Shown here one piece after another: positions 1 through 64,000 of a stretch of 64,000 bases of DNA. The notes beneath the pieces were generated by a model. That model had not been told where the DNA came from. It saw nothing but the letters and a program-made list of their open reading frames with translations, and did no database searches. The stretch lies in the NCBI RefSeq assembly GCF_001969445.1, contig NZ_CP017297.1, positions 1,364,001 through 1,428,000 on the forward strand. Reading direction: 5' to 3'. Each line of letters opens with the position of its first letter. Within the stretch, counting starts at the first letter, position 1. Made by a program: the position numbers and the translations under genes. This DNA comes from Brachybacterium sp. P6-10-X1 (GTDB taxonomy: Bacteria; Actinomycetota; Actinomycetes; Actinomycetales; Dermabacteraceae).

Positions 1-653
1 CAGCGCGGGGCCGAGATGTCCTCGAGGTTGATGCCGGCGAAGACGGGGGCGATCGCCTTGACGTGGGCGACGATCTCGTCGACCGAGTGCGCGTCCAGGC
101 AGATCGGGAAGGCGTCGATGTCGGCGAAGCGCTTGAACAGGGCCGCCTTGCCCTCCATCACCGGCATCGCGGCGAGCGGGCCGAGGTCGCCCAGCCCCAG
201 GATCGCGGTGCCGTCCGAGACGACCGCGACGGTGTTGCGCTTGATGGTCAGACGGCGGGCGTCGTCAGGGTTCTCCGCGATCGCCTTGACCACGCGGGCC
301 ACCCCGGGGGTGTAGACCATCGAGAGGTCGTCGCGGTGACGGATCGGGACCTTCGACTCGATCTTCAGCTTGCCGCCGAGGTGGGCGAGGAAGGTGCGGT
401 CGGAGACCTTGCCGAGCTCGACGCCCTCGATGTCCTTGAGGTCCTCGACGACCTCCATGGCGTGGTCGTGGCCCGCGGTGAGGACGGTGACGTCGGCCCT
501 CATCCGCTCCGGCCCGGAGGCGGACACGTCCAGGGCGGTGACGGTGCCCCCGTGTCTCTCGATGCGGCCGGTGATGTCGCTGACGGCTGCGGAGCGCGCC
601 GCGAATTCGAGTCGGATCGTGATGGAGTAGCTCACGGATGGCAACGGTGACAT
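1..653 (-). CDS. NAD-dependent malic enzyme with N-terminal ACT-like domain (C-terminus outside window)
   Basis: This is the N-terminal 217 residues of a malic enzyme; the rest lies beyond position 1. The family decarboxylates malate to pyruvate with reduction of NAD(P). The first ~80 residues look like an ACT-type ligand-binding domain. The catalytic part then begins with YTPGVARV, the run [19 protein letters not shown], and [14 protein letters not shown], all family hallmarks. The start is the ATG at 653 ([10 protein letters not shown]), which places the ACT beta strand right after it. The next gene upstream lies 153 bp away, so it is probably transcribed on its own. The malolactic versus malic subtype cannot be decided from this fragment. 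Confidence 0.9.
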
Positions 654-806
654 GACCCCAGCTTAACGACGCCGGGGCACCTCGGGGACACGCCGCACCG
701 AGGAGGACGAGGACGACGATGTCGGGGGCCTGCGAGGCCCCGGCACCGACGTCCTCTCGCGCAGGGATCAGCTCCCGCAGCGCACGGTCGGTGCACGGCT
801 CGGCAC

Positions 807-1409
807 TCAGCCCGTGTACGGCTCGACGTCGTCGGAGTAGCGGTCCCAGAGGGCCCGGGCGGTGGCGACCTGCTGCCCGTAGCGCTCGGGGTGCGCGGAG
901 CCCTGCACCAGTTGGGCGACGGCGCCGACATCCCAGGACGCGTAGTCGGGGGCGGCTTGGAGCAGGCCGGGAGCGGCGGCGTGCTCCCCGACCCCGAGGA
1001 AGGCCTCGATCGCGAGCTTCTTGTGCCGCACCTCGTCGTAGCTGCCCCAGCCCATGGACGGGCGCTGCTGGAACAGGCCGCCGGAGTCGGCATCGACGGC
1101 GGGCTCGTAGTTGTACAGCCACGATTCGACGATCGCGGTGGCCAGCGCGATCGTGGCCGCTTCCTCGCCCAGGTCGTGGCCCGTGACCACGGCGATGACG
1201 AACTTCGCGTTCTCGACCTGCCAGTCGTCCATGGCGTCGATCGCGAAGCCTTCCAGGGTCTCCGGGCGCGTCATGAACTCCTCCGTCCACTCCTGCTCCG
1301 CCGCCGAGGCGGGCGCGACGGTAGCGGCGGTCGTCGCGGCGGCGAGGCCGAGGACGCCGGTGGCGAAGAGAGTCCGACGGGACAGTGGGGTGTTCAGTGT
1401 GCTGGTCAT
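807..1409 (-). CDS. Tat-exported lysozyme-like protein
   Basis: A 200-residue secreted protein. The N-terminus has a twin-arginine signal (SRRTLFATGVLGLAAA) ending near APASA-AE, so export through Tat and release outside the membrane are expected. The mature part contains TAIVESWLYNYEPAVD and GGLFQQRPSMGWG. The latter resembles the SxGLFQQRPSQGWG block of actinobacterial lysozyme/transglycosylase-like proteins, and the Glu in IVES is a candidate catalytic acid. I chose the ATG at 1409 because it directly precedes the signal peptide; an upstream in-frame start adds a 21-residue basic stretch with no role. Enzyme activity is inferred from motif memory only. Confidence 0.7.
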   Translation of the reverse strand: MTSTLNTPLSRRTLFATGVLGLAAATTAATVAPASAAEQEWTEEFMTRPETLEGFAIDAMDDWQVENAKFVIAVVTGHDLGEEAATIALATAIVESWLYNYEPAVDADSGGLFQQRPSMGWGSYDEVRHKKLAIEAFLGVGEHAAAPGLLQAAPDYASWDVGAVAQLVQGSAHPERYGQQVATARALWDRYSDDVEPYTG

Positions 1410-1833
1410 ACAGTGAATCCTTCGGAGGTCCGGGGGCCGTGGGCACCGCCCGGGTGCTCCGGGCCGTGCCAACGTAACGATGCGATCACGGCGTGAAAAG
1501 ACCCCCGACGCCCCACCGGACGACGCGAGCCATGAGCCTTTGGGTGATCATGACCGGAACCCCACCGGCCGCAGATGTGGTGTGGGACCGCGTCGTCCCC
1601 GGTCGTCGCTCCGTCGGCGCTCGGGGCGGACCGACGGTGACGTCGGCGGCGCGTCGGCGTCACGACCGAGGAGACTGAAATGTAAAAGTTCTGCAAGGTG
1701 ACCGCACGGACACAGGTTCCGTGCCCCACACCACGCCGGGGCCGTCCGAGCGCGGGCTTCGGGCCGCTGGTTCAGAGGCCGCTGTGGTCAGGGGCCACTG
1801 GTTCAGGGGCCGCCGGTTCAGGGGCCGCTGTGG
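1410..1833. other. 424-bp gene-free interval upstream of the Tat-secreted protein
   Basis: No credible coding sequence. It should hold the promoter of the leftward gene at 1409; a comparatively AT-rich patch near 1670-1695 is the only promoter-like composition I see. Its right end is occupied by the degenerate tandem repeat described separately. Confidence 0.5.
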
Positions 1834-1838
1834 TCAGG
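1769..1838. repeat. 15-16 bp degenerate tandem repeat across the hrpA stop codon
   Basis: Five units of the type GGTTCAGGGGCCGC(TGT). The TCA trinucleotide (TGA stop on the minus strand) recurs at 1772, 1788, 1803, 1818 and 1834; the last one is the actual hrpA stop codon. Confidence 0.8.
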
Positions 1839-4800
1839 ACAGGGCGGAGATCGCCTTGCGGATCCGCTTGTCCGAGACCGTCTGCTTCGTGCCCAACGTC
1901 TGGGCGAACAGGCTCACACGCAGCTCCTGCAGCAGCCAGTCGATCTCCTGGACGTCCCGCTCGGTGCGCCGAGGGGCCGACAGCCGTGCGCGCACGCCGG
2001 CCCAGTACTGCTCGAGGTCGGCGATCTGCCAGGCCAGCTGCTCGTCGCGCCGGGGATTCTCCGGCAGCTTCTCCAGCCGGACCCGATCGGCCTCGAGATA
2101 CCGGGACAGATCCGGCAGGTGCTCCAGCCCCGTGCGGGAGATGAAGCCGTCCCCGAGCAGAGCGGCGGCGTGCTCGCGGATCCGCGTGAGGTGGGAGAGC
2201 ACCGACAGCGAGGGCACCCGGGCGAGCTCCTTGTGGAGCCGGGCCCCGACGGCGAGCGCCGACGCGGCGTCCTTGACGGCCCGGGCGGCGAGAGCGTCGT
2301 GCTCGTCGCGGACCCGGGCCAGCAGGGCGTCGTACTCGGCGCGGGTGCGCACCCGCGCATCGCCGACGAGATGGATGGTCGCGGCGCGGGAGGCATCGGC
2401 CAGCAGCGCCGCGGTCGAGGCGTAGTCGGAACCCGCGACGGCGAGCTTGGTGGGGTTCGGCAGCGCATTCAGCACGGCGGGCAGATCGGTGCCCAGCTCG
2501 CGGTCCAGCAGGGCGATGACGCCGTCGCGGTGGGCGAGGGCCTGTTCGTCGGCCGTGGAAAGAACCGCGAGGTCCACCCGCTGCAGCTGCCCGTCCTCCG
2601 CACGGCGAGCCACCAACGCCGGATAACCGGTGACCTTGAGCCCGCCGACGGTGGACTCGTGCACGTTCGGCACGCCGGCCTCGGGGAAAGTGGCCAGGTC
2701 GCAGCGGGCCACGTCGTCCCCGCGGGAGGAGACGGAGGCGTCCACGCGCTGCTTCAGCCGTCCCCGGAGCGTCTCGAGGTCGTCGCCCGCGCCGATCTGC
2801 TTGCCCCGGGTGTCCACCACGCGGAAGTGCATCCGCAGATGCCCCGGGAGCTTCGACAGGTCGAACTCCGGGCCGTACAGCTCCAGGTCGTCGGGCACGC
2901 CGGGCAGCGCGACCAGCTCGTCGGCGACCGCCTCGAGGAAGGGTTCACCGGCGTCGGGGTCGTCGTCGTGCAACCGCGCGGCGACGGCCTTGGCCCTCTC
3001 GGGAGCAGGCACCAGGTGGCGTCGGATCACCTTGGGCAGCGAGCGGATCAGCTCCGTGATCAGCTCCTCGCGCATCCCCGGCACCAGCCAGTCCAGTCCG
3101 CGGGTCCGGACCCGGTTGAGGACGTCGAGCGGGATCGTGGCGGTGACGCCGTCGGGCCCCCGCCCCCCGACGTCGCCGAAGGAGTAGCTCAGCGGCAGCG
3201 TAATGTCCCCTTGCACCCAGGTATCGGGGAAATCGGCCAGGATCGCCTCACGGGCGTCCTCGTCGGCGGCCAGCAGGTCCTGCTCCGTGAGCGTGAGCAG
3301 GTCCGGGCTCTCGTGGCGCTGCGTCTTCCACCAGGAGTCGAAGTGCGCCCCGGAGACGACGTCCTTCGGGACTCGTTCGTCGTAGAAGCGGAACAATTGC
3401 TCGTCGGAGATCAACAGGTCCCGGCGCCGCGCCTTCGCCTCGAGCTCCTCGAGCTCGGCGATCAGCGCGCGGTTGTCGCGGAAGAAGTGGTGGCGGGTGC
3501 GCCAATCGCCCTCGATCAGCGCGTGCTGGAGGAAGATGTCGCGGGCGGCGACGGGGTCGACGCGGCCGTAGCCGACGACGCGGTCGGCGATGATCGGCAC
3601 CCCGTAGAGGCTGACCTTCTCATGGGCCATGGCAGAAGCGCGTTTCGAGGACCAGTGCGGCTGCGAGTAGGAGCGTTTGACGACGTGGGAGCCGGTCTCC
3701 TCCGCCCAGGACGGGTCGATGCGCGCGGCGGTGCGGCCCCAGAGCCGGCTGGTCTCGACCAGCTCGGCGACCATCACGTAGTCGGGGCGCTTCTTGGCCA
3801 GGGCCGATCCCGGCCACAGCATGAAGCGGGCGCCGCGGGCCCCCGTGTACTCGCGGGTGCGGTCATCGACCAGGCCGACGTGGGAGAGCAGCCCGGCCAG
3901 CAGCGCCTGGTGGATCGCCTGCGGGGAGGCGTCGTTCTCGTTCCTGGACAGGTCGGCGTCCCTCGCCATGTCGCGCAGCTGGGCGTGCAGGTCCCACCAT
4001 TCGCGGATCCGCAGGTAGTGGAGGTGCTCGGAGCGCACCTCGCGGCGGAACGCGGAGTTCGACAGCGCCTTGCGGCGGTCCTGGAGGTGGTTCCAGAGGT
4101 TCAGGAAGGCGAGGAAGTCGCTGGTCTCGTCCTCGAAGCGCTTGTGCTTCTCCTTGGCCTGCTGCTCCTGGCCAAGGGGTCGCTCGCGGGGGTCCTGGAT
4201 CGACAGCGCGGCGACGATGATCAGCACCTCGCGCAGAGCGCCGAGTCGGTGGGCCTCGATGAGCATCCGCGCCATCCGCGGGTCCAGCGGGAACCGGGCC
4301 AGGGTGCGGCCGACGCGGGTGAGGCGACGGCCGCCGGGTTCACGCGGGGCGTCCTCGATCGCGCCGAGCTCGTCGAGCAGCCGCACCCCGTCGGTGATGG
4401 CGCGGGTGGCCGGTGGCTCCACGAAGGGGAAGTACTCCACGTCCCCGAGGCCCAGCGACGTCATCAGCAGCACCACGGAGGCGAGCGAGGTGCGCAGGAT
4501 CTCCGGCTCGGTGAACTCGTCGCGCGCCGCGAAGTCCTCCTCGGAGTACAGGCGGATCGCGATGCCGGGGGCGGTGCGTCCCGAGCGGCCGGAGCGCTGG
4601 TTCGCGCTGGCCTGCGAGATCGGTTCGATCGGCAGGCGCTGGACCTTGGTGCGCTGGGAGTAGCGCGAGATGCGGGCCAGCCCGGAATCGATGACGTAGG
4701 TGATCCCCGGGACCGTCAGGGAGGTCTCGGCGACGTTGGTGGACAGGATGATGCGACGGTAGGTGCCCGCCGGCGGCGGGGAGAAGATCTTCTGCTGGTC

Positions 4801-5703
4801 CTGGGCGGACAGCCGCCCGAACAGCGGCAGCACCTCGACCGGCAGGGCCGCCCTGCCCCTCGTGCCGCGGTCGAGGTGGGCGGTCACGGCCTCGGAGATC
4901 TCACGGATCTCGCGCTCGCCCGGCAGGAAGACGAGCATGTCGCCGGGCCCCTCGGCGGCGAGCTCGTCGACCGCATCGATGACGGCCTGGGTGAGGTCGC
5001 GCTCGGTGGAGTGGATGTCCTCGAGCTCGTCGTCCTCGTCCAGGTCCGCCTCGAGCACCAGCGGGCGGTAGAGGATGTCCACCGGATAGGTGCGGCCGGA
5101 GACCTCGATGATCGGGGCGGGGTCCAGCTCGCCCGAGGGCCGGCGGGAGCCGAAGTGCTCGGCGAACCGCTCCGGGTCGATCGTCGCCGAGGTGATGATG
5201 ATCTTCAGGTCAGGGCGCCGGGGCAGGATCTGGCGCAGGTAGCCGAGGATCACGTCGATGTTCAACGACCGCTCGTGGGCCTCGTCGATGATGATCGCGT
5301 CGTAGCGCTTCAGCAGGCGGTCGCGGCCGATCTCGGCGAGCAGGATGCCGTCGGTCATGAGCTTCAGCCGGGTGCCGCGGGCGGTCTGCTTGGTGAAGCG
5401 GACCTGGAAGCCGACGGCTCCCTCCCCCAGGGTCTGGCCGAGCTCGCTCGTGATGCGCTGGGCGACCGAGCGGGCGGCGATCCGCCGCGGCTGGGTATGA
5501 CCGATCAGCCGGCCGTCGGTCCCGTAGCCCATCTCGAGCAGCATCTTCGGGATCTGGGTGGTCTTGCCGGAGCCCGTGGCACCGGCGATCACGGTCACCT
5601 GGTTCTGCGCGATCGCGTCCATGATGTCCTCGCGGCGTCCGGAGACGGGCAGCTCGGCGGGATAGGACAGGCGCAGGTCGGGGCTCGGGGAGGGCGTGGT
5701 CAT
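1834..5703 (-). CDS. hrpA: DEAH-box ATP-dependent RNA helicase HrpA
   Basis: The 1289-residue product has full length for the bacterial HrpA family (E. coli HrpA is about 1300). Walker A is GATGSGKTT at residues 41-49, motif II is DEAH at 140-143 (IIIDEAHERSLN), motif III is SATID, and the QRSGRSGRTAPG arginine-finger block follows near residue 370. Helicase-associated HA2, OB and the long C-terminal DUF3418-like half come after. The family unwinds RNA and rescues stalled or collided ribosomes in the cytoplasm. The start at 5703 (MTTPSPSP) gives a short lead-in to the helicase core. It is divergent from tdh, with 207 bp between. Confidence 0.95.
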   Translation of the reverse strand: MTTPSPSPDLRLSYPAELPVSGRREDIMDAIAQNQVTVIAGATGSGKTTQIPKMLLEMGYGTDGRLIGHTQPRRIAARSVAQRITSELGQTLGEGAVGFQVRFTKQTARGTRLKLMTDGILLAEIGRDRLLKRYDAIIIDEAHERSLNIDVILGYLRQILPRRPDLKIIITSATIDPERFAEHFGSRRPSGELDPAPIIEVSGRTYPVDILYRPLVLEADLDEDDELEDIHSTERDLTQAVIDAVDELAAEGPGDMLVFLPGEREIREISEAVTAHLDRGTRGRAALPVEVLPLFGRLSAQDQQKIFSPPPAGTYRRIILSTNVAETSLTVPGITYVIDSGLARISRYSQRTKVQRLPIEPISQASANQRSGRSGRTAPGIAIRLYSEEDFAARDEFTEPEILRTSLASVVLLMTSLGLGDVEYFPFVEPPATRAITDGVRLLDELGAIEDAPREPGGRRLTRVGRTLARFPLDPRMARMLIEAHRLGALREVLIIVAALSIQDPRERPLGQEQQAKEKHKRFEDETSDFLAFLNLWNHLQDRRKALSNSAFRREVRSEHLHYLRIREWWDLHAQLRDMARDADLSRNENDASPQAIHQALLAGLLSHVGLVDDRTREYTGARGARFMLWPGSALAKKRPDYVMVAELVETSRLWGRTAARIDPSWAEETGSHVVKRSYSQPHWSSKRASAMAHEKVSLYGVPIIADRVVGYGRVDPVAARDIFLQHALIEGDWRTRHHFFRDNRALIAELEELEAKARRRDLLISDEQLFRFYDERVPKDVVSGAHFDSWWKTQRHESPDLLTLTEQDLLAADEDAREAILADFPDTWVQGDITLPLSYSFGDVGGRGPDGVTATIPLDVLNRVRTRGLDWLVPGMREELITELIRSLPKVIRRHLVPAPERAKAVAARLHDDDPDAGEPFLEAVADELVALPGVPDDLELYGPEFDLSKLPGHLRMHFRVVDTRGKQIGAGDDLETLRGRLKQRVDASVSSRGDDVARCDLATFPEAGVPNVHESTVGGLKVTGYPALVARRAEDGQLQRVDLAVLSTADEQALAHRDGVIALLDRELGTDLPAVLNALPNPTKLAVAGSDYASTAALLADASRAATIHLVGDARVRTRAEYDALLARVRDEHDALAARAVKDAASALAVGARLHKELARVPSLSVLSHLTRIREHAAALLGDGFISRTGLEHLPDLSRYLEADRVRLEKLPENPRRDEQLAWQIADLEQYWAGVRARLSAPRRTERDVQEIDWLLQELRVSLFAQTLGTKQTVSDKRIRKAISALS

Positions 5704-5800
5704 GGCGGGCCCATTCTACGTGGCCGGGCCGCCCCGGGTCGCGAGCATTTCCCGCGGCCGCCGCGGGACCGTACCGTCCGCCGCCGGGCCTCGCCGTCGA

Positions 5801-5830
5801 CAGCGCGACCGTCGGCAGCGCGACCGTCGG
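5801..5830. repeat. Two perfect copies of a 15-bp unit between hrpA and tdh
   Basis: CAGCGCGACCGTCGG occurs at 5801-5815 and again immediately at 5816-5830, inside the divergent promoter region. Confidence 0.75.
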
Positions 5831-5910
5831 ACGCGGCGCCCGGAGCCGTCTACCATCGGGGGCGGGTCCGCACCGGCGGGCCGACGAGACGGAGGAGGAT
5901 CGCTGCCGCG

Positions 5911-6978
5911 ATGATGCGTGCGCTGCGCAAGACGGAGCCCGGGCCCGGGCTGACGATGGTGGACCTGCCCGAACCGGGCACCGGCCCGCTGGACGTGAAG
6001 ATCCGGGTGCTGCGCGCCGGGATCTGCGGCACGGACCTGCACATCCTGGCCTGGGACTCCTCGGCCGAGGCGATGTGCGACACGGTGCCGTTCACCCCCG
6101 GCCACGAGTTCTACGGTGAGGTCGTGGAGGTCGGGGTGGATGTCACCGATGTGCGGGTCGGGGACCGGGTGTCCGGCGAGGGGCACGTGGTGTGCGGGAC
6201 GTGCCGCAACTGCCGGGCGGGCCGCAAGCAGATGTGCATCCGCACCCGCTCGGTGGGGGTCCAGCGCGACGGGGCTTTCGCCGAGTACGTGGTGATCCCC
6301 CACTTCAACGTGTGGGTCCACGAGCACGACGGCGGCACCGAGCTGATCAGCCCGGAGCTCGGGGCCCTGTTCGACCCCTTCGGCAACGCCGTGCACACCA
6401 CCTTGAAGTTCTCGATCATCGGTGAGGACGTGCTGATCACGGGAGCCGGTCCGATCGGGCAGATGGCCGTGGCGGTCGCCCGCCACGCCGGTGCCCGGTA
6501 CGTCGCCGTCACCGACATCGCCCCGCACCGCCTGGCGATGGCCGAGGACAGCGGGGCGGATGCCACGATCGACGTCTCCTCCACCCGGATCCGTCACGCG
6601 CAGGCGGAGCTGGGGATGCGCGAAGGCTTCGACGTGGGCCTGGAGATCTCCGGGCAGCCCCGGGCGCTGCAGGAGATGATCGAGAACATGAACCACGGCG
6701 GGAAGATCTCGCTGCTGGGGCTGCCCTCGCAGAGCTTCGAGATCGACTGGACGATGGTCGTCACCCGCATGCTCACCCTGCAGGGCATCTACGGTCGGGA
6801 GATGTACGAGACCTGGAACGCGATGTCGGCGATGCTGACCAGCTCGCCCGCGCTGCGCACGAAGGTCACCCGCACCGTGACCGACGTGATCCCCGCGGCG
6901 GACTTCGCCCGCGGTTACGAGGTCGCCCGCACCGGCGACGGCGGCAAGGTGCTGCTGGACTGGGAGAACCTCGGCTGA
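5911..6978 (+). CDS. tdh: L-threonine 3-dehydrogenase
   Basis: A zinc-dependent medium-chain dehydrogenase that oxidises threonine to 2-amino-3-ketobutyrate using NAD+. The product is 355 residues. Catalytic zinc ligands lie in AGICGTDLHI and GHEFYGEV, the structural zinc cysteines in CGTCRNCRAGRKQMC, and the Rossmann glycine motif is GAGPIGQMAVAVA. The ATG at 5911 follows a purine-rich GGAGGAGGA (5891-5899); the next codon is also ATG, so the start could be 5914. The longer open frame upstream is antisense to hrpA and not part of the gene. kbl follows 101 bp later and uses the product. Confidence 0.95.
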   Translation: MMRALRKTEPGPGLTMVDLPEPGTGPLDVKIRVLRAGICGTDLHILAWDSSAEAMCDTVPFTPGHEFYGEVVEVGVDVTDVRVGDRVSGEGHVVCGTCRNCRAGRKQMCIRTRSVGVQRDGAFAEYVVIPHFNVWVHEHDGGTELISPELGALFDPFGNAVHTTLKFSIIGEDVLITGAGPIGQMAVAVARHAGARYVAVTDIAPHRLAMAEDSGADATIDVSSTRIRHAQAELGMREGFDVGLEISGQPRALQEMIENMNHGGKISLLGLPSQSFEIDWTMVVTRMLTLQGIYGREMYETWNAMSAMLTSSPALRTKVTRTVTDVIPAADFARGYEVARTGDGGKVLLDWENLG

Positions 6979-7079
6979 CGCGGTCGCTCGCGTCGCTCGC
7001 CGCGTCCGGCTCCGTGCCCACTGCGCTCCTCCACCCGCCTCGTCCCCACACCTGATCGACCCCGAACGGAAGGATCCCC

Positions 7080-8294
7080 GTGTACACGGACCTCAAGGAC
7101 CAGCTGACCGCCGAGCTCGCCGAGATCGAGCAGGCCGGCACCTTCAAGCACGAGCGCATCATCTCCACCCCGCAGTCCGGGCGCATCACGGCCGCCGCGA
7201 TGGGCCGCGGCGGCGCCGAGGTGCTGAACTTCTGCGCGAACAACTATCTGGGCCTGGCCGACCATCCCGACCTGGTGAACGCCGCGAAGCAGGCGCTGGA
7301 CGAGCGCGGCTTCGGGATGGCCTCGGTGCGGTTCATCTGCGGCACCCAGGATCTCCACCTTCAGCTGGAGCGGGAGGTCTCCGCCTTCCTCGGCACCGAG
7401 GAGACCATCCTGTTCTCCTCCTGCTTCGACGCCAACGGGGCCGTGTTCGAGCCGCTGTTCGGCAAGGACGATGCGATCATCTCCGATGAGCTGAACCATG
7501 CCTCCCTGATCGACGGGATCCGCCTGTCCAAGGCGGCCCGCTACCGGTACCGCAACGCCGACCTCGAGGATCTCCGCGCCCAGCTGGAGGCCACCCGTAC
7601 CCAGAACGGCGGCGCCGGGGCGCGGCGCACGATCATCGTCACCGATGGCGTGTTCTCCATGGACGGTTTCCTCGCCCCGCTGCCGGGGATCTGTGATCTG
7701 GCCGACGAGTACGGCGCGCTGGTGATGGTCGACGACTCCCACGCCGTCGGCTTCATGGGCGCCACCGGCGCCGGCACGCCGGAGCATTTCGGGGTCTCCG
7801 ACAGGGTGGACATCTACACCGGCACGTTCGGCAAGGCTCTCGGCGGTGCCAGCGGCGGCTACGTCTCCGCCCGCGCCGAGATCGTCGCGATGCTGCGTCA
7901 GAAGGGCCGCCCCTACCTGTTCTCCAACTCCCTGGCTCCCGCGATCGTCGCCGCGACGCTCACCGCGCTGGAGCTGGTCGCCGGCAGCGCCGAGCTGCGC
8001 ACGAAGCTGTTCGACAACGCCGAGCTGTTCCGCCGGCGGATGAGCGAGGAGGGCTTCGAGCTGCTTCCCGGCGAGCACGCGATCGTGCCCGTGATGTTCG
8101 GCGACGCCGCGCTGGCCGGGAAGGTCGCCGATGCGATGCTGGCCCACGGCGTGTTCGTCACGGCCTTCTCCTATCCCGTGGTCCCCCAGGGCAAGGCCCG
8201 CATCCGCGTCCAGCTCTCCGCCTCGCACACCGAGTCCGACGTCGAGGCCGCGGTCCAGGCGTTCGTCGCCTCCCGCGCCGCCGTGCAGAGCTGA
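7080..8294 (+). CDS. kbl: Glycine C-acetyltransferase (2-amino-3-ketobutyrate CoA ligase)
   Basis: A PLP enzyme that cleaves 2-amino-3-ketobutyrate with CoA to glycine and acetyl-CoA, the second step of threonine catabolism after Tdh. The length of 404 aa is normal for the family. [11 protein letters not shown] (PLP contacts) and [13 protein letters not shown] (Schiff-base lysine) are both present. It starts with GTG, preceded by a GGAAGG ribosome-binding site. Tdh and Kbl act on consecutive intermediates and are almost certainly co-transcribed. An imperfect hairpin follows the stop. Confidence 0.95.
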
Positions 8295-8308
8295 CCCGGC
8301 GGGGCGGA

Positions 8309-8338
8309 CCGCCCGGCCGCACCGCGCGCGCCGGGCGG
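8309..8338 (+). terminator. GC-rich hairpin after kbl
   Basis: CCGCCCGGC (8309-8317) pairs with GCCGGGCGG (8330-8338) across a 12-nt loop. There is no T tract, as is common in high-GC actinomycetes, so its role as a terminator is inferred. Confidence 0.55.
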
Positions 8339-8519
8339 CGACCCCACGTCGAGGGCGGTCCTGCTTCCCGCCCCGGGCCGGGAGCACCACCGGCCGCCGA
8401 GAAGCCCGTCGTGCTCGGTCCCGAGGACGGCGGTGACCGTTCTGCCCCAGGAGGTCGGCGGCAGTTCCGCGGGCATGCCATGCACGATCAGAGGGCACCG
8501 GCCCCGCTACGGTGGGGCG

Positions 8520-9488
8520 ATGCTGGCCCCGGGACTGTCCATGCTGTGGGAATCGACCGATCCGGTCATCGCTCTGCGCAAGCGCTTCGGATTCACCACT
8601 CTCGAGGACGCAGCCGTCTGGGTGGCGGCTGCGCTCGCGGAGACCTGGGACGTCACCGTCCGCTCCTGCCCGCGCCTGGTGATCAGCGATCACAATGCGA
8701 TCGTCTGGGTGGACGGCGACCACGGCGACCTCGTTCTGAAGTGGTCGCGCGCGCGGGAGCGGTTCCCGGCGCTCGAGTCCTCGACCCGGCTGCTGTCCGC
8801 GGTGGCTGCGCTCGGTGTGCCGGTGGCCGCTCCCCTGCCGGCACGGGACGGGCGCGTCCGCGTCGGACTCGAGGGACCGTCCGGGCCGTTGTCAGCCGCC
8901 CTCCTGCCCGAGGTGTCCGGGCAGTGGCTGGACGTCGCCGATCTCGCGGCGGTGCGCTCCGCCGGCAGCACGCTGGCGCAGCTGCATGCGGCGCTGCGGC
9001 CCCTCGAGCATGGTTCGTCGGTGATGGTCTCGCAGGCCCCGACGACGGTCGAGGATCCTGCCCGGCGCCTCGGCCGCTGGATCATCGAGTCCGACCGTGG
9101 GCTCGCGCCGGAGGCCTCCCGTTCTCTCGCGCAGAGACTGACCGACGCCCCTCCGCTCGAGACGGAGCAGCAGCTCGTCCATCACGACTATCGGGCAGCG
9201 AACATCCTGGTGCGCGACTCGACGGTGGTCGGCGTGCTCGATCTCGACGAGATCGAACCGGCCCACCGGGTGGACGACCTCGCCCGGGCCTCGGTCTACC
9301 TCGCCACCCGCTTCACCGACTGGGGGCCGACGCCCAGGTCGGCCCGGACGGCCCTGCGGGAGGGGTACGAGTCCGTCCAGCCGCTGAGCGAGGTGGAGAA
9401 GCGCTGGCTGGAGATCCTCACCCTCTGGTACGGGATCGCCGCGATCCCGCAGGGCGAGGGGCGAGAGGCGTGGACCGACGCCCTGTGA
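8520..9488 (+). CDS. Aminoglycoside phosphotransferase-fold kinase
   Basis: The 322-residue protein has the APH/choline-kinase signature: the catalytic loop LVHHDYRAANILV (HxDxxxxN type) and the metal-binding LDLDEIEPAHRVDDLA. The N-lobe carries DLVLKWSRA, the ATP lysine. I chose the ATG at 8520 (MLAPGLSM), preceded by GGTGGGG, because the extra 29 residues upstream look unstructured. The small-molecule substrate is unknown; many members phosphorylate sugars, choline-like compounds or antibiotics. It stands alone between kbl and a convergent second APH-type gene, and the two are only distant in sequence. Confidence 0.8.
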   Translation: MLAPGLSMLWESTDPVIALRKRFGFTTLEDAAVWVAAALAETWDVTVRSCPRLVISDHNAIVWVDGDHGDLVLKWSRARERFPALESSTRLLSAVAALGVPVAAPLPARDGRVRVGLEGPSGPLSAALLPEVSGQWLDVADLAAVRSAGSTLAQLHAALRPLEHGSSVMVSQAPTTVEDPARRLGRWIIESDRGLAPEASRSLAQRLTDAPPLETEQQLVHHDYRAANILVRDSTVVGVLDLDEIEPAHRVDDLARASVYLATRFTDWGPTPRSARTALREGYESVQPLSEVEKRWLEILTLWYGIAAIPQGEGREAWTDAL

Positions 9489-9505
9489 GCCGGTGTGATC
9501 CCGCG

Positions 9506-10459
9506 TCACCGGCATGCATCGAGCAGGTGCCGCCCGGCCCGCCCCAGAGGGTTCCCGCCGGGGTATGCCGTCAGCAGAGCGAGCGCGAGGCGCGCGCCCC
9601 AGGCCCAGGACCGGTCGACGAGGGCCGACCAGCCCGCCTCGTCCGCGACGCCGCGCCAGGTCGCCTCGGCCCGATAGACCCCGAGCACCGAGTCCGACGG
9701 TTCGTGCAGGAGCAGGGCGCCGAGGTCGCTCGCGGGGTCCCCGATCGTGGCATCGCCCCAGTCGATCAGCGCCGCGCTCCGTACCGCTCCCGGCGCCGGG
9801 ACCACGACGTTCCCGGGGTGCGGGTCGCCGTGCATCAGCAGCGCTGGACGATCCCAGGTCGCCGCGTCCAGGCCTCGGTCCCACGCGCTCCGGGCCCCTC
9901 GACGGGTGGCGGCATCGACCCCGGAGCGCTCGAGATCGCGCTCGAAGGCCTCCGTGCGCGCGGCCAGCGGGACCCCGCGCACGGGGTTCGGATCGACCCG
10001 GGGTGCCGGCAGCGAGTGCACCCGTGCCAGCATGCGCGCCACGGACCACGCCACCTCTGCGCCAGAGCCCTCCCCGGCCTCGGCCGCGGTGCGGCCTGGG
10101 ATCCACGGCACGAGCGTGGCGTGATCCGTCGTGGCCAGCGGTGTCGGGATCCGCATCGGCAGCTGCTCGTCGACGTTGGCGAGATGGCGCAGCACCACCA
10201 TCTCCCGTCGCAGCAGCGGCACGGCCGAGGCCCGTCGGACCACGCGGAGCACGACCGGCTCACCGCGGACGGCGCCGACCGGCCACAGCACGTTGTCCCA
10301 GCCCTCGCCGAGCGGGGTCTTCCCGACCACAGGTGCGAAGCCCTCGAGTCGGGCTCCCGGCTCCGGCACCAACGCCGCGCACAGCGCCTCGACGCGCGCC
10401 CTGTCGACCGGAAGGTCCGCGGGCGGCGGCGCTGGTCCGGGGCTCGTCCGAGAGATCAT
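9506..10459 (-). CDS. Second aminoglycoside phosphotransferase-fold kinase
   Basis: A 317-residue APH-family protein. The kinase signature is LLMHGDPHPGNVVV with AALIDWGDATIGDPASDLG (DFG-like metal site); VVLRVVRR carries the ATP lysine and RREMVVLRHL is the following helix. The start is the ATG at 10459, preceded by a G6 run; longer frames upstream cover repetitive intergenic DNA. It converges on the APH gene at 8520 with 17 bp between stops, so the two do not form an operon. Substrate unknown; nothing here proves antibiotic resistance. Confidence 0.8.
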   Translation of the reverse strand: MISRTSPGPAPPPADLPVDRARVEALCAALVPEPGARLEGFAPVVGKTPLGEGWDNVLWPVGAVRGEPVVLRVVRRASAVPLLRREMVVLRHLANVDEQLPMRIPTPLATTDHATLVPWIPGRTAAEAGEGSGAEVAWSVARMLARVHSLPAPRVDPNPVRGVPLAARTEAFERDLERSGVDAATRRGARSAWDRGLDAATWDRPALLMHGDPHPGNVVVPAPGAVRSAALIDWGDATIGDPASDLGALLLHEPSDSVLGVYRAEATWRGVADEAGWSALVDRSWAWGARLALALLTAYPGGNPLGRAGRHLLDACR

Positions 10460-10500
10460 CCCCCCAGGATATGAGGCCTCCCCGCGAGCACCGCCCGACC

Positions 10501-10609
10501 CCCGGCGCACCGTGCGACCCCGGTGCACCGCCCGGCCCCCGGTGCACTGTGCCGGCCCCGGGAGCACTGCGCTGCCGCCGGTGCAGGGAGCGCCCCCGGT
10601 GCACCTCGC
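10501..10609. repeat. Scattered CCGGTGCAC repeats in a divergent promoter region
   Basis: The gap between the leftward APH gene and the rightward isomerase carries CCGG(T/C)GCAC or close variants about six times at irregular 18-20 bp spacing. GTGCAC is itself a palindrome. Whether these are binding sites or merely repeat-prone DNA is open. Confidence 0.6.
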
Positions 10610-10735
10610 GGACAGGGCAACCCCCGGCAAATGGGCCGACACCGCGGGCCTCGCTCGATAGCGTGGGGAACACGCGGCCGGGCGACGGCCTGCCGCCCCG
10701 GGTGAGGGTGCCCGGACCGACCACAGGAGGTTCAC

Positions 10736-11605
10736 TTGGCTCGTATCGGGATCCAGCTCATGATGCTCAAGGAGCACATCGCGGACGAGGGGGTCCTCCC
10801 CGTCCTGCAACGGGTGCGACAGACGGGCTTCCAGGTCGTCGAGGTCTCGCAGATCCCGATGACGGAGCAGAACGTGGCCGCGATGGAGGAGGCGCGCGAG
10901 AGCCTCGGCATCGAGGTCGCCGCGATCTCTGCGAAGACGTCCGCTCCGGCCGGCAGCGAGGACCTGACCCTCCAGGACCACTTCGACCTCCACGTCGAGC
11001 ACGCCCGGCGCCTGGGCACGACCATGATTCGCATCGGCATGATGCCGCTCGGCGCGATGGCCTCCCAGGAGGACTTCGACGCCTTCGCCCACGAGGCCGA
11101 CGAGTACGCCCGTCGTCTGGCCGAGGAGGGGATCTCGCTGAGCTATCACAATCACCACGTCGAGTTCGCGAAACTCGCAGGGGTGACCCTCCTGGACCAG
11201 CTGCGCCAGAAGGCACCGCACCTGCGCTACGAGATCGACTGCCACTGGGTCCAGCGCGGGGGCCGCGACCCGGAGCGGACCCTGGCCGACTTCACGGGCG
11301 TGCTGGACCTGGTCCACCTCAAGGACTTCCGCATCGTCCTGCCGCCGGCGGCCGCGCTCGCCGGCGCCGCCGCGGGGGACCGCACAGCATTCGGAGACTT
11401 CTGGGCGCGCGACATCGTCCAGTTCGCCGAGGTCGGCCAGGGCACCCTGGACTGGAAGCCCGTCATCGACCAGGGCATCGCCTCCGGTGCCCGCCACCTG
11501 CTGATCGAGCAGGACCAGACCTATGGCCGCGACATCTTCGACGCGCTCGCGATGTCTCGGGAGCACCTCGTCTCCCTCGGCTACGAGTCCCTGATCACCG
11601 GTTGA
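10736..11605 (+). CDS. Sugar phosphate isomerase/epimerase (TIM-barrel, AP endonuclease 2-like)
   Basis: A 289-residue member of the xylose-isomerase-like TIM-barrel superfamily. Characteristic features are GIQLMMLKEHI at the start, ISLSYHNHHVEFAK, YEIDCHWVQRGGRDP, LVHLKDFRI and the final LIEQDQTYG, which supply His/Glu/Asp metal ligands. It initiates at a TTG, supported by a perfect AGGAGG at 10725-10730 five bases upstream. A GH3 glycosidase follows 56 bp later, so the pair probably handles a plant- or polymer-derived sugar. The exact substrate cannot be told. Confidence 0.85.
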   Translation: MARIGIQLMMLKEHIADEGVLPVLQRVRQTGFQVVEVSQIPMTEQNVAAMEEARESLGIEVAAISAKTSAPAGSEDLTLQDHFDLHVEHARRLGTTMIRIGMMPLGAMASQEDFDAFAHEADEYARRLAEEGISLSYHNHHVEFAKLAGVTLLDQLRQKAPHLRYEIDCHWVQRGGRDPERTLADFTGVLDLVHLKDFRIVLPPAAALAGAAAGDRTAFGDFWARDIVQFAEVGQGTLDWKPVIDQGIASGARHLLIEQDQTYGRDIFDALAMSREHLVSLGYESLITG

Positions 11606-11661
11606 TCCCGGCCCCTCGGCCCGCGCGCACCGATCCGTCCCTCACGAGCCCCGGAGCACCC

Positions 11662-13689
11662 ATGCCAGCCCAGATCACGCTGTCCAGCCGCGTCAAGAGG
11701 ATCCTCGAGGTCGACGGCCTGCGCTTCCGTGATCTCGACGGGGACGGCGAGCTCACCCCGTTCGAGGACTGGCGGCTGAGCCCGGTCGAGCGCGCAGCGG
11801 ACCTGGTGGCCCGCATGTCCCCCGACGAGAAGCTCGGCCTGATGGTCATCAGCTCCCGCCCGATGGGCATCTCCCAACCCACCAAGGACTTCACCAGCCA
11901 CGACGGCGCGCTCGACGAGCAGTATCTGCCGATCAAGCTCGATCCCCACACCAGCGCGGGCATTCCCTTCGAGGGCACCACCGAGATGATCACCGCGCTG
12001 CACATGCGCCACTTCATCATGCGGGAGGAGCCCACCGGGGCGCGGATCGCCACCTGGATCAACGCGATGAACGAGGTCGCCGAGTCCACCCGTTGGGGCA
12101 TCCCCGTGATCGTCACGGGGAACTCGAAGAACGAGACCGGCGGCTTCAAGATGGGAGCCACCGCGGAGGACCAGCCCTTCACCGCCTGGCCCGGCACCCT
12201 GGGCCTCGCCGCGACCGGCTCGCTCGAGGTCATCGAATCCTTCGCCGCGCATTCGCGCGCCGAGTGGGTGACCTCCGGCCTGCGCAAGGGCTACATGTAC
12301 ATGGCGGACGTGTTCACCGACCCGCGCTGGTTCCGGGGGCAGGGCACCTTCGGCGAGGACCCGCAGTTCGTGGCGCGGGCGATGTCCGCCCTCGTCCGCG
12401 GGTTCCAGGGCGAGGACGGGCTCGCGGCCGACGGCGTCGCCCTGACCACCAAGCACTTCCCCGGCGGCGGCGCGCGGGAGAACGGCACGGATCCGCACTA
12501 CGCGGAGGGCCGCTTCAACATCTATCCCACGCCCGAGTCCCTCGAGGAGTACCACCTGCCGCCGTTCCAGGCGGCGATCGAAGCGGGCACCTCCTCGATC
12601 ATGCCGTACTACGCGATCCCCTCGGACGAGAAGTCCTCCACCCCGCAAGGACGCCTGACGGGCTTCGAACAGGTCGGCTTCGCCTTCAACAAGGAGGTGA
12701 TGGACCTGCTGCGGACCATGGGCCATCGCGGCTACATCAACTCCGACTCCGGCGTGATGTCGAAGATGGCCTGGGGCGTGGAGGACCTCACCCCCGCCGA
12801 GCGCGTGGGCCGTGCCGTGATGGCCGGCACCGACATGTTCGCCGACACCAACGACGTCGCCTCCGTCCGTGAGGCGTACATGGCAGGGCACTTCACCGGT
12901 CAGCGGCTCGACGAGGCGGCGCAGCTGCTGCTTCAGGAGCTGTTCACGCTCGGCCTGTTCGAGAACCCCTACGCGGATCCGGCGGAGGCGGACCGCGTGG
13001 TCCAGAACTCGTCGGCCCGGGCCGCGGCGACCGACGCCCACCGGCGCTCCGTGGTGCTGGCCAAGAACCACGACGCGGTGCTGCCGCTGACGGCCGATTC
13101 CCTGGCCGGGAGGTCGGTCTACGTGGAGCTGATGGCCAAGGATCTCACCGTCAAGCAGCTGGACACGCTGCGCGGACGCCTCGAGCAGGCGCATCCCGAG
13201 ATCGACTTCACCACCGACCACCGCCGCGCGGATGTCGCGATCGTGCTCATGAAGCCGTTCGTCGGGGCGTACTTCGACTTCGTCGGGATCACGGATCTGT
13301 CGATCGGCGAGCACGCCCACATCGATATCGAGAAGCTGCGCCGCATCCGCGGGAGCGTGGACACCCTCGTCATCGGGTTGGACGCCATGTACCCCTGGCT
13401 GCTGGATTCGATCGAACCGCTGGCCGACGGACTGCTCGTCGGCTTCGAGACGCGCGAGGAGATCATGGTCGAGGCGGCGCTCGGCGGGTTCTCCCCCAGC
13501 GGCCGGCTGCCGATCACGTTCCCGATCGACGCCGCGGCCGTCGCGGTGGACGATCGGGGACGCTGCGCCTCCCCCAACGACGTCCCCGGCTACGCCAAGG
13601 AGCAGCACATGGACGGCCGCCCCTACGTCTACGTCGACACCGACGGCAACCGGTACCAGCTCGGCCACGGCCTCGGCTACGACGCCTGA
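11662..13689 (+). CDS. Glycoside hydrolase family 3 (beta-glucosidase-like)
   Basis: A 675-residue exo-glycosidase without a signal peptide, so probably intracellular. The GH3 core shows TTKHFPGGGAR and YINSDSGVMSKMAWGVEDL, whose Asp is the predicted nucleophile. A C-terminal alpha/beta sandwich begins near VVLAKNHDAVLPL. The N-terminal piece FRDLDGDGELTPFEDW reads like a single EF-hand-type calcium loop. The ATG at 11662 is the first that precedes this conserved start; the much longer frame upstream overlaps other genes. Operon with the isomerase at 10736 is likely. Confidence 0.88.
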   Translation: MPAQITLSSRVKRILEVDGLRFRDLDGDGELTPFEDWRLSPVERAADLVARMSPDEKLGLMVISSRPMGISQPTKDFTSHDGALDEQYLPIKLDPHTSAGIPFEGTTEMITALHMRHFIMREEPTGARIATWINAMNEVAESTRWGIPVIVTGNSKNETGGFKMGATAEDQPFTAWPGTLGLAATGSLEVIESFAAHSRAEWVTSGLRKGYMYMADVFTDPRWFRGQGTFGEDPQFVARAMSALVRGFQGEDGLAADGVALTTKHFPGGGARENGTDPHYAEGRFNIYPTPESLEEYHLPPFQAAIEAGTSSIMPYYAIPSDEKSSTPQGRLTGFEQVGFAFNKEVMDLLRTMGHRGYINSDSGVMSKMAWGVEDLTPAERVGRAVMAGTDMFADTNDVASVREAYMAGHFTGQRLDEAAQLLLQELFTLGLFENPYADPAEADRVVQNSSARAAATDAHRRSVVLAKNHDAVLPLTADSLAGRSVYVELMAKDLTVKQLDTLRGRLEQAHPEIDFTTDHRRADVAIVLMKPFVGAYFDFVGITDLSIGEHAHIDIEKLRRIRGSVDTLVIGLDAMYPWLLDSIEPLADGLLVGFETREEIMVEAALGGFSPSGRLPITFPIDAAAVAVDDRGRCASPNDVPGYAKEQHMDGRPYVYVDTDGNRYQLGHGLGYDA

Positions 13690-13904
13690 GGTGTGACTCT
13701 CAGCTCTCCGGGGGCAGCGCCGTGTCGACCGCCTGGTAGATCTGGGCCTCCACGTCGGCCCCGTCGGCAAGACGCACCGTGGTGACGACCCGGGAGTACC
13801 CCTCCCCCTCGAAGTCGTCGAGACGGTCCCAGTGCTCGGTGAGGTCCGGGGAGGTCAGCACCATCCCCGAGACCTCCTGCCCGTCGTCGGCCAGCACGAT
13901 GGCG

Positions 13905-13912
13905 GGATATCC
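13905..13912. repeat. Target-site duplication, left copy
   Basis: GGATATCC directly abuts the left terminal inverted repeat and is repeated exactly at 15346-15353. Eight base pairs is the usual ISL3-family duplication length. The target is itself a perfect palindrome. Confidence 0.93.
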
Positions 13913-15345
13913 GGCTCATCGCAGTTGAGGGGGTAGTCGCGGGGCGTGGGGTGGGCGCGTCATTGCCGGGATAGACGTCGAGGTCTCCCGATGATGGAAG
14001 TTCTGACGCTCGCCATCTGGAAGACCTCGACATGCTCAACGCTACCTTTGACGACCCCGATCTGACGACCTTCACGCGCCTGGCGGAGCTTGGCCTGGTC
14101 GCCGTGGGGCAGCGGATCACGGCCTCACGGGCGGTGCTCGAGTGCCGGCTCGCTGAGGAGGATCCGTGGTGCCGCGCCTGCGGGGCACGAGCGACCTCGC
14201 GGGGCTCGATCACCCGGTCCCTCGCTCACGAGCCGTTCGGTCACCGGCCCACCACGCTGCTGCTGCGGATCCGCCGGTACCGGTGTGATCACTGCGGGAA
14301 CCGGTGGCGCGAGGACACCACCGCTGCGGCACCCGAGCGGGCGAAACTCTCTCGCGGCGGGATGCGCTGGGCGCTGGAAGCCCTGGTCGTCGATCACCTC
14401 ACGATCGCGCGGATCGCCGCCGGGCTCGGGGTGGCCTGGCACACCGCCAACGACGCCGTCCTGGCCGAGGGCCAGCGGCTGCTGATCGATGACCCGACCC
14501 GCTTCGACGCCGTCCGCGTGATCGGGGTCGACGAGCACGTCTGGCGTCATACCCGGCGCGGCGACAAGTACGTCACCGTGATCATCGATCTCACCCCCGC
14601 CAGGGACAAGACCGGGCCGGCCAGGCTCCTGGACATGATCCCCGGCCGCTCCAAAGCCGCGTTCAAGGCCTGGCTCCAGGCGCGCCCCGAAGAGTGGAAG
14701 GACCGGATCGAGGTGGTCGCGATGGACGGTTTCACCGGCTTCAAGACCGCGACCGGCGAGGCGCTCCCGGGCGCGGTCGCGGTCATGGATCCCTTCCACG
14801 TCGTCCGCCTCGCCGGGGACGCGCTGGATGACTGCCGGCGACGCGTCCAGCAGCAGCTCCACCAGCGCCGAGGCCGCAAGCACGACCCCCTCTACAAGTC
14901 CCGCCGCACCCTCCACACCGGCACCAAGCTGCTCACCGATCGCCAATGCGAGCGCCTCAGCGCGCTGTTCGAGCGCGAGAAGCACGTCGCGGTCGAGGTG
15001 ACCTGGGAGATCTACCAGGCCATGGTCGCCGCCTATCGAGAGCCCGACCGAGCGAAGGCCAGAGTGATGATGGAGAAGTTGATCGGGGCGCTTGGCAAGA
15101 AGGTCCCCGACGCCCTGCCCGAGCTGGCCAAGCTCGGCCGAACCCTGACGAAAAGGGCCGCGGACGTGCTGGCGTTCTTCGATCGGCCCGGCACCAGCAA
15201 CGGCCCGACCGAGGCCATCAACGGCCGACTCGAACACCTCCGCGGCTCCGCCCTCGGGTTCCGCAACCTCACCCACTACATCGCCCGCGGCCTCCTCGAA
15301 GCAGGAGGCTTCAGACCCCTGCTACACCCTCAAATGCGATGAGCC
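13913..15345 (+). mobile_element. ISL3-family insertion sequence, complete, 1433 bp
   Basis: The element has terminal inverted repeats: the left end starts GGCTCATCGCAGTTGAGGG and the right end, read inward, starts GGCTCATCGCATTTGAGGG, one mismatch in 19. It is flanked by identical 8-bp duplications GGATATCC. One transposase gene fills it, and the transposase stop codon lies inside the right inverted repeat. Intact ends, intact ORF and a perfect duplication indicate a recent, probably still active copy. It interrupts the gamma-glutamylcyclotransferase-like gene. Confidence 0.95.
14032..15342 (+). CDS. ISL3-family transposase
   Basis: The 436-residue DDE transposase has an N-terminal zinc ribbon (WCRACG ... 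YRCDHCG), a helix-turn-helix near LTIARIAAGLGVAWHTAND, and the catalytic triad in IGVDEHVW, VVAMDGFTGF and NGPTEAINGRLEHLRG. Length and motif order match the ISL3 group. The start MLNATFDDPDLTTF is the first ATG after the left end and matches the typical family N-terminus. The frame is intact, so the protein may be functional. Confidence 0.95.
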   Translation: MLNATFDDPDLTTFTRLAELGLVAVGQRITASRAVLECRLAEEDPWCRACGARATSRGSITRSLAHEPFGHRPTTLLLRIRRYRCDHCGNRWREDTTAAAPERAKLSRGGMRWALEALVVDHLTIARIAAGLGVAWHTANDAVLAEGQRLLIDDPTRFDAVRVIGVDEHVWRHTRRGDKYVTVIIDLTPARDKTGPARLLDMIPGRSKAAFKAWLQARPEEWKDRIEVVAMDGFTGFKTATGEALPGAVAVMDPFHVVRLAGDALDDCRRRVQQQLHQRRGRKHDPLYKSRRTLHTGTKLLTDRQCERLSALFEREKHVAVEVTWEIYQAMVAAYREPDRAKARVMMEKLIGALGKKVPDALPELAKLGRTLTKRAADVLAFFDRPGTSNGPTEAINGRLEHLRGSALGFRNLTHYIARGLLEAGGFRPLLHPQMR

Positions 15346-15353
15346 GGATATCC
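15346..15353. repeat. Target-site duplication, right copy
   Basis: GGATATCC, identical to 13905-13912, immediately outside the right inverted repeat. Confidence 0.93.
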
Positions 15354-15518
15354 CAGCGTGGCTCCCCAGCCGTGCTCCCGCAGATGCCCGCAGACCGTCC
15401 CGCGGTCCCAGCGGCCGTCCACCTCGTGGAGCACGTGCTCATGGGTGCGGCCGGGAACGAGCGTGCCGTAGACGAAGAGTCACTGCGTCACCAGAGGTCC
15501 TTTCTCGGGGCGTCGTGG

Positions 15519-16739
15519 TCATGTTCCTCCTGGCGCACGGTCGTCGTCCGTCGGGCGCGGAGCATCGGACCGGGCGCCCGGGATGCGCGACAGCACGGGG
15601 TCGAGCACGGATTGCACGAGGCCGACCAGCGCTCCGACGGTGCCGTCCAGGAGTTTCTTCCAGAAGCGGCGGGCACGGGGGTTCTTCTCGACGCCCATGT
15701 GCAGCAGGTACGCGAGGGCGAGCACGAACGCGAGGATCAGCGTGTAGACGATCCACTTGTTCTCCTCGGTCGCGAACCGCGTCAGCAGCATGTAGCCGAT
15801 GTGGGCATGGACCAGGTACAGCGGATAGGTCAGCGCCCCGGCGGTCGCCGACCCGGGGAGCCGCCAGCTGCGGACGGCCGGACTGAGCGTCGCGAGCATG
15901 ACGGCGAACAGGATCGTCGTGAGCACTGTGAGCACCGGGTCGTGGTACGGGACGACGGTCACGTAGGCGGCGAGGAGTCCGAGGCTGCGGTACACGCTCC
16001 ACCCGGAGTCCGCGATCGCGGCGATGACGGCTCCGGCGGCGAAGTACCCGAAGTACCCGCCGAGGAACGGGGTGTTCGCGGCGAAGTGCGGGGCGAGCTG
16101 GGAGGCCACTGCCATGAGGATCGCCCAGGCCGGCATCATCGCCGCCACACGGCCGTTCTGGCGCAGCAGCACGAGGACGAACACGGCCGCGTAGAACGCC
16201 AGCTCGTACAGCAGCGTCCAGTAGACGCCGTCCACGAAGGGCTGCCCGAGCAGAGTCGGGATCATCGTGAGGTTGACCAGCACCTGCTCCAGGTCGACGC
16301 TCATCCGCTCCCCGCCCAGGACGAGCGCGAACCCGGCGGTGATCAGCACGGCCACCCAGAACGCCGGGTAGAGGCGCAGGGCACGGCCGACGGCGAACTG
16401 CCGGGCCGTCTTCCCCCGGACCGATTGGACGATGACGAAGCCGCTGATCATGAAGAACAGGTTCACGCCCAGATAGCCGTACTGGGCAAGGGCGATCACG
16501 GGCTCGTGAGTGATGCCCTGGACCTTGCCGTTCTTGATCCCGTTGTACAGGTAGTGGAAGGCCACGACGGACAGCGCGGCCACGAAACGGAGATAGTCGA
16601 CCACCTCGACCCGTCGACGAGGAGCGCTGCCGGCCTCGACGCGGTGGCGCGGGGCAGGTGCCGCCTCGACGCCGTGGCGCGACGGGGCGCCGGCCTCGAC
16701 GCCGTGGCGCGGGCCAGCGGGCGGCGCGGACTCATGCAT
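15519..16739 (-). CDS. Acyltransferase 3 family membrane protein
   Basis: A 406-residue integral membrane acyltransferase of the OafA/NodX type, which moves acyl groups onto surface sugars. Conserved RRVEVVDYLRFVAALSVVAFHYLY opens the membrane domain (catalytic His), followed by YLGVNLFFMISGFVI and RALRLYPAFWVAV; about ten hydrophobic helices follow. The ATG at 16739 (MHESAPPAG) is preferred; an upstream ATG adds 16 residues. Residues ~10-45 are a degenerate repeat of RHGVEA(G/A) type units that lie before the first helix, a coding minisatellite. Substrate unknown. Confidence 0.88.
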   Translation of the reverse strand: MHESAPPAGPRHGVEAGAPSRHGVEAAPAPRHRVEAGSAPRRRVEVVDYLRFVAALSVVAFHYLYNGIKNGKVQGITHEPVIALAQYGYLGVNLFFMISGFVIVQSVRGKTARQFAVGRALRLYPAFWVAVLITAGFALVLGGERMSVDLEQVLVNLTMIPTLLGQPFVDGVYWTLLYELAFYAAVFVLVLLRQNGRVAAMMPAWAILMAVASQLAPHFAANTPFLGGYFGYFAAGAVIAAIADSGWSVYRSLGLLAAYVTVVPYHDPVLTVLTTILFAVMLATLSPAVRSWRLPGSATAGALTYPLYLVHAHIGYMLLTRFATEENKWIVYTLILAFVLALAYLLHMGVEKNPRARRFWKKLLDGTVGALVGLVQSVLDPVLSRIPGARSDAPRPTDDDRAPGGT

Positions 16740-16908
16740 CCGACAGAGTGTGCCACGCTCGCGACAGCGGACGAAGGAGGGACGCACGCCGACGTCGCAG
16801 AACTCACCGGGCTCGGAGGCGGGCCGAGGGCATCGGGGTTCCCATCACAGGCGCCCGGCCTGGCCCGACCCAGCCCTCACCCCCGCAGTCCCTGACACCC
16901 CGTGACCC

Positions 16909-17060
16909 CTGCGCAGCCATTGCCCCAGCGCCGCGCGGCACCGACACCGCAGAACTCGAGCCATCCCGGCCGCTTCCGGCGCCACCAGCCCACCTCTGAT
17001 CCCGCCGACCTCTGCGCAGTCGTTGCCAAGGCGCCGTATGGGAACGACACCGCAGAACTC
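16909..17060. repeat. Pair of 49-bp direct repeats with conserved ends
   Basis: Copies lie at 16909-16957 and 17012-17060. Both begin CTGCGCAG, contain TTGCC and GCGCCG, and end CGACACCGCAGAACTC. Ten of 49 positions differ, nearly all in the middle. A third partial copy of the end (GACGTCGCAGAACTC) is at 16791-16805. Confidence 0.8.
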
Positions 17061-17099
17061 ACCGAGGCGGAGCACGGTCTGGAACGCACGGTCCAGTGA

Positions 17100-17159
17100 T
17101 GTGGGGAGTCCAGTGCTGTGGGGAGTACAGGGATATAGGGAGTCCAGGGATGTGGGGAC
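17100..17159. repeat. Short tandem repeat of GTGGGGAGTCCAG type
   Basis: Three to four imperfect 16-17 bp units (GTGGGGAGTCCAGTGCT, GTGGGGAGTACAGGGATA, TAGGGAGTCCAGGGAT) stand in a row just outside the tmRNA terminator. Confidence 0.75.
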
Positions 17160-17176
17160 GCATCGTTCCGTGGCAT

Positions 17177-17222
17177 GAAAAGACCCCCTCCACCACGCAT
17201 CTGCGCAGGTGAGGGGGTCCTT
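17177..17222 (-). terminator. Rho-independent-like terminator of tmRNA
   Basis: On the minus strand GGACCCCCTCACC pairs with GGTGGAGGGGGTC and is followed by TTTT, directly downstream of the tmRNA 3' end. Confidence 0.85.
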
Positions 17223-17239
17223 CATCGTGAGTGCACTCG

Positions 17240-17607
17240 TGGAGCCGGCGGGAATCGAACCCGCGTCCGATAGTGCGGAGCGAGGGCTTCTCCGGGCGCA
17301 GTTCGCAATGGCGTTTTCTCAGTCCCGACGCTCGTGCGAACGCGTCGTCGACGGACTCAGTCACTCTGAGGTGTTCATCCGACCTCGATGACGAAGGTCG
17401 GCAGCAGTGGCTCCTTGGATGATGGAACGATCCGGGTCAGGAGCGAGCCCGGGGTTCCAGACTGCTAACGCTGATCAGGCAGCGAGAGCGAAGTCAGTGC
17501 GCTTGGGTTCGGCACTTATTGGTTTCCAGAGGACATTAACGAGATGACTCTGGGTTCTCGGCCCGCTTCCCCTCGCTGGACAACTACCGTCGAAACCGAT
17601 CGGCCCC
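17240..17607 (-). ncRNA. ssrA: Transfer-messenger RNA (tmRNA)
   Basis: The minus strand begins GGGGCCGATCGGTTTCGAC and ends with a T-arm and acceptor (GGTTCGATTCCCGCCGGCTCC), typical of one-piece tmRNA. The 5' GGGGCCG pairs with 3' CGGCTCC. CCA is not encoded (ACGA follows), so it must be added after transcription. The internal reading frame encodes a tag ending ALAA. tmRNA with SmpB (18437-18946) rescues stalled ribosomes and marks the unfinished protein for proteolysis. A TTGACA box at 17673-17678 on the same strand may be the -35 element, with some 5' processing. The ORFs drawn across this region are not genes. Confidence 0.97.
17475..17513 (-). other. tmRNA proteolysis tag reading frame
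   Basis: Resume codon GCC at 17511-17513, stop TGA at 17475-17477. It encodes AEPKRTDFALAA, to which the tmRNA-borne alanine is added first. The terminal ALAA is the Clp recognition end; KRTDFALAA is the usual actinobacterial form. Confidence 0.95.
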
Positions 17608-17819
17608 TGGCGTGGGTCTGCAGCACAGAACTGGACGGTCTGGACGGCCGTTCCGTGCACTCACTGTTGTGTTGTCAAACATCCACGACGTGCGGGCGAG
17701 CCCGCTGCGTGTTCCTCGAGTCTACCGCGTACGGCGGTAGATCTGAAGCGGATATCCCTCAGCTCACGGCGAAGCCGGGGACGCTGGACCGGGCCGCAGG
17801 GGCGCGGGATGATGGGTCG

Positions 17820-18455
17820 ATGGACGGACCGATCGGATTCACCGCGGCGGGCGTGCAGGTCATCGTCGACGACGAGACCCTGCGCGAGTCGGTGCAGGAC
17901 CCCGCCGCCCTGGCCGCCTGGTGCGCCGAGAACCCGCAGGACCCCCGCACGGTCGCCCACCTGCGGATGCTGGGGCGCCTCGACGAGGCCGCCGTCGCCG
18001 GTCGTCGCTCCCTGGAGGACCCCACCCTGCCCGCGCTCGTCCGCGCGGTGCGCCGCACCCGGTACGCGCATGTCCTGCAGTGGCAGGGCGCGTACCTCCC
18101 GGCCGAGGAGCAGTTCGACCTCGCCGCCGAGGAGACCGGGCTCGAGGATCCCACGTCCCCGTCCTCCCTGGCCGTGCTCGCCGCTGTGTTCCAGCACCGG
18201 GCGAAGAGCCGTTTCGAGCACTCCCTCGCCCAGCGGCGGGCGCAGAATCCGCTCTCCGCGGCCCGTCTGCGTCAGCGCGCGCTCGAGGATGCCCGCCGGG
18301 CGCTGACCATGCGGGAGATGCTCGAGACGACCGAGGAGGGCACGCTCGCCTCGAGCAGACAGACGGTCACGCGACTGGAGCGGGAGGTCGCTCGATCCGC
18401 CGACCGGACGCCGGAGCCTCACGCGGGCGGGAGGGCTCAGACCAGCTCGCGCTGA
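17820..18455 (+). CDS. Hypothetical helical protein, TPR-like
   Basis: The 211-residue soluble protein has no signal or membrane segment. It is rich in alanine-leucine-arginine helices: AHLRMLGRLDEAAVAGRRSLED, then GAYLPAEEQFDLAAEETG and RQRALEDARRALTMREML. The pattern resembles tetratricopeptide-like helix pairs in other actinobacterial proteins next to smpB. I do not recognise a defined family. The ATG at 17820 was chosen because the conserved-looking segment starts there. Its last 19 bp overlap the convergent smpB 3' end. Confidence 0.65.
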   Translation: MDGPIGFTAAGVQVIVDDETLRESVQDPAALAAWCAENPQDPRTVAHLRMLGRLDEAAVAGRRSLEDPTLPALVRAVRRTRYAHVLQWQGAYLPAEEQFDLAAEETGLEDPTSPSSLAVLAAVFQHRAKSRFEHSLAQRRAQNPLSAARLRQRALEDARRALTMREMLETTEEGTLASSRQTVTRLEREVARSADRTPEPHAGGRAQTSSR

Positions 18456-18946
18456 CGGATGGCGCGCTGCGCCTCGCGGAGGTCCTGCTTCTCGCGCAGG
18501 GTCTGGCGCTTGTCCCATTCCTTCTTGCCGCGGGCCAGGCCGATGACGACTTTCGCGTTCGAGCCGAGGAAGTACAGCTCCAGCGGCACGATGGTGAAGC
18601 CCTTCTCGCGGGACTTGCTGGCGAGCTTGACGATCTCCTGCTTGTGCAGCAGCAGCTTGCGCTTGCGCCGGGTGGCGTGGTTGGTCCAGGTGCCCATGAC
18701 GTAGGGGGCGATGTGGACGGAGTCCATCCAGACCTCCCCGCCCTCGACGAAGCAGTAGCCGTCGATCAGCGATGCACCGCGATCGCGCAGGGACTTGACC
18801 TCGGTGCCGGTGAGCACGATGCCCGCCTCCCAGGTCGCGTCGATGAAGAAGTCGTGGTACGCGCGCTTGTTCGAGGCGATGAGCCGCTTCTCGGGACCGC
18901 TGTCCGTCGCGGCCTTCTTCTTCGCCGCGCCCTTCTTCGCCGACAT
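18437..18946 (-). CDS. smpB: SsrA-binding protein SmpB
   Basis: The 169-residue tmRNA partner delivers tmRNA to stalled ribosomes. Motifs: NKRAYHDFFIDATWEAGIVL, GTEVKSLRDRGASLIDGYC, HRRKRKLLLHK-type RRKRKLLLHKQEI, and GLARGKKEWDKRQTLREKQ, whose C-terminal helix enters the mRNA channel. A lysine/alanine-rich lead of about 20 residues precedes the core, common in actinomycetes. It lies next to ssrA on the same strand, and last in the prfB-ftsE-ftsX-M23 cluster after a 188-bp gap. Confidence 0.97.
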   Translation of the reverse strand: MSAKKGAAKKKAATDSGPEKRLIASNKRAYHDFFIDATWEAGIVLTGTEVKSLRDRGASLIDGYCFVEGGEVWMDSVHIAPYVMGTWTNHATRRKRKLLLHKQEIVKLASKSREKGFTIVPLELYFLGSNAKVVIGLARGKKEWDKRQTLREKQDLREAQRAIRQRELV

Positions 18947-19134
18947 CGGGTCCCTCCGTTCTGCAGCCGATCTGCTGTGCGTCCGACGGTCGGGCTGCCG
19001 CCTCGACCGGATGCTTCAGCATACGCGGTGGTCACCGAGGGACGCGAGGGAATATGGCGTGCTCGACCCCGGCGGTGGCGCCCGGGCCGCGGCGGCGGAC
19101 ACGCCCACTCGCCCCGGTGAGGATCCTCAGGATC

Positions 19135-20469
19135 TCAGATGTAGCCCGTGGGGTTGACGGAGTTGCCGTCCTCCTGGATCTCGAAGTGCAGGTGACAACC
19201 GGTCGAGGAGCCGGAGGTGCCGACGCGGCCGATGGTGTCCCCGGCCGAGACCTGGGTGCCCACCGGCGGGCCGTAGCTCTGCAGGTGGTGATAGGAGCTG
19301 GTGACCAGCTTGCCGTTGTGGATGCCGTGGCTGAGGATCATCTTCCGCCCGCCACCGTTGGTGTAGGCGTGCGCGATGACGCGCCCGGAGTGGGTGGCCC
19401 CCACCGGCACGCCGCAGGCCACCGGGAAGTCGACCCCGGCGTGCAGCTTGCGGGTGTGGTAGATCGGGTGGTACCGCCACCCGAAGTTCGAGTTCAGACG
19501 CGCGTCGACCGGGTAGACCCAGCCGCCCCCCGTGTCCGCCGACCGGCTCGAGGAGCCGCCGCTCCCGCCGCCCTTGTTCTGGGCCTGCGCCTCGGCGCGC
19601 TCCTGGCGGGCTCGCTCCTCGCGCTCGCGCTCCTGCCGGGCCAGCTCGGCGATCTCCTCGTCCAGCGTGGAGCTGCGGGTCTCGAGATTCGCCTCGTCCT
19701 CCTGGTACCGGGCCTTCTTGGCCTCGAGGTCATCGCGCTGGCTCTGCTGGGTGGCGTAGAGGGCGTCGAGCTCCGCCTTCGCATCGGCGGCGGCGTCCTC
19801 GGCCGCCGAGGTGCGGTCGACGGCCTCCTCCGCCTCGATCTTCAGATCGTCGATCTCTTCGCGCACAGCGGTGAGTCGGCTCGCGGAGTTCTCCGTGACG
19901 GCCTGATCGGAGCGCAAGGTGTCCAGTCGGCTGCCCTGGGAGGCCATCGTCAACTGGTAGTTCATCGACCGGTCGACGGTCTCCTGCGGGCTCTGGCCGC
20001 CGACGTAGATGGAGGAGGGGCTGGGCATGCCGCCTCCCTTGTACGCGGACAGCGCGACCTCGGCGAGCTCCTCGTCGCTGCTGTCGACCTCGGCCTGCCC
20101 GGTCTCGACCGCGCCGGTGAGCTCGTCCTCCTCGGCCTCGGCCGCTGTCAGTCGGTCCCCGATCCGCTCGTTCTCCGCCTGGGCGGCGGCCAGCTCGGCC
20201 TGGGCGTCCTCGAGCTCCTGCTGCGCCTGGGGGATCAGCAGCTCGGTCTCGGCCAGCGCCATGTAGGTGTCGGCGAGCTCGTCGCTGACCCCGCCCAGCG
20301 AGATGCGAATGTCCTCGAGCTTCTGATCGACCTCCGCCTTCTCGGCGACCTTGTCCTCCTTGTCCCCGTCGGCGGAGGCCGGCGACATCGGGCCGGCGAG
20401 CGCAGGGGTGAGGACCAGCAGCGCGGAGGCGAGGAGGAACAGGGGACGGCGCTGGATGCTGCGGGACAT
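19135..20469 (-). CDS. Secreted coiled-coil M23 peptidase (EnvC/PcsB-like murein hydrolase)
   Basis: A 444-residue protein with a signal peptide (RRPLFLLASALLVLTPALAG), a long coiled coil from ~35 to ~265, then a Ser/Gly linker and a C-terminal LytM domain. Zinc ligands appear in HAGVDFPV and HLHFEIQEDG, with HH in SSYHHLQSYG, so the peptidase looks active. The coiled coil plus position 2 bp after ftsX argue that FtsEX opens it at the septum, as for EnvC or RipC. The start at 20469 directly precedes the signal peptide. Confidence 0.92.
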   Translation of the reverse strand: MSRSIQRRPLFLLASALLVLTPALAGPMSPASADGDKEDKVAEKAEVDQKLEDIRISLGGVSDELADTYMALAETELLIPQAQQELEDAQAELAAAQAENERIGDRLTAAEAEEDELTGAVETGQAEVDSSDEELAEVALSAYKGGGMPSPSSIYVGGQSPQETVDRSMNYQLTMASQGSRLDTLRSDQAVTENSASRLTAVREEIDDLKIEAEEAVDRTSAAEDAAADAKAELDALYATQQSQRDDLEAKKARYQEDEANLETRSSTLDEEIAELARQEREREERARQERAEAQAQNKGGGSGGSSSRSADTGGGWVYPVDARLNSNFGWRYHPIYHTRKLHAGVDFPVACGVPVGATHSGRVIAHAYTNGGGRKMILSHGIHNGKLVTSSYHHLQSYGPPVGTQVSAGDTIGRVGTSGSSTGCHLHFEIQEDGNSVNPTGYI

Positions 20470-20471
20470 GC

Positions 20472-21389
20472 TCACACCTTCAGGTATCGGTTGAGGGAGA
20501 CCACGGAGGAGGCGATGGAGAGGACCGCTCCCAGGGCGATGAGCACCGGGGCGGCCCAGACCAGGTCCGCCACGCCCACCGTGATCAGCTGTTCGCCGAG
20601 GGTCGGAGCGAGCCAGCCCTGGACGATGTAGTGCAGACCCATCCACAGCATCCCGGAGGCGATGACCCCGCCGATGATCGCGGCGACGGCCCCCTCCAGC
20701 AGGAACGGCAGGCGGATGAAGAGGTTCGACGCACCGACCAGGCGCATGATCGCGATCTCACGGCGACGGTTGGCCACCGACATGCGGATCGTGGTCGCGA
20801 CCAGCAGCAGCGCGGCGATCAGCATCAGCACGGCCAGCCCGAGGGCGAAGAGGGTGGACTGGTTCAGGACGTCGATGAACGGCGCGAAGGCGCTGAGCAG
20901 GTCCGTGACCTCGTCGACGCCGTCACGGCCCCGGAAGAATTCGACGACGGCCGCGGAGTCGTCGGCGTTCTTCAGCGTGATGTGGAAGGAGACCGGCATG
21001 TCCTCGGCCGTGAAGTTCGAGACGAACCCCTCCCCGGCGAACTGTTCCTGGTAGATCGCCAGCGCCTCCTGCTGGGACCGCTGGTCGGTGGAGGCGATGT
21101 ACGGCGAGAGCACATCACCCTCGAGGGCCTCCTGGACGGATGCGATCTGGGCATCGGTGGCCGCCCCGCCCGCGCAGGAGGCGGACGTGGAGTGCGGGGA
21201 GCACAGGTAGATCGTCACCTGGGACTGCTCGACCAGGGTGTCCTTCATGTCCATGATCTGCTTCTGCATCAGCAGGCCCGTGCCCACGAAGGTCAGCGAG
21301 ACCGCGGTGACGATGACGACGGAGATGACCATGGCGATGTTGCGCCACAGGCCGGTGATGATCTCGCCGACGATGTAGCGCGCCCTCAT
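20472..21389 (-). CDS. ftsX: Cell division protein FtsX
   Basis: The 305-residue polytopic partner of FtsE. One helix near the N-terminus (IAMVISVVIVTAVSLTFVG) is followed by an extracellular domain with a Cys pair (CSPHSTSASC) and three C-terminal helices. The extracellular loop is where murein hydrolases are bound and activated. It overlaps ftsE by 4 bp (ATGA) and is followed 2 bp later by the M23 hydrolase, so all three are translated together. Confidence 0.95.
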   Translation of the reverse strand: MRARYIVGEIITGLWRNIAMVISVVIVTAVSLTFVGTGLLMQKQIMDMKDTLVEQSQVTIYLCSPHSTSASCAGGAATDAQIASVQEALEGDVLSPYIASTDQRSQQEALAIYQEQFAGEGFVSNFTAEDMPVSFHITLKNADDSAAVVEFFRGRDGVDEVTDLLSAFAPFIDVLNQSTLFALGLAVLMLIAALLLVATTIRMSVANRRREIAIMRLVGASNLFIRLPFLLEGAVAAIIGGVIASGMLWMGLHYIVQGWLAPTLGEQLITVGVADLVWAAPVLIALGAVLSIASSVVSLNRYLKV

Positions 21390-22282
21390 CGCGGCCCCTC
21401 CGCGTCCTCGTCCTCGGTGAAGGCGCCTTCGTCCCGGTCGAGCCGGGCCTCGCGCTCGTCGATCAGCTCCTCGTCGAGGACATCGGTGGCGGGGGCGTCG
21501 GACTCCTCCGGGGAATCCACCTCGAGGCTCTCGAGCGGGTGCTCCTCACGGTGGGAGGAGTCGTCCGGCAGGTGCCCGGAGATCACGCTGACGGGGGTCT
21601 CGGATTCGTAGAGACCACCGGCCTCGTCGCGGACCACCTGGCCGCTGACCATCTCGACGACCCGGCGGCGCATGCGGTCCACCGCCGAATGGTCGTGGGT
21701 GGCCATCACCACCGTGGTCCCGCGCTCGTTGATCTCGCCGAGCAGGTCGAGGATCCCCTCGGCGGTGGAGGGGTCGAGGTTGCCGGTGGGCTCGTCGGCC
21801 AGAAGGATCGTGGGGCGGTTGACGTAGGCGCGGGCGATGGCCACGCGCTGCTGCTCGCCGCCGGAGAGCTCGTGCGGCAGTCTCTTGCCCTTGTCCTCCA
21901 GCCCCACCATCTCGAGCATCTCGGGCACGAGCCGACGCACCACCTTGCGAGGGGTTCCGATCACGGCGAGCGCGAACTCGATGTTCTGGTAGGCGGTCTT
22001 CGACGGCAGCAGGCGGAAGTCCTGGAACACCATGCCGATGTCGCGGCGCAGCGCGGGCACCTTCCACGACGGGATGCGGGAGAGGTCCTTGCCGGCCACG
22101 TACACGGTGCCGCGGGTGGGGGCGGTCTCCTTGAGGACCATGCGCATCATGGTGGACTTCCCCGAGCCCGAGGCGCCGACGAGAAACACGAATTCCCCGC
22201 GGGTGAACTCGATGTCGAGATTCTCCACCGCGGGGTGCTGGCCTCGCATGTACGTCTTGGTGACGCTGTCGAAACGGATCAC
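21386..22282 (-). CDS. ftsE: Cell division ATP-binding protein FtsE with acidic C-terminal extension
   Basis: The ABC ATPase has Walker A GASGSGKST at 36-44, Q-loop FQDFRLLP, signature LSGGEQQRVAIARA, Walker B ILLADEPTG and H-loop ATHDHS. The start is a GTG at 22282 (VIRFDSVTKTY), the usual FtsE N-terminus; the longer upstream frame has no support. Residues ~225-298 form an Asp/Glu-rich extension (EEHPLESLEVDSPEESD, REARLDRDEGAFTEDED) that standard ~225-residue FtsE proteins lack. Overlaps ftsX by 4 bp. Confidence 0.95.
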   Translation of the reverse strand: MIRFDSVTKTYMRGQHPAVENLDIEFTRGEFVFLVGASGSGKSTMMRMVLKETAPTRGTVYVAGKDLSRIPSWKVPALRRDIGMVFQDFRLLPSKTAYQNIEFALAVIGTPRKVVRRLVPEMLEMVGLEDKGKRLPHELSGGEQQRVAIARAYVNRPTILLADEPTGNLDPSTAEGILDLLGEINERGTTVVMATHDHSAVDRMRRRVVEMVSGQVVRDEAGGLYESETPVSVISGHLPDDSSHREEHPLESLEVDSPEESDAPATDVLDEELIDEREARLDRDEGAFTEDEDAEGPR

Positions 22283-22616
22283 GGGTGCCTGTTCGCTTCG
22301 GGGAAGTCGTGCTGTTCCAGCGTAGGCGTGCAGCCGCACGGATCGCCGCAGGCGGAGTCCCAATCCGGGTCAAAACCTGGTCAAGGTCGCGTGCCGCTGC
22401 TCACCCGGTCCCGCGCACGGGGTCGTCGATCGCGGGCGACGGCCCGTGAGCGGGCAGGACCGCTCAGGACCGACCGGGAGGCCCGTTTCGGCTCGGGCGG
22501 CGCAGGACCGGGACCGGAAGGCCCCTTTTCGGCTCGGGCGGCGCAGGACCGGGACCGGAAGGCCCGTGGGAAGCGCCGCTCAGGGGCGGCCGACGGGCTC
22601 ACCCGAGAAGAGCAGC
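22283..22616. other. 334-bp interval between prfB and ftsE holding a 41-bp tandem repeat
   Basis: No gene. It includes two near-identical ~41-bp units at 22479-22566 beginning AGGCCCGTTTCGGCTCGGGC and the expected promoter region for ftsE. Several GGCCC/GGGCC inverted segments could form hairpins that terminate prfB transcription. Confidence 0.6.
22479..22566. repeat. Two-copy ~41-bp tandem repeat
   Basis: The core CGGCTCGGGCGGCGCAGGAC plus CGGGACCGGA occurs twice with only the AGGCCC(G/C)TTT(T) lead differing. Confidence 0.85.
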
Positions 22617-23732
22617 TCAGGAGTCGGACGTGCTCCCTGCGGCGCGCCAGCGGATGCCGGCGTCGATGAATCCGTCGATCTCGCCGTCGAAGACCGAGGA
22701 GGGGTTGCCCTCCTGGTACTCGGTGCGCAGGTCCTTGACCATCTGGTACGGGTTCAGGACGTAGGAACGCATCTGGTCGCCCCAGCTGGCCTTGACGTCA
22801 CCGGCCAGCTCCTTGCGCTCGGCGGCCTCCTCGGCCTTCTTCAGCAGCAGCAGGCGGGACTGCATGACCCTCAGCGCGGCGGCGCGGTTCTGGATCTGCG
22901 ACTTCTCGTCCTGCATGGAGACCACGGTGCCGGTGGGCAGGTGCGTCATGCGCACTGCGGAGTCCGTGGTGTTCACGGACTGGCCGCCCGGCCCGGAGGA
23001 GCGGAAGACGTCGACCTTGAGGTCGTTCTCGGGGATCTCGACGGAGTCGGTGGACTCGATCAGCGGGATCACCTCGACGGCGGCGAAGGAGGTCTGGCGC
23101 CGGCCCTGGTTGTCGAAGGGGCTGATGCGCACCAGGCGGTGGGTGCCGCCCTCGACGGACAGGGTCCCGTAGGCGAAGGGGGCGGTGACCTCGAAGGTGA
23201 CCGACTTGAGCCCGGCCTCCTCCGCGTAGGAGGTGTCCATCACCTTGGTGGTGTACTGGTGTCGCTCGGCCCAGCGCAGGTACATGCGCATCAGCATCTC
23301 GGCGAAGTCGGCGGCGTCGATGCCGCCGGCGCCGGCGCGGATCGTGATCACGGCGCTGCGCTCGTCGTACTCGCCCGAGAGCAGAGTGCGCACCTCGAGC
23401 TCGTCGAGGGTCTTGTGGATGCTGGTCAGCTCCTGCTCGGCCTCGGCGAGGGTGTCGGCGTCGTCCTCCTCGGCCGCGAGCTGGACCATCACCTCGAGGT
23501 CCTCGATGCGGGATTCGAGCTCGCTGATGCGGCGGCGTTCGGACTGCGCATGCGACAGGGCTGCGGAGACCTTCTGGGCGTTGTCGACGTCATCCCAGAG
23601 GTCCTGGGCCGAGGCCTGCTGCTCGAGGTCGGCGATCTTGGCGTCGAGCGCCTCGATGTCCGTCACCTGCTCGATCGACGACAGGGTCGATTGGAGTCGG
23701 GAGATCTCTGCGGAGAAGTCGATGGAAGCCAC
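22617..23732 (-). CDS. prfB: Peptide chain release factor 2
   Basis: The 371-residue class-1 release factor recognises UGA and UAA. The codon-recognition tripeptide SPF is at 204-206, and the catalytic GGQ is at 249-251 ([16 protein letters not shown]). The reading frame is continuous from the ATG at 23732, so the programmed +1 frameshift found near codon 25 in many bacteria is absent. It heads the prfB-ftsE-ftsX order conserved in actinomycetes. Confidence 0.97.
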
Positions 23733-23854
23733 GAGGCGAGAGTCTACGGCAGGTGACCCGATCGCCTCGACCGACCGACCGCGATCCCGCGGGCCCGGGG
23801 AATCTCAGAAGCCGACCCGGGGCCCAGGCGGCAGCCGGGTCCCACCCGATCCCA

Positions 23855-23908
23855 CCCGTCCGCCCTGTCCTGCCCGTCCGCACGGTCTCACCCGTCCGCC
23901 TGGTCTCA
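23855..23908. repeat. Three 18-bp units ending at the glycerate kinase stop codon
   Basis: CCCGTCCGCCCTGTCCTG, CCCGTCCGCACGGTCTCA and CCCGTCCGCCTGGTCTCA stand head to tail. The TCA ending the third is the kinase's TGA stop. Confidence 0.85.
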
Positions 23909-25096
23909 CGCCGTGATGGAATCCTCCTCGGCGGCCCCGGAATCTCCGAGCGCGGGTCCGTCGACCGGAGCGGCGCCGTCCGCGAGCCAGTGACCGAGCT
24001 CCTCGCCCACCTCGACCAGCCAGCGCTCGGAGTGGGCGATCGCCTCGTCGACGGAGCCGGCGCGGGAGACGAGGTCCCAGCTGCGCTCGATGCCTGCCCG
24101 GCGCAGCGTCTGCTCGTCGAGGGTGATCGCGCCTGCCACGGCCGCCACCGGCAGTCCGCGCTCGCGGGCACGACGGGCGATCTCGGCCGGCCCCTTGCCC
24201 TGCAGGGTCTGCTCATCGAGCTTCCCCTCCCCCGTGACCACGACATCGGCAGCGGCGAGCTGGGCGTCGACGCCGATCAGCTCGAACACAGCATCGGCGC
24301 CCGAGCGCTGCCGGGCACCGAGCAGGAACAGCGCGAAGCCGGTGCCTCCGGCTGCGCCGGCCCCGGGGAGGTCGCGGTGGAGGGAGGCGGGGTCCAATAG
24401 CGCGGCGGCGGCGGCGAGCACAGCGTCGGCGTGCTCGATCCGTGCGGCGGGGATCCCCTTCTGCGGTCCGTACACGGCGGCGGCCCCGTCCGCGCCGAGC
24501 AGGGAGTTGGAGACGTCGTTCGCCGCCACCAGGCTCGCCCCGTCCAGGAGTGCGAGAGCCGGGGCGAGGTCCACGGTGGCCAGGGCGGAGAGCCCCTCGA
24601 GGCCCGTGCCGATGTCGGTGCCGTCGACGGTGAGCAGATGGGCCCCGAGGCCTTGGAGCAGTCCGGCGCCCGCATCGGTCGAGGCGCTGCCGCCGAGACC
24701 GACGATGATGGTGCGGGCACCGGCCTCGAGGGCGACGCGGATCAGCTCGCCGAGTCCGCGGGTGGAGGCGGTGCACGGGGCGAGGTCCCCATCGGGCAGT
24801 GCGTGCAGGCCGACGGTCTCGGCGAGCTCCACGACCGCGACGTCGTCCGCGAGTGCCCATCGGGCGCTGTGGGGCAGACCGGTGGGGCCGGTGACGGTGG
24901 TGGTGCGGGCCTGGGAGCCGGCGGCGAGCGCGGCGTCGACGGTGCCGTCACCGCCGTCGGCGATGGGGCACGAGCGCACCGTCACCTCGGGGGCGCTCCG
25001 TGCGATGCCGGCGGCGAGGGCCCGGGTGACCGCGGCGGCGCTGAGCGTGCCCTTGAACTTGTCGGGTGCGAGCAGCGCCGTGCGGGGTGCGGTCAT
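23906..25096 (-). CDS. Glycerate kinase
   Basis: A 396-residue kinase of the GlxK/GarK type that phosphorylates D-glycerate. The N-terminus APDKFKGTLSAAAVTRAL and the glycine-rich GLGGSASTDAGAGLLQGLGA are family hallmarks, as are GEGKLDEQTLQGKGP and SWDLVSRAGSVDEAI. The ATG at 25096 overlaps the TGA of the preceding pilus gene by 4 bp, so it is translated as the last gene of the Tad operon. I see no functional link between glycerate and pili; it may simply have been captured by the operon. Confidence 0.92.
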   Translation of the reverse strand: MTAPRTALLAPDKFKGTLSAAAVTRALAAGIARSAPEVTVRSCPIADGGDGTVDAALAAGSQARTTTVTGPTGLPHSARWALADDVAVVELAETVGLHALPDGDLAPCTASTRGLGELIRVALEAGARTIIVGLGGSASTDAGAGLLQGLGAHLLTVDGTDIGTGLEGLSALATVDLAPALALLDGASLVAANDVSNSLLGADGAAAVYGPQKGIPAARIEHADAVLAAAAALLDPASLHRDLPGAGAAGGTGFALFLLGARQRSGADAVFELIGVDAQLAAADVVVTGEGKLDEQTLQGKGPAEIARRARERGLPVAAVAGAITLDEQTLRRAGIERSWDLVSRAGSVDEAIAHSERWLVEVGEELGHWLADGAAPVDGPALGDSGAAEEDSITA

Positions 25097-25596
25097 CGGG
25101 ATCTGGCCTCTCCTTCGACGGTCAGGGGGATGGACGTGTTCGTCCGTCGTGTGAACCATCCTGCCAGGGGCGGGTGCGTCCGCGCGGTCAGGACCACATG
25201 GACCGTCCCGTCGGCGTCGACGGAGACGTCGGCGACGCGGAGGTCCTCGGTGCGGGTCGAATCGATCGGGTAGCTGCGCAGCTGTTCTACGGCGGCGCGG
25301 CGGGCCGACCCGGTATGGATCGCCGCGCCGGAGGAGTCGACGTAGATGCGCGCCGGGTCCACGGCCTGGGAGGCGGCCAGGGCCGCGCTGTCGGCGGCGT
25401 GCTGCAGCTCGGTGCGTTCGAGGTGGACCCCGGTGATGGCGGTGCCCACGCCGATCACCATCAGGATCACCACCAGCACCCCGGTGGTGAGGATGGTGAT
25501 GGATCCACGGGTCGCTCGCAGCCGCGCGCGCAGGCGGTCCAGCTGAGCGCGGTGTCGACGTCCCGGCTGAGCGCGGTGTCGGCGTCGGACGCTCAT
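25093..25596 (-). CDS. TadG-like pilus assembly protein
   Basis: A 167-residue protein with one N-terminal membrane helix (ILTTGVLVVILMVIGVGTAI) followed by HLERTELQHAADSAALAASQA, the signature of the Flp-pilus TadG/TadE N-terminal region. The basic leader contains two copies of RRHRAQ encoded by a ~28-bp direct duplication. It overlaps genes on both sides by 4 bp (ATGA). The family acts as a minor pseudopilin or anchor in the cell envelope. It is much shorter than proteobacterial TadG. Confidence 0.8.
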   Translation of the reverse strand: MSVRRRHRAQPGRRHRAQLDRLRARLRATRGSITILTTGVLVVILMVIGVGTAITGVHLERTELQHAADSAALAASQAVDPARIYVDSSGAAIHTGSARRAAVEQLRSYPIDSTRTEDLRVADVSVDADGTVHVVLTARTHPPLAGWFTRRTNTSIPLTVEGEARSR

Positions 25597-26147
25597 CGGT
25601 CCCCTCCGCTGTCGGCGCGGTACTGATCCACCTGAACGGCGTGGGCGGCGCCGACGGCGACGGGGCCCGTCTCCCCCAGGATCGGCCCGAGCCCCGGGAC
25701 CGGGACGGGGATCCGGACCTGGGCGCGCACGGTGCCCCCGGGACTCGAGCAGGGATCCTCGCTGCAGGAGATCTCGACGACGTCCCCGTCCTCGAGGCGG
25801 AAGTCCTCGAGGACCAGCGCGGCGTGCTGCTGGGTGCGCATCGTCGCCCGGTCCGGATCGGTCTCGACCGCGTGGATGCGGGCCGCGTCGCGGGCGATGG
25901 TGTCGGCGGCGAACACTGCGGCCTGGACCGACCCCAGGGTCAGGACCAGATACAGCGAGGGGATGAGCAGAGCGGCGGCGAGCACGACGAATTCGACGAT
26001 GGTGTTGCCGTCCTCGGCCGCGAGGCCGACCGGTTCCCCGAGCCACCCCCGGCGATGGCGCGGTCCCACCCGGGAGCCGTGGGGATCGGCGTGCGTGCGG
26101 CGGAGTGCTGTGGACCGGGCTCGCTGTGCGCCGCACCGCCTGCTCAC
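25593..26147 (-). CDS. TadE-like pseudopilin
   Basis: The 184-residue product has a basic leader, then EDGNTIVEFVVLAAALLIPSLYLVL, the TadE-type segment with the conserved Glu after the likely prepilin cleavage site, then FAADTIARDAARI. A Cys pair (CSEDPC) in the outer part may form a disulfide. ATG at 26147 overlaps the previous stop by 4 bp, which favours this long leader. Minor component of the Tad pilus. Confidence 0.82.
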   Translation of the reverse strand: MSRRCGAQRARSTALRRTHADPHGSRVGPRHRRGWLGEPVGLAAEDGNTIVEFVVLAAALLIPSLYLVLTLGSVQAAVFAADTIARDAARIHAVETDPDRATMRTQQHAALVLEDFRLEDGDVVEISCSEDPCSSPGGTVRAQVRIPVPVPGLGPILGETGPVAVGAAHAVQVDQYRADSGGDR

Positions 26148-26602
26148 CAGGTCTCCTCATCGATCGCGCGCCCCTCGACGGTGAGCGTTCCGGCGGGGCC
26201 GAACAGGCCGACCAGCGGGAGCGTCGCGCTGACCTCCACCTCGATGGTCCCGTCGGCGCTCTCGGCGGCCGTCGCCTCGGCTTGGAACGAGTCGCCGAAG
26301 CGATCGCCGATGAGTCGCTCGGCACGCTCCGCCCCGTCCTCCGGGCTCGCGCCGACCAGCGAGGCATGATGTGCCCCCTGCACCGCGGCGTCGATCAGGG
26401 TGTTACGGGTGTGGACGATGAGCGCGGCCTGGACCACTCCGAGGGCGATCAGCACGATCAGCACGGCGACCATCGGGAACTCCACCACGGCCGAGCCCTC
26501 CTCACTGCGCAGTCGGTGGACCAGCGGCCGTGCGTACCGCGCACGGGTGACTCGTCCGCGGGGCGGGCTCGGGTGCTGCGGGTGGCGGTGCACGGCGGTC
26601 AC
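26144..26602 (-). CDS. TadE-like pseudopilin
   Basis: A pilus protein with SEEGSAVVEFPMVAVLIVLIALGVVQ, the TadE hydrophobic segment with its +5 Glu, and HTRNTLIDAAVQGAHHASL. I place the start at the GTG at 26602 (152 aa), 29 bp after the pilin-like gene; a GTG at 26551 is also possible, and the ATG at 26752 would overlap the upstream gene and adds nothing recognisable. Functions with the neighbouring TadE and TadG proteins in the envelope. Confidence 0.78.
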   Translation of the reverse strand: MTAVHRHPQHPSPPRGRVTRARYARPLVHRLRSEEGSAVVEFPMVAVLIVLIALGVVQAALIVHTRNTLIDAAVQGAHHASLVGASPEDGAERAERLIGDRFGDSFQAEATAAESADGTIEVEVSATLPLVGLFGPAGTLTVEGRAIDEETW

Positions 26603-26631
26603 CTCGGAGCGGGGGTCGACGCGAGGCTCGT

Positions 26632-26892
26632 TCAGAGGCTGCCGCCGAGGAAGGGGGCCATGGCGTTCTCGAAGATCTGCACGATCTGGTCCGAGGCGAC
26701 GGCCCAGAGTGCGACCACGATCCCGGCGGTCATGAGCGTGATGAGGACCCATCCGGGGACGTCCCCGCGCTCGGATCCCAGGCGCGCGACCAGGCGTGCG
26801 GCGAGTCCCGGGGGACCTTCGGCTCCTCGGGCGGGTGCTGGTGCGACGACGCGGCGGGACGAGCGGTGCAGGCGGGTGCGGTGGACGGTCAT
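26632..26892 (-). CDS. Flp-pilin-like small membrane protein
   Basis: The 86-residue protein has a basic leader, GSERGDVPGWVLITLMTAGIVVALWAVA, and a short tail. Size, single helix and position right after tadC match a Flp/class III pilin or pilin-like subunit. The usual Glu at +5 of the mature protein is absent if cleavage follows the Gly, so it may not be a classical pilin. Start ATG at 26892. The tadC C-terminal fragment ends 115 bp upstream. Confidence 0.7.
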   Translation of the reverse strand: MTVHRTRLHRSSRRVVAPAPARGAEGPPGLAARLVARLGSERGDVPGWVLITLMTAGIVVALWAVASDQIVQIFENAMAPFLGGSL

Positions 26893-27007
26893 GTCAGCCT
26901 CCTCGGCCGATGGCCCGGGTGGAGCCCGGGACGGGGTCGGAACTGCAGATGGTGCGGTGCTGCGATCGGGATGGATGGTGGGCAGGTTCTCGGGGACGCT
27001 CGAACGG

Positions 27008-27085
27008 TCAGACGGAGATCTCCAGGACGGCGAGGCCGGGGAAGATGGCGAAGACGATCACCAGGGGCATCACGAAGAACACCAC
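27008..27085 (-). pseudogene. tadC: Severed 3' end of tadC
   Basis: These 26 codons encode the last transmembrane end of TadC (VVFFVMPLVIVFAIFPGLAV and the tail ending ISV). They continue in frame from the main tadC body at 37945-37077 once the integrated element is removed. In the present arrangement the fragment has no start and is orphaned. Confidence 0.93.
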
Positions 27086-27113
27086 GGGAGCGGACCACGC
27101 TTTGGGGTACTAC
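27072..27113. other. attL of the integrated element
   Basis: Host DNA ends at the core AC (27084-27085). Element DNA starts GGGAGCGGACC and carries the half-arm GGGGTACTAC at 27104-27113, the perfect inverse of GTAGTACCCC near attR. Confidence 0.88.
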
Positions 27114-27116
27114 CCT
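27111..27116 (+). promoter_or_regulatory. Predicted -10 box of the integrase, leaderless
   Basis: TACCCT ends seven bases before the ATG at 27124, so transcription would begin at or next to the start codon. It overlaps the attL arm, so integrase binding could block its own promoter. Confidence 0.55.
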
Positions 27117-27123
27117 TGACGGC

Positions 27124-28623
27124 ATGACCCACGACGCCCCCGCCCCGCTGTCCGCCGCCATCTACTCCCGCATCTCCCGCGACGACCGCGGGGACGAGGC
27201 GGGCGTGCGCAGGCAAGAAGCCGACTGCCGGGAGCTCGCCGCCCAGCTGGGCTACACCGTCGCAGCCGTCTTCACCGACAACGACCGCGGCGCCTCGACC
27301 AGGTCGAAGAAGGCGCGCCCCGCGTACGCCGAGATGCTGCACCGGGCCCGGGCCGGTGAGTTCAGCGCCGTGCTCGCCTACTCGACCTCTCGGCTCACCC
27401 GGCGCCCCAAGGAGAACGAGGACCTCATCGAGCTGGTGGAGCGGCGCGGGGTGCAGATCAAGACTGTCGTCTCTGGCGACTACCGTCTCGACACCGCCGA
27501 CGGGCGCGCCGTGGCCCGCACCCTGGCCGCGTGGGACGCCGCCGAAGCCGAGCGCACCGCCGAGCGCGTGAAGCGCGCGATGCTGGAGCGCGCCAAGGAA
27601 GGCCGCTCGCACGGCATCACGCCCTGGGGCTGGACGCGCGCGTTCGACGGGACCGAGCAACTCGACACCGAGGTCGCCCCGATCCTGAAGGACGTCGCCC
27701 GCCGGGTGCTGGCTGGGGCCTCGCTCCGGTCGGTGTGCGCCGACCTGAACGCCCGCGGCGTGGCGACCCCCTCCGGCAAGGGCTCGTGGAACGCGACGGT
27801 GCTTCGGCAGGTTCTCCTACGCGAGCGCAACGCCGGGAGGCGGGTGCTGTACCCGACTCCCAAAGAAGGTGAGAGGCGCCGTGCGCATGCGCCGATGATC
27901 ACCCGGGGCAAGTGGCCCGCCATCCTCTCGGAGGACGAGCAGGACCAGCTGATCGCACTCCTGACCGACCCTGCCCGGCGAACCTCACGCGGCACGGAGG
28001 TCCGCTACCTGATGAGCGGCAAGCTGCTGTGCGGCAAGTGCGGCGCCCGGATGCGGTCTCAGGTCGGGGCGAAGTTCACCCGCAAGGACGGCACCGGCGG
28101 CCGCCGCCCCTGGGCCTACGTCTGCGCAGTCAACTTCTGCACGAGGGCCAAGGCAGAGGATGTGGACGAGGCCGTCGAGGGACTCCTCCTCGCCCGTCTC
28201 CGGGCCGAGGATGGGCCGACGGTGCTGTCGGCCGACCGGGGCGGCACACAGGCCGCCGCTGACCGTCTGGCGGGGCTCCAGGCACGGCTCGACCGCGCTG
28301 CCGACGAGTATGCCGACGGGCTGATCGAGGCGAGCCAGCTCTCACGCATCACCGAGCGGCTGCGCCCTCAGATCGCCGCTGCCGAGCTGGAGCTGTCCGC
28401 CTCGATGCCCTCCCCCGTCCTCGCCGCCTTCTCCGCTGAAGCTCGCCAGCAGTCGGTGGACGCCGCATGGGCCGGGGCCTCACTGGACGTCCGCCGGGCG
28501 GTGCTCGACGCCCTCGCAACCTTCACTCTGAAGCCTGCCGGGAGCGGGTCGCAGTGGTCGCCCGATCGGCTGGCTGTGCGCTGGGTTGGTAACGACTCGG
28601 TAACGGAAACCGAGGCCCCCTGA
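27124..28623 (+). CDS. int: Large serine recombinase (integrase)
   Basis: The 499-residue recombinase has the N-terminal catalytic domain IYSRISRDDRGDEAGVRRQ (catalytic Ser about residue 18), EFSAVLAYSTSRLTRRP and the long helix EAERTAERVKRAM. The recombinase domain follows (GITPWGWTR), then a zinc ribbon with LLCGKCGARM and YVCAVNFC, and a coiled-coil segment. This is the architecture of actinophage integrases that cut at a 2-bp core without host factors. It lies 38 bp from the left junction, the usual place. No ribosome-binding site precedes the ATG, consistent with leaderless start. Confidence 0.95.
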   Translation: MTHDAPAPLSAAIYSRISRDDRGDEAGVRRQEADCRELAAQLGYTVAAVFTDNDRGASTRSKKARPAYAEMLHRARAGEFSAVLAYSTSRLTRRPKENEDLIELVERRGVQIKTVVSGDYRLDTADGRAVARTLAAWDAAEAERTAERVKRAMLERAKEGRSHGITPWGWTRAFDGTEQLDTEVAPILKDVARRVLAGASLRSVCADLNARGVATPSGKGSWNATVLRQVLLRERNAGRRVLYPTPKEGERRRAHAPMITRGKWPAILSEDEQDQLIALLTDPARRTSRGTEVRYLMSGKLLCGKCGARMRSQVGAKFTRKDGTGGRRPWAYVCAVNFCTRAKAEDVDEAVEGLLLARLRAEDGPTVLSADRGGTQAAADRLAGLQARLDRAADEYADGLIEASQLSRITERLRPQIAAAELELSASMPSPVLAAFSAEARQQSVDAAWAGASLDVRRAVLDALATFTLKPAGSGSQWSPDRLAVRWVGNDSVTETEAP

Positions 28624-28931
28624 GGGCTTGCGCGGCCGCCGACCTGGGGCGACTTACTACGCATTTACGTAGTAGCGATTCCGGCTCTGGAAAGCACGCC
28701 AGGGTATCGAGAGGCGCTTTCTGCCATCGACTTCTGGGAGTAGGGTATCGACCGTCAAGAAGAACGAAAGTCGCGATCAGGGGCGCCCCGCAAGGGGGAG
28801 ACAGCCCCGGCGGCACAGGGCTTAGGCAGACGACTCGGTGCGGTCCCTCACGGCGACACCGCGTAAGGCGAGAAGCAGACCGATAGCCAGCTCAGCGGCT
28901 GGCACTTGCCCGGACACCACGGAGAACCTCC
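28624..28931. promoter_or_regulatory. 308-bp control region between integrase and replication genes
   Basis: No gene seen. GC is lower in the left part. It has a 7-bp inverted repeat (28655-28674) and two direct copies of AGGGTATCGA at 28701 and 28742, 41 bp apart. These look like repressor or replication-initiator sites, but no cognate protein can be named. The right end carries the promoter and leader of the 69-aa ORF. Confidence 0.5.
28655..28674. promoter_or_regulatory. Operator-like inverted repeat
   Basis: TACTACG-CATTTA-CGTAGTA: perfect 7-bp arms around 6 AT-rich bases. TACTAC also occurs in the att arms, so the integrase or a directionality factor could be the ligand. Confidence 0.55.
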
Positions 28932-29141
28932 ATGTCCGGCAAGACGTCCGACCCCGTCCATCTCGCCCGTTCGGCCGTCGCTAACGCCGTCCGCACTCGT
29001 CAGGACCCCACACCGGCCCGTCAGCAGCTCAAAGAAGCCAAGCTCACCCGCTGGATTGACGAAGCCCTCGCGACGGCGCCACCGCTCACCGACGAGCAGC
29101 GACACCGCCTCGCCGCGATGCTCACCGGCGGTGCCCGGTGA
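28932..29141 (+). CDS. Small hypothetical protein of the satellite
   Basis: The 69-residue basic helical protein (MSGKTSDPVHLARSAVANAV, then LTRWIDEALATAPPLTDEQR) follows a GGAGA site. Its stop overlaps the GTG of the replication gene by 4 bp, the best evidence that it is real. Position suggests a role in replication control or as a directionality factor for the integrase; neither is shown by sequence. Confidence 0.7.
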   Translation: MSGKTSDPVHLARSAVANAVRTRQDPTPARQQLKEAKLTRWIDEALATAPPLTDEQRHRLAAMLTGGAR

Positions 29142-31351
29142 ACGCCCTCCAAGACGACGGAGCGCCCGCCCCGGCGCGAACCGAGACGGGCGCTAGCGCG
29201 AACCGAACCGGCCGTGAAAGGACAACCGATACCGGGAAGTCTACCGCCCGAGAATCCTTGCTCGTAAATGCGAGGAAGCTCGCCGGAATGGGCCTCTATC
29301 TATTTCCGGTGAAGGCTCTAGAGAAGTCCCCGGCGATCACGGGCTGGCAGGCGGCGTCCACGCGCGACCTCGACACGATCAAGGGCTGGGTGCGTCGGGG
29401 GTTCAACCTCGGCATCGACACCGAGAAGTCCGGCGTCATAGGCATCGACGAGGACGCCGCCGGGGCGCTCGACGACTGGGCCGCCCTGTGCCCGGTCGAC
29501 CTTCCGCCGACCTTCGTCACGCGCTCTGGGTCCGGCGGCCGTCACGCCCTGTTCCGGCCACCTGGCAGGGCACTCTTCCGCTCCTCCAACCTCCGGTTCC
29601 GGAGCGCGGGCATGCGCATCGACGTGAAGGCGCGCGGTGGCTTCCTCGTGGCGCCTGGGTCCGTCATGCCCAAGGGCGCCTACGGCATCGCCGAGGACGC
29701 CGCGATTGCCGAGCTGCCCGCCCAGGTCGCCGAGGCCTGGCTCCGGCCAGTTGAGGCCGTCGCACCGGCGCCTGTAGACGGACTCGGCCCGAAGCCGACT
29801 TTCATCGCCTCCGAGGAGCCTCAAGAAGGGCCCTTCCCTGCATCCGCGGTCGAGTACCTGCGCGCGGCTGCCGAGGGAGAGTTCCAGGGGCTCCGAGCGG
29901 CCTGGGAGTGGTCCGAAGGCGAGCATCCAAACGGCTACGGCTGGCGGCAGCTCACCCTCAACGTCGCCAACCGCCTCGTGCTGGTGGCGAACGCCGCGCC
30001 GGATGCCTTCCCGCTGGCCGTCCTCCGCGAGCGCTTTCTCGCCGAGGCGCCTACGGACCCGGGCTGGACCCCGGCCGACAACGAGGCGCGCTGGGCAGAT
30101 GCCGTTGAGGATATCGGCGGCTGGGCCAAGCCGATCCCCGCATCTGCGCTCGACCCGGCGGCGGTGTTCTCAGCCGTTGACGGTGAACAGGCGCCGAGGG
30201 GCTCCGAGACTCCGGCGGGCATCTTCGAGCTGGAGGTCGCCCGTGAGGTTCAGCGCCTCCAGGTCCGCGAGGAGGCCCGGCGCCGCTTCGAGGCGGCCCA
30301 CGCTCCCCAACCGACCGAGTGGGACGCAGGAACGCTGACCGACCACTTGCTGAAGCCTCCCCCGCCCGCCGCGCGGGTGGAGGGGCTGATCCCGTGGGAG
30401 GCCTCGACCACCATCGTTGCCCAGCGCAAGACCGGCAAGACGACCTTCGAGCTCAACCTGGCGCGGTCGCTCATCACCGGCGAGCCCTTCCTCGGCGCCT
30501 TCGACGTGCGACCGGTCGACGGCAGGGTCGCCTTCCTCAACTTCGAGGTGTCCGGCGCCCAGATCACCGGCTGGGCCGCAGACCTGGGGATCGACCCCGA
30601 GCGGTTCTTCCTGGTCAACCTCCGCGGCGTCGCGAACCCGTTCGCCACGCCTTCGGAACTCGACCGGCTGGGCGCGCTGCTCCGCCGCCACGAGGTCGAG
30701 TCGATCATCGTGGACCCGTTCGGGCGCGCCTTCACCGGCGAGAGCCAGAACGACGCCGGACAGGTGCAGTCGTGGCTGCTGGAGCTCGACCGCTTCGCGC
30801 GGGCCGAGGCCGGTGCACGGGACGTCGTGCTGTCTGTCCACGCGGGCTGGGACGGCGAGCGGACCCGCGGTTCGTCGGCCGTGGAGGACTGGGGCGACTC
30901 GCTCATCTACCTGACCAAGGACCCCGAAGCCAAGGACGATCCCGCGAGGTTCTTGCGCGCCGATGGCCGCGACATCGACGTGGCCGAGGACCAGCTCCAC
31001 TTTGACCGCACCACGCGCCTGCTCACCCTCACGGGGCGTGGAAGCCGACGAGCAAGCCGAGCAGCCCGGAAGATCAACAGCCTCATGCCCGCCGTGGTTG
31101 AGGTCATCGAGGCCGAGCCGGGCATCAAGACCGGCGAGATCGAGAGCCGCCTTCGCACCGCCGGGTGCGCCTTCCAGAAGGGCGACGGGCCCCAGGCTGC
31201 GAAGGCGGCCGAGGCGGCGAACTTGGTGCGTTCCGAGCCCGGCAAGGGCACGACCGTCAGGTGGTTCCCCCGCCCCGGTTCGGTGCACTTCCCGCCGGAC
31301 GGGGAGGACGAGACCCCCGGGGAGGGTCCCCGCGGAGGTGCCCCGAAATGA
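29138..31351 (+). CDS. Bifunctional primase-polymerase / RepA-type AAA helicase
   Basis: A 737-residue replication protein. Residues ~45-210 form a prim-pol (archaeo-eukaryotic primase-like) domain: FPVKALEKSPAITGWQAAST, GIDTEKSGVIGIDED with catalytic acids, and SGSGGRHALFR. From ~400 a RecA-fold AAA domain follows with Walker A VAQRKTGKTTFELN and Walker B SIIVDPFGRAFTGE, of the RepA/hexameric helicase type. A winged-helix-like tail ends it. It would start and unwind element DNA. GTG start overlaps the upstream stop. Confidence 0.9.
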   Translation: MNALQDDGAPAPARTETGASANRTGRERTTDTGKSTARESLLVNARKLAGMGLYLFPVKALEKSPAITGWQAASTRDLDTIKGWVRRGFNLGIDTEKSGVIGIDEDAAGALDDWAALCPVDLPPTFVTRSGSGGRHALFRPPGRALFRSSNLRFRSAGMRIDVKARGGFLVAPGSVMPKGAYGIAEDAAIAELPAQVAEAWLRPVEAVAPAPVDGLGPKPTFIASEEPQEGPFPASAVEYLRAAAEGEFQGLRAAWEWSEGEHPNGYGWRQLTLNVANRLVLVANAAPDAFPLAVLRERFLAEAPTDPGWTPADNEARWADAVEDIGGWAKPIPASALDPAAVFSAVDGEQAPRGSETPAGIFELEVAREVQRLQVREEARRRFEAAHAPQPTEWDAGTLTDHLLKPPPPAARVEGLIPWEASTTIVAQRKTGKTTFELNLARSLITGEPFLGAFDVRPVDGRVAFLNFEVSGAQITGWAADLGIDPERFFLVNLRGVANPFATPSELDRLGALLRRHEVESIIVDPFGRAFTGESQNDAGQVQSWLLELDRFARAEAGARDVVLSVHAGWDGERTRGSSAVEDWGDSLIYLTKDPEAKDDPARFLRADGRDIDVAEDQLHFDRTTRLLTLTGRGSRRASRAARKINSLMPAVVEVIEAEPGIKTGEIESRLRTAGCAFQKGDGPQAAKAAEAANLVRSEPGKGTTVRWFPRPGSVHFPPDGEDETPGEGPRGGAPK

Positions 31352-31416
31352 AACCGCAGATCAAGCGTGACACCCCGAGGGTCCCCGCTCCCTCCCCGCT
31401 CCCCTTTGGGGACCCT

Positions 31417-31442
31417 CCCCGACCCCTCTATGAGGGTCGGGG
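31417..31442 (+). terminator. Hairpin after the replication gene
   Basis: CCCCGACCC (31417-31425) pairs with GGGTCGGGG (31434-31442) over an 8-nt loop, between the replication protein and the next gene. It may separate early from later functions. Confidence 0.55.
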
Positions 31443-31485
31443 TGGGTCCGGGGGCCTCAACACCATCAACCGAAAGGACCTTCCA

Positions 31486-31761
31486 GTGACCGACGACCAG
31501 CCCACGCCCGGGCCCTTCACCGAGGTGATCCTCCGGCGGAACACCCTGCTGCCGGACGGCTCGACCCACGGCTCCGAAGGCGCCTTCTCGATCGCGTCCG
31601 ACCCGGTCTCCGGCGACCTGCTCCACGCCCTGTCTGCGATGGTCGACCGCCTCGACAAGGCCACCGCCCGGGGCATCGCTGAGGCCCACGGCACGGAGGC
31701 GGGCATGGCCTACCTCGACCGCGTCGCCGAGGCCACTGCCCGCTGGACGGAGGACCGATGA
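31486..31761 (+). CDS. Hypothetical 91-aa satellite protein
   Basis: GTG start behind AAAGGA. Contains FTEVILRRNTLLPDGSTHGS and a helical tail (LLHALSAMVDRLDKAT). No family recognised. Stop overlaps the ATG of the WhiB-like gene by 4 bp (ATGA), so the two are translated together. Confidence 0.7.
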   Translation: MTDDQPTPGPFTEVILRRNTLLPDGSTHGSEGAFSIASDPVSGDLLHALSAMVDRLDKATARGIAEAHGTEAGMAYLDRVAEATARWTEDR

Positions 31762-32114
31762 GCCTGCACGTCGAATCGACCCAGTGGCCGGCCATGTTCA
31801 AGCGCCAACAGCGCGCCGTCCCGAAGTTCCCGGCACCGGCGCGGTCCGCCTGGGAACGGCTCCGGGCCGGGCTGGCCGCTGCACCGAGCTGGGCAGTGCC
31901 TTGCCGCGACGACGGACATGGCGACGACTGGCTGACCGACCACGACCCGGCGGCCATTGCGCGGGCCGTTGAAGCCTGCGGCGCCTGCCCCCTACTTGCC
32001 GCCTGCCGTGACTTCGCCGAGGCCTCCCGCGCCCCGGCCGGTGTCTGGGGCGGGCATGCCTATACCTCCGCCACAACCCGAGACCAGCCCACGGCGACCG
32101 CCGCCGGGGCCTGA
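31758..32114 (+). CDS. WhiB-like iron-sulfur protein of the satellite
   Basis: The 118-residue protein has four cysteines in the WhiB pattern: Cys49 (VPCRDD), Cys74 and Cys77 (CGACP), Cys83 (AACRD), followed by the turn GVWGG at 95-99. WhiB proteins bind a 4Fe-4S cluster and act on the sigma factor region 4. Actinophages carry similar genes to change host transcription or block superinfection. The usual basic C-terminal helix after GVWGG is replaced by a Thr/Ala tail, so DNA contact may be missing and it may act by sigma binding alone. Confidence 0.85.
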   Translation: MSLHVESTQWPAMFKRQQRAVPKFPAPARSAWERLRAGLAAAPSWAVPCRDDGHGDDWLTDHDPAAIARAVEACGACPLLAACRDFAEASRAPAGVWGGHAYTSATTRDQPTATAAGA

Positions 32115-32128
32115 CCGAAAGGAACACG

Positions 32129-32404
32129 ATGAACATCGACAAGAAGCTCGCCGAGCAGGCATCTGCGCGGCTGGCCGCCGAGGACCGCGCTGTGCGCGTC
32201 GAGGCCGAGAATGCCGAGCTGCGCGAGCAGATCGCCGAGCGAGACGAGCAGCTCGCCCGGGAGCGCCGTGAGGCTGAACGCGTCAAGCAGGAGCGGGACG
32301 ACCTTCGCGACGAGCTGGACGGCATCGAGCTGCCCCCGGGCGTCGCCTCCGGTCGCCGCCGCGCCCGCCGGGCGATCGTCACTGAGAGCGGGGCGGGCCG
32401 ATGA
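32129..32404 (+). CDS. Small coiled-coil protein
   Basis: The 91-residue protein is highly charged. A continuous coiled coil (EDRAVRVEAENAELREQIAE and onward to RDDLRDELDG) is followed by a basic tail GRRRARRAI. Preceded by GAAAGGA. Overlaps the next ORF by 4 bp. Function unknown; a DNA-binding or scaffolding aid is possible. Confidence 0.65.
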   Translation: MNIDKKLAEQASARLAAEDRAVRVEAENAELREQIAERDEQLARERREAERVKQERDDLRDELDGIELPPGVASGRRRARRAIVTESGAGR

Positions 32405-32610
32405 CCGGCGAGCCCCGCCCGGTCCAGCCGCTCCGTGTGCAGCGGGCGGGCGGGGCCGGGCGGGGCGGCGCCGTCATCAAGCAGGGCAACCGCTCGGTGT
32501 TCATCCCTGCGCACATGCTTCCGCAGATCGCCGCCGCCCTGACCCGAGTCCACGACCAGAACGCCGTCGCGGCCCAGTCCGTGCGCTACAGCACCAGGAG
32601 CACCCCATGA
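32401..32610 (+). CDS. Hypothetical 69-aa satellite protein
   Basis: Contains QGNRSVFIPAHMLPQIAAAL, with no cysteine motif or membrane segment. Retained because it overlaps both neighbours by 4 bp (ATGA). No family recognised. Confidence 0.6.
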   Translation: MTGEPRPVQPLRVQRAGGAGRGGAVIKQGNRSVFIPAHMLPQIAAALTRVHDQNAVAAQSVRYSTRSTP

Positions 32611-32933
32611 CCACTGCCTTGCCCAACTGCCCCGCCTGCGGCCGCGAGTGGCTGCGAGGGCTCACCTGGCGCCACACGACCGCCTGCCCGCACTACGAGC
32701 CCGACTCCGCAACCGCGGCGGCCGACCACGACCGGTACCGGGGCACCCGCCCCATGACCACCACCGAAAGGACCCTGACCGATGGCTACTTCATCGACCC
32801 GCCCGCAGGCTCGCACCTCGCCGTCCGCTTCCACCACGCCGGAGGCATCCACCACCGAGAGGTGGTGGAGCGCCTCGACGGCCGCGGCAACGTCACCCGC
32901 CCCGCACGACGAGCAGGAGCAGCCGATGAGTGA
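32607..32933 (+). CDS. Small zinc-finger-like protein
   Basis: The 108-residue product starts MTTALPNCPACGREWLRG and has a second Cys/His group TTACPHYEPD, together a likely zinc site. The rest is rich in His and Arg. Start ATG at 32607 overlaps the previous stop. Its 3' end overlaps the scaffold-like gene by 8 bp. Unknown role. Confidence 0.6.
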   Translation: MTTALPNCPACGREWLRGLTWRHTTACPHYEPDSATAAADHDRYRGTRPMTTTERTLTDGYFIDPPAGSHLAVRFHHAGGIHHREVVERLDGRGNVTRPARRAGAADE

Positions 32934-33384
32934 CGCTCAGCGTGCAGAGAACGCCCCTCCCGCGCACGAGGAGCCCGACGAGGCCCAGGAGGCCGTCGCC
33001 GGCACGAACGACGCGGAGAACGCCGGTTCTGAGGATGAGGGCCTGGTGGCCAAGCTCCGGAAGGAGGCCGCCGGGCACCGCTCCCGTCTGCGTGAGGCCG
33101 AGACCCGCGCCGAGGCCGCCGAGTCCCAGCGCGACGCCCTGGCCGCCTTCGCCCTTGCCGAGGCCCTCCGCGGGACACGCCTCACGCCCGAGCTGTTCGC
33201 CGCAGACGGCCACGAGCTGGCCTCGTTCATCGGCGAGGACGGGCTGGACGCCGAGCGGCTCCGCGCCACCGCCCGGGACACGGCCAAGAAGTACGGGCTG
33301 CGCGGGGGTGTCAGCCCGCACACCGGGACCGGCGGCGAGCGGCCGGCCTCCCGCACCTGGGGCGACGCCCTGAAGCAGGGCTGA
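32926..33384 (+). CDS. Phage scaffolding-like protein
   Basis: A 152-residue acidic protein: disordered Glu/Ala-rich start (EEPDEAQEAVAGTNDAENAG), a charged coiled coil KLRKEAAGHRSRLREAETRA and a short globular end (ELFAADGHELASFIGE). Composition and position one gene before the capsid protein match capsid assembly scaffolds. ATG at 32926 behind CAGGAG; an in-frame ATG at 32782 would extend it over the neighbour. It probably nucleates the shell built by the next gene. Confidence 0.72.
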   Translation: MSDAQRAENAPPAHEEPDEAQEAVAGTNDAENAGSEDEGLVAKLRKEAAGHRSRLREAETRAEAAESQRDALAAFALAEALRGTRLTPELFAADGHELASFIGEDGLDAERLRATARDTAKKYGLRGGVSPHTGTGGERPASRTWGDALKQG

Positions 33385-33397
33385 CCAGGTAGTATTC

Positions 33398-33435
33398 GGG
33401 GTGCGGTGGCCGTCCCGGCGGCGGCGCCGCACCCC
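33398..33435 (+). promoter_or_regulatory. Hairpin between scaffold and capsid genes
   Basis: GGGGTGCGG (33398-33406) pairs with CCGCACCCC (33427-33435). Intercistronic stems often tune the scaffold-to-capsid ratio; that use here is inference. Confidence 0.5.
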
Positions 33436-33547
33436 AACTTCATATCGCGATGCGTCTCCTGGCGGGACCGCCCTCACTGAGTCCTGGCGGCTCCGAGGTC
33501 TGCGAACACTCACCACGTTCACAACCGCCTTCAGGAGGCGCATTTTC

Positions 33548-34375
33548 ATGACCATGCTGACCACTGCCGAGTCCAACCGCGGCATCCTGCCCGCCGAGTA
33601 CGGCGCGCTCATCACCGACCCCGTGGCCGAGGCTGCGCTGGCGTTCCAGCCGTCCATCGCCCAGCGGGTGACCACCTCAGGCAAGACCTTCCGCGTGCCC
33701 GTCCTGGTCGAGGACGCCGCCGCCGCATGGACCGCTGAGGGCGAGGAGATCGCCCCCTCGGACCCCACCCTGGACGAGATCGAGGTGACCCCCGCCAAGG
33801 TGGCCGGGCTGACGACCATCTCCCGGGAGCTCGCCGAGGACTCCTCCCCCTCCGCCGCCGACCAGGTGGGGAAGTCTCTCGCACGGGCCCTCACCCTCCA
33901 GGTCGACAAGGGCTTCATGGGGAACCTCGCCGCCCCCGCCGCCAAGGGCCTGGGGTCCATCACCCCGACCGTGGTGTCCGGTGCGCTGGACTCGCTGGAC
34001 TCCATCCACGAGGCCAAGGCCGCGGCGGCTGCCGAGGGCGGCGCGCCTTCCGTGCTGCTGGTGAACCCGGCGGACCTCCTGGCCCTGGCTGTGCTGAAGG
34101 ACCAGGCCGACTCCAACCGCGCGCTGCTGGCCGACACCTCGGTGGTCGCCGGGCTGCCCGTGGTCTCCAGCCGCCACGTCGCCGCCGGTTCGCTGTGGAT
34201 GCTCGACGCGACGCAGATCGTCACTGTGCTGCGTGAAGACGTGACGCTTGCTGTCTCGCACGACAGCCACTTCACCTCGGACCGAGTGGCCCTCCGGGCT
34301 ACCCTCCGGGTCGGCTTCGCCTTCCCCAAGCCCGCTGCGCTGGTCCGCATCGACCTCGCCACCGCAGGCGCCTGA
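33548..34375 (+). CDS. HK97-type major capsid protein
   Basis: The 275-residue protein has the arrangement of short HK97-fold capsid proteins: ITDPVAEAALAFQPSIAQRV, VPVLVEDAAAAWTAEGEEIA and the following TPAKVAGLTTISRELAEDSS (E-loop and spine region), NPADLLALAVLKD, GLPVVSSRHVAAG, and HDSHFTSDRVALRATLRVGF at the end. A strong AGGAGG stands ahead of the ATG at 33548, so it should be highly expressed, unlike the leaderless genes. No protease, portal or terminase gene accompanies it. Confidence 0.9.
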   Translation: MTMLTTAESNRGILPAEYGALITDPVAEAALAFQPSIAQRVTTSGKTFRVPVLVEDAAAAWTAEGEEIAPSDPTLDEIEVTPAKVAGLTTISRELAEDSSPSAADQVGKSLARALTLQVDKGFMGNLAAPAAKGLGSITPTVVSGALDSLDSIHEAKAAAAAEGGAPSVLLVNPADLLALAVLKDQADSNRALLADTSVVAGLPVVSSRHVAAGSLWMLDATQIVTVLREDVTLAVSHDSHFTSDRVALRATLRVGFAFPKPAALVRIDLATAGA

Positions 34376-34383
34376 CCCACGTG

Positions 34384-34446
34384 CGAGCGGAGCCGGGCGA
34401 CCGTGCCCCGGCGGTGGACTCCACCACCAGCTTCCGGCTCCGCTCG
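34384..34446 (+). terminator. Hairpin after the capsid gene
   Basis: CGAGCGGAGCCGG (34384-34396) is perfectly complementary to CCGGCTCCGCTCG (34434-34446). No T tract. Confidence 0.6.
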
Positions 34447-34590
34447 CCCGTGTCCCGTAGAGTAAACGCAATGCCCGGGTGACCTGGGGTGATGGGGTAC
34501 CTCCCCAGCCCCCGCCCCCGGGCAAGCTCCCGGTACGGTTCGCATAGGGCCTGACCGGCTGCACGATTCAGAAACGCATTTGACCTGGCA

Positions 34591-34608
34591 CGATACAAAG
34601 ACGTATCG
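34591..34608. promoter_or_regulatory. Operator-like inverted repeat
   Basis: CGATAC-AAAGAC-GTATCG, 6-bp arms, just downstream of a TTGACC -35-like box, so it could cover a promoter's -10 zone. Confidence 0.5.
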
Positions 34609-34711
34609 AACCCCTCTGGACACCCCCAGAGGCACCGCAGGTCGCCGCATCAATACGTTACTAGCGCTACTCAACCTGCAGGTCAGGCTATCTTTTCGTA
34701 GTTCCTGAGAG

Positions 34712-34717
34712 TAGACT
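34712..34717 (+). promoter_or_regulatory. Predicted -10 box, leaderless
   Basis: TAGACT ends six bases before the ATG at 34724, placing the transcription start on the start codon. Confidence 0.5.
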
Positions 34718-34723
34718 GGGAGT

Positions 34724-34972
34724 ATGCTGAACACGAAGAGCTCCCTCATCGACCAGGCCCAGGCCGTCCTCCGCGTCGAGGGCGACCCCGACTTCCTCGC
34801 CCAGATCGACCGCGCCGTCGCCGCGGGCGCCCGCTGGATCGTGGACCCGCACTACCGCGACGTCGTCGGCCTGATCCGCCCCGGCACCGACCGCGATGCC
34901 CTGGTCGTCGTGTACGTCGCCGAGCACGACTTCGAGGCCGACACCTTCGCCCTGGCGGAGGTGGCCCGATGA
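34724..34972 (+). CDS. Hypothetical 82-aa satellite protein
   Basis: Acidic protein (SLIDQAQAVLRVEGDPDFLA, then VVVYVAEHDFEADTFALAEV). Overlaps the primase-like gene by 4 bp (ATGA), which supports it. No known family. A GGGAG lies only two bases before the ATG, too close to serve as a ribosome-binding site. Confidence 0.65.
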   Translation: MLNTKSSLIDQAQAVLRVEGDPDFLAQIDRAVAAGARWIVDPHYRDVVGLIRPGTDRDALVVVYVAEHDFEADTFALAEVAR

Positions 34973-35601
34973 GCCGCTTCACCGCCTGCCCAGTGGACGG
35001 CACCCCCGTCGACACCCTGACCGAGCGCCAGGGCCGCCCCGCCAAGTACTGCTCCGCCGCCTGCCGCCAGCGCGCCTTCCGCGCCCGCCGCCGCGAGGAG
35101 CGCGCGGCCGTCGCCGCCGCCGAGTCGATCACCCGTGAGGCCGCCGCCATCCCCGCCGAGCTCCGCGCCCGCGCCCGCTGGGTGCGTTGGACCATCACGC
35201 GCGACGGCCGGAAGCTCCCCCTCCAGGCCCGGACCAACCGCGCCGCCTCGTCCACCGACGCACGCACCTGGACCGACTACGACACCGCCGCCGCCTCGAC
35301 CGTCGGCCGGGGGCTGGGCTACGTGCTCGGCGACGGCATCGGCTGCATCGACCTGGACGACTGCTTCGATGCAGAAGGGGCCCTGTCACCGCTTGCCGAG
35401 CGGGTACTGCAGGCGAACCCCGGTGCGTGGGTCGAACGCAGCCAGAGCGGCCGCGGACTGCACGTGTGGGGCCTCATGGACGAAGCTCCCGGCCGTCGCA
35501 CCAAGGAGATCGAGGTCTACTCAGTCGGTCGGTACATCGCTCTCGGCGAGACCTTCCGCCCCGGCGGGCTGGCGCCCCTGGTTGTGCCAACTCTGACCTG
35601 A
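34969..35601 (+). CDS. Zinc-finger/primase-polymerase-like protein
   Basis: The 210-residue protein opens with a zinc-finger-like knuckle (CPVDGTPVDT ... YCSAACRQRAFRARRRE). A partial prim-pol domain follows: WVRWTITRDGRKLPLQ, then LGYVLGDGIGCIDLDDC with catalytic acids and WVERSQSGRGLHVWG. These blocks match the N-terminal module of phage and plasmid primases that normally also carry a helicase. Here the protein stops after YIALGETFRPGGLAPL. It may work with, or replace, the larger replication protein. Confidence 0.8.
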   Translation: MSRFTACPVDGTPVDTLTERQGRPAKYCSAACRQRAFRARRREERAAVAAAESITREAAAIPAELRARARWVRWTITRDGRKLPLQARTNRAASSTDARTWTDYDTAAASTVGRGLGYVLGDGIGCIDLDDCFDAEGALSPLAERVLQANPGAWVERSQSGRGLHVWGLMDEAPGRRTKEIEVYSVGRYIALGETFRPGGLAPLVVPTLT

Positions 35602-35643
35602 TGAGCACCCCTGACGTTCAGCGCACTTTTCAAAACAAGCCGG

Positions 35644-35649
35644 TATCCT
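35644..35649 (+). promoter_or_regulatory. Predicted -10 box of the ATPase-nuclease gene, leaderless
   Basis: TATCCT ends six bases before the ATG at 35656. No ribosome-binding site is present. The local AT-rich stretch (35630-35650) fits a promoter, although no good -35 box is seen. Confidence 0.55.
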
Positions 35650-35655
35650 CAGCAC

Positions 35656-37050
35656 ATGAACGTGCGCCTCCCCTCCCGGTACGAGAGCCTGGACCCCGAC
35701 TTCCGCGCCAGCCTCCGCCCTAACCGCCCGCTAATCGAAATGGTCAAAAAGGCCAGTACTGGGATGCAGATCAGCGGAGGGATCCGGTTCCTTCCAATCT
35801 ACGGACGCAGTGGTGCGGGCAAAAGCTCGGCCTCAAGGGAGCTCGCAACCCACCTTCCAGAATCCAAGGTCATCGAGCTCTCGCGTCAAGCGATCACCTC
35901 CGAATCGGCGCTGCTTCAAGAAATCCGTGAAGCCATGGGGCGCCGGAATCAGCCGAAGATTCTTATCGCAGTAGTTGACGAGTACGAAGAAAACGTCGCG
36001 GAGAGCTCATCGATTCCTTCTCAATTCATCGAGCGCCTGAGCCTATTAGACCGCCGCGGCCTCGCCGACACACCGGTCTTATTCCTTTGGCTGACGACAA
36101 GCGAGTCCTTCAGGGACGAACTCATCGCCGCAACAAGCAGGAATGAACGGATCCTTCTCGCCAAGGATTTCGAGCTCATCGGCCCAGAGAAGAAGGACTG
36201 GGCAGAAATCGTGGAAGAGACGTTCGAGTTTCACAACCAGTCACAGCCGCTCGCCGACTTCGAGGTGCTTCGCGAGGACATCGAAGCGGTGGTTGATGAG
36301 GCCCCTACGCTGGGGCGAACCATCGAACTCGTTGGCGAGCTACTCGCTCAGCACGCATCTAAACTCCAGGATCTGTCGGAATACCAGGTCGTGATGCTCT
36401 GGCCCGTCGCCGACGCAGCCCGAATCACTCGAGTTGCAGGCTTCACCAAAGCTCGCGACGGATACAAGCTTGACTGGAACTCCTTCTACCGAGAGCTGAA
36501 CGATCTGGACAAGCGGACGTACCCGCTTGCAGAACTCAATCGCGCGCGCCTCTACTTCGATGTGCGTCTAGTTCCGATTGCCGCCGCAGACCTGCAGCAA
36601 CTCTGTCAAGATTTCGACAACCCAGGCTTCATCCCGAGTCAGACCTATCTAAATCGCTTCAAGGGCACTCACTTCTACTCGATCGTCACAGAGCAGTGGG
36701 ACCCGTCATCCTATGCCCCCTTGCGGGAACGCGAATCGAAGCGTGCAAGAGATGCTCGCGCTTGGTATGACGGCGGCGTAACCCGCCACCCCACTAAGAT
36801 TGGAGCTCGAATCGCAAAGAGCCTAGCCATCCTTGGCGTGCCAGCTACCCCCGAGGCTGAGCTGAGGTCTCCGCACGCCAACCTTCGCGCTGACATCTCA
36901 ATCAGTCGACCCGACAGCCAGCAATCAACTTGCATCGTTGAACTCAAGGCCTACAGCAGCCAGAACACGCTCCCTTCGTCAATCAAGGACCAAATCCGGA
37001 CGACGCTCAAGCGCCACGCGCAGTTCGGTGGATTCCTAGCGCGCCAGTAG
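35656..37050 (+). CDS. ATPase fused to a PD-(D/E)XK nuclease-like domain; candidate defence protein
   Basis: The 464-residue protein has a P-loop ATPase core: Walker A GRSGAGKSS at 50-58, Walker B IAVVDEYEEN ~104-113, and sensor-like FLWLTTSES ~143-151. A helical middle follows. The C-terminus has RADISIS (Asp413) and CIVELKAYSS (Glu429-x-Lys431), then helix KDQIRTTLKRH, the order of a PD-(D/E)XK nuclease. Codon use and GC (clearly below 60%) differ from all neighbours, so it was acquired separately. It is the last gene before attR, a usual site for cargo. Defence function is inferred from architecture and place, not shown. Confidence 0.65.
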   Translation: MNVRLPSRYESLDPDFRASLRPNRPLIEMVKKASTGMQISGGIRFLPIYGRSGAGKSSASRELATHLPESKVIELSRQAITSESALLQEIREAMGRRNQPKILIAVVDEYEENVAESSSIPSQFIERLSLLDRRGLADTPVLFLWLTTSESFRDELIAATSRNERILLAKDFELIGPEKKDWAEIVEETFEFHNQSQPLADFEVLREDIEAVVDEAPTLGRTIELVGELLAQHASKLQDLSEYQVVMLWPVADAARITRVAGFTKARDGYKLDWNSFYRELNDLDKRTYPLAELNRARLYFDVRLVPIAAADLQQLCQDFDNPGFIPSQTYLNRFKGTHFYSIVTEQWDPSSYAPLRERESKRARDARAWYDGGVTRHPTKIGARIAKSLAILGVPATPEAELRSPHANLRADISISRPDSQQSTCIVELKAYSSQNTLPSSIKDQIRTTLKRHAQFGGFLARQ

Positions 37051-37052
37051 AG

Positions 37053-37090
37053 AAGTAGTACCCCTATCGCGGGAGAACCGGCATGAGCAT
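37053..37090. other. attR of the integrated element
   Basis: Element arm GTAGTACCCC (37055-37064) and TATCGCGGGAGA lead to the AC core (37077-37078); host tadC resumes as CGGCATGAGCATG. Confidence 0.88.
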
Positions 37091-37945
37091 GTAGATCTCG
37101 CGGCGACCGGCGGTCTCCATGAGGTCGCGTTTGGAGGACTCGCGGGCGTCCTGGGCCTGGGCCCGCAGCACGTCAGCCAGGGGCGTGCCCCGTTCGATGG
37201 CAACGGAGACGCCTTCGCCGAACCGCCCCAGGGACTGCAGCGGGGTACGGGCTCCCAGGGAGGCCAGGGCTTGGGAGACGCTGGTGCCGGAACGGATATC
37301 GGCGACGGTGGCGGCGAACTCGTCCGGCAGCGCGCCCGATGAGGTGCGGGCCACCCGTTCCATCGCGGCGATCGGGCTCTCCCCCGCCGCGACCGCCAGG
37401 GCGAGCAGATCGGCGACGGTGGGGAACTCGCGGGCCATGCGCGAGGCGCGACGCGAGATCTCCATCCCCAGCAGGTAGTCCCGCAGGAGCACCCCGGAGA
37501 GCACGCCGAGGACGGCGATGAACAGGCCCAGCAGCGGACTCGCTCCTCGGGTGCTGATGGAGAGCAGGGCGATGACGACGCCGCCGACCAGGCCGATCAC
37601 CCCGAAGATCACCTGCTCGATGCGGAATGAGTCGGTGGAGGAGCGCCGGCCGGCCAGCCTGAGCCGTCGCTCGAGCTGGTCGGCACCGCCGGTGAGGCGC
37701 TCGAGGAGGCCCAGGGCGCGCTGGGCGACCGGCCCCAGCAGGTTCTCGGTGACCACCCGGGCGCGACTCGTCGCGGCGGGAGCGCTGAAGAGGGAGGCGG
37801 ACCGCGACCGCCGCAGGTACGGGTCGATACGGGCTCCCAGATCCCGGCTCCGCAACCACGGGAGCAGTCCGGCCAGGAGGGCGAGCCCGATGCCGAGCAG
37901 GAGCCCGAGGAGGGCTCCGATCACGACGGCTCCGGAGTCGATCAT
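37064..37945 (-). pseudogene. tadC: tadC, truncated by the integrated element
   Basis: TadC is an inner-membrane platform protein of the type II secretion F family. The current frame has 293 residues: 290 native, then LPR and a stop supplied by the element. The native form would have 314. Family features are present: RMAREFPTVADLLALAVAAGESPIAAMERVA and GRRE at the end of the cytoplasmic part. Lost are the last 24 residues, which form the final membrane helix. Whether the shortened protein still works is unknown. Start ATG at 37945 overlaps tadB by 4 bp. Confidence 0.9.
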
Positions 37946-38814
37946 CGCAGCACCCGCTCGTCCCGCGGGAGGCGGGCGATCAGCAGCATGACGCGGTAGG
38001 CGATCAGCGAGACCACGGCACCGATGACGATCATCGCCATTCCGAGCGAGGAATCGTAGGCCTGGGCCGCCTGGGGCCTGGTCGACATCAGCGCCAGCAC
38101 CAGCCAGGGCGCGGCGAGGGCGAGCCGCGCCGCGTTGACGGTCCAGGACTGCCGCGCCTCGAGCTCCGCACGGGTCCGGGCGTCCTCCCGCAGGAAGGAG
38201 GCGAGGGTGCGCAGCAGTCCCCCGAGATCGGTGCCGCCGACGTCGCGGGTGATCCGCAGCGCCTCGACGATCCGGTCGCCCACCGGATCCGCCAGACGCA
38301 CCTTCAGCCGATCCAGGCACGCGGCGAAATCACCGCTGGCCTGGTAATCCAGGGAGAACTCATGGAAGGCGGGCCGCAGCTCCTCCGGGCCTTTGCGACT
38401 GAGTTGGACCAGCGCCTCCGGTAATGAGAGCCCGGCCCGGATGGCGGAGTTGATGTGGTCGACGGCTTCCGGCCAGACCTCGCGCAGCGCGGTCGCCCGG
38501 CGGCGGGCCGCCGAGCGCAGGAAGACGACCGGCAGCACAGTCGAGATCGCTCCGATCGTCAGGGACGGCACGACCGCGCTGGAGGTCGCCCACAGCGCGG
38601 CGGCGACGACGAGGCCGAGCCCCACGCTGAGCGCCGGCACCGCGGCCGGTGGAACCGACGTGAGTCCCACCGTCACCAGGTCGTCGCGCAGCCGGTCCAT
38701 GGCGCGACTGATCCGTCCGCGACGAGTCTCCGGGCCGTCCTGCTCCCACAGCGACCACCAGATCGAGAGCAGGCCGAGTCCCACGACCAGACCGAGGAAC
38801 GCACCGTCGCTCAT
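37942..38814 (-). CDS. tadB: Tad pilus inner-membrane protein TadB
   Basis: A 290-residue type II secretion F-domain protein, partner of TadC in the pilus base. Membrane helices near 5-20, 60-100 and at the C-terminus surround a cytoplasmic part with LREVWPEAVDHINSAIRAGL and VEALRITRDVGGTDLGGLLR, both family blocks. ATG at 38814 overlaps tadA by 4 bp. The frame continues upstream antisense-like into tadA territory, but the conserved part begins here. Confidence 0.9.
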   Translation of the reverse strand: MSDGAFLGLVVGLGLLSIWWSLWEQDGPETRRGRISRAMDRLRDDLVTVGLTSVPPAAVPALSVGLGLVVAAALWATSSAVVPSLTIGAISTVLPVVFLRSAARRRATALREVWPEAVDHINSAIRAGLSLPEALVQLSRKGPEELRPAFHEFSLDYQASGDFAACLDRLKVRLADPVGDRIVEALRITRDVGGTDLGGLLRTLASFLREDARTRAELEARQSWTVNAARLALAAPWLVLALMSTRPQAAQAYDSSLGMAMIVIGAVVSLIAYRVMLLIARLPRDERVLR

Positions 38815-40037
38815 GCCGCCTCCGCCACGCCCAGCAGTGCGGTCAGGTCGTGCCCGGAGCGGACGAAGCGTTCCGGGTGCGGAGGATGACCGTCCCCGCG
38901 CATCAGGCGCTCGCCGTGCAGCGAGAACAGATCCGCGATCTCGACGACCTCGTCCTCCACCCTCCCGCTGAGCCCGACGATCTCGCGCACCCGACGTCGG
39001 CCGTCGGCCAGCATGTCGAGGTGGACGACGAGGTCGATGGCGCTGGCGACCGTGGGGACGACGAAGCGGCTGGAGACGTTCTCCCCGGCGAGCAGGGGCA
39101 GGGTGCACAGTTTGACGACTGCGTCGCGGGCCGAGTTGGCGTGGATCGAGGCGAGCCCCGGCAGGCCGCTGTTCAGGGCGATCAGCATGTCCAGCGACTC
39201 TGCCTCGCGGACCTCGCCGACGATGATGCGACTGGGGCGCATTCGCAGCGCTTCCTTCACCAGGCGGCGCATGGAGATCTCGCCGGTGCCCTCGAGGTTC
39301 GCCTGCCTGGTCTGCATGGCGACCACGTCGCGCAGGCCCAGCCCCAGCTCGAACACCTCCTCGATGGTCACGACCCGTTCCCGAGATCCGATGGACTGGG
39401 CGAGACAGCGCAGGAAGGTTGTCTTCCCCGCGCCGGTCGCCCCGCTGCACACGACGTTCAGGCCCGAGGCGATCGCGGCGTCGAGGAAGTCGGCGGCCTG
39501 CGGCGTCAGCGCGCCCAGGGACACCAGTCCTGGGAGGTCGAAGGCCTTGGCCACGAACTTGCGGATGTTGATCGCCCAATGCGTGCGGGTCACGCTGGGT
39601 ATCACCACGTGCAACCGTGACCCGTCCGGCAGCAGGGCATCCACGAAGGGGGTGCTCATGTCCAGCCGGCGCCCCGAGCTCACCAGCATCCGCTCGACGA
39701 TCCCGCGGACCTCGGTGTCCGACAGGACGATCGTGGTCAGCTCGCTGCGCCCGTTGCGCGCGCAGAAGACCTCGCTGGGTGAGTTCAGCCAGATCTCCTC
39801 GATCGTGGGGTCATCGAGCATCTCCTGCAGCGGTCCGAACCCGCCGATGCGGGCGGCGACCTCGGCCACCATCGTCTCGTCGTCGTGCAGCACCGGGACC
39901 TCGCCGGAGGATGAGCGCCGGTCGTAGTCGGTGACCACCTCTCGGATCAGCGGTTCGAGCTGATCGGCGTGCACGTCCAGGCCGCGTCGACGGATCAGCT
40001 CCCGCGATTCGGCCTCGATGACGGTGGCGGTGTCCAT
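38811..40037 (-). CDS. tadA: Tad pilus assembly ATPase TadA/CpaF
   Basis: The 408-residue hexameric secretion ATPase powers pilus assembly. Walker A is CSGATGAGKTTFLRCLAQ, the Asp box VVTIEEVFELGL, Walker B RIIVGEVREAES and the His box GLASIHANSA, all complete. ATG at 40037 follows GGAGGGG. It is the first gene of the leftward operon tadA-tadB-tadC-pilin-TadE-TadE-TadG-glycerate kinase. tadZ and cpaB lie separately at 52-54 kb. Confidence 0.93.
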   Translation of the reverse strand: MDTATVIEAESRELIRRRGLDVHADQLEPLIREVVTDYDRRSSSGEVPVLHDDETMVAEVAARIGGFGPLQEMLDDPTIEEIWLNSPSEVFCARNGRSELTTIVLSDTEVRGIVERMLVSSGRRLDMSTPFVDALLPDGSRLHVVIPSVTRTHWAINIRKFVAKAFDLPGLVSLGALTPQAADFLDAAIASGLNVVCSGATGAGKTTFLRCLAQSIGSRERVVTIEEVFELGLGLRDVVAMQTRQANLEGTGEISMRRLVKEALRMRPSRIIVGEVREAESLDMLIALNSGLPGLASIHANSARDAVVKLCTLPLLAGENVSSRFVVPTVASAIDLVVHLDMLADGRRRVREIVGLSGRVEDEVVEIADLFSLHGERLMRGDGHPPHPERFVRSGHDLTALLGVAEAA

Positions 40038-40239
40038 CCGGTCCCCTCCCGACCCCGACCGACCGGTCCTTCCCGGTCCTGAGCTGTGGCGTGAAACACG
40101 CACGCCGGTCACTGTAAGACGGATCGGCACCCGAGACAGGCGAATGTCAGGAATTGTGGACAACCCTCCCCGACTTCTCCCATGGCAGGATGTCGACACA
40201 TCCCGTCCCCGAGATCGTCCTCACCCAGGAGTCCTCCTC

Positions 40240-41454
40240 ATGGCTGATTCCCCCGAGTCCTCCCCCGATTCCGGGTCTCCCCGCCTGAGCGGGCGCACCC
40301 TGGCGTACATGGCCAAGCGCGTGCTGGCGGAGTTCATGCGGGACGGCGGAACCGATCAGGCCGCCAAGCTGACCTACTACCTGGTGCTCTCGATCGCACC
40401 GACGATGCTGGCCCTGTTCTCGCTGGCCACGCTGCTGCTGTCCGACATGAAGGATGAGATCGCCGGCCTGATCAAGGACGCCATCTCCTCCGGCGCAGGC
40501 GGCAGCGGGATGGAGGTCGGCGGAGCGGTCGACTCCACCCTGGACTCCCTCATGGGATCGGCGACCGGCGGCACCATCGCGCTGATCATCGGTATCGCCA
40601 CGGCCCTGTGGTCGGCGTCGGCGTACATCAAGGCCTACGGCCGGGTCGCCAACCAGATCTACGAGGTGCCCGAAGGACGAGGATTCGTCCGTCTGACCCT
40701 GTCGATGCTCGGCCTGACCGTGGCGCTGATCCTCGGCATCCTGCTGGTCCTGGTCTCGGTGCTGCTCAGCCAGTCGATCGTGGACAGCCTGCTGGGCCCG
40801 ATCGCCTCGACCATCGGGGCCGAGGGCCTGCTCGCCTTCCTCACCGACTCGTTCCTGCCGATCTGGGCCTGGGCGAAGTGGCCGGTGATCCTGCTGATCG
40901 CCTTCGCGCTGATCTCGATCCTGTACTGGGGCGCGCCGAACGTCGACAAGCCCTTCCGGCTCATCTCCCCCGGCGGCGTCTTTGCGATCCTCGGCATCGC
41001 CGTCGCCGCGGTGGCGCTGTCGATCTACATGAGCACCGTCGCCGGCTACTCCAGCTACGGTGCCATCGGCGGCATCATGGCGGTGCTGTTCGCGCTGTGG
41101 ATCATCAACATCGTGATCATTCTCGGCGCGGAGGTCGACGCCGAGTTCGAGCGCGCCAAGGAGCTCGAGGCCGGCAAGCCGGCCGAGGACGATCTCGACC
41201 TGCCGATGCGCGGGTACAAGGGCGCCGAGAAGGCCGAGGCCAAGCACGAGGGCATCGTCGATGCGGGCCGCGACATCCGGCTGCGGAACCTCCACCGCGA
41301 CGCGGAGGCCTACACCGGCGAGGACGCCCGCCTCACCCCGCGCCGGGGCGTGCCCGCCGTCGGTTCCGAGGGGGCCGTGCCCGATGCGGAGGACCGCGAC
41401 GAGCCCGATGCCGAGAGCACGTCCGGTCCCCGCGCCGCGCGGACCGGGGACTGA
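40240..41454 (+). CDS. YihY/BrkB family membrane protein
   Basis: The 404-residue integral membrane protein has about six helices: KLTYYLVLSIAPTMLALFSL, GGTIALIIGIATALWSASAY, then VALILGILLVLVSVLL, VILLIAFALISILYWGAPNV, GVFAILGIAVAAVALSIYMS, and IGGIMAVLFALWIINIVIIL. A charged, Glu/Ala-rich cytoplasmic tail of ~80 residues follows. The family was once misnamed RNase BN; its function is unsettled. ATG at 40240 lies behind AGGAGTCC. The SRAP gene begins 1 bp after its stop, so they share a transcript. Confidence 0.88.
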   Translation: MADSPESSPDSGSPRLSGRTLAYMAKRVLAEFMRDGGTDQAAKLTYYLVLSIAPTMLALFSLATLLLSDMKDEIAGLIKDAISSGAGGSGMEVGGAVDSTLDSLMGSATGGTIALIIGIATALWSASAYIKAYGRVANQIYEVPEGRGFVRLTLSMLGLTVALILGILLVLVSVLLSQSIVDSLLGPIASTIGAEGLLAFLTDSFLPIWAWAKWPVILLIAFALISILYWGAPNVDKPFRLISPGGVFAILGIAVAAVALSIYMSTVAGYSSYGAIGGIMAVLFALWIINIVIILGAEVDAEFERAKELEAGKPAEDDLDLPMRGYKGAEKAEAKHEGIVDAGRDIRLRNLHRDAEAYTGEDARLTPRRGVPAVGSEGAVPDAEDRDEPDAESTSGPRAARTGD

Positions 41455-41455
41455 C

Positions 41456-42202
41456 GTGTGCGGCCGCTTCGCGTTCTTCCAGGAGGTCGAGCCGCTGATG
41501 GACGACCTCGGCGCGGTCGACCTCAGCGACCCCCGCCTGCGCAGCCGCTGGAACATCCCGCCGACCGCACCGATCCACGTGGTCACCGAATCGATCGACA
41601 AGGAGACCGGTGAGGTGCTGCGGGCCCTGCGCATCGCCCGCTGGGGCCTGCTGCCTCCTTTCGCGAAGGACGAATCCTTCTCCTCGCGCACCTTCAACGC
41701 CCGCCGCGAGACCCTCGCCGAGCGCAACAGTTTCCGCGGGAGCCTCGGCCGGTACCGGGCGATCGTTCCCATGGACGGTTACTACGAGTGGGTGCGCGCC
41801 CCTGCGGGCAAGCGCAAGCAGCCCTTCTTCATCGCTCCGGCCGACGGGTCCCCGCTGTACATGGCGGCCCTGGTCTCCTGGTGGAGGGGCCCGGGCGGCC
41901 ATGAGGGACCTGCCGCCAGCGAGGACGGTCGCTTCCTGCTCAGCGCCACGATCATCACCCGCGCGGCGACCGGGGAGCTCGCCGAGATCCACGACCGAAC
42001 CCCGGTGATGCTGCGCCGCGACCAGCTCGATGCATGGCTGGACCCCGGGATGGAGGATCGCCACGCCGCCCAGGAGTGGATCCTGGACGATGCGCATCTG
42101 CTCCCGGATGCGACCCTCGCCCTGCGCGAGGTGGATCCGGCCGTGGGCACCGTCGGCAACGACGGGCCGGAGCTCCTCGAAGGCCCACAGACCCTGCTCT
42201 GA
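41456..42202 (+). CDS. SOS response-associated peptidase family protein (SRAP, YedK/HMCES-like)
   Basis: The 248-residue protein starts GTG-TGC, so Cys2 becomes the N-terminal residue after Met removal. That cysteine forms a covalent link with abasic sites in single-stranded DNA. CGRFAFF, the active Asn in SSRTFNARRET, MDGYYEWVR with its Glu, and AEIHDRTPVML with the catalytic His complete the family set. It shields abasic sites during replication. Translation probably couples to the YihY-type gene upstream. Confidence 0.93.
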   Translation: MCGRFAFFQEVEPLMDDLGAVDLSDPRLRSRWNIPPTAPIHVVTESIDKETGEVLRALRIARWGLLPPFAKDESFSSRTFNARRETLAERNSFRGSLGRYRAIVPMDGYYEWVRAPAGKRKQPFFIAPADGSPLYMAALVSWWRGPGGHEGPAASEDGRFLLSATIITRAATGELAEIHDRTPVMLRRDQLDAWLDPGMEDRHAAQEWILDDAHLLPDATLALREVDPAVGTVGNDGPELLEGPQTLL

Positions 42203-42389
42203 CCCCCGGCCTCCCCGCCGCGGGAGCATCCGGATCCGCCCATTCCGGGAGCATGCGGTCTGACGCGTCGGATGCAGACCCCCATTCCGACGCGCCGGAC
42301 CGTATCGATCCCCCGGCGCCGCCGGTCGGCCCCGGCATCCGACCGCGGTCTGACGAAACGGACCGCCGACTGCCCGTACCCTCGAGATC

Positions 42390-43766
42390 ATGACGGACGG
42401 ATCCCCTCGGAGCACGGTCGCGCCGCACGGGCGCTCCCGGCGCCACGACCCGTTCCGCTGGATCATCGAGAACCCGGGCACCGTCGATCTGATCGGCTTC
42501 GGAGCCGGCGCGCTCCTGGTCCTCGTCTTCTCCGTCGGCACCGGGAGCTTCGGCTGGTGGACCCTGTTCACCGTGCCGATGATCGCCGCGGGAGCGCTCT
42601 GTCGGGTGCGCCCCCTGCTCGGCGTCATCGTCATCGGGACCCTCGCCGTCTCCCACATGCTGGCGACCTTGCCCGTCGTCGCCGGCGATGTGATGACGTT
42701 CTACGCCATGTTCTGCGCCGTCGCGTACGGCGGGCGCGCCGTGGGCTGGATCGGTGTGGGAGCAGGGTTCCTCGGCGTCCTCGCCCAGGCCGGGTTCTGG
42801 AGTCTGCTGGCATACTTCACGCCCTACGGCGGGGTGCTGCAGTCCGCGGCGACCTTCGCCGGGCTGCTGCTGGTCGGCTCCATCACGGTCGTGGCGATCT
42901 GGGCGCTGGCCAACCTCCAGCGAGCCCGAGTGCGCCAACTCGCCCTGATCCGCGACCGCGCCGAGCAGGCCGTCCGGGAGCGCGAGCAGCGCACGGCCCT
43001 CGCGGTCGCCGACGAACGGGCCCGCATCGCCCGCGAGATGCACGACGTCGTCGCCCATTCCCTCTCCGTGATCATCGCCCAGGCCGACGGCGGCCGGTTC
43101 GTCGCCTCCCAGCAGCCCGAGAAGGCGGTCGACGTGCTCGGCACCATCGGGGAGACCGGGCGGGCGGCGCTCGCGGACATGCGCTCCCTGCTGGGCGTCC
43201 TGCGCCACGAGGACGAGACCAGTTTCGGGCCCCAGCCCGGCCCGGCGATGCTCGAGGACCTGGCCGACCGGGTGCGCGCCGCCGGGCTCGAGGTGGATCT
43301 CGACCTCGACGGCGATCTCGAGGACCTCTCCCAGGCGCTCGGCATGTCCGTGTTCCGCCTGGTCCAGGAATCGCTGACCAACGTCCTCAAGCACGCCGGG
43401 GCCGGCGCCTCCGCGGCGGTCCGCATCCATCGCACCGCCGCGAACCTGGAGATCGAGATCCTCGACGACGGCCAGGGCACCGACCCCGCGTCCGACGGTC
43501 AGGGCCACGGCCTGACCGGGATGCACGAGAGGATGTCCGTGTTCGGCGGCACCCTGCAGGCCGGGCCCCTCCCCGGCCGCGGATACCGGGTGCGGGCCGT
43601 GGTCCCGCTGGACGGCACCCTGCGCGGCGGCGAGACCGTCGGCAGCAGGACCGTCCCCGCGCGCCTCGACGGCCCCCCGGGTCACCCCGCCGACCCCGCC
43701 GGCCCCGTCACCAGATCCGCCGCCCCCGACCCCGACCCGTCCCACCCCGGAGGAGATCCCCGATGA
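42390..43766 (+). CDS. Sensor histidine kinase (HisKA_3 type)
   Basis: The 458-residue kinase has four to six helices in residues 35-175, then a dimerisation helix with phospho-acceptor His218 (ARIAREMHDVVAHSLSVII), and a HATPase domain with LVQESLTNVLKHAGA (N box) and GHGLTGMHERM (G box). A Pro-rich C-terminal tail follows. This is the class that pairs with NarL/LuxR regulators. The next gene is that regulator and overlaps by 4 bp. The signal is unknown; the adjacent ABC exporter could be the target. Confidence 0.92.
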   Translation: MTDGSPRSTVAPHGRSRRHDPFRWIIENPGTVDLIGFGAGALLVLVFSVGTGSFGWWTLFTVPMIAAGALCRVRPLLGVIVIGTLAVSHMLATLPVVAGDVMTFYAMFCAVAYGGRAVGWIGVGAGFLGVLAQAGFWSLLAYFTPYGGVLQSAATFAGLLLVGSITVVAIWALANLQRARVRQLALIRDRAEQAVREREQRTALAVADERARIAREMHDVVAHSLSVIIAQADGGRFVASQQPEKAVDVLGTIGETGRAALADMRSLLGVLRHEDETSFGPQPGPAMLEDLADRVRAAGLEVDLDLDGDLEDLSQALGMSVFRLVQESLTNVLKHAGAGASAAVRIHRTAANLEIEILDDGQGTDPASDGQGHGLTGMHERMSVFGGTLQAGPLPGRGYRVRAVVPLDGTLRGGETVGSRTVPARLDGPPGHPADPAGPVTRSAAPDPDPSHPGGDPR

Positions 43767-44452
43767 CCGATCCGCTCGACCGTCCCCTGCGCATCGCCCT
43801 GGTCGACGACCAGCCGCTCGTGCGCGCCGGCTTCGCGATGGTGATCGACTCGCAGCAGGACATGGAGGTCGTCGTGCAGGCGGTCGACGGCGCCGCCGCC
43901 GTGCAGGACCTGCGCGCCCGCACCGTCGACGTCGTGCTCATGGACGTGCGCATGCCGCGGATGGACGGCATCGAGGCCACGCAGCGAATCCTCGAGCAGG
44001 CCCCTGAGGGCCGTGCCCCGAAGATCGTGGTGCTGACCACCTTCGACATCGACGAGTACGTGGTCTCGGCGATCCGTGCCGGGGCCAGCGGGTTCCTGCT
44101 CAAGGACGCCCAGCCCGAGGACCTGCTCGGCGCGATCCGCACCGTCCATCGCGGGGACGCCGTGATCGCCCCGTCGGCCACGCGTCGCCTGCTCGCCCGC
44201 GTGGTCGCGACCCCCGAACCGCAGGAACAGGACACCTCGGCCCTGGACGCTCTCACCGAGCGGGAGCGGGAGGTGCTCACGCTGATGGGCCGCGGCTACT
44301 CGAACCAGGAGATCGGGGCCCGGCTCTTCGTCGCCGAGGCGACCGTGAAGACGCATGTGGGGCGTGTGCTGGCCAAGCTCGGGGCGCGCGACCGGGTCCA
44401 GGCCGTGATCATCGCCTTCGAGACCGGGCTGGTCGCCCCGGGCGCCGACTGA
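43763..44452 (+). CDS. LuxR-family response regulator
   Basis: A 229-residue two-domain regulator. The receiver has DD at 15-16, phospho-acceptor Asp61 (VLMDVRMPRMDG) and Lys in FLLKDAQPED. The HTH is LTEREREVLTLMGRGYSNQE followed by EATVKTHVGRVLAKL. The start overlaps the kinase stop (ATGA). Its stop is the first of three TGA codons in a 9-bp tandem repeat. Probable regulator of the ABC transporter 260 bp downstream. Confidence 0.93.
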   Translation: MTDPLDRPLRIALVDDQPLVRAGFAMVIDSQQDMEVVVQAVDGAAAVQDLRARTVDVVLMDVRMPRMDGIEATQRILEQAPEGRAPKIVVLTTFDIDEYVVSAIRAGASGFLLKDAQPEDLLGAIRTVHRGDAVIAPSATRRLLARVVATPEPQEQDTSALDALTEREREVLTLMGRGYSNQEIGARLFVAEATVKTHVGRVLAKLGARDRVQAVIIAFETGLVAPGAD

Positions 44453-44470
44453 GCCGACTGAGCCGACTGA
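44444..44470. repeat. Three 9-bp units across the response-regulator stop codon
   Basis: GCCGACTGA is repeated three times; the TGA codons are at 44450, 44459 and 44468, all in frame, the first being the real stop. Confidence 0.9.
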
Positions 44471-44712
44471 GGCGTCGGAGCCGGCGGTGCCGTCGAGTCC
44501 GCAGACGCGCCCGTCCCGGCGTCCCTACTTGCCCCACCTGCCCCACCTGTCCGCCGGTCCAGACGACACCGCCGTCGTCATCCCCTGGTATGACCCCTCC
44601 CCATCCCCCGGTCGGGCCGTTTCCGGCAGGTCGCGACCCGAGGCTGACGCCTCGCCGTCGTCGGGCACGGGAACATCGTTCATGACAGCACACCCCATGA
44701 CGAAGGATCCCG

Positions 44713-45450
44713 ATGACAGCCCAGCCCGTCCCCGCCCCGCCCGCCAGCGCGGAGGGCACCGCACCCGCCATCGTCGCCCGCGGCGTGACCCGCACCTACG
44801 GCACCGGTGCGGGGGCCGTGACCGCCCTGGACGCGGTGGACATCGACATCGCTCGTGGAGCGTTCACTGCGATCATGGGCCCCTCCGGCTCCGGAAAGTC
44901 CACCCTTCTGCACACCCTGGCCGGCCTGGATGCCGTCGACGGCGGCTCGATCCGCATCGACGGCACGGAGATCACCGATCTCTCCGACGACGCCCTGACA
45001 CGCCTGCGCCGGGAGCGGGTCGGCTTCGTGTTCCAGTCCTTCAACCTGCTGCCGATGCTCAGCGCCGAGCAGAACATCCTGCTGCCGCTCGAACTCGCCG
45101 GCAAGCGCGTGGACCGCGCCTGGCTGGAGACCATCACCGCCGCCTTCGGCCTGACCGACCGCCTCGACCACCTGCCCTCGCAGCTCTCCGGTGGACAGAT
45201 CCAGCGCGTCGCGATCGCGCGCGCGCTGGTCACCTCGCCCGCTGTCGTCTTCGCCGACGAGCCCACCGGCAACCTCGACTCGCACACCACCGCGGAGGTG
45301 CTGGACTTCCTGCGCCTGTCCGTGGACGAGTTCGGCCAAACGGTCGTCATGGTCACCCACGAACGTGACGCCGCCGAGCGCGCGGACAGGATCGTCTCCC
45401 TGGCCGACGGCCGCCTGGCCGCCGACGAGGACCTGCGGGGCAGGCTCTGA
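44713..45450 (+). CDS. ABC transporter ATP-binding protein (MacB/LolD type)
   Basis: The 245-residue ATPase has Walker A GPSGSGKSTLLHTLAGLD, Q-loop FQSFNLLPMLSAEQNI, signature LSGGQIQRVAIARAL, Walker B VVFADEPTGNLDS and H-loop VTHERD. This is the type that serves FtsX-like permeases in peptide, lipoprotein or antibiotic efflux. AAGGATCCCG precedes the ATG. Its TGA overlaps the permease ATG by one base. Confidence 0.93.
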   Translation: MTAQPVPAPPASAEGTAPAIVARGVTRTYGTGAGAVTALDAVDIDIARGAFTAIMGPSGSGKSTLLHTLAGLDAVDGGSIRIDGTEITDLSDDALTRLRRERVGFVFQSFNLLPMLSAEQNILLPLELAGKRVDRAWLETITAAFGLTDRLDHLPSQLSGGQIQRVAIARALVTSPAVVFADEPTGNLDSHTTAEVLDFLRLSVDEFGQTVVMVTHERDAAERADRIVSLADGRLAADEDLRGRL

Positions 45451-47966
45451 TGGCACGCCGCACCCCGCTGAAGCTCACCCCGCTGCGCCGCCACCTCGCG
45501 GCCGTCCTGACCATCGCGCTGTCCTGCGCGTTCGTTGCCATCATGGTGCTGGCCGGCAACCTCATGCAGGCCTCGCTGGCCTCCCAGGCCACCCAGCAGT
45601 ACGAGGGGGCGGATCTGGAGATCTCCCGCCCCCTGACCGACCAGCAGTTCGCCGCCGAGCAGCCGCTGGCGGCTCCCGAGATCGACGGCGCCGAGCAGAC
45701 CTGGCCGCTGCTGGCCAACTACCTGCAGCTGAGCTCCCAGGAGGACGGCGGCAGCGCCTTCCTCTCCGCGACCATGCTCCCGCCCTCGGCCACGGCCGAG
45801 CAGACCCTGGCCGAGGGCGAGCTGCCCTCGGAGGCCGACGAGGTCGTGCTCGACACCGCGGCCGCCGAAGCTCTCAAGGTGACCCTCGGCGACACCGTCA
45901 CGCTGCCGGCCGACTTCTCTCCCACCAGCCAGGAGACGAGCTTCACGGTCACCGGACTCGCCCCCACCGCGGAGGGCTCCGTGTTCGGCGGCACGCCCCG
46001 GGTGCTGGTCTCGGACGCGAATGCCGCTGCCCTGCTGGGCCCCACGGAGGGCACGCTCACCGAGACCTGGTTGGCATCCGTCCCCGAGGACACGGACCCG
46101 GCGACGGTCGCCGAGTCCGCGAGCAGCGGCGATCTCTCGGTGCGCACCGTCGAGGAGGCCGAGCAGGAGGCGACCGAGAACGTCACCCAAGGCGCGGCCT
46201 CGCTGGGGCTGATGCTCGGAGTGTTCGTGGTGATCGCCCTGTTCACGAGCGCCGTCGTCATCGCCAACACCTTCGCGGTCACGATCGCTCAGCGCACCCG
46301 CTCCCTCGCCCTGCTGCGCACCCTCGGGGCCACCCGTGGCCAGGTGCGTCGCGTGGTGCTGCGCGAATCCTTGCTGGTCGGGGTGCTCGGAGCCGTCGCC
46401 GGCCTGGTCGGTGGGCACCTGCTGGTCCAAGCCGCTCTCGGCGCGGCCGACGCGCTGGGCTGGCTCGACGGGCTCCTGATCGTCCCGGTCGGCCTGTGGT
46501 CGGTGCTGCTGCCGGTGATCGCCGGCGTGGTCATCACCCGGGGGGCGAGCCTGGCCCCGATGCGCGCGGCAACCCGGGTGGCACCGCTCCAGGCGCTGCG
46601 GCCCGAGCCGCCCTCGCAGCGCCGCGGCCTCGGCGCCCGCGGCCTGATCGGCATCGTCGCGGTCGTGCTCGGCGTCCTCGCCCTGGTCGGTGGCACAGTG
46701 CTGGCCGTGCAGGGAACGCCCTCACTCGGGATCCTGCTGGCGATGGCCGGGGGCGTGATCAGCTTCACCGGCATGCTGCTGGTGCTGATCGTCCTCACCC
46801 GACCGCTGTCCTCCCTGATCGGCGCGATCATGGGGCACGTCGGCGGGCTTCCGGCGAAGGTGGCCAGCGCCAACGTCGCCCGGAATCCCCGGCGCAGCGC
46901 CGCCACCATCGCGGCCCTGCTCATCGGCACCACGTTGATGACGATGATGGCCGTCGGCGCGCGCACGGCGGAGACCACCCTCACCACTGAACTCGACTCC
47001 CGACGCCCGATCGACCTCATCGTCAGCGCCGAGGAAATGCCCGAGGACGGGGTCGAACAGGTCGCCGGGATCAAGGGCATCGACGGAGCTCAGCCCGCCG
47101 CCCGCACGGACATCGACGTCGGGGTCACCGAACCGATGACGCTGTACGGCGCGTCCCCCGAGGCGGTGCGCGAGACCTCCCACCGGCCCGGAATGGCGGA
47201 CGAGCTGGAGGACGGCGTCGTGCTGCTCGGGTCCGATCGGGCCGAGCGATTCGGTGTCACCGACGGTCAGACCCTGCAGGTCGAGGGGGCCGACGGGACC
47301 CCGCAGCAGCTGCAGGTGCAGATCGACGCCAACCTGGCGATATCCCTGGTCACGCCAGCCACCCTCGAGCAGATCGCCGGAGGCGGGGCCACCCCCGTGG
47401 TCCTGGGCGACTTCGCCGACCCGGGCACCGCCGAGCGTGCCGACATCGACGTGATGTCCCTGGCCAACTCGATCACCGAGCAGACCGCCACGTCAGGCTG
47501 GTCCGCGGTCAGCACCGACGTCGGAGGCGCCGAACGCGAGATGTACGGGCAGATCCTCGACATCCTCCTGGGCATCGTCGTGGCCCTGCTCGCCGTCGCC
47601 GTGGTGGTCGCGCTGGTGGGAGTGGCCAACACCCTCAGCCTCGGCGTCGTCGAACGCACATCCGAGAACGCCCTGCTGCGGGCGCTGGGCACCACGCGGC
47701 GCCAGATGCGGGCCATGCTCGGCTGGGAAGGCGTCCTGCTCGCCGTGGTCGGAGCCGTGCTCGGTATCATCATCGGCAGCGCGTACGGGGTGTTCGGCAT
47801 CAACGCTCTGCTGGGATCGACCTACCCGGTCACGATCACCATCCCCTGGGGGCAGGTCGGCCTGGTGCTGCTGCTCGCGATCCTCGCCGGGGGCGCGGCC
47901 TCGGTCCTGCCGGGACGGGCCGCAGCCCGCACGGCGCCGGCGGCAGCGCTGGCCGGGGGTGAGTGA
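45450..47966 (+). CDS. ABC transporter permease, FtsX/MacB-like
   Basis: The 838-residue permease has two FtsX-type cores. An N-terminal helix (LAAVLTIALSCAFVAIMVLA) is followed by a large external domain, three helices near 250-365, a second N-helix-like stretch at ~395-450, another external domain and three final helices (IVVALLAVAVVVALVGVANT onward). RTRSLALLRTLGATRGQVRR and RTSENALLRALGTTRRQMRA are the paired coupling motifs. It works with the ATPase as a mechanotransmission-type exporter. Substrate unknown. Confidence 0.9.
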   Translation: MARRTPLKLTPLRRHLAAVLTIALSCAFVAIMVLAGNLMQASLASQATQQYEGADLEISRPLTDQQFAAEQPLAAPEIDGAEQTWPLLANYLQLSSQEDGGSAFLSATMLPPSATAEQTLAEGELPSEADEVVLDTAAAEALKVTLGDTVTLPADFSPTSQETSFTVTGLAPTAEGSVFGGTPRVLVSDANAAALLGPTEGTLTETWLASVPEDTDPATVAESASSGDLSVRTVEEAEQEATENVTQGAASLGLMLGVFVVIALFTSAVVIANTFAVTIAQRTRSLALLRTLGATRGQVRRVVLRESLLVGVLGAVAGLVGGHLLVQAALGAADALGWLDGLLIVPVGLWSVLLPVIAGVVITRGASLAPMRAATRVAPLQALRPEPPSQRRGLGARGLIGIVAVVLGVLALVGGTVLAVQGTPSLGILLAMAGGVISFTGMLLVLIVLTRPLSSLIGAIMGHVGGLPAKVASANVARNPRRSAATIAALLIGTTLMTMMAVGARTAETTLTTELDSRRPIDLIVSAEEMPEDGVEQVAGIKGIDGAQPAARTDIDVGVTEPMTLYGASPEAVRETSHRPGMADELEDGVVLLGSDRAERFGVTDGQTLQVEGADGTPQQLQVQIDANLAISLVTPATLEQIAGGGATPVVLGDFADPGTAERADIDVMSLANSITEQTATSGWSAVSTDVGGAEREMYGQILDILLGIVVALLAVAVVVALVGVANTLSLGVVERTSENALLRALGTTRRQMRAMLGWEGVLLAVVGAVLGIIIGSAYGVFGINALLGSTYPVTITIPWGQVGLVLLLAILAGGAASVLPGRAAARTAPAAALAGGE

Positions 47967-48012
47967 CGCGCAGCCGTCCTGAGGACACCGGGCCGGTCGG
48001 ACGGTCCACCCC

Positions 48013-48061
48013 GAGGACGGGCCCTGCTCCGGAGCGGCGCTCCGGGGCAGGGCCCGTCCTC
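48013..48061. terminator. Strong bidirectional hairpin
   Basis: 23-bp arms with a single mismatch and a GGC loop: GAGGACGGGCCCTGC at the left foot and GCAGGGCCCGTCCTC at the right. It sits between the stops of the permease (plus) and the membrane protein (minus), serving both. Confidence 0.85.
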
Positions 48062-48191
48062 ACAGCACGTCGATCAGACGCCACTCCGGACCGATCTCCT
48101 GCCGATCGTCCCTCACAGCACGTCGATCAGACTCCACTCCGGACCGATCTCCTGCCGATCGTCCCTCACAGCACGTCGATCAGTCGTCACC
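48058..48191. repeat. 53-bp tandem repeat, two full and one partial copy
   Basis: Full copies 48058-48110 and 48111-48163, one difference apart, begin CCTCACAGCACGTCGATCAG; the third partial copy at 48164 runs into the stop of the leftward membrane protein (TCA at 48180). Confidence 0.9.
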
Positions 48192-48623
48192 GCCCGGCAA
48201 CGGGGTCGACCGCACCAGGTTCAGCAGCAGCACGAACAGCACGATCGCCAGGCCGAGGGCGAGACCGCCCTGCCAGTACAGGCCGCCGCGCAGGAGACTC
48301 GCGCCGACCAGCGCCTGGAACAGCTGCCAGGTGATGCCGTATCCGAGACCGAAGCGGCCGGCGACGAGGATCGACCGTGCAGCCAGCGCGGTACCGGCCG
48401 CGAAGATCAGCAGGAAGATCCCCAGCCCAGTGCCGAACCGGCCGTTCAATCCCCCGCCGGCGACCAGCACGAAGCAGCCGGTGGCGGCGGCCGCCAGCAA
48501 CAGGGTCTCGACCCCGAGCAGCGCGGCGACGGTCGGGCGGATCCGCGGACCGGGAGCGCCGTCGGGACCGGAGCCAGCAACTCGCGAGGCGGTGGGTCCG
48601 GTGGAGTGGGCATCGGTGGGCAT
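48180..48623 (-). CDS. Small four-helix membrane protein
   Basis: The 147-residue protein has a disordered start (MPTDAHSTGPTASRVAGSGP) and four helices: VAALLGVETLLLAAAATGCF, LGIFLLIFAAGTALAARSIL, GYGITWQLFQALVGASLL and LALGLAIVLFVLLLNLV. It resembles uncharacterised actinobacterial membrane proteins of the PdtaS/whiB neighbourhood. No catalytic motif. The ATG at 48623 is chosen because upstream residues lie in the whiB promoter region. Confidence 0.75.
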   Translation of the reverse strand: MPTDAHSTGPTASRVAGSGPDGAPGPRIRPTVAALLGVETLLLAAAATGCFVLVAGGGLNGRFGTGLGIFLLIFAAGTALAARSILVAGRFGLGYGITWQLFQALVGASLLRGGLYWQGGLALGLAIVLFVLLLNLVRSTPLPGGDD

Positions 48624-48996
48624 GAGGAGACTGTATCCGTCGTCGGCGTCCTCCGACGGATCGCCTCTCCCCTGGTCATCCCCACCCTCTCCCGCGTCGC
48701 GCGCCTGCTCCCAGCACTCTTCGCGGCCATTTTCAACGTCTTCGTGCCGGGCATCACGCCCCGGTCCCGGCTTGTGGGAAGTGCCACCCAGCTCGGCGAC
48801 GCAGACCCTTGTCGAGGCCGCGACCTGCCCAGAGAATGGAGGTCGGCTCGCTCTGACGTCGAGATCCGCGACAGCTGTCGCCGCCGCCGGATCCGCATCG
48901 ACGAGCCGAAGACCCGAGAACGCCCCACCCGGAGCGACCCTCGCCGCGCCACGCCCTACGGGGTGGGGCGTGGCGTCCTGGAAAGAGAGAGTGACG
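48624..48996. promoter_or_regulatory. 373-bp divergent upstream region of whiB1-like gene
   Basis: No gene seen; the frames here lack coding character. It must hold promoters for the membrane protein and for the WhiB-like regulator, whose family is usually under several inputs. A palindromic GCCCCACCC/GGGTGGGGC pair (around 48930-48970) lies just upstream of the start. Confidence 0.45.
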
Positions 48997-49245
48997 ATGG
49001 ACTGGCGCCACCGTGCCGAGTGCCTCAACCATGATCCCGAGCTGTTCTTCCCGATCGGGAACACCGGACCGGCGATCACGCAGATCCAGGAGGCGAAGGC
49101 GGTGTGCCAGAAGTGCGACGTCATGACGGCTTGCCTGAAGTTCGCCCTCGAGTCCGGTCAGGACTCGGGCGTCTGGGGAGGTCTTTCCGAGGATGAGCGT
49201 CGCTCCTTGAAGCGTCGCAACGCGCGCGCCCGCCGCGCCAGCTGA
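48997..49245 (+). CDS. whiB1: WhiB-family regulator, WhiB1-like
   Basis: The 82-residue iron-sulfur protein has Cys9, Cys37, Cys40 and Cys46 (AECLNHDPELFFPIGN, AVCQKCDVMTACLKFA), then GVWGGLSEDERRSLKRRNAR with the turn and basic helix. The start MDWRHRAECL and the tail match WhiB1, an essential nitric-oxide-sensing partner of the primary sigma factor. A GTG two codons earlier is an alternative start. The satellite's own WhiB (31758) has a different tail. Confidence 0.9.
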   Translation: MDWRHRAECLNHDPELFFPIGNTGPAITQIQEAKAVCQKCDVMTACLKFALESGQDSGVWGGLSEDERRSLKRRNARARRAS

Positions 49246-49258
49246 CCCCTCGTCCTGC

Positions 49259-49284
49259 GGTCCGGGCCACCGATTCGCCGGACC
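49259..49284 (+). terminator. Hairpin after whiB1-like gene
   Basis: GGTCCGG (49259-49265) pairs with CCGGACC (49278-49284) over a 12-nt loop; no T tract. Confidence 0.5.
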
Positions 49285-49351
49285 TCCGCCCGGAGCGGGG
49301 TGCGTGCGCGTCGCCGACGTCATCGTGCTCTCCCCGCCCCGGGCGGTCCGC

Positions 49352-50842
49352 TCAGAGCGTGAGCGGATCCAGGTACACGTCGACCACCGCCCGGGTCCCC
49401 CCGTCGGGACAGTCCTGCCAGGTCAGGGCCCCCCCGAGCTGGCCCTGCACCAGCGTCAGCGCGATGTTCGTGCCCAGTCCGGTCGGCTTGGCCGCTCCCA
49501 TCCCCTCGCCGTCATCCTCGATGTTGATGACCAGATGCGAGCCGGTCCGCTCGCTGCGCACGCTCAGGGTGCCACCGGTCTCCGAGAGCCCGTGCTCCAC
49601 CGCGTTCGTGGCCAGTTCCGTGACCACCAAGGCCAGCGGAGTCGCCTCCTCCGCCCGGATCGACCCCACCCGACCGCTCTTCTCGGTGCGCACCTCCACC
49701 TGGGACTCGGTGAGCCGCGGCGCTCCCGCCCGGTGCACGGTCGCGCTGGCGGCGTCCACGGCCAGGCGCAGGCAGCGATCGATCACGTCGTCGAAGTGGA
49801 CGGCCTCCTCCGAACCCTGCAGCAGGGACTCATGGACCAGGGCGATCGTCGAGACCCGGCGCATGGCCTCGCTCAGCGCGTCACGCGCCTCGTCGGACTT
49901 CATGCGTCGTGACTGCATGCGCAGCAGCGCCGCGACCGTCTGGAGATTGTTCTTGACCCGGTGGTGGACCTCGCGGATCGTCGCGTCCTTGGTGATCAGC
50001 TCCCGTTCCCGGCGGCGCAGCTCCGTGACGTCGCGCACCAAGATGATCGCACCCGTGCGCTGCTCCTTCTCGGTCAGGGGCACGGCGCGCAGGGAGAGCG
50101 TCCCACCGCGGGCCTGCATGTCGGAGCGCCAGGCGGCGCGCCCCATGAGCACCAGGGGCAAGGATTCGTCCACCGGGCTGCGCGTCTGCAGCACGTCGGT
50201 GGACAGCTCGGCCAGGGTGATGCCCTCCATGTCGCCCTCGACGCCGAAGCGGTGGAACGCGGACAGCGCATTCGGCGAGGTCCACTGGACCACCCCATTG
50301 CCATCGAGCTCGACGACGCCGTCCCCGACCCTCGGCGCGCCACGGCGGGGTGGGATAGGCGCTCCCTCGATCGGGAAGGCGCCCGCCTGGAGCATCCGCA
50401 GCACACGCACCCCGAGCTGATGCTGACGGATCTCGTTCGTCGAGCGGATCCCGTCGCTGACCGGGCTCTCGGCCGCCAGCACCCCCAGCGTGCTGCCGTT
50501 CTTGCGCACCGGCACCAGCAGACCGGTGGCTTCCCGGCCCTCACGTTCGATCGGGGTGGATCCGCCGACGGGCTCCGCCCCCTCGAGCAGCGCGGGGATC
50601 TCGGAGACCGCGTCGGCCTCGAGCAGGGTCCCGACCGGATCCTCGTAATAGACCGTGGAGCCGGTCGCGGGCCGGCAGTGGGCCACGGCCTGCGGCCCCT
50701 TCGCGCTCTGGATCCACAGCACCAGATCGGATCGGAGCAGATCGGAGACGAGGTTCCAGTCCCCCACGAGGTGCTGGAGCCAGTCGGCCTCCTTTCCGGT
50801 CAGGGCGCGGGCGTCGGCGAGGAACTTGGACAGGCTCGGCAT
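49352..50842 (-). CDS. pdtaS: Sensor histidine kinase PdtaS
   Basis: The 496-residue soluble kinase has an N-terminal GAF-like domain (to ~155), a PAS domain ~170-275 and a HisKA_2 helix EVHHRVKNNLQTVAALLRMQ with the phospho-acceptor His293/294, then a HATPase domain (VVTELATNAVEHGL, GLGTNIALTLVQGQL). The H-x-R-V-K-N-N-L-Q box is typical of PdtaS, which signals to the RNA-binding antiterminator PdtaR; that partner is not in this window. Divergent from the DUF2505 gene. Confidence 0.92.
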   Translation of the reverse strand: MPSLSKFLADARALTGKEADWLQHLVGDWNLVSDLLRSDLVLWIQSAKGPQAVAHCRPATGSTVYYEDPVGTLLEADAVSEIPALLEGAEPVGGSTPIEREGREATGLLVPVRKNGSTLGVLAAESPVSDGIRSTNEIRQHQLGVRVLRMLQAGAFPIEGAPIPPRRGAPRVGDGVVELDGNGVVQWTSPNALSAFHRFGVEGDMEGITLAELSTDVLQTRSPVDESLPLVLMGRAAWRSDMQARGGTLSLRAVPLTEKEQRTGAIILVRDVTELRRRERELITKDATIREVHHRVKNNLQTVAALLRMQSRRMKSDEARDALSEAMRRVSTIALVHESLLQGSEEAVHFDDVIDRCLRLAVDAASATVHRAGAPRLTESQVEVRTEKSGRVGSIRAEEATPLALVVTELATNAVEHGLSETGGTLSVRSERTGSHLVINIEDDGEGMGAAKPTGLGTNIALTLVQGQLGGALTWQDCPDGGTRAVVDVYLDPLTL

Positions 50843-50940
50843 GGGCCCAGGATAGTGCGAGCCCCCGGGGTGGACGCGACCGGGCCGCCGCCGCTCCTGC
50901 CGTAGGCTGAGACGGACCGATTCCCCCGGGAAGGACGAGG

Positions 50941-51447
50941 ATGAAGCTCCGCGAGACGTTGACCCTGCCGCTGTCGGCGCGCACCGCCGCCACGATGTAC
51001 GCCGATCAGGAGTACACCGCGATCCGTCGGGAGACCCTGAAGGCGACCAGCGCGTCCTCCCAGGTCGACGGCGACCCGGTCGGCGCCTTCACCGTGCGGA
51101 CCGAGCTCACGATGCCGACGGACAAGGTCCCGGACATCGCCCGTCGTTTCGTGGGTTCGACCATCACCATCCGGGAGACCCAGACGTGGTCCGCCCCCGA
51201 GCCCGACGGCAGCCGCAGCGGCACCATGGAGCTCGAGGTGGCCGGGACCCCCGCCGGGTTGAAGGGATCCTTGCGTCTTGCCCCCACCGGCGAACTGACC
51301 TGCAGCGTCGACATCGATGGCGACCTGGTGGCCAAGGTTCCGCTGCTGGGCCCCCGGCTCGAGAAGGCCGCTGTCCCCTACGTCTCCACGGTGCTGCGCG
51401 CCGAGGAGAAGTCCGCCCGGACCTACGCGGATCGCGCCGACGACTGA
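50941..51447 (+). CDS. DUF2505 family protein
   Basis: The 168-residue protein (LRETLTLPLSARTAATMYAD, LTMPTDKVPDIARRFVGSTI, AGTPAGLKGSLRL, KVPLLGPRLEKAAVPYVSTV) matches the DUF2505/polyketide-cyclase-like group of actinobacteria. These have an START-like beta-helix grip fold with a hydrophobic pocket; no ligand is known. Start follows GGGAAGGACGAGG. Single gene. Confidence 0.85.
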   Translation: MKLRETLTLPLSARTAATMYADQEYTAIRRETLKATSASSQVDGDPVGAFTVRTELTMPTDKVPDIARRFVGSTITIRETQTWSAPEPDGSRSGTMELEVAGTPAGLKGSLRLAPTGELTCSVDIDGDLVAKVPLLGPRLEKAAVPYVSTVLRAEEKSARTYADRADD

Positions 51448-51511
51448 CCCGGGGGCGGGGTCACGGCCCGGCCTGTGATCGAGCCACCTGCGATCTCGCC
51501 GTTTCCGGTGA

Positions 51512-51958
51512 TCAGGGCTGTTGCGCGCCGTCGAGGAAGGCCAGAGCGTCGCCGCCCTCAGAGGCGTCGAACCACAGCAATGCGGGATCGGTGTCGTCGG
51601 CATCGGCCGCTGCCGCGTCCAGCTCGGTCACATGGAAGCTGGCGATGCGCGCCTGGGTCCGTGCGGCGGTGATGACTCCGAAGGCGCCGCCGTCCTCCCC
51701 GGCGACCTCGAGGGTGGCATCCGAGGCGTCGGCGGCGACGACGAGGGCTCGCCGATCGGTCGGGCCGGCGAGGTAGGCGATGTGCACGGCGTCCTGCAGC
51801 GCCTCGTATTCCAGACCTTCTTCGTCCTGGTCGGGACGGTCGCGGAGCGCCTCGGCGTGCACGCCCCAGGCCGCCCTCCCCGCTGCCAGGTCCAGCTCCG
51901 GGGCGGCGGTCTCCAAGGCGACGCGGTCCTCGGTCGTCAGCGGCAGATAGATCCTCAT
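51512..51958 (-). CDS. DUF6912-like actinobacterial protein
   Basis: A 148-residue acidic protein starting MRIYLPLTTEDRVALE, with HAEALRDRPDQDEEGLEYEA and a short beta region RRALVVAADASDATLEV. Start and LEYEAL block resemble the conserved MRVYLPAT family found near pilus and WhiB genes. An in-frame ATG at 51967 adds three residues. The region upstream (51972-52043) is tandemly repeated, so promoter elements are hard to place. Function unknown. Confidence 0.7.
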   Translation of the reverse strand: MRIYLPLTTEDRVALETAAPELDLAAGRAAWGVHAEALRDRPDQDEEGLEYEALQDAVHIAYLAGPTDRRALVVAADASDATLEVAGEDGGAFGVITAARTQARIASFHVTELDAAAADADDTDPALLWFDASEGGDALAFLDGAQQP

Positions 51959-51971
51959 GGTCGCCATCTTC

Positions 51972-52043
51972 TCACCCGCGCAGCTCACCAGGCCGCGCGG
52001 CTCACCCGGGCCGCGCGATTCACCCGGGCCGCGCGGATCACCC
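51972..52043. repeat. 17-18 bp tandem repeat across the tadZ stop codon
   Basis: Units of TCACCCGGGCCGCGCGGA type; TCA recurs at 51972, 51985, 52002, 52020 and 52038, the last being the tadZ stop (TGA on minus). Confidence 0.85.
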
Positions 52044-53264
52044 GGGCGCAGAGGCCTCCACCGGGCCCGAGGCGGGGTCCTCCTGGCCGAGCAGCGCCGA
52101 GGACCGGGCGAGCTCCCGCAGTCCTTTGCGCAGCGGCGAGCGCGGTGCCGACTCCGCCAGCAGCGCGCCGTCCCAGGCCGCGGTCCGGCAGGCGACGGGA
52201 TCGTCGGGCAGCACGTACAGGGAGGACGACGGCAGACGGGAGCCGATCAGCTCGCGCACCGTGTCCGCAGGTACCGGGGAACCGACCCGGTTGACCACCA
52301 CGTGCAGCTCACGCACACCGAGATCCTCGAGCCGGGAGTGCTCACGCACCAGGCGCGTGATGCTCACCGGATCCGCAGCGACCACGGCGAGGACGGCGTC
52401 GGCGTTCTCGAGCGCGCTGATCGTCGCCGCATTGCGCTGGGGCGCGGCCGTGTCATAGCTGAGTTCCTCGTCCTCCTCGAGCACGGCCCCGACGTCGGCG
52501 ACGGTGAGCTCGCCGCGGCGCGAGAGCGCCTGCCAGACCCCGTCCATCGAGGTGCGCCGCACCTCCGCCCAGCGCGCTGGTACGCCGATCCCGCTGAGCA
52601 GGTGCAGACGCGGCTGGGCGAGCGGGAGCAGCGAGTCCAGGGTGTCCTCGTCGAGGGTGTCGCGATCGTGGGCCCGGCAGGCGGCGACGAGGCCCGGGGT
52701 CTCGTCGAGCACTCCGAGCATCTGGCTCTGCGAGGGACCGTAGGTGTCGGCGTCCACCAGGATCGTCTCCCGCCCGGCCAGCGCCGCTTCGGCGGCGAGG
52801 TTCATCGCGATCGTCGACCGGCGGGGGGCGCCGGTCGGGCCCCACACCGCGACCAGCCGTCCGGACCTCTCGGGCGCCGCACCGATGGGTTCCTGCACCC
52901 AGGCCGCGGCGTCCTCGTCGTCGGAGGCGACGGCGGCGGAGATCGCCGTGAGGATCTCCTCGATCGATGAGCCGGCGGGCAGGACGCGCCGCAGCCCCAG
53001 GGTGGTCTGCTCCGGGGCGTCCTCGGAGCGCAATCCCACCACTGCGGCCTCGCGCATCATCGTGGCGAGGGGCTCCCGGCCAAGCCCACGGACGGAGACG
53101 TCGATCAGGACGACGTCCCCGATTCCGGCTGCGGTCACCGCCAGGGTCTCGGCGAGATCAGCGCACCGACGCACCACTCGAGCTCTGCGACTGCGGTCCT
53201 GAGCGAGGTCGTGGACGATCCGCACCTCATCGCTGCCGGAGGCGCACAGGACGATGTCGATCAT
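52038..53264 (-). CDS. tadZ: Pilus-associated MinD-like ATPase TadZ/CpaE
   Basis: The 408-residue protein has an atypical receiver-like N-terminal half (~1-125) and a ParA/MinD-fold C-terminal half: VWGPTGAPRRSTIAMNLAAE in the Walker A place, ETILVDADTYGPSQSQML, and LTVADVGAV. The deviant P-loop has Ala-Pro-Arg-Arg-Ser in place of GKGGVGKS/T, so ATP hydrolysis may be impaired. The family places the Tad machine in the cell. It follows cpaB with a 4-bp overlap. Confidence 0.85.
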   Translation of the reverse strand: MIDIVLCASGSDEVRIVHDLAQDRSRRARVVRRCADLAETLAVTAAGIGDVVLIDVSVRGLGREPLATMMREAAVVGLRSEDAPEQTTLGLRRVLPAGSSIEEILTAISAAVASDDEDAAAWVQEPIGAAPERSGRLVAVWGPTGAPRRSTIAMNLAAEAALAGRETILVDADTYGPSQSQMLGVLDETPGLVAACRAHDRDTLDEDTLDSLLPLAQPRLHLLSGIGVPARWAEVRRTSMDGVWQALSRRGELTVADVGAVLEEDEELSYDTAAPQRNAATISALENADAVLAVVAADPVSITRLVREHSRLEDLGVRELHVVVNRVGSPVPADTVRELIGSRLPSSSLYVLPDDPVACRTAAWDGALLAESAPRSPLRKGLRELARSSALLGQEDPASGPVEASAPG

Positions 53265-53881
53265 GGGGTGACCCCGTACGCTCCGGGCACGCCGATCACG
53301 TCGAGCCGCTCTTCCTGGGCGAGCACCTGCAGGACGGCGGCGAGATCGTCACGGGGCACCAGCACCTCGACGGACATGGAGCGCATCCCCAACGAGCTTC
53401 CTTCGTCGATGTGTCGGACGATGCCGTCGGAGACCAGCAGCTCGGCCTTCCCCGTGCCGCCGTCCTCCGGGGCGGAGCCCGTGTGCCAGAGCTCGACCTT
53501 CGCTCCCGGCGCCACGGACTCGGCGACGGTCGTGTCCACGGGGATCACGATCGGTCGCAGCGGGACGTCGGAGGCCTGGCCGACGGCGGACAGCGGCAGC
53601 AGCTCTCCGGCCTGGATCGCGCTGGTGGCGACGGCTCCTTCCGGGATCGCCTCGACCGTGCCGACGTAGAGGTCCTCCTGCTCGCCCAGACGCAGCTGGA
53701 CCGTCGTCAGGTCCTCGGGATCGATCACGTCTCCGGGGACGATGGGGCTGCGCACGACCAGGACGGGGACCGTGGCCGCCAGGCGGGAGACCAGCAGGGC
53801 GCCCATGAGCACGCTGGCCACCACCAGGATGATGCCGACGATCAGCCGGGGATCCTTCCATCGCGGCCGACGCAGTCTCAT
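53261..53881 (-). CDS. SAF-domain pilus protein, CpaB/RcpC-like
   Basis: The 206-residue protein has one helix (LIVGIILVVASVLMGALLVS) and a SAF domain: VRSPIVPGDVIDPEDLTTVQ, PEGAVATSAIQAGELLPLSA. A C-terminal part with VPRDDLAAVLQVLAQEE follows. CpaB-type proteins sit in the envelope as part of the secretin or pilus channel; in a Gram-positive it may bind the wall. ATG at 53881 chosen; a GTG shortly upstream is possible. Operon with tadZ (ATGA overlap), 12 kb from the main tad operon. Confidence 0.82.
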   Translation of the reverse strand: MRLRRPRWKDPRLIVGIILVVASVLMGALLVSRLAATVPVLVVRSPIVPGDVIDPEDLTTVQLRLGEQEDLYVGTVEAIPEGAVATSAIQAGELLPLSAVGQASDVPLRPIVIPVDTTVAESVAPGAKVELWHTGSAPEDGGTGKAELLVSDGIVRHIDEGSSLGMRSMSVEVLVPRDDLAAVLQVLAQEERLDVIGVPGAYGVTP

Positions 53882-54118
53882 CACCGGTGCAGTCCCCGCC
53901 ACGACATCCTCCCGCCCTCGTGCCCGGCCCCCGTGGCCGAGTCCTCCCGGGAGGCTACGGGACGGTGGGTGCCCTGCGAGGGCAGTCGGCGCGATTGTGG
54001 ACGACCGGTTCGTTCCGGCGCGGGCCGCCGTTGTCCACATGGTTCCTCCAGGCGGAGACGCGAGAATGGGACACTGTCCCCGACGCAGACGGACGGTCCC
54101 GTCCGGAAAGGATGATCG

Positions 54119-54358
54119 ATGACGCCTCGCTTCGTACCGTTGTCCGATGTCGCTGAGATGCTGTCGATCTCGGCGTCGCAGGCGTATGCCCTGGTCCGAT
54201 CCGGTGAGCTGCGCGCCATCAAGGTCGGCGGGCGCGGACAGTGGCGGGTCGAGGTCTCCGAGATCGAGTCCTACATCGAGCGCAGCTATGCGGCGACGGC
54301 CCAGATCCTCGAGCAGGAGCGCACGCTGGAGCGCCAGAAGTCCGAGGGGAAGCGTTAG
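54119..54358 (+). CDS. Small helix-turn-helix (BldC/excisionase-type) DNA-binding protein
   Basis: A 79-residue winged-helix protein of the MerR-like HTH_17 group: PLSDVAEMLSISASQAYALV, SGELRAIKVGGRGQWRVEVS, then EIESYIERSY. The helical tail (ILEQERTLERQKSEGKR) may pair subunits. AAAGGATG precedes the ATG. In this clade such proteins (BldC) bind runs of direct repeats; such a run lies 750 bp away at 55102. It converges on the next gene with a 4-bp overlap. Confidence 0.82.
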   Translation: MTPRFVPLSDVAEMLSISASQAYALVRSGELRAIKVGGRGQWRVEVSEIESYIERSYAATAQILEQERTLERQKSEGKR

Positions 54359-54900
54359 CGGGGGCGCACCGCCAGCAGGGCACCCATCGCCACGGTGATC
54401 CGGGTGGAACCGGGGGCGGCGCCGCTCTCCCCTGTGGGCAGGGAATGCACGTCCACGGCATCTGCCCCGACCGCCGCGAGCCGTCCCATGATGCCCCCGG
54501 CCGTCGTCTCCAGGCGCACGACGCTGCGGTCCCGCGCGATCGACCGGAGCACGGATCCCAGTCCCAGCGTTGAGCGCCGGGTCTCCTCCGCCGGTCGCGC
54601 CCGGACCGGAAGCCCTTCGAGGAGGGCGATCGCCGGCAGCGGGACGACGGTGCGGCGACGGCCGCCCTCCTCGTGCAGCGAGACCCATCCCTCCCCGACA
54701 TCTTCCACGGTTCCCTCGAGGCGCAGCGCCGTCCCGAGGTGGAGGGCGAGCGGGCTGCCTCCCGCACCCCGTAAGCGGTCCGCCAGGGACAGCTGGGCGC
54801 GCTCGGCCCGGGCCAGGTCCTCGGAGACCGCGCGCATCTCCTCGCGCTCATGGTGGGCGAAGCGCGCCTCCAGGTCCTCGAAGATCCGCTCGAATCGCAT
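54355..54900 (-). CDS. Hypothetical actinobacterial protein
   Basis: The 181-residue soluble protein begins with a helical segment (RIFEDLEARFAHHEREEMRA and EDLARAERAQLSLADRLRG), then a beta-rich region LRLEGTVEDVGEGWVSLHEE and IMGRLAAVGADAVDVHSL. The latter two strands pairs look like a duplicated Sm/SH3-type barrel. I do not recognise a named family. ATG at 54900; longer frames upstream are unsupported. Confidence 0.68.
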   Translation of the reverse strand: MRFERIFEDLEARFAHHEREEMRAVSEDLARAERAQLSLADRLRGAGGSPLALHLGTALRLEGTVEDVGEGWVSLHEEGGRRRTVVPLPAIALLEGLPVRARPAEETRRSTLGLGSVLRSIARDRSVVRLETTAGGIMGRLAAVGADAVDVHSLPTGESGAAPGSTRITVAMGALLAVRPR

Positions 54901-55101
54901 GGCGTCACTGTAGGCGTCCGGACGGTCCCGACGTGCTCGATCCACGGCAGAGTCCGCTCGCCGCCCGCGTCGCCCTGCGGCGCTTCGTGGACCGCAGCAC
55001 CGATGCCCTTCCTCCCCCGACCGTCCCGGTCCACACCGTGCCCTGCGCACTTGCGTCGCGAATGCAGTCCGCATTACTTTGCTCTACATCAGCTCGCACG
55101 A

Positions 55102-55131
55102 CATCAAACTGCATCAAATGGCATGATGTGA
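55102..55131. promoter_or_regulatory. Three 10-bp direct repeats upstream of the LysM gene
   Basis: CATCAAACTG, CATCAAATGG and CATGATGTGA follow each other with exact 10-bp spacing (one helical turn), 38 bp before the LysM gene. Another CATCA stands at 55087. This is an AT-rich island in a GC-rich promoter region. Confidence 0.65.
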
Positions 55132-55168
55132 TCGAGAACGCGCAGAGTCAGCGACGACAGGGGAGCAC

Positions 55169-56092
55169 ATGGGGTCCGACGACGAGACCGCGGCGACTGC
55201 GGCCGCCCGTCCGGCATCCGCCGCAGTGAGCGCGGTGCTCGCGGCAGTCGGAGCGCTGGTGATGGCGAGCGCGCTGACCGCCCTGTGGCCGACGGCGTCC
55301 CGGGGTGCGGACGAGGACGCGCTGATCGCGGCGGTGCTGATGACGATCGCCGGCTTCGGAACGATGCTCTGCGGGTATCTCGTCGTGATCTGGTCTCTGG
55401 CTGTGATGGCTCTTCTCGCCGGGCCCGCGAGCCGCACCGGCGTGACGGTGCTCCTCGCCCTGCGAGTGCTCGCGCCCCGGGTGGCATCGCGTGTGACGCT
55501 CGGCGCCGCCGTCGCCACCACGGCGACCGGTCTCGTGCTCGTCCCGGCCACCGCGGCCGATCCGGGTGCCGGAGAGGGCGATGCGGCGAGGCCGCTGACG
55601 ACCGCGGTGTCCTCGCAGCTCGTGCCCACGGCACCCTCGGACACGGCCCCCTCGGACACGGCACCCTCGCAGCCCGAGCACGATCCCGAGCCCGTCGCAG
55701 AGGCTCCCGGGTCCACCACGGATGAGGACGGCGACTCCCCCCAGCTGCCCCCGCTGGGATGGGGCGAACAGCCCTCGACGGGCGACGCCGCACCCCTGAA
55801 CACGGATGCCGCAGGCACCGAGGGCACCGAACCGTCGACTGCCCCGGCGCCCGCCCAGGAGGGTTCGACGCCCTCGACTCCCCCGCGCACCGTCGAGGTG
55901 CACGCTGGGGACTCCCTCTGGAGCATCACCGACGATCTGCTCGGTCCTGCCCCGGACGACCCGTCCGAGATCGCGTCGGCCTGGCCGGCGCTCCATGAGG
56001 CCAATCACCTGGTCATCGGGCCGGATCCCGACCATCTCGAACCCGGGCAGGAGCTGATCGTGCCCGCATCCCTTTCCCGCCAGGAGCACTGA
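55169..56092 (+). CDS. LysM-domain membrane protein
   Basis: A 307-residue protein with two to three helices in the first 135 residues (VSAVLAAVGALVMASALTAL, IAAVLMTIAGFGTMLCGYLV, LVVIWSLAVMALLAG), a long Pro/Thr/Glu-rich linker (TAPSDTAPSDTAPSQ is a short coding repeat), and a C-terminal LysM domain (VEVHAGDSLWSITDDLLGP ... LEPGQELIVP) that binds peptidoglycan. It would span from membrane to wall. Overlaps the next gene by 1 bp, as in the conserved order LysM-Rv3235-secA. Confidence 0.88.
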   Translation: MGSDDETAATAAARPASAAVSAVLAAVGALVMASALTALWPTASRGADEDALIAAVLMTIAGFGTMLCGYLVVIWSLAVMALLAGPASRTGVTVLLALRVLAPRVASRVTLGAAVATTATGLVLVPATAADPGAGEGDAARPLTTAVSSQLVPTAPSDTAPSDTAPSQPEHDPEPVAEAPGSTTDEDGDSPQLPPLGWGEQPSTGDAAPLNTDAAGTEGTEPSTAPAPAQEGSTPSTPPRTVEVHAGDSLWSITDDLLGPAPDDPSEIASAWPALHEANHLVIGPDPDHLEPGQELIVPASLSRQEH

Positions 56093-56493
56093 TGACCACC
56101 ACCGGCCAGCGTCCCGCCGCGACCAGCGACGCCCCCGAGACCCTGTCCCTGCACGACCCCCGTGTGGTCGAGCGGATGGTCGCCCCGGTAGCGCGCCGTG
56201 CCGTGGAGATCGTGCGCGACATGCGGCCGGAGAACGCCCTGTCGCGGATCGTCACACCCGAGGTCGGGTCGCTGCTGTCCCGGCGTGCGGCGCTCACCCG
56301 GCGACTGCGGGCGACGACCGGTTATGCGCCGCCGCAGCGTCTTCTGGTCAGCGGAGTGCGCACCTGCGTCGTCAACGAGCACACGGTCGAGGCGAGCTGT
56401 GTGCTGCGTGAACCCGACCGTGCGCGCTTCCTGGCGATGCGGTGGGAGCTGCGGCACTCCGGTTGGCGGGTGACGGTCCTGGAGATCGGCTGA
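56092..56493 (+). CDS. Rv3235-like protein (DUF6459)
   Basis: The 133-residue protein has VERMVAPVARRAVEIVRDMR, ALSRIVTPEVGSLLSRRAAL, then VSGVRTCVVNEHTVEASCVL and ALRWELRHSGWRV-type MRWELRHSGWRVTVLEIG. This is the family that stands next to secA in mycobacteria and relatives. Role unknown; position suggests export or wall. Translationally coupled to the LysM gene and convergent with secA, stop to stop within 2 bp. Confidence 0.87.
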   Translation: MTTTGQRPAATSDAPETLSLHDPRVVERMVAPVARRAVEIVRDMRPENALSRIVTPEVGSLLSRRAALTRRLRATTGYAPPQRLLVSGVRTCVVNEHTVEASCVLREPDRARFLAMRWELRHSGWRVTVLEIG

Positions 56494-56494
56494 T

Positions 56495-59494
<3,000 letters not shown>

Positions 59495-59593
59495 TCGTGC
59501 TCCCGTAGTTCTGTGGATGCGTCCTCGCGGACGGCTGATGCCTGACCCATCGTAAGCGTCTCGTCGCGCAGAGGTGACGACGTGCGCGGATCG

Positions 59594-60949
59594 TCACGAA
59601 GCAGGACCCGCCCCGGAGGGCGGATCCGCGTCCCCTCGGCCCCCGGCCGCCAGCACTGCGGACAGCGGCTCGGCCAGGTCGCCGGCGCCCTTCCCTGTGC
59701 ACACCTGGACCCGGTCCAGTCCCTGCCAGCTCGCGGCCCGGTGCAGCTCGACCGCGAGCGCATCGAGCACCGCTGCATCGGCCGGTCGCTGCCGCGCCGG
59801 CAGGTGCGGGAGGTCCTCGCGGAAGGCGCCGCGCACCTCGAGCACGCCTCGGGCTCGGTCCGCCTTGAGGTCGACGAGGGCGGGGATGACGTCTCCGTGC
59901 AGGAACAGCAACGAGTAGTAGCCGGTGTCCCGGCGGGCCTCGGGGGTGTAGATGCCGATGCGGTACTCGACGTCGAACAGGTGCGAGAGGCGCGGACGGT
60001 GGAAGACGAGCGGGTCGAAGGGGCTGACCAGGGCGGACGTGCGCAGCGGGGTCGGTGTCGGGGCGTCACGGTGCAGCAGCATCTCGCGCACTCCGGCGGG
60101 GTGGTCGACCCGGACCGGCCGCACCTCGCCGGTGGCCTCCAGGCCCTCCACGGCCCGGCGGGCATCGCCGACCGACACCCGGAAGTAGTCGGCCAGGGAG
60201 GCGGTCTCGGCGATGCCCAGGGACCGGGCGGCCAGGGCCATCAGGGTCCGAATCGATGCAGCCCGGTCGGGGTCCTCCGCGCCGGCTGCCGGGGCGGTGT
60301 CCTCGGCACCGGGCCGAGCGAGCGTCCGGAGCGGCCTCGGGGCGTCCTCGGCGACGACGTAGAGCCGTTCGAACTGGGCGCTGCGACCGACGCAGTCGAG
60401 GGTGCCGGAGCGGAAGAGGTACTCCACCGCCCATTGGCTGCGGGTGCGGCGCCACCCCCAGCCCTCCCCCCGTTCGGTGTCGCCGAGGTGCCGGGAGACG
60501 GCGGCGGCGCTGGCGGGTCCGATCTCCTCGAGCGCGTCGAGGATCTCCTCCAGCAGCTGCGGGCTGGAGGCGGCGGCCTCGCGGATGGCGCCCCAGTCCC
60601 GACGGGCTGCGGCACGGCGGCGGAAATCCAGCAGGTCATGGACCTCGTGGGTGGCGAAGGTGGCCTCGTGCGCGAGTGCTTCGCGGACCAGCCGGGCGGG
60701 ACCCGGACGTGAGAGTCGGTCCAGCACCGCCGGGTCCCAGCTGCCGGTCCGGGTGAACACGGGCAGGTGATGAGCACGGGCGAACACGCTGACCGAGTCG
60801 ATCTGGAGCAGGTGGGTGTGCTCGAGCGTGCGGCGCAGCGCCCGCCTGCTGGCCGCAGGAGCCGGGATCTCGGTGCGGCGGGCGCGGCCCATTCCCTGGG
60901 CGCGCAGCGCGATGCGTCGGGCTCGGGTCCAGCTGACGGTGTCGGTCAC
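59594..60949 (-). CDS. Winged-helix DNA glycosylase-like protein (YcaQ family)
   Basis: The 451-residue COG3214-type protein has three winged-helix units: N-terminal WTRARRIALRAQGMG, LEHTHLLQIDSVSVFARAHH with the Gln-Ile-Asp motif typical of the family's catalytic site, and the C-terminal SPFDPLVFHRPRLSHLFDVEYRIGIYTP. E. coli YcaQ unhooks interstrand DNA crosslinks; Streptomyces AlkZ homologues give self-resistance to DNA-damaging antibiotics. It sits alone between hpf and secA, interrupting the usual adjacency. Confidence 0.88.
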   Translation of the reverse strand: MTDTVSWTRARRIALRAQGMGRARRTEIPAPAASRRALRRTLEHTHLLQIDSVSVFARAHHLPVFTRTGSWDPAVLDRLSRPGPARLVREALAHEATFATHEVHDLLDFRRRAAARRDWGAIREAAASSPQLLEEILDALEEIGPASAAAVSRHLGDTERGEGWGWRRTRSQWAVEYLFRSGTLDCVGRSAQFERLYVVAEDAPRPLRTLARPGAEDTAPAAGAEDPDRAASIRTLMALAARSLGIAETASLADYFRVSVGDARRAVEGLEATGEVRPVRVDHPAGVREMLLHRDAPTPTPLRTSALVSPFDPLVFHRPRLSHLFDVEYRIGIYTPEARRDTGYYSLLFLHGDVIPALVDLKADRARGVLEVRGAFREDLPHLPARQRPADAAVLDALAVELHRAASWQGLDRVQVCTGKGAGDLAEPLSAVLAAGGRGDADPPSGAGPAS

Positions 60950-61018
60950 CGGGGCTCTCTTCTCGGGTCGGGCCGGGCGCTCGGCACCCTCCCGCGGGAC
61001 CGAACGGCCGGACGGCGC

Positions 61019-61053
61019 CGGGCGGGAGGGCGCTCTCGCGCACCTCCCGCCCG
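61019..61053 (-). terminator. Hairpin after hpf
   Basis: CGGGCGGGAGG (61019-61029) pairs with CCTCCCGCCCG (61043-61053) over a 13-nt loop, 18 bp past the hpf stop. No T tract. Confidence 0.65.
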
Positions 61054-61070
61054 GGCGATGTCGGTGGGGA

Positions 61071-61739
61071 TCAGGACGGCTGGAGGGCCGCGTCGAGCTC
61101 GATGACGCCGTAGTTCCAGCCCTTGCGCCGGTAGACGACCTTGGGATTTCCGGACTCCGCGTCGACGAAGAGGAAGAAGTCGTGGCCGACGAGCTCCATC
61201 TGGTAGAGGGCGTCGTCGACTCCCATCGGGGTGGCCCGATGCTTCTTCTGGCGGATCACGACCGGGCTGCCGGCCTCGGCGAGGTCCGTCTCGGACGACG
61301 CCGACGTCTCGGGTTCCTGCGACGGGGCAGCGGGCTCCGACGGGGTCTCCTGGAGCGCTGCGGGCAGGTCCTGGTCGGCGGGCATCGTGCGCACGCTCGC
61401 CCCCGGCCCCTGATGGGAGCGGTCGCGGCCGCGGCGGTGGTCCTTGCGCCGGTCCCGAGCGCGACGAAGACGTTCCAGCAGCTTGCCGTAGGCGATGTCC
61501 AGGGCGCCGAAGAGGTCATCGGCCCTGGCCTCCGAGCGGATCACGGAACCGTTGTCGTGCACGGTGAGCTCGACGCGGTCGCTGAGCTCGGCCTGCCTGG
61601 GGTTCTTCTCCTGAGAGACCTCCACGTCCACGCGCAGCGCAGCGGGCGCGAACTGGGTGACCTTGTCGAGCTTGTCGGTGAGGTGGCGACGGAATCGGTC
61701 CGGGACGTCCATGTGGCGTCCGACGACATTGATCTCCAT
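61071..61739 (-). CDS. hpf: Ribosome hibernation promoting factor, long form
   Basis: The 222-residue protein has an N-terminal HPF/YfiA domain (MEINVVGRHMDVPDRFRRHL to LERLRRARDRRKDH), a Ser/Pro/Glu linker of about 70 residues, and the C-terminal dimerising tail VIRQKKHRATPMGVDDALYQ to VVYRRKGWNYGVIELD. Long forms join two ribosomes into 100S particles in stationary phase. ATG at 61739 is set by the conserved start; the upstream extension is not conserved. Confidence 0.95.
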   Translation of the reverse strand: MEINVVGRHMDVPDRFRRHLTDKLDKVTQFAPAALRVDVEVSQEKNPRQAELSDRVELTVHDNGSVIRSEARADDLFGALDIAYGKLLERLRRARDRRKDHRRGRDRSHQGPGASVRTMPADQDLPAALQETPSEPAAPSQEPETSASSETDLAEAGSPVVIRQKKHRATPMGVDDALYQMELVGHDFFLFVDAESGNPKVVYRRKGWNYGVIELDAALQPS

Positions 61740-61892
61740 GAGGTGTTCTCCTCCTATCCGGATGCGGCCGCTCTGAGCCCGGCCGCTGTGGCTCATCGGC
61801 TGGGGCTGGCACCTCCTGACGAGAGGGGGCTCGTCCGATGTGACGAGTCGCACCAGCATGCCACGTTTTGCTCCACGATTCCTGGTCCTCGG

Positions 61893-62741
61893 TCACGACG
61901 GATCAGGAATCCGGGACGTCCCCGCGGCGGGAACGCGGGCCGAGGCGACCACGACCGCGCCGAGGACCTGCATCCCCGCCTGTGTCAGCGCATCGTGCAT
62001 TCCCCTCAGGGTCGCCCCGGTGGTGACGACGTCGTCGAGGATCACCACCCTCGCACCGGCGGCCCCGGCTCGTCGGACGGTGCCGCCGGACAGACGGATC
62101 CGCCGGGTGCGGCGTTGACGGGCTCCCCGCCCCTCCTGAGCGGTGGTGGGCACGGCCCGCAGCGGCAGCGCGCGCCCTGCGCCGCTGCGCCCGAGCGCAT
62201 GGACCAGCTCGGCCGTGTGGTCCTCCCCGCGACGCAGCCGAGCGCTGCGACGGGACGGGACCGGCACCAGGTGCGGACGGCGCACCCCGCCCGCGACGGC
62301 GAGCGTCGTCACCGCCGGGGCCAGCGCGGGGGCGAGACGGGCACCGAGGTGCGCCATGCCTCCGTTCTTCCAGGCCAGCACCAGATGCTGCAGGGCCCCG
62401 GTGTACTCGCCGAGAGCGAGCACCGGAAGCACCGGGGCGTGGTCCACCCCGGCCGGCAGCGCGACGCCCTCGCGCAGCTCCGGGCGGATCCTGGCGGCGG
62501 TCAGCTCCTGCAGCGCATCACAGCAGGTTTCGACGCGCATCGGACGGGCGGTGAGCATCTGCGTGCACTGCGGGCACAGCCACGCCCCGTCGCGCCCGCA
62601 GGGGCATCGTCGCGGCGCGACCAGGGAGCAGGTCTGCACGGCGATCTCCCGCGCCAGGGGCAGCAGGCCCGTGCGCGTCTCGTGCGCGGTGCCCGCCGCG
62701 TGCCCGTCGCGCGGCTCCCGGGGGTCGCGGAACTCGTCCAT
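61893..62741 (-). CDS. comF: ComF family phosphoribosyltransferase-like protein
   Basis: The 282-residue protein has an N-terminal zinc knuckle (RRCPCGRDGAWLCPQCTQ), the ComF block EYTGALQHLVLAWKNGGMAH, and the phosphoribosyltransferase loop VVILDDVVTTGATLRGMHDA. ComF is linked to DNA uptake in competent bacteria. Start ATG at 62741 (MDEFRDPREP). It lies between lpqB and hpf as in other actinobacteria. No other competence gene is in this window. Confidence 0.9.
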   Translation of the reverse strand: MDEFRDPREPRDGHAAGTAHETRTGLLPLAREIAVQTCSLVAPRRCPCGRDGAWLCPQCTQMLTARPMRVETCCDALQELTAARIRPELREGVALPAGVDHAPVLPVLALGEYTGALQHLVLAWKNGGMAHLGARLAPALAPAVTTLAVAGGVRRPHLVPVPSRRSARLRRGEDHTAELVHALGRSGAGRALPLRAVPTTAQEGRGARQRRTRRIRLSGGTVRRAGAAGARVVILDDVVTTGATLRGMHDALTQAGMQVLGAVVVASARVPAAGTSRIPDPS

Positions 62742-62864
62742 GGGGCGATCCCATCGTGCCGTCGCCCTGGGCCGCACGGGCGGGGAGCCGGGTGTGGACG
62801 GGCACGGACTGGGGAGGACGGGGCACCGGTCCGTTCGGGGGCCGAGCTCCGACCGCCGTCGTCC

Positions 62865-64000
62865 TCAGTAGAACCAGGGGTCGTGGGCGTCGAGGTCCAC
62901 GGTGGTCCATCCGCCGCTGTCGCTGCGCAGCAGCGTTCCGTCGGAGGTCCCGGCCCAGATCGACTCCCCGACGACGGTCCCGGCGAGGCGGTCGGCGTCC
63001 TCCCGCAGGGCGGGCAGCGGCTCGCGGCCGGTGGCGAAGTCGACCACCTGGGCCCGCAGCTCGTCGGTGCCGGGATCCGAGCCCAGCACGATGACGGCGA
63101 CCTCGTCGTACCAGCTGGCCTGGATGACGTCGGTGAGGAAGGTGCGCACCTGCACCGGCTCGGTCAGGGACAGCGGCACCCCGTCCTCGTCGCGCACGAC
63201 CGCGCACAGATCCAGCCGGGAACCGGCGGCGTCCGCGGAGAGCACCACCATCCGGGTGGCGTCGGCCGCCAGGTCCAGGGTGAGCACGTCCCGGCCCTTC
63301 AGCCAGGCTGCCTCGACCTGCGCGTCGTCCTGCGGTCCGCTGCCGGCCAGGGCCATCAGCACGCCGGGGCTGCGCCGCGTGGAGGTCCATACATAGCCCG
63401 CGTCATCGATCCGCGGCGGGACGAACACACCGCCGGTCGCCACCTCGCGCCGCGGCACCGAGTCGTCGGTCGATGCCACCAGCACGATCGAGGCGCCGTC
63501 GGCGAGCGCTGCGGCCAGGACGCCGTCCTGGGCGATCACCGGAGAGGTCAGCTCCCGCTCCGCGAGCGCGGGCACCAGCTGGTTCGCGGGTTCGTCGGTG
63601 CTGGGATCCGCCAGGGAGATGATGCCGGTGGGGCCGGCGGCGATCGGACGGTGCCCGGGCAGCGCCCGGTCGACCCCGGACTCCGCCGTCGAGGAGTACT
63701 CCTCGCCGTCGCGCACCAGGCGGACCCCCGACAGAGTGCGCACCGAGCGCAGCGAGAACTCGAGCTGGGCGAGGGCCGCGGCACGGGCGGGCGCGGGCAG
63801 AGCGACGACCGCGGTGGGCACGGTGATCTCCGGGGTGCCGTCGGCCCCGGTGGCGACCTCGACGTCGGTGACCCCCGAGGTGTCCGGCACCTCGCTGTGC
63901 ACGGCACCCTGGAGGAACGCGGCGGGGCCGGCCGTCAGGGCCTCGAGCACCACCGAGGCGCCGCGCTGCAGGGAGAACCAGCGGTGGTCGGGCACCAGGT
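62865..64000 (-). CDS. lpqB: Lipoprotein LpqB, C-terminal part (N-terminus outside window)
   Basis: At least 376 residues of LpqB are visible. The visible start (PDHRWFSLQRGASVVLEALT) is the GerMN domain end, and the rest is the beta-propeller-like domain with repeated ISLADPSTDEP, VAAALADGASIVLVAST and VIVLGSDPGTDELRAQVV strands. LpqB is a surface lipoprotein that modulates the MtrB sensor kinase. mtrB and mtrA are therefore expected just beyond position 64000. The lipobox is not visible. Confidence 0.9.
   Translation of the reverse strand, partial: LVPDHRWFSLQRGASVVLEALTAGPAAFLQGAVHSEVPDTSGVTDVEVATGADGTPEITVPTAVVALPAPARAAALAQLEFSLRSVRTLSGVRLVRDGEEYSSTAESGVDRALPGHRPIAAGPTGIISLADPSTDEPANQLVPALAERELTSPVIAQDGVLAAALADGASIVLVASTDDSVPRREVATGGVFVPPRIDDAGYVWTSTRRSPGVLMALAGSGPQDDAQVEAAWLKGRDVLTLDLAADATRMVVLSADAAGSRLDLCAVVRDEDGVPLSLTEPVQVRTFLTDVIQASWYDEVAVIVLGSDPGTDELRAQVVDFATGREPLPALREDADRLAGTVVGESIWAGTSDGTLLRSDSGGWTTVDLDAHDPWFY

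Follow-up and report, generated by a model that had tools for sequence, protein, structure and literature searches.

A capsid-carrying satellite-like element inserted in tadC of Brachybacterium, and transformation genes as targets of related serine integrases

In Mycobacterium, candidate PICIs, including phiRv1 and phiRv2, are defined by an integrase together with a capsid gene, and their induction and transfer by phages is given in the available text of that study as remaining to be determined (PMC10654092). Mobile elements are also known to disrupt competence genes, a pattern described, in the portion of the source used here, outside the group considered below (PMC4774983). Tad pilus genes belong to this subject: in Micrococcus luteus, according to the sections available, tad deletions abolish transformation, and deletion of one tad gene gives a more than 100-fold drop (PMC4322843). 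The title of a paper on Liberibacter states that tad genes are likewise required there. Among actinobacteria, the machinery of transformation is understood in detail for few species.

We analysed a window of 64,000 nucleotides from Brachybacterium sp. P6-10-X1 (NZ_CP017297.1), in which a compact element with integrase and capsid genes interrupts tadC. The window is the whole stretch of DNA under analysis, and all positions refer to it.

Insertion site and gene content

Removal of 27086-37078 (1-27085 joined to 37079 onward) leaves tadC as a single open frame of 314 codons, with the end ...LMPVVFFVMPLVIVFAIFPGLAVLEISV. The dinucleotide AC is common to both element ends (27084-27085 and 37077-37078), and comparison of the two ends found no longer repeat at that place. 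Automatic join scoring picked a join shifted by 1 bp (GG, same length of 9993 bp), whose sole change is a synonymous Pro codon; an empty site in another genome, G009 (60-bp match, 96.7%), carries the base predicted by the AC join. A preliminary description of this DNA had proposed that excision over the AC core restores the 314-codon gene, and had suggested looking among relatives for tadC with and without the insert. The rejoined frame and the G009 site agree with that proposal, and in 28 of 30 tadC loci examined from the same genus the gene is unbroken up to the C-terminus. A whole-genome match search found the element once in the one-contig 4.39-Mb genome, with no further copies and other matches of only 27-38 bp. 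As integrated, TadC ends ...YMLMPVLPR*, four residues replacing the last 25; the end of the gene is thus not rebuilt by the element. The insertion is precise and lies in a tad gene, a class whose need in natural transformation is known from M. luteus.

The features are collected in Table 1. Family searches matched the integrase, replication, WhiB, scaffold and capsid genes named in the preliminary description, the scaffold assignment being based on position and family behaviour more than on any single strong match. The absence of terminase, portal, tail and lysis genes also held up, since searches of the element's proteins recognised none above noise. The capsid start, earlier put at 33401, had to be moved to 33548 (275 aa), the scaffold-like ORF being 32926-33384. 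The integrase ATG lies about 38 bp from the crossover. At the AAA ATPase gene GC drops to 57-59%. PADLOC matched no defence system among six element proteins, and a defence cargo identifiable by name was accordingly rejected.

Table 1. Features of the element and the surrounding tad genes (window positions)
Feature	Position	Strand	Remarks
Open pilin/TadE-like ORFs	25093..26892	-	downstream of tadC
tadC 3' remainder, 25 codons	27011..27085	-	hydrophobic segment
Integrated element, 9993 bp	27086..37078	.	25 codons before tadC end; frame restored, AC at both ends
Large serine integrase, 499 aa	27124..28623	+	Resolvase and Recombinase domains; phrog_95 7.5e-89
69-aa protein, family F14	28932..29141	+	F14 in 4 loci, all with serine integrase; candidate excision factor
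Prim-Pol + AAA_25 replication protein, 737 aa	29138..31351	+
137-aa ORF	31348..31761	+	no family match (queried from 31339)
WhiB-like regulator	31758..32114	+	PF02467 2.8e-8
91-aa protein, coiled-coil-like	32129..32404	+	weak matches
69-aa ORF	32401..32610	+
108-aa protein, family F4 (8 loci)	32607..32933	+	zinc-finger-like CxxC...HxxxC pattern by eye
Scaffold-like protein, 152 aa, family F1	32926..33384	+	F1 in 31 loci (L009 and L090 are one record)
HK97-type major capsid protein, 275 aa	33548..34375	+	family matches; AlphaFold2 mean pLDDT 84
82-aa ORF	34724..34972	+	no family match
Small primase-like protein, 210 aa, family F12 (5 loci)	34969..35601	+	phrog_8643 1.1e-50
AAA ATPase, 464 aa	35656..37050	+	C-terminal E...D...ExK residues; probable cargo
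tadC 5' part, 289 codons	37079..37945	-	runs four codons into element, then stop
Open tadB (37942-38814) and open tadA (38811-40037)	37942..40037	-

Relatives of the element and targets of related integrases

The capsid profile matches 20 of 396 genomes of the order at E<=1e-30, and compact scaffold and capsid elements recur across actinobacteria in loci from many families; related elements of like gene order, which the preliminary description had proposed seeking, are thus present in many actinobacteria. The nearest relative (L020) lies in tadA of a second species of this genus (G002), is 9354 bp long and has a capsid 74% identical, with dN 0.22 and dS 0.71 by a simple Nei-Gojobori count on this one pair. 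Judged by gene families and sizes, it has no portal, terminase, tail or lysis modules; the flanking terminase, portal and tail genes by which the preliminary description would have recognised a deleted prophage are absent from it. Among 70 larger proteins (>=200 aa) of 28 capsid loci, two match large-terminase families, these being the split genes of L009 and L088. No portal family is found for these larger proteins in the best 25 of 103 and the best 25 of 48 matched families, a view in which a match by a single protein could be hidden. PF04860, the one portal family searched for in the host genome, has no match there.

The census of integrase targets covered 104 of 140 listed related serine-integrase places in the order. 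Five integrases, four of which came from tad insertions, went into its profile (A2), and the census is therefore enriched in their kin. With that bias, 39 of the 104 places were assigned to Tad or DNA-processing genes (pilin 11, tadC 9, tadA 9, comM 8, dprA 2), and in 18 of these cases both junctions are clean; the comM and dprA assignments are based on queries L157 and L139 and on Pfam. Three further places are less certain transformation-gene targets, and for 62 the target is a different one or unknown; these include a 17-row clade, whose one member checked adjoins a luciferase-like monooxygenase gene. Outside the order, 6 of 20 places fall in Tad or DNA-processing genes and two more in TadA-like genes. 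A sample of the PF07508 family gave 5 of 30 in target genes (tadA or tadC four, pilin one), three already in the census. The tyrosine-integrase loci of the capsid family served as a control, and none of the 22 is in a Tad or DNA-processing gene. Targeting of the same process by related integrases in other species is thus observed, in a sample biased as stated.

Several candidate assignments were rejected. L139, L153 and L171, candidate dprA targets, were reassigned to the comM 3' end; L276, at only 39-46% identity, was grouped as TadA-like rather than tadA; and L221 has no placement in the pilin gene. A tadC match in tyrosine locus L103 (E 0.001, 48 aa) falls within the integrase gene itself and was taken as chance. 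Of the 20 loci tested for a join, 19 gave an ungapped open frame across it (18 belong to the 104, the other is viral contig L057), each join being the best of many tried with no null run; the L203 junction was judged not clean by eye. Binomial figures, which use assumed gene fractions, ignore relatedness and start from a count of 41 that takes in L057 and the three less certain places, carry no weight here.

A capsid gene of the element's family, the one capsid family searched, occurs in 10 of 43 labelled loci, so target choice and satellite lifestyle are separable. The recurrence of Tad pilus genes as a target had been overlooked in the preliminary description. Titles and abstracts of the open-licence literature yielded no report of serine integrases in Tad pilus genes.

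Proposed explanation and alternatives

We favour, with moderate confidence, a reading in which a helper-needing capsid satellite sits precisely in tadC, blocks DNA uptake and hence cannot be removed by transformation. The satellite, of about 10 kb, would replicate via its own Prim-Pol/helicase and build its shell from its own capsid and scaffold, while a co-infecting phage would supply portal, terminase, tail and lysis. The serine integrase places it precisely into tadC. With the last 25 TadC residues removed, Tad pilus assembly and DNA uptake probably stop; this would prevent replacement of the element by an empty allele via natural transformation and so confer a selective benefit, and precise excision would restore tadC. 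Elements with such integrases may thus shut down a process able to remove them. More broadly, and a shade less confidently, we lean towards an actinobacterial lineage of large serine integrases specialised on the transformation machinery (Tad motor, membrane protein, pilin, comM, dprA). Such an integrase would be common to capsid satellites, to small elements with no recognised capsid gene and possibly also to prophages, with uptake turned off by insertion in elements across the class and able to return by excision.

The same targets might instead be a neutral harbour: integrases need conserved coding sequence, Tad and DNA-processing genes are conserved but dispensable, and insertions there are merely tolerated, which would keep the satellite and drop the anti-transformation benefit. 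Divergent integrases do use nearly the same codons in tadC, tadA and comM, as expected of conserved attB sites; some of their relatives adjoin genes with no evident link to uptake, and comEC is a target in none of 107 loci. However, related integrases target five or more different genes of a single process, their tree carries 22 gene-level target changes, and other integrases in other phyla go to genes of the same process in the cases available from Croucher et al. 2016 (PMC4774983). We therefore regard mere tolerance as rather unlikely.

Decay of a prophage that lost its portal, terminase and tail genes would account for the lack of recognised virion genes beyond the capsid and scaffold-like genes. 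It is difficult to square with a capsid under constraint, open frames and precise ends. The compact layout, moreover, is shared by loci of many families and by a deposited phage record of 10.9 kb, and we hold decay to be very improbable; a lone deleted prophage in particular is disfavoured because compact scaffold and capsid elements recur across actinobacteria and the nearest one sits in tadA of a different species. Nearly as improbable is a benefit through receptor removal, in which loss of the Tad pilus shields the host, and hence the element, against phages that depend on that pilus and not against transformation. In Caulobacter, Tad pili serve phages as receptors, but the same integrase family also targets comM and dprA, whose products work on DNA within the cell.

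If the anti-transformation reading is true, the conflict between mobile elements and transformation extends to actinobacteria; the reading also points to a way in which small satellites endure, and it yields integrases with natural sites in Tad genes. The set of targets (tadA, tadC, Flp-type pilin, comM, dprA) would then serve as an indirect sign that transformation is important in lineages whose competence has never been demonstrated.

Comparison with known systems

The preliminary description had called the element a capsid-carrying satellite of a type not yet named. Its compact relatives support the first part, mobility being presumed, as is helper dependence, the latter from gene content; the second does not stand, since the candidate PICIs of Mycobacterium are a published instance of this kind. 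These too are integrated and compact with an integrase and a major capsid protein, some having replication, terminase and scaffold genes and some serine integrases, in the parts of the study available (PMC10654092). Here the host order is another, the target is tadC and no small terminase was found; the likeness to phiRv1 is one of description.

Twelve deposited Mycolicibacterium aichiense phage records (OR387110-OR387121, 10.9-11.1 kb) contain capsids of the same family, about 30% identical, and no publication describing them was found in the open-licence literature. OR387121 (soil), from which alone gene content was taken, likewise has a serine integrase, scaffold-like F1 and capsid F0, with portal and large terminase not annotated. 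It differs in having a small terminase, head-tail adaptor, stopper and annotated tape-measure gene.

Capsid-forming PICIs (cf-PICIs) resemble the element in carrying their own capsid and in the helper tail expected, but they encode, as the available text describes them, portal, head protease, connectors, both terminase subunits and HNH (PMC10690885). None of these was recognised in the element, which, with portal, protease, connectors, TerS and TerL all unrecognised, falls outside the cf-PICIs. The Streptomyces satellites MulchRoom and MiniFlayer are likewise actinobacterial with their own capsid genes, but, from the same partial source, encode both terminase subunits and a portal and are without primases (PMC10690885).

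On the side of target choice the closest parallel is Croucher et al. 2016, in whose text neither 'actinobacteria' nor 'tad' occurs (PMC4774983). The elements in the portion available are inserted in comYC, comFA, comK and comM, and integrases related to theirs occupy the same gene in further species. Those cases are Firmicutes and proteobacteria, whereas here actinobacteria are concerned, with Tad genes, pilin, comM and dprA as the targets (PMC4774983).

The element and its junction in tadC

Joining base 27085 of the window to base 37079 regains a tadC frame of 314 codons, as the preliminary description had claimed for a gene split by 27086-37078. tadC is present in 36 of the 38 genomes of the genus; among the 30 loci cut out, the alignment reaches residue 313 or 314 in 28, stops at residue 291 in the window and breaks off at a contig edge in one further locus. 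The AC core proposed earlier stands as the likeliest placement, favoured by the empty site of G009 (a genome of the same genus), but it is not the sole possible one, since shifting the join by one base is synonymous and automatic join scoring chose the shifted version.

Every called gene of the element lies in one orientation. Pfam and PHROGs recover the integrase (a large serine recombinase), replication (Prim-Pol with AAA_25), WhiB-like and HK97-type capsid genes already described, and find a second, small primase-like protein; no terminase, portal, tail or lysis gene is recognised in the element, again as described. The capsid structure model has a mean pLDDT of 84. The putative scaffold identity of one window protein rests on the behaviour of its family, F1, and on weak profile matches (phrog_648, 0.011; phrog_4708, 1.2e-4 for a relative). 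F1 is carried by 31 loci (L009 and L090 being one record), mostly directly upstream of the capsid gene. In most of the 14 aligned members the N-terminal part is polar, and a C-terminal W or F precedes an A or some other small or acidic residue. The small terminase family F3 occurs in nine loci, including the prophage-like L023, and is absent from the window; the two members scanned match phrog_1496. A small primase-like gene, F12, follows the capsid gene in the window and in loci like L020, the nearest relative (5 loci).

Coordinates of features in the window and in two capsid-carrying loci
Feature	Sequence	Coordinates	Strand	Observation
tmRNA gene	window	17239-17607	minus	
Short primase-like gene	window	34969-35601		after capsid, at the place of the small terminase in several relatives; 5-locus family
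AAA ATPase gene	window	35656-37050		E400, D413, E429 and K431 invariant across 26 aligned homologues; GC below the rest
Adjacent ORFs, ~249 and ~225 aa	L009 (same record as L090)	7861-9297		
Adjacent ORFs, ~249 and ~225 aa	L088	7689-9106		

By eye, the AAA ATPase appears nuclease-like. Its 500 reported homologues, 120 of them listed, are from actinobacteria and proteobacteria, and PADLOC gave no match for it.

Capsid-carrying relatives

The capsid profile A1 matches 20 of 396 genomes of the order at E<=1e-30, and 20 stretches around the matches were fetched and mapped together with other loci. Their usual gene order is integrase, small genes, replication gene, scaffold-like gene and capsid, the integrase belonging to family F2 (taken as tyrosine-type) in 22 mapped loci and to the serine family F5 in seven. 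Proteins of at least 200 aa were scanned in 28 capsid loci (70 proteins, one of 71 being dropped as a piece of tadC; L022-L024, L099, L102, L055 and the duplicate L090 were omitted). Primases and helicases make up most of the families listed for these 70; no portal family is among the listed matches, and two proteins, from split genes of L009 and L088, match large-terminase families. In these two loci the paired ORFs resemble the ATPase and nuclease halves of a divided large terminase. The capsids of L022-L024 are distant (27-28% identical); each of the three loci has a portal-sized F26 gene, and L023 and L024 also have a terminase-sized F74 gene; L099 is a fragment and L102 begins at a contig edge. 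L021 (in G009) and L022 (in G012) are different capsid elements in the same neighbourhood, beside the same tRNA cluster.

L020, in the congeneric genome G002, interrupts tadA and measures 9354 bp by its best join. Its capsid is 74.5% identical to that of the window, with dN 0.22 and dS 0.71, which argues for constraint on this pair.

Targets of the serine integrases

Because elements were found in both tadC and tadA, integrase targets were surveyed with the profile A2, a biased probe since four of its five integrase rows are tad-inserted. At E<=1e-40 it has matches in 110 of the 396 genomes of the order, with 140 places listed. Of these, 104 were examined: the window, G002, G172, L101 and a further 100 retrieved with as much as 20 kb of sequence; the 36 left out were mostly weaker or partial matches. 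L019, L057 (a viral contig) and L058, records from outside this search, complete a set of 107. Target calls drew on gene fragments next to the integrase and, if the sequence extended that far, at the far side, together with Pfam and pilin motifs. Labels fell on 43 of the 107 loci: pilin 11, tadC 10, tadA 9, comM 8, dprA 2, TadA-like 2 and CpaB/RcpC 1. Leaving aside TadA-like and CpaB cases, 39 of the 104 order places are assigned to these genes, across 12 bacterial families; comEC is interrupted in none of the 107. Three genomes have two labelled insertions each: G352 (tadC, pilin), G318 (comM and dprA, adjacent) and G338 (TadA-like, pilin).

For 19 of the 20 loci put to the test, joining the two sides at a shared dinucleotide yields a frame that is open, ungapped and similar to the reference (tadC 10, including L057; tadA 6; dprA 2; comM 1; L203 failed), each join being the best of many tried and scored without a null. 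Clean two-sided junctions thus cover 18 of the 104 order places. Evidence is one-sided or positional for all pilin cases but L209 (10 of 11), where both sides are seen; for L163, L141, L152 and L157; for L154, which has far-side evidence only, its near side holding an FtsK-like gene; and for L139, L153 and L171, where comM is truncated at the far side and dprA is either whole or just starting on the near side. The label of L143 comes from two short tadA pieces.

Insertion points recur. The tadC insertions of the window, L136, L137, L138, L097, L057 and, outside the order, L272 lie around the codons M-x-x-P-V-(V/I)-F, and their integrases are 32-50% alike (70% for L097 and L057); in L213 and L219 the insertion lies about ten codons further on. 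Four tadA insertions (L150, L155, L162, L167) fall within LN(S/A)G(L/V)PG...HANSA, comM is entered near residue 84 or 480, and pilin directly after the GxxxAEYA motif region. The pilin of a second Tad-like locus in the window genome is intact, and the homologous G009 locus (94.7% identical) is interrupted. In a tree built from 103 integrases, of which 41 are labelled, parsimony gives 22 gene-level changes (tadC 5, tadA 5, comM 4, pilin 4), so target use, as reconstructed, is not one inherited site; labels are clustered, switching between labelled and other 15 times where shuffled labels average 32. Seventeen mostly near-identical integrases from several families (L182, L186, L187, L189, L190, L191, L193-L201, L204, L206) form a clade, perhaps a recently spread element; L182, the member whose neighbour was checked, adjoins a luciferase-like monooxygenase gene.

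A capsid gene of this family is present in 10 of the 43 labelled loci (window, L020, L057, L097, L136, L138, L139, L142, L171, L213) and in none of the others, such as the 5.1-kb L155; capsid carriage and target choice are separable. L155, L162 and L167, elements of 5-7.5 kb in tadA lacking such a capsid gene, may be another kind of element using the same target; L162 and L167 have a second resolvase-like gene.

Among 22 tyrosine-integrase loci (21 distinct, and including L022 with its distant capsid), none has tad, comM or dprA genes, 20 have tRNA genes, and a recheck that included comEC and pilin motifs gave chance-like matches only. A sample of the PF07508 family matched 58 of 198 genomes; of 30 loci cut out, four lie beside tadA or tadC (two, L257 and L259, known from the census and two, L263 and L268, not seen before), L265 makes a fifth, being the pilin insertion already counted as L184, and comM, dprA and comEC are absent from all 30. 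Across the class, A2 matches 61 of 394 genomes at E<=1e-70, some being order members. Outside the order, 20 integrase-upstream stretches came from 19 genomes, each showing one side: six end in target genes (L272 tadC; L273 and L291 tadA; L277, L278 and L282 comM), L276 and L289 end in TadA-like genes, L275 lies near tadA, and 11 show nothing credible.

Transformation and known systems

The window host has family matches for comEC, dprA and comM, and its tadA, tadB and pilin-like frames are open, which leaves the insertion as the one lesion noticed among its tad genes. In Micrococcus luteus, according to the passages of PMC4322843 used here, deleting any gene of two tad clusters abolishes transformation, with one exception, whose deletion cut it >100-fold in one orientation. 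The main rival to a reading in which the integrase disables DNA uptake is a neutral preference of integrases for conserved dispensable genes.

Twelve M. aichiense phage records, one of them opened, have the capsid family in common with the element at ~30% identity. The targets found here are not named in the passages of Croucher et al. 2016 used here, which propose that elements disrupt competence genes to escape removal by transformation; the target pattern in actinobacteria, as read from genome sequences, fits that proposal.
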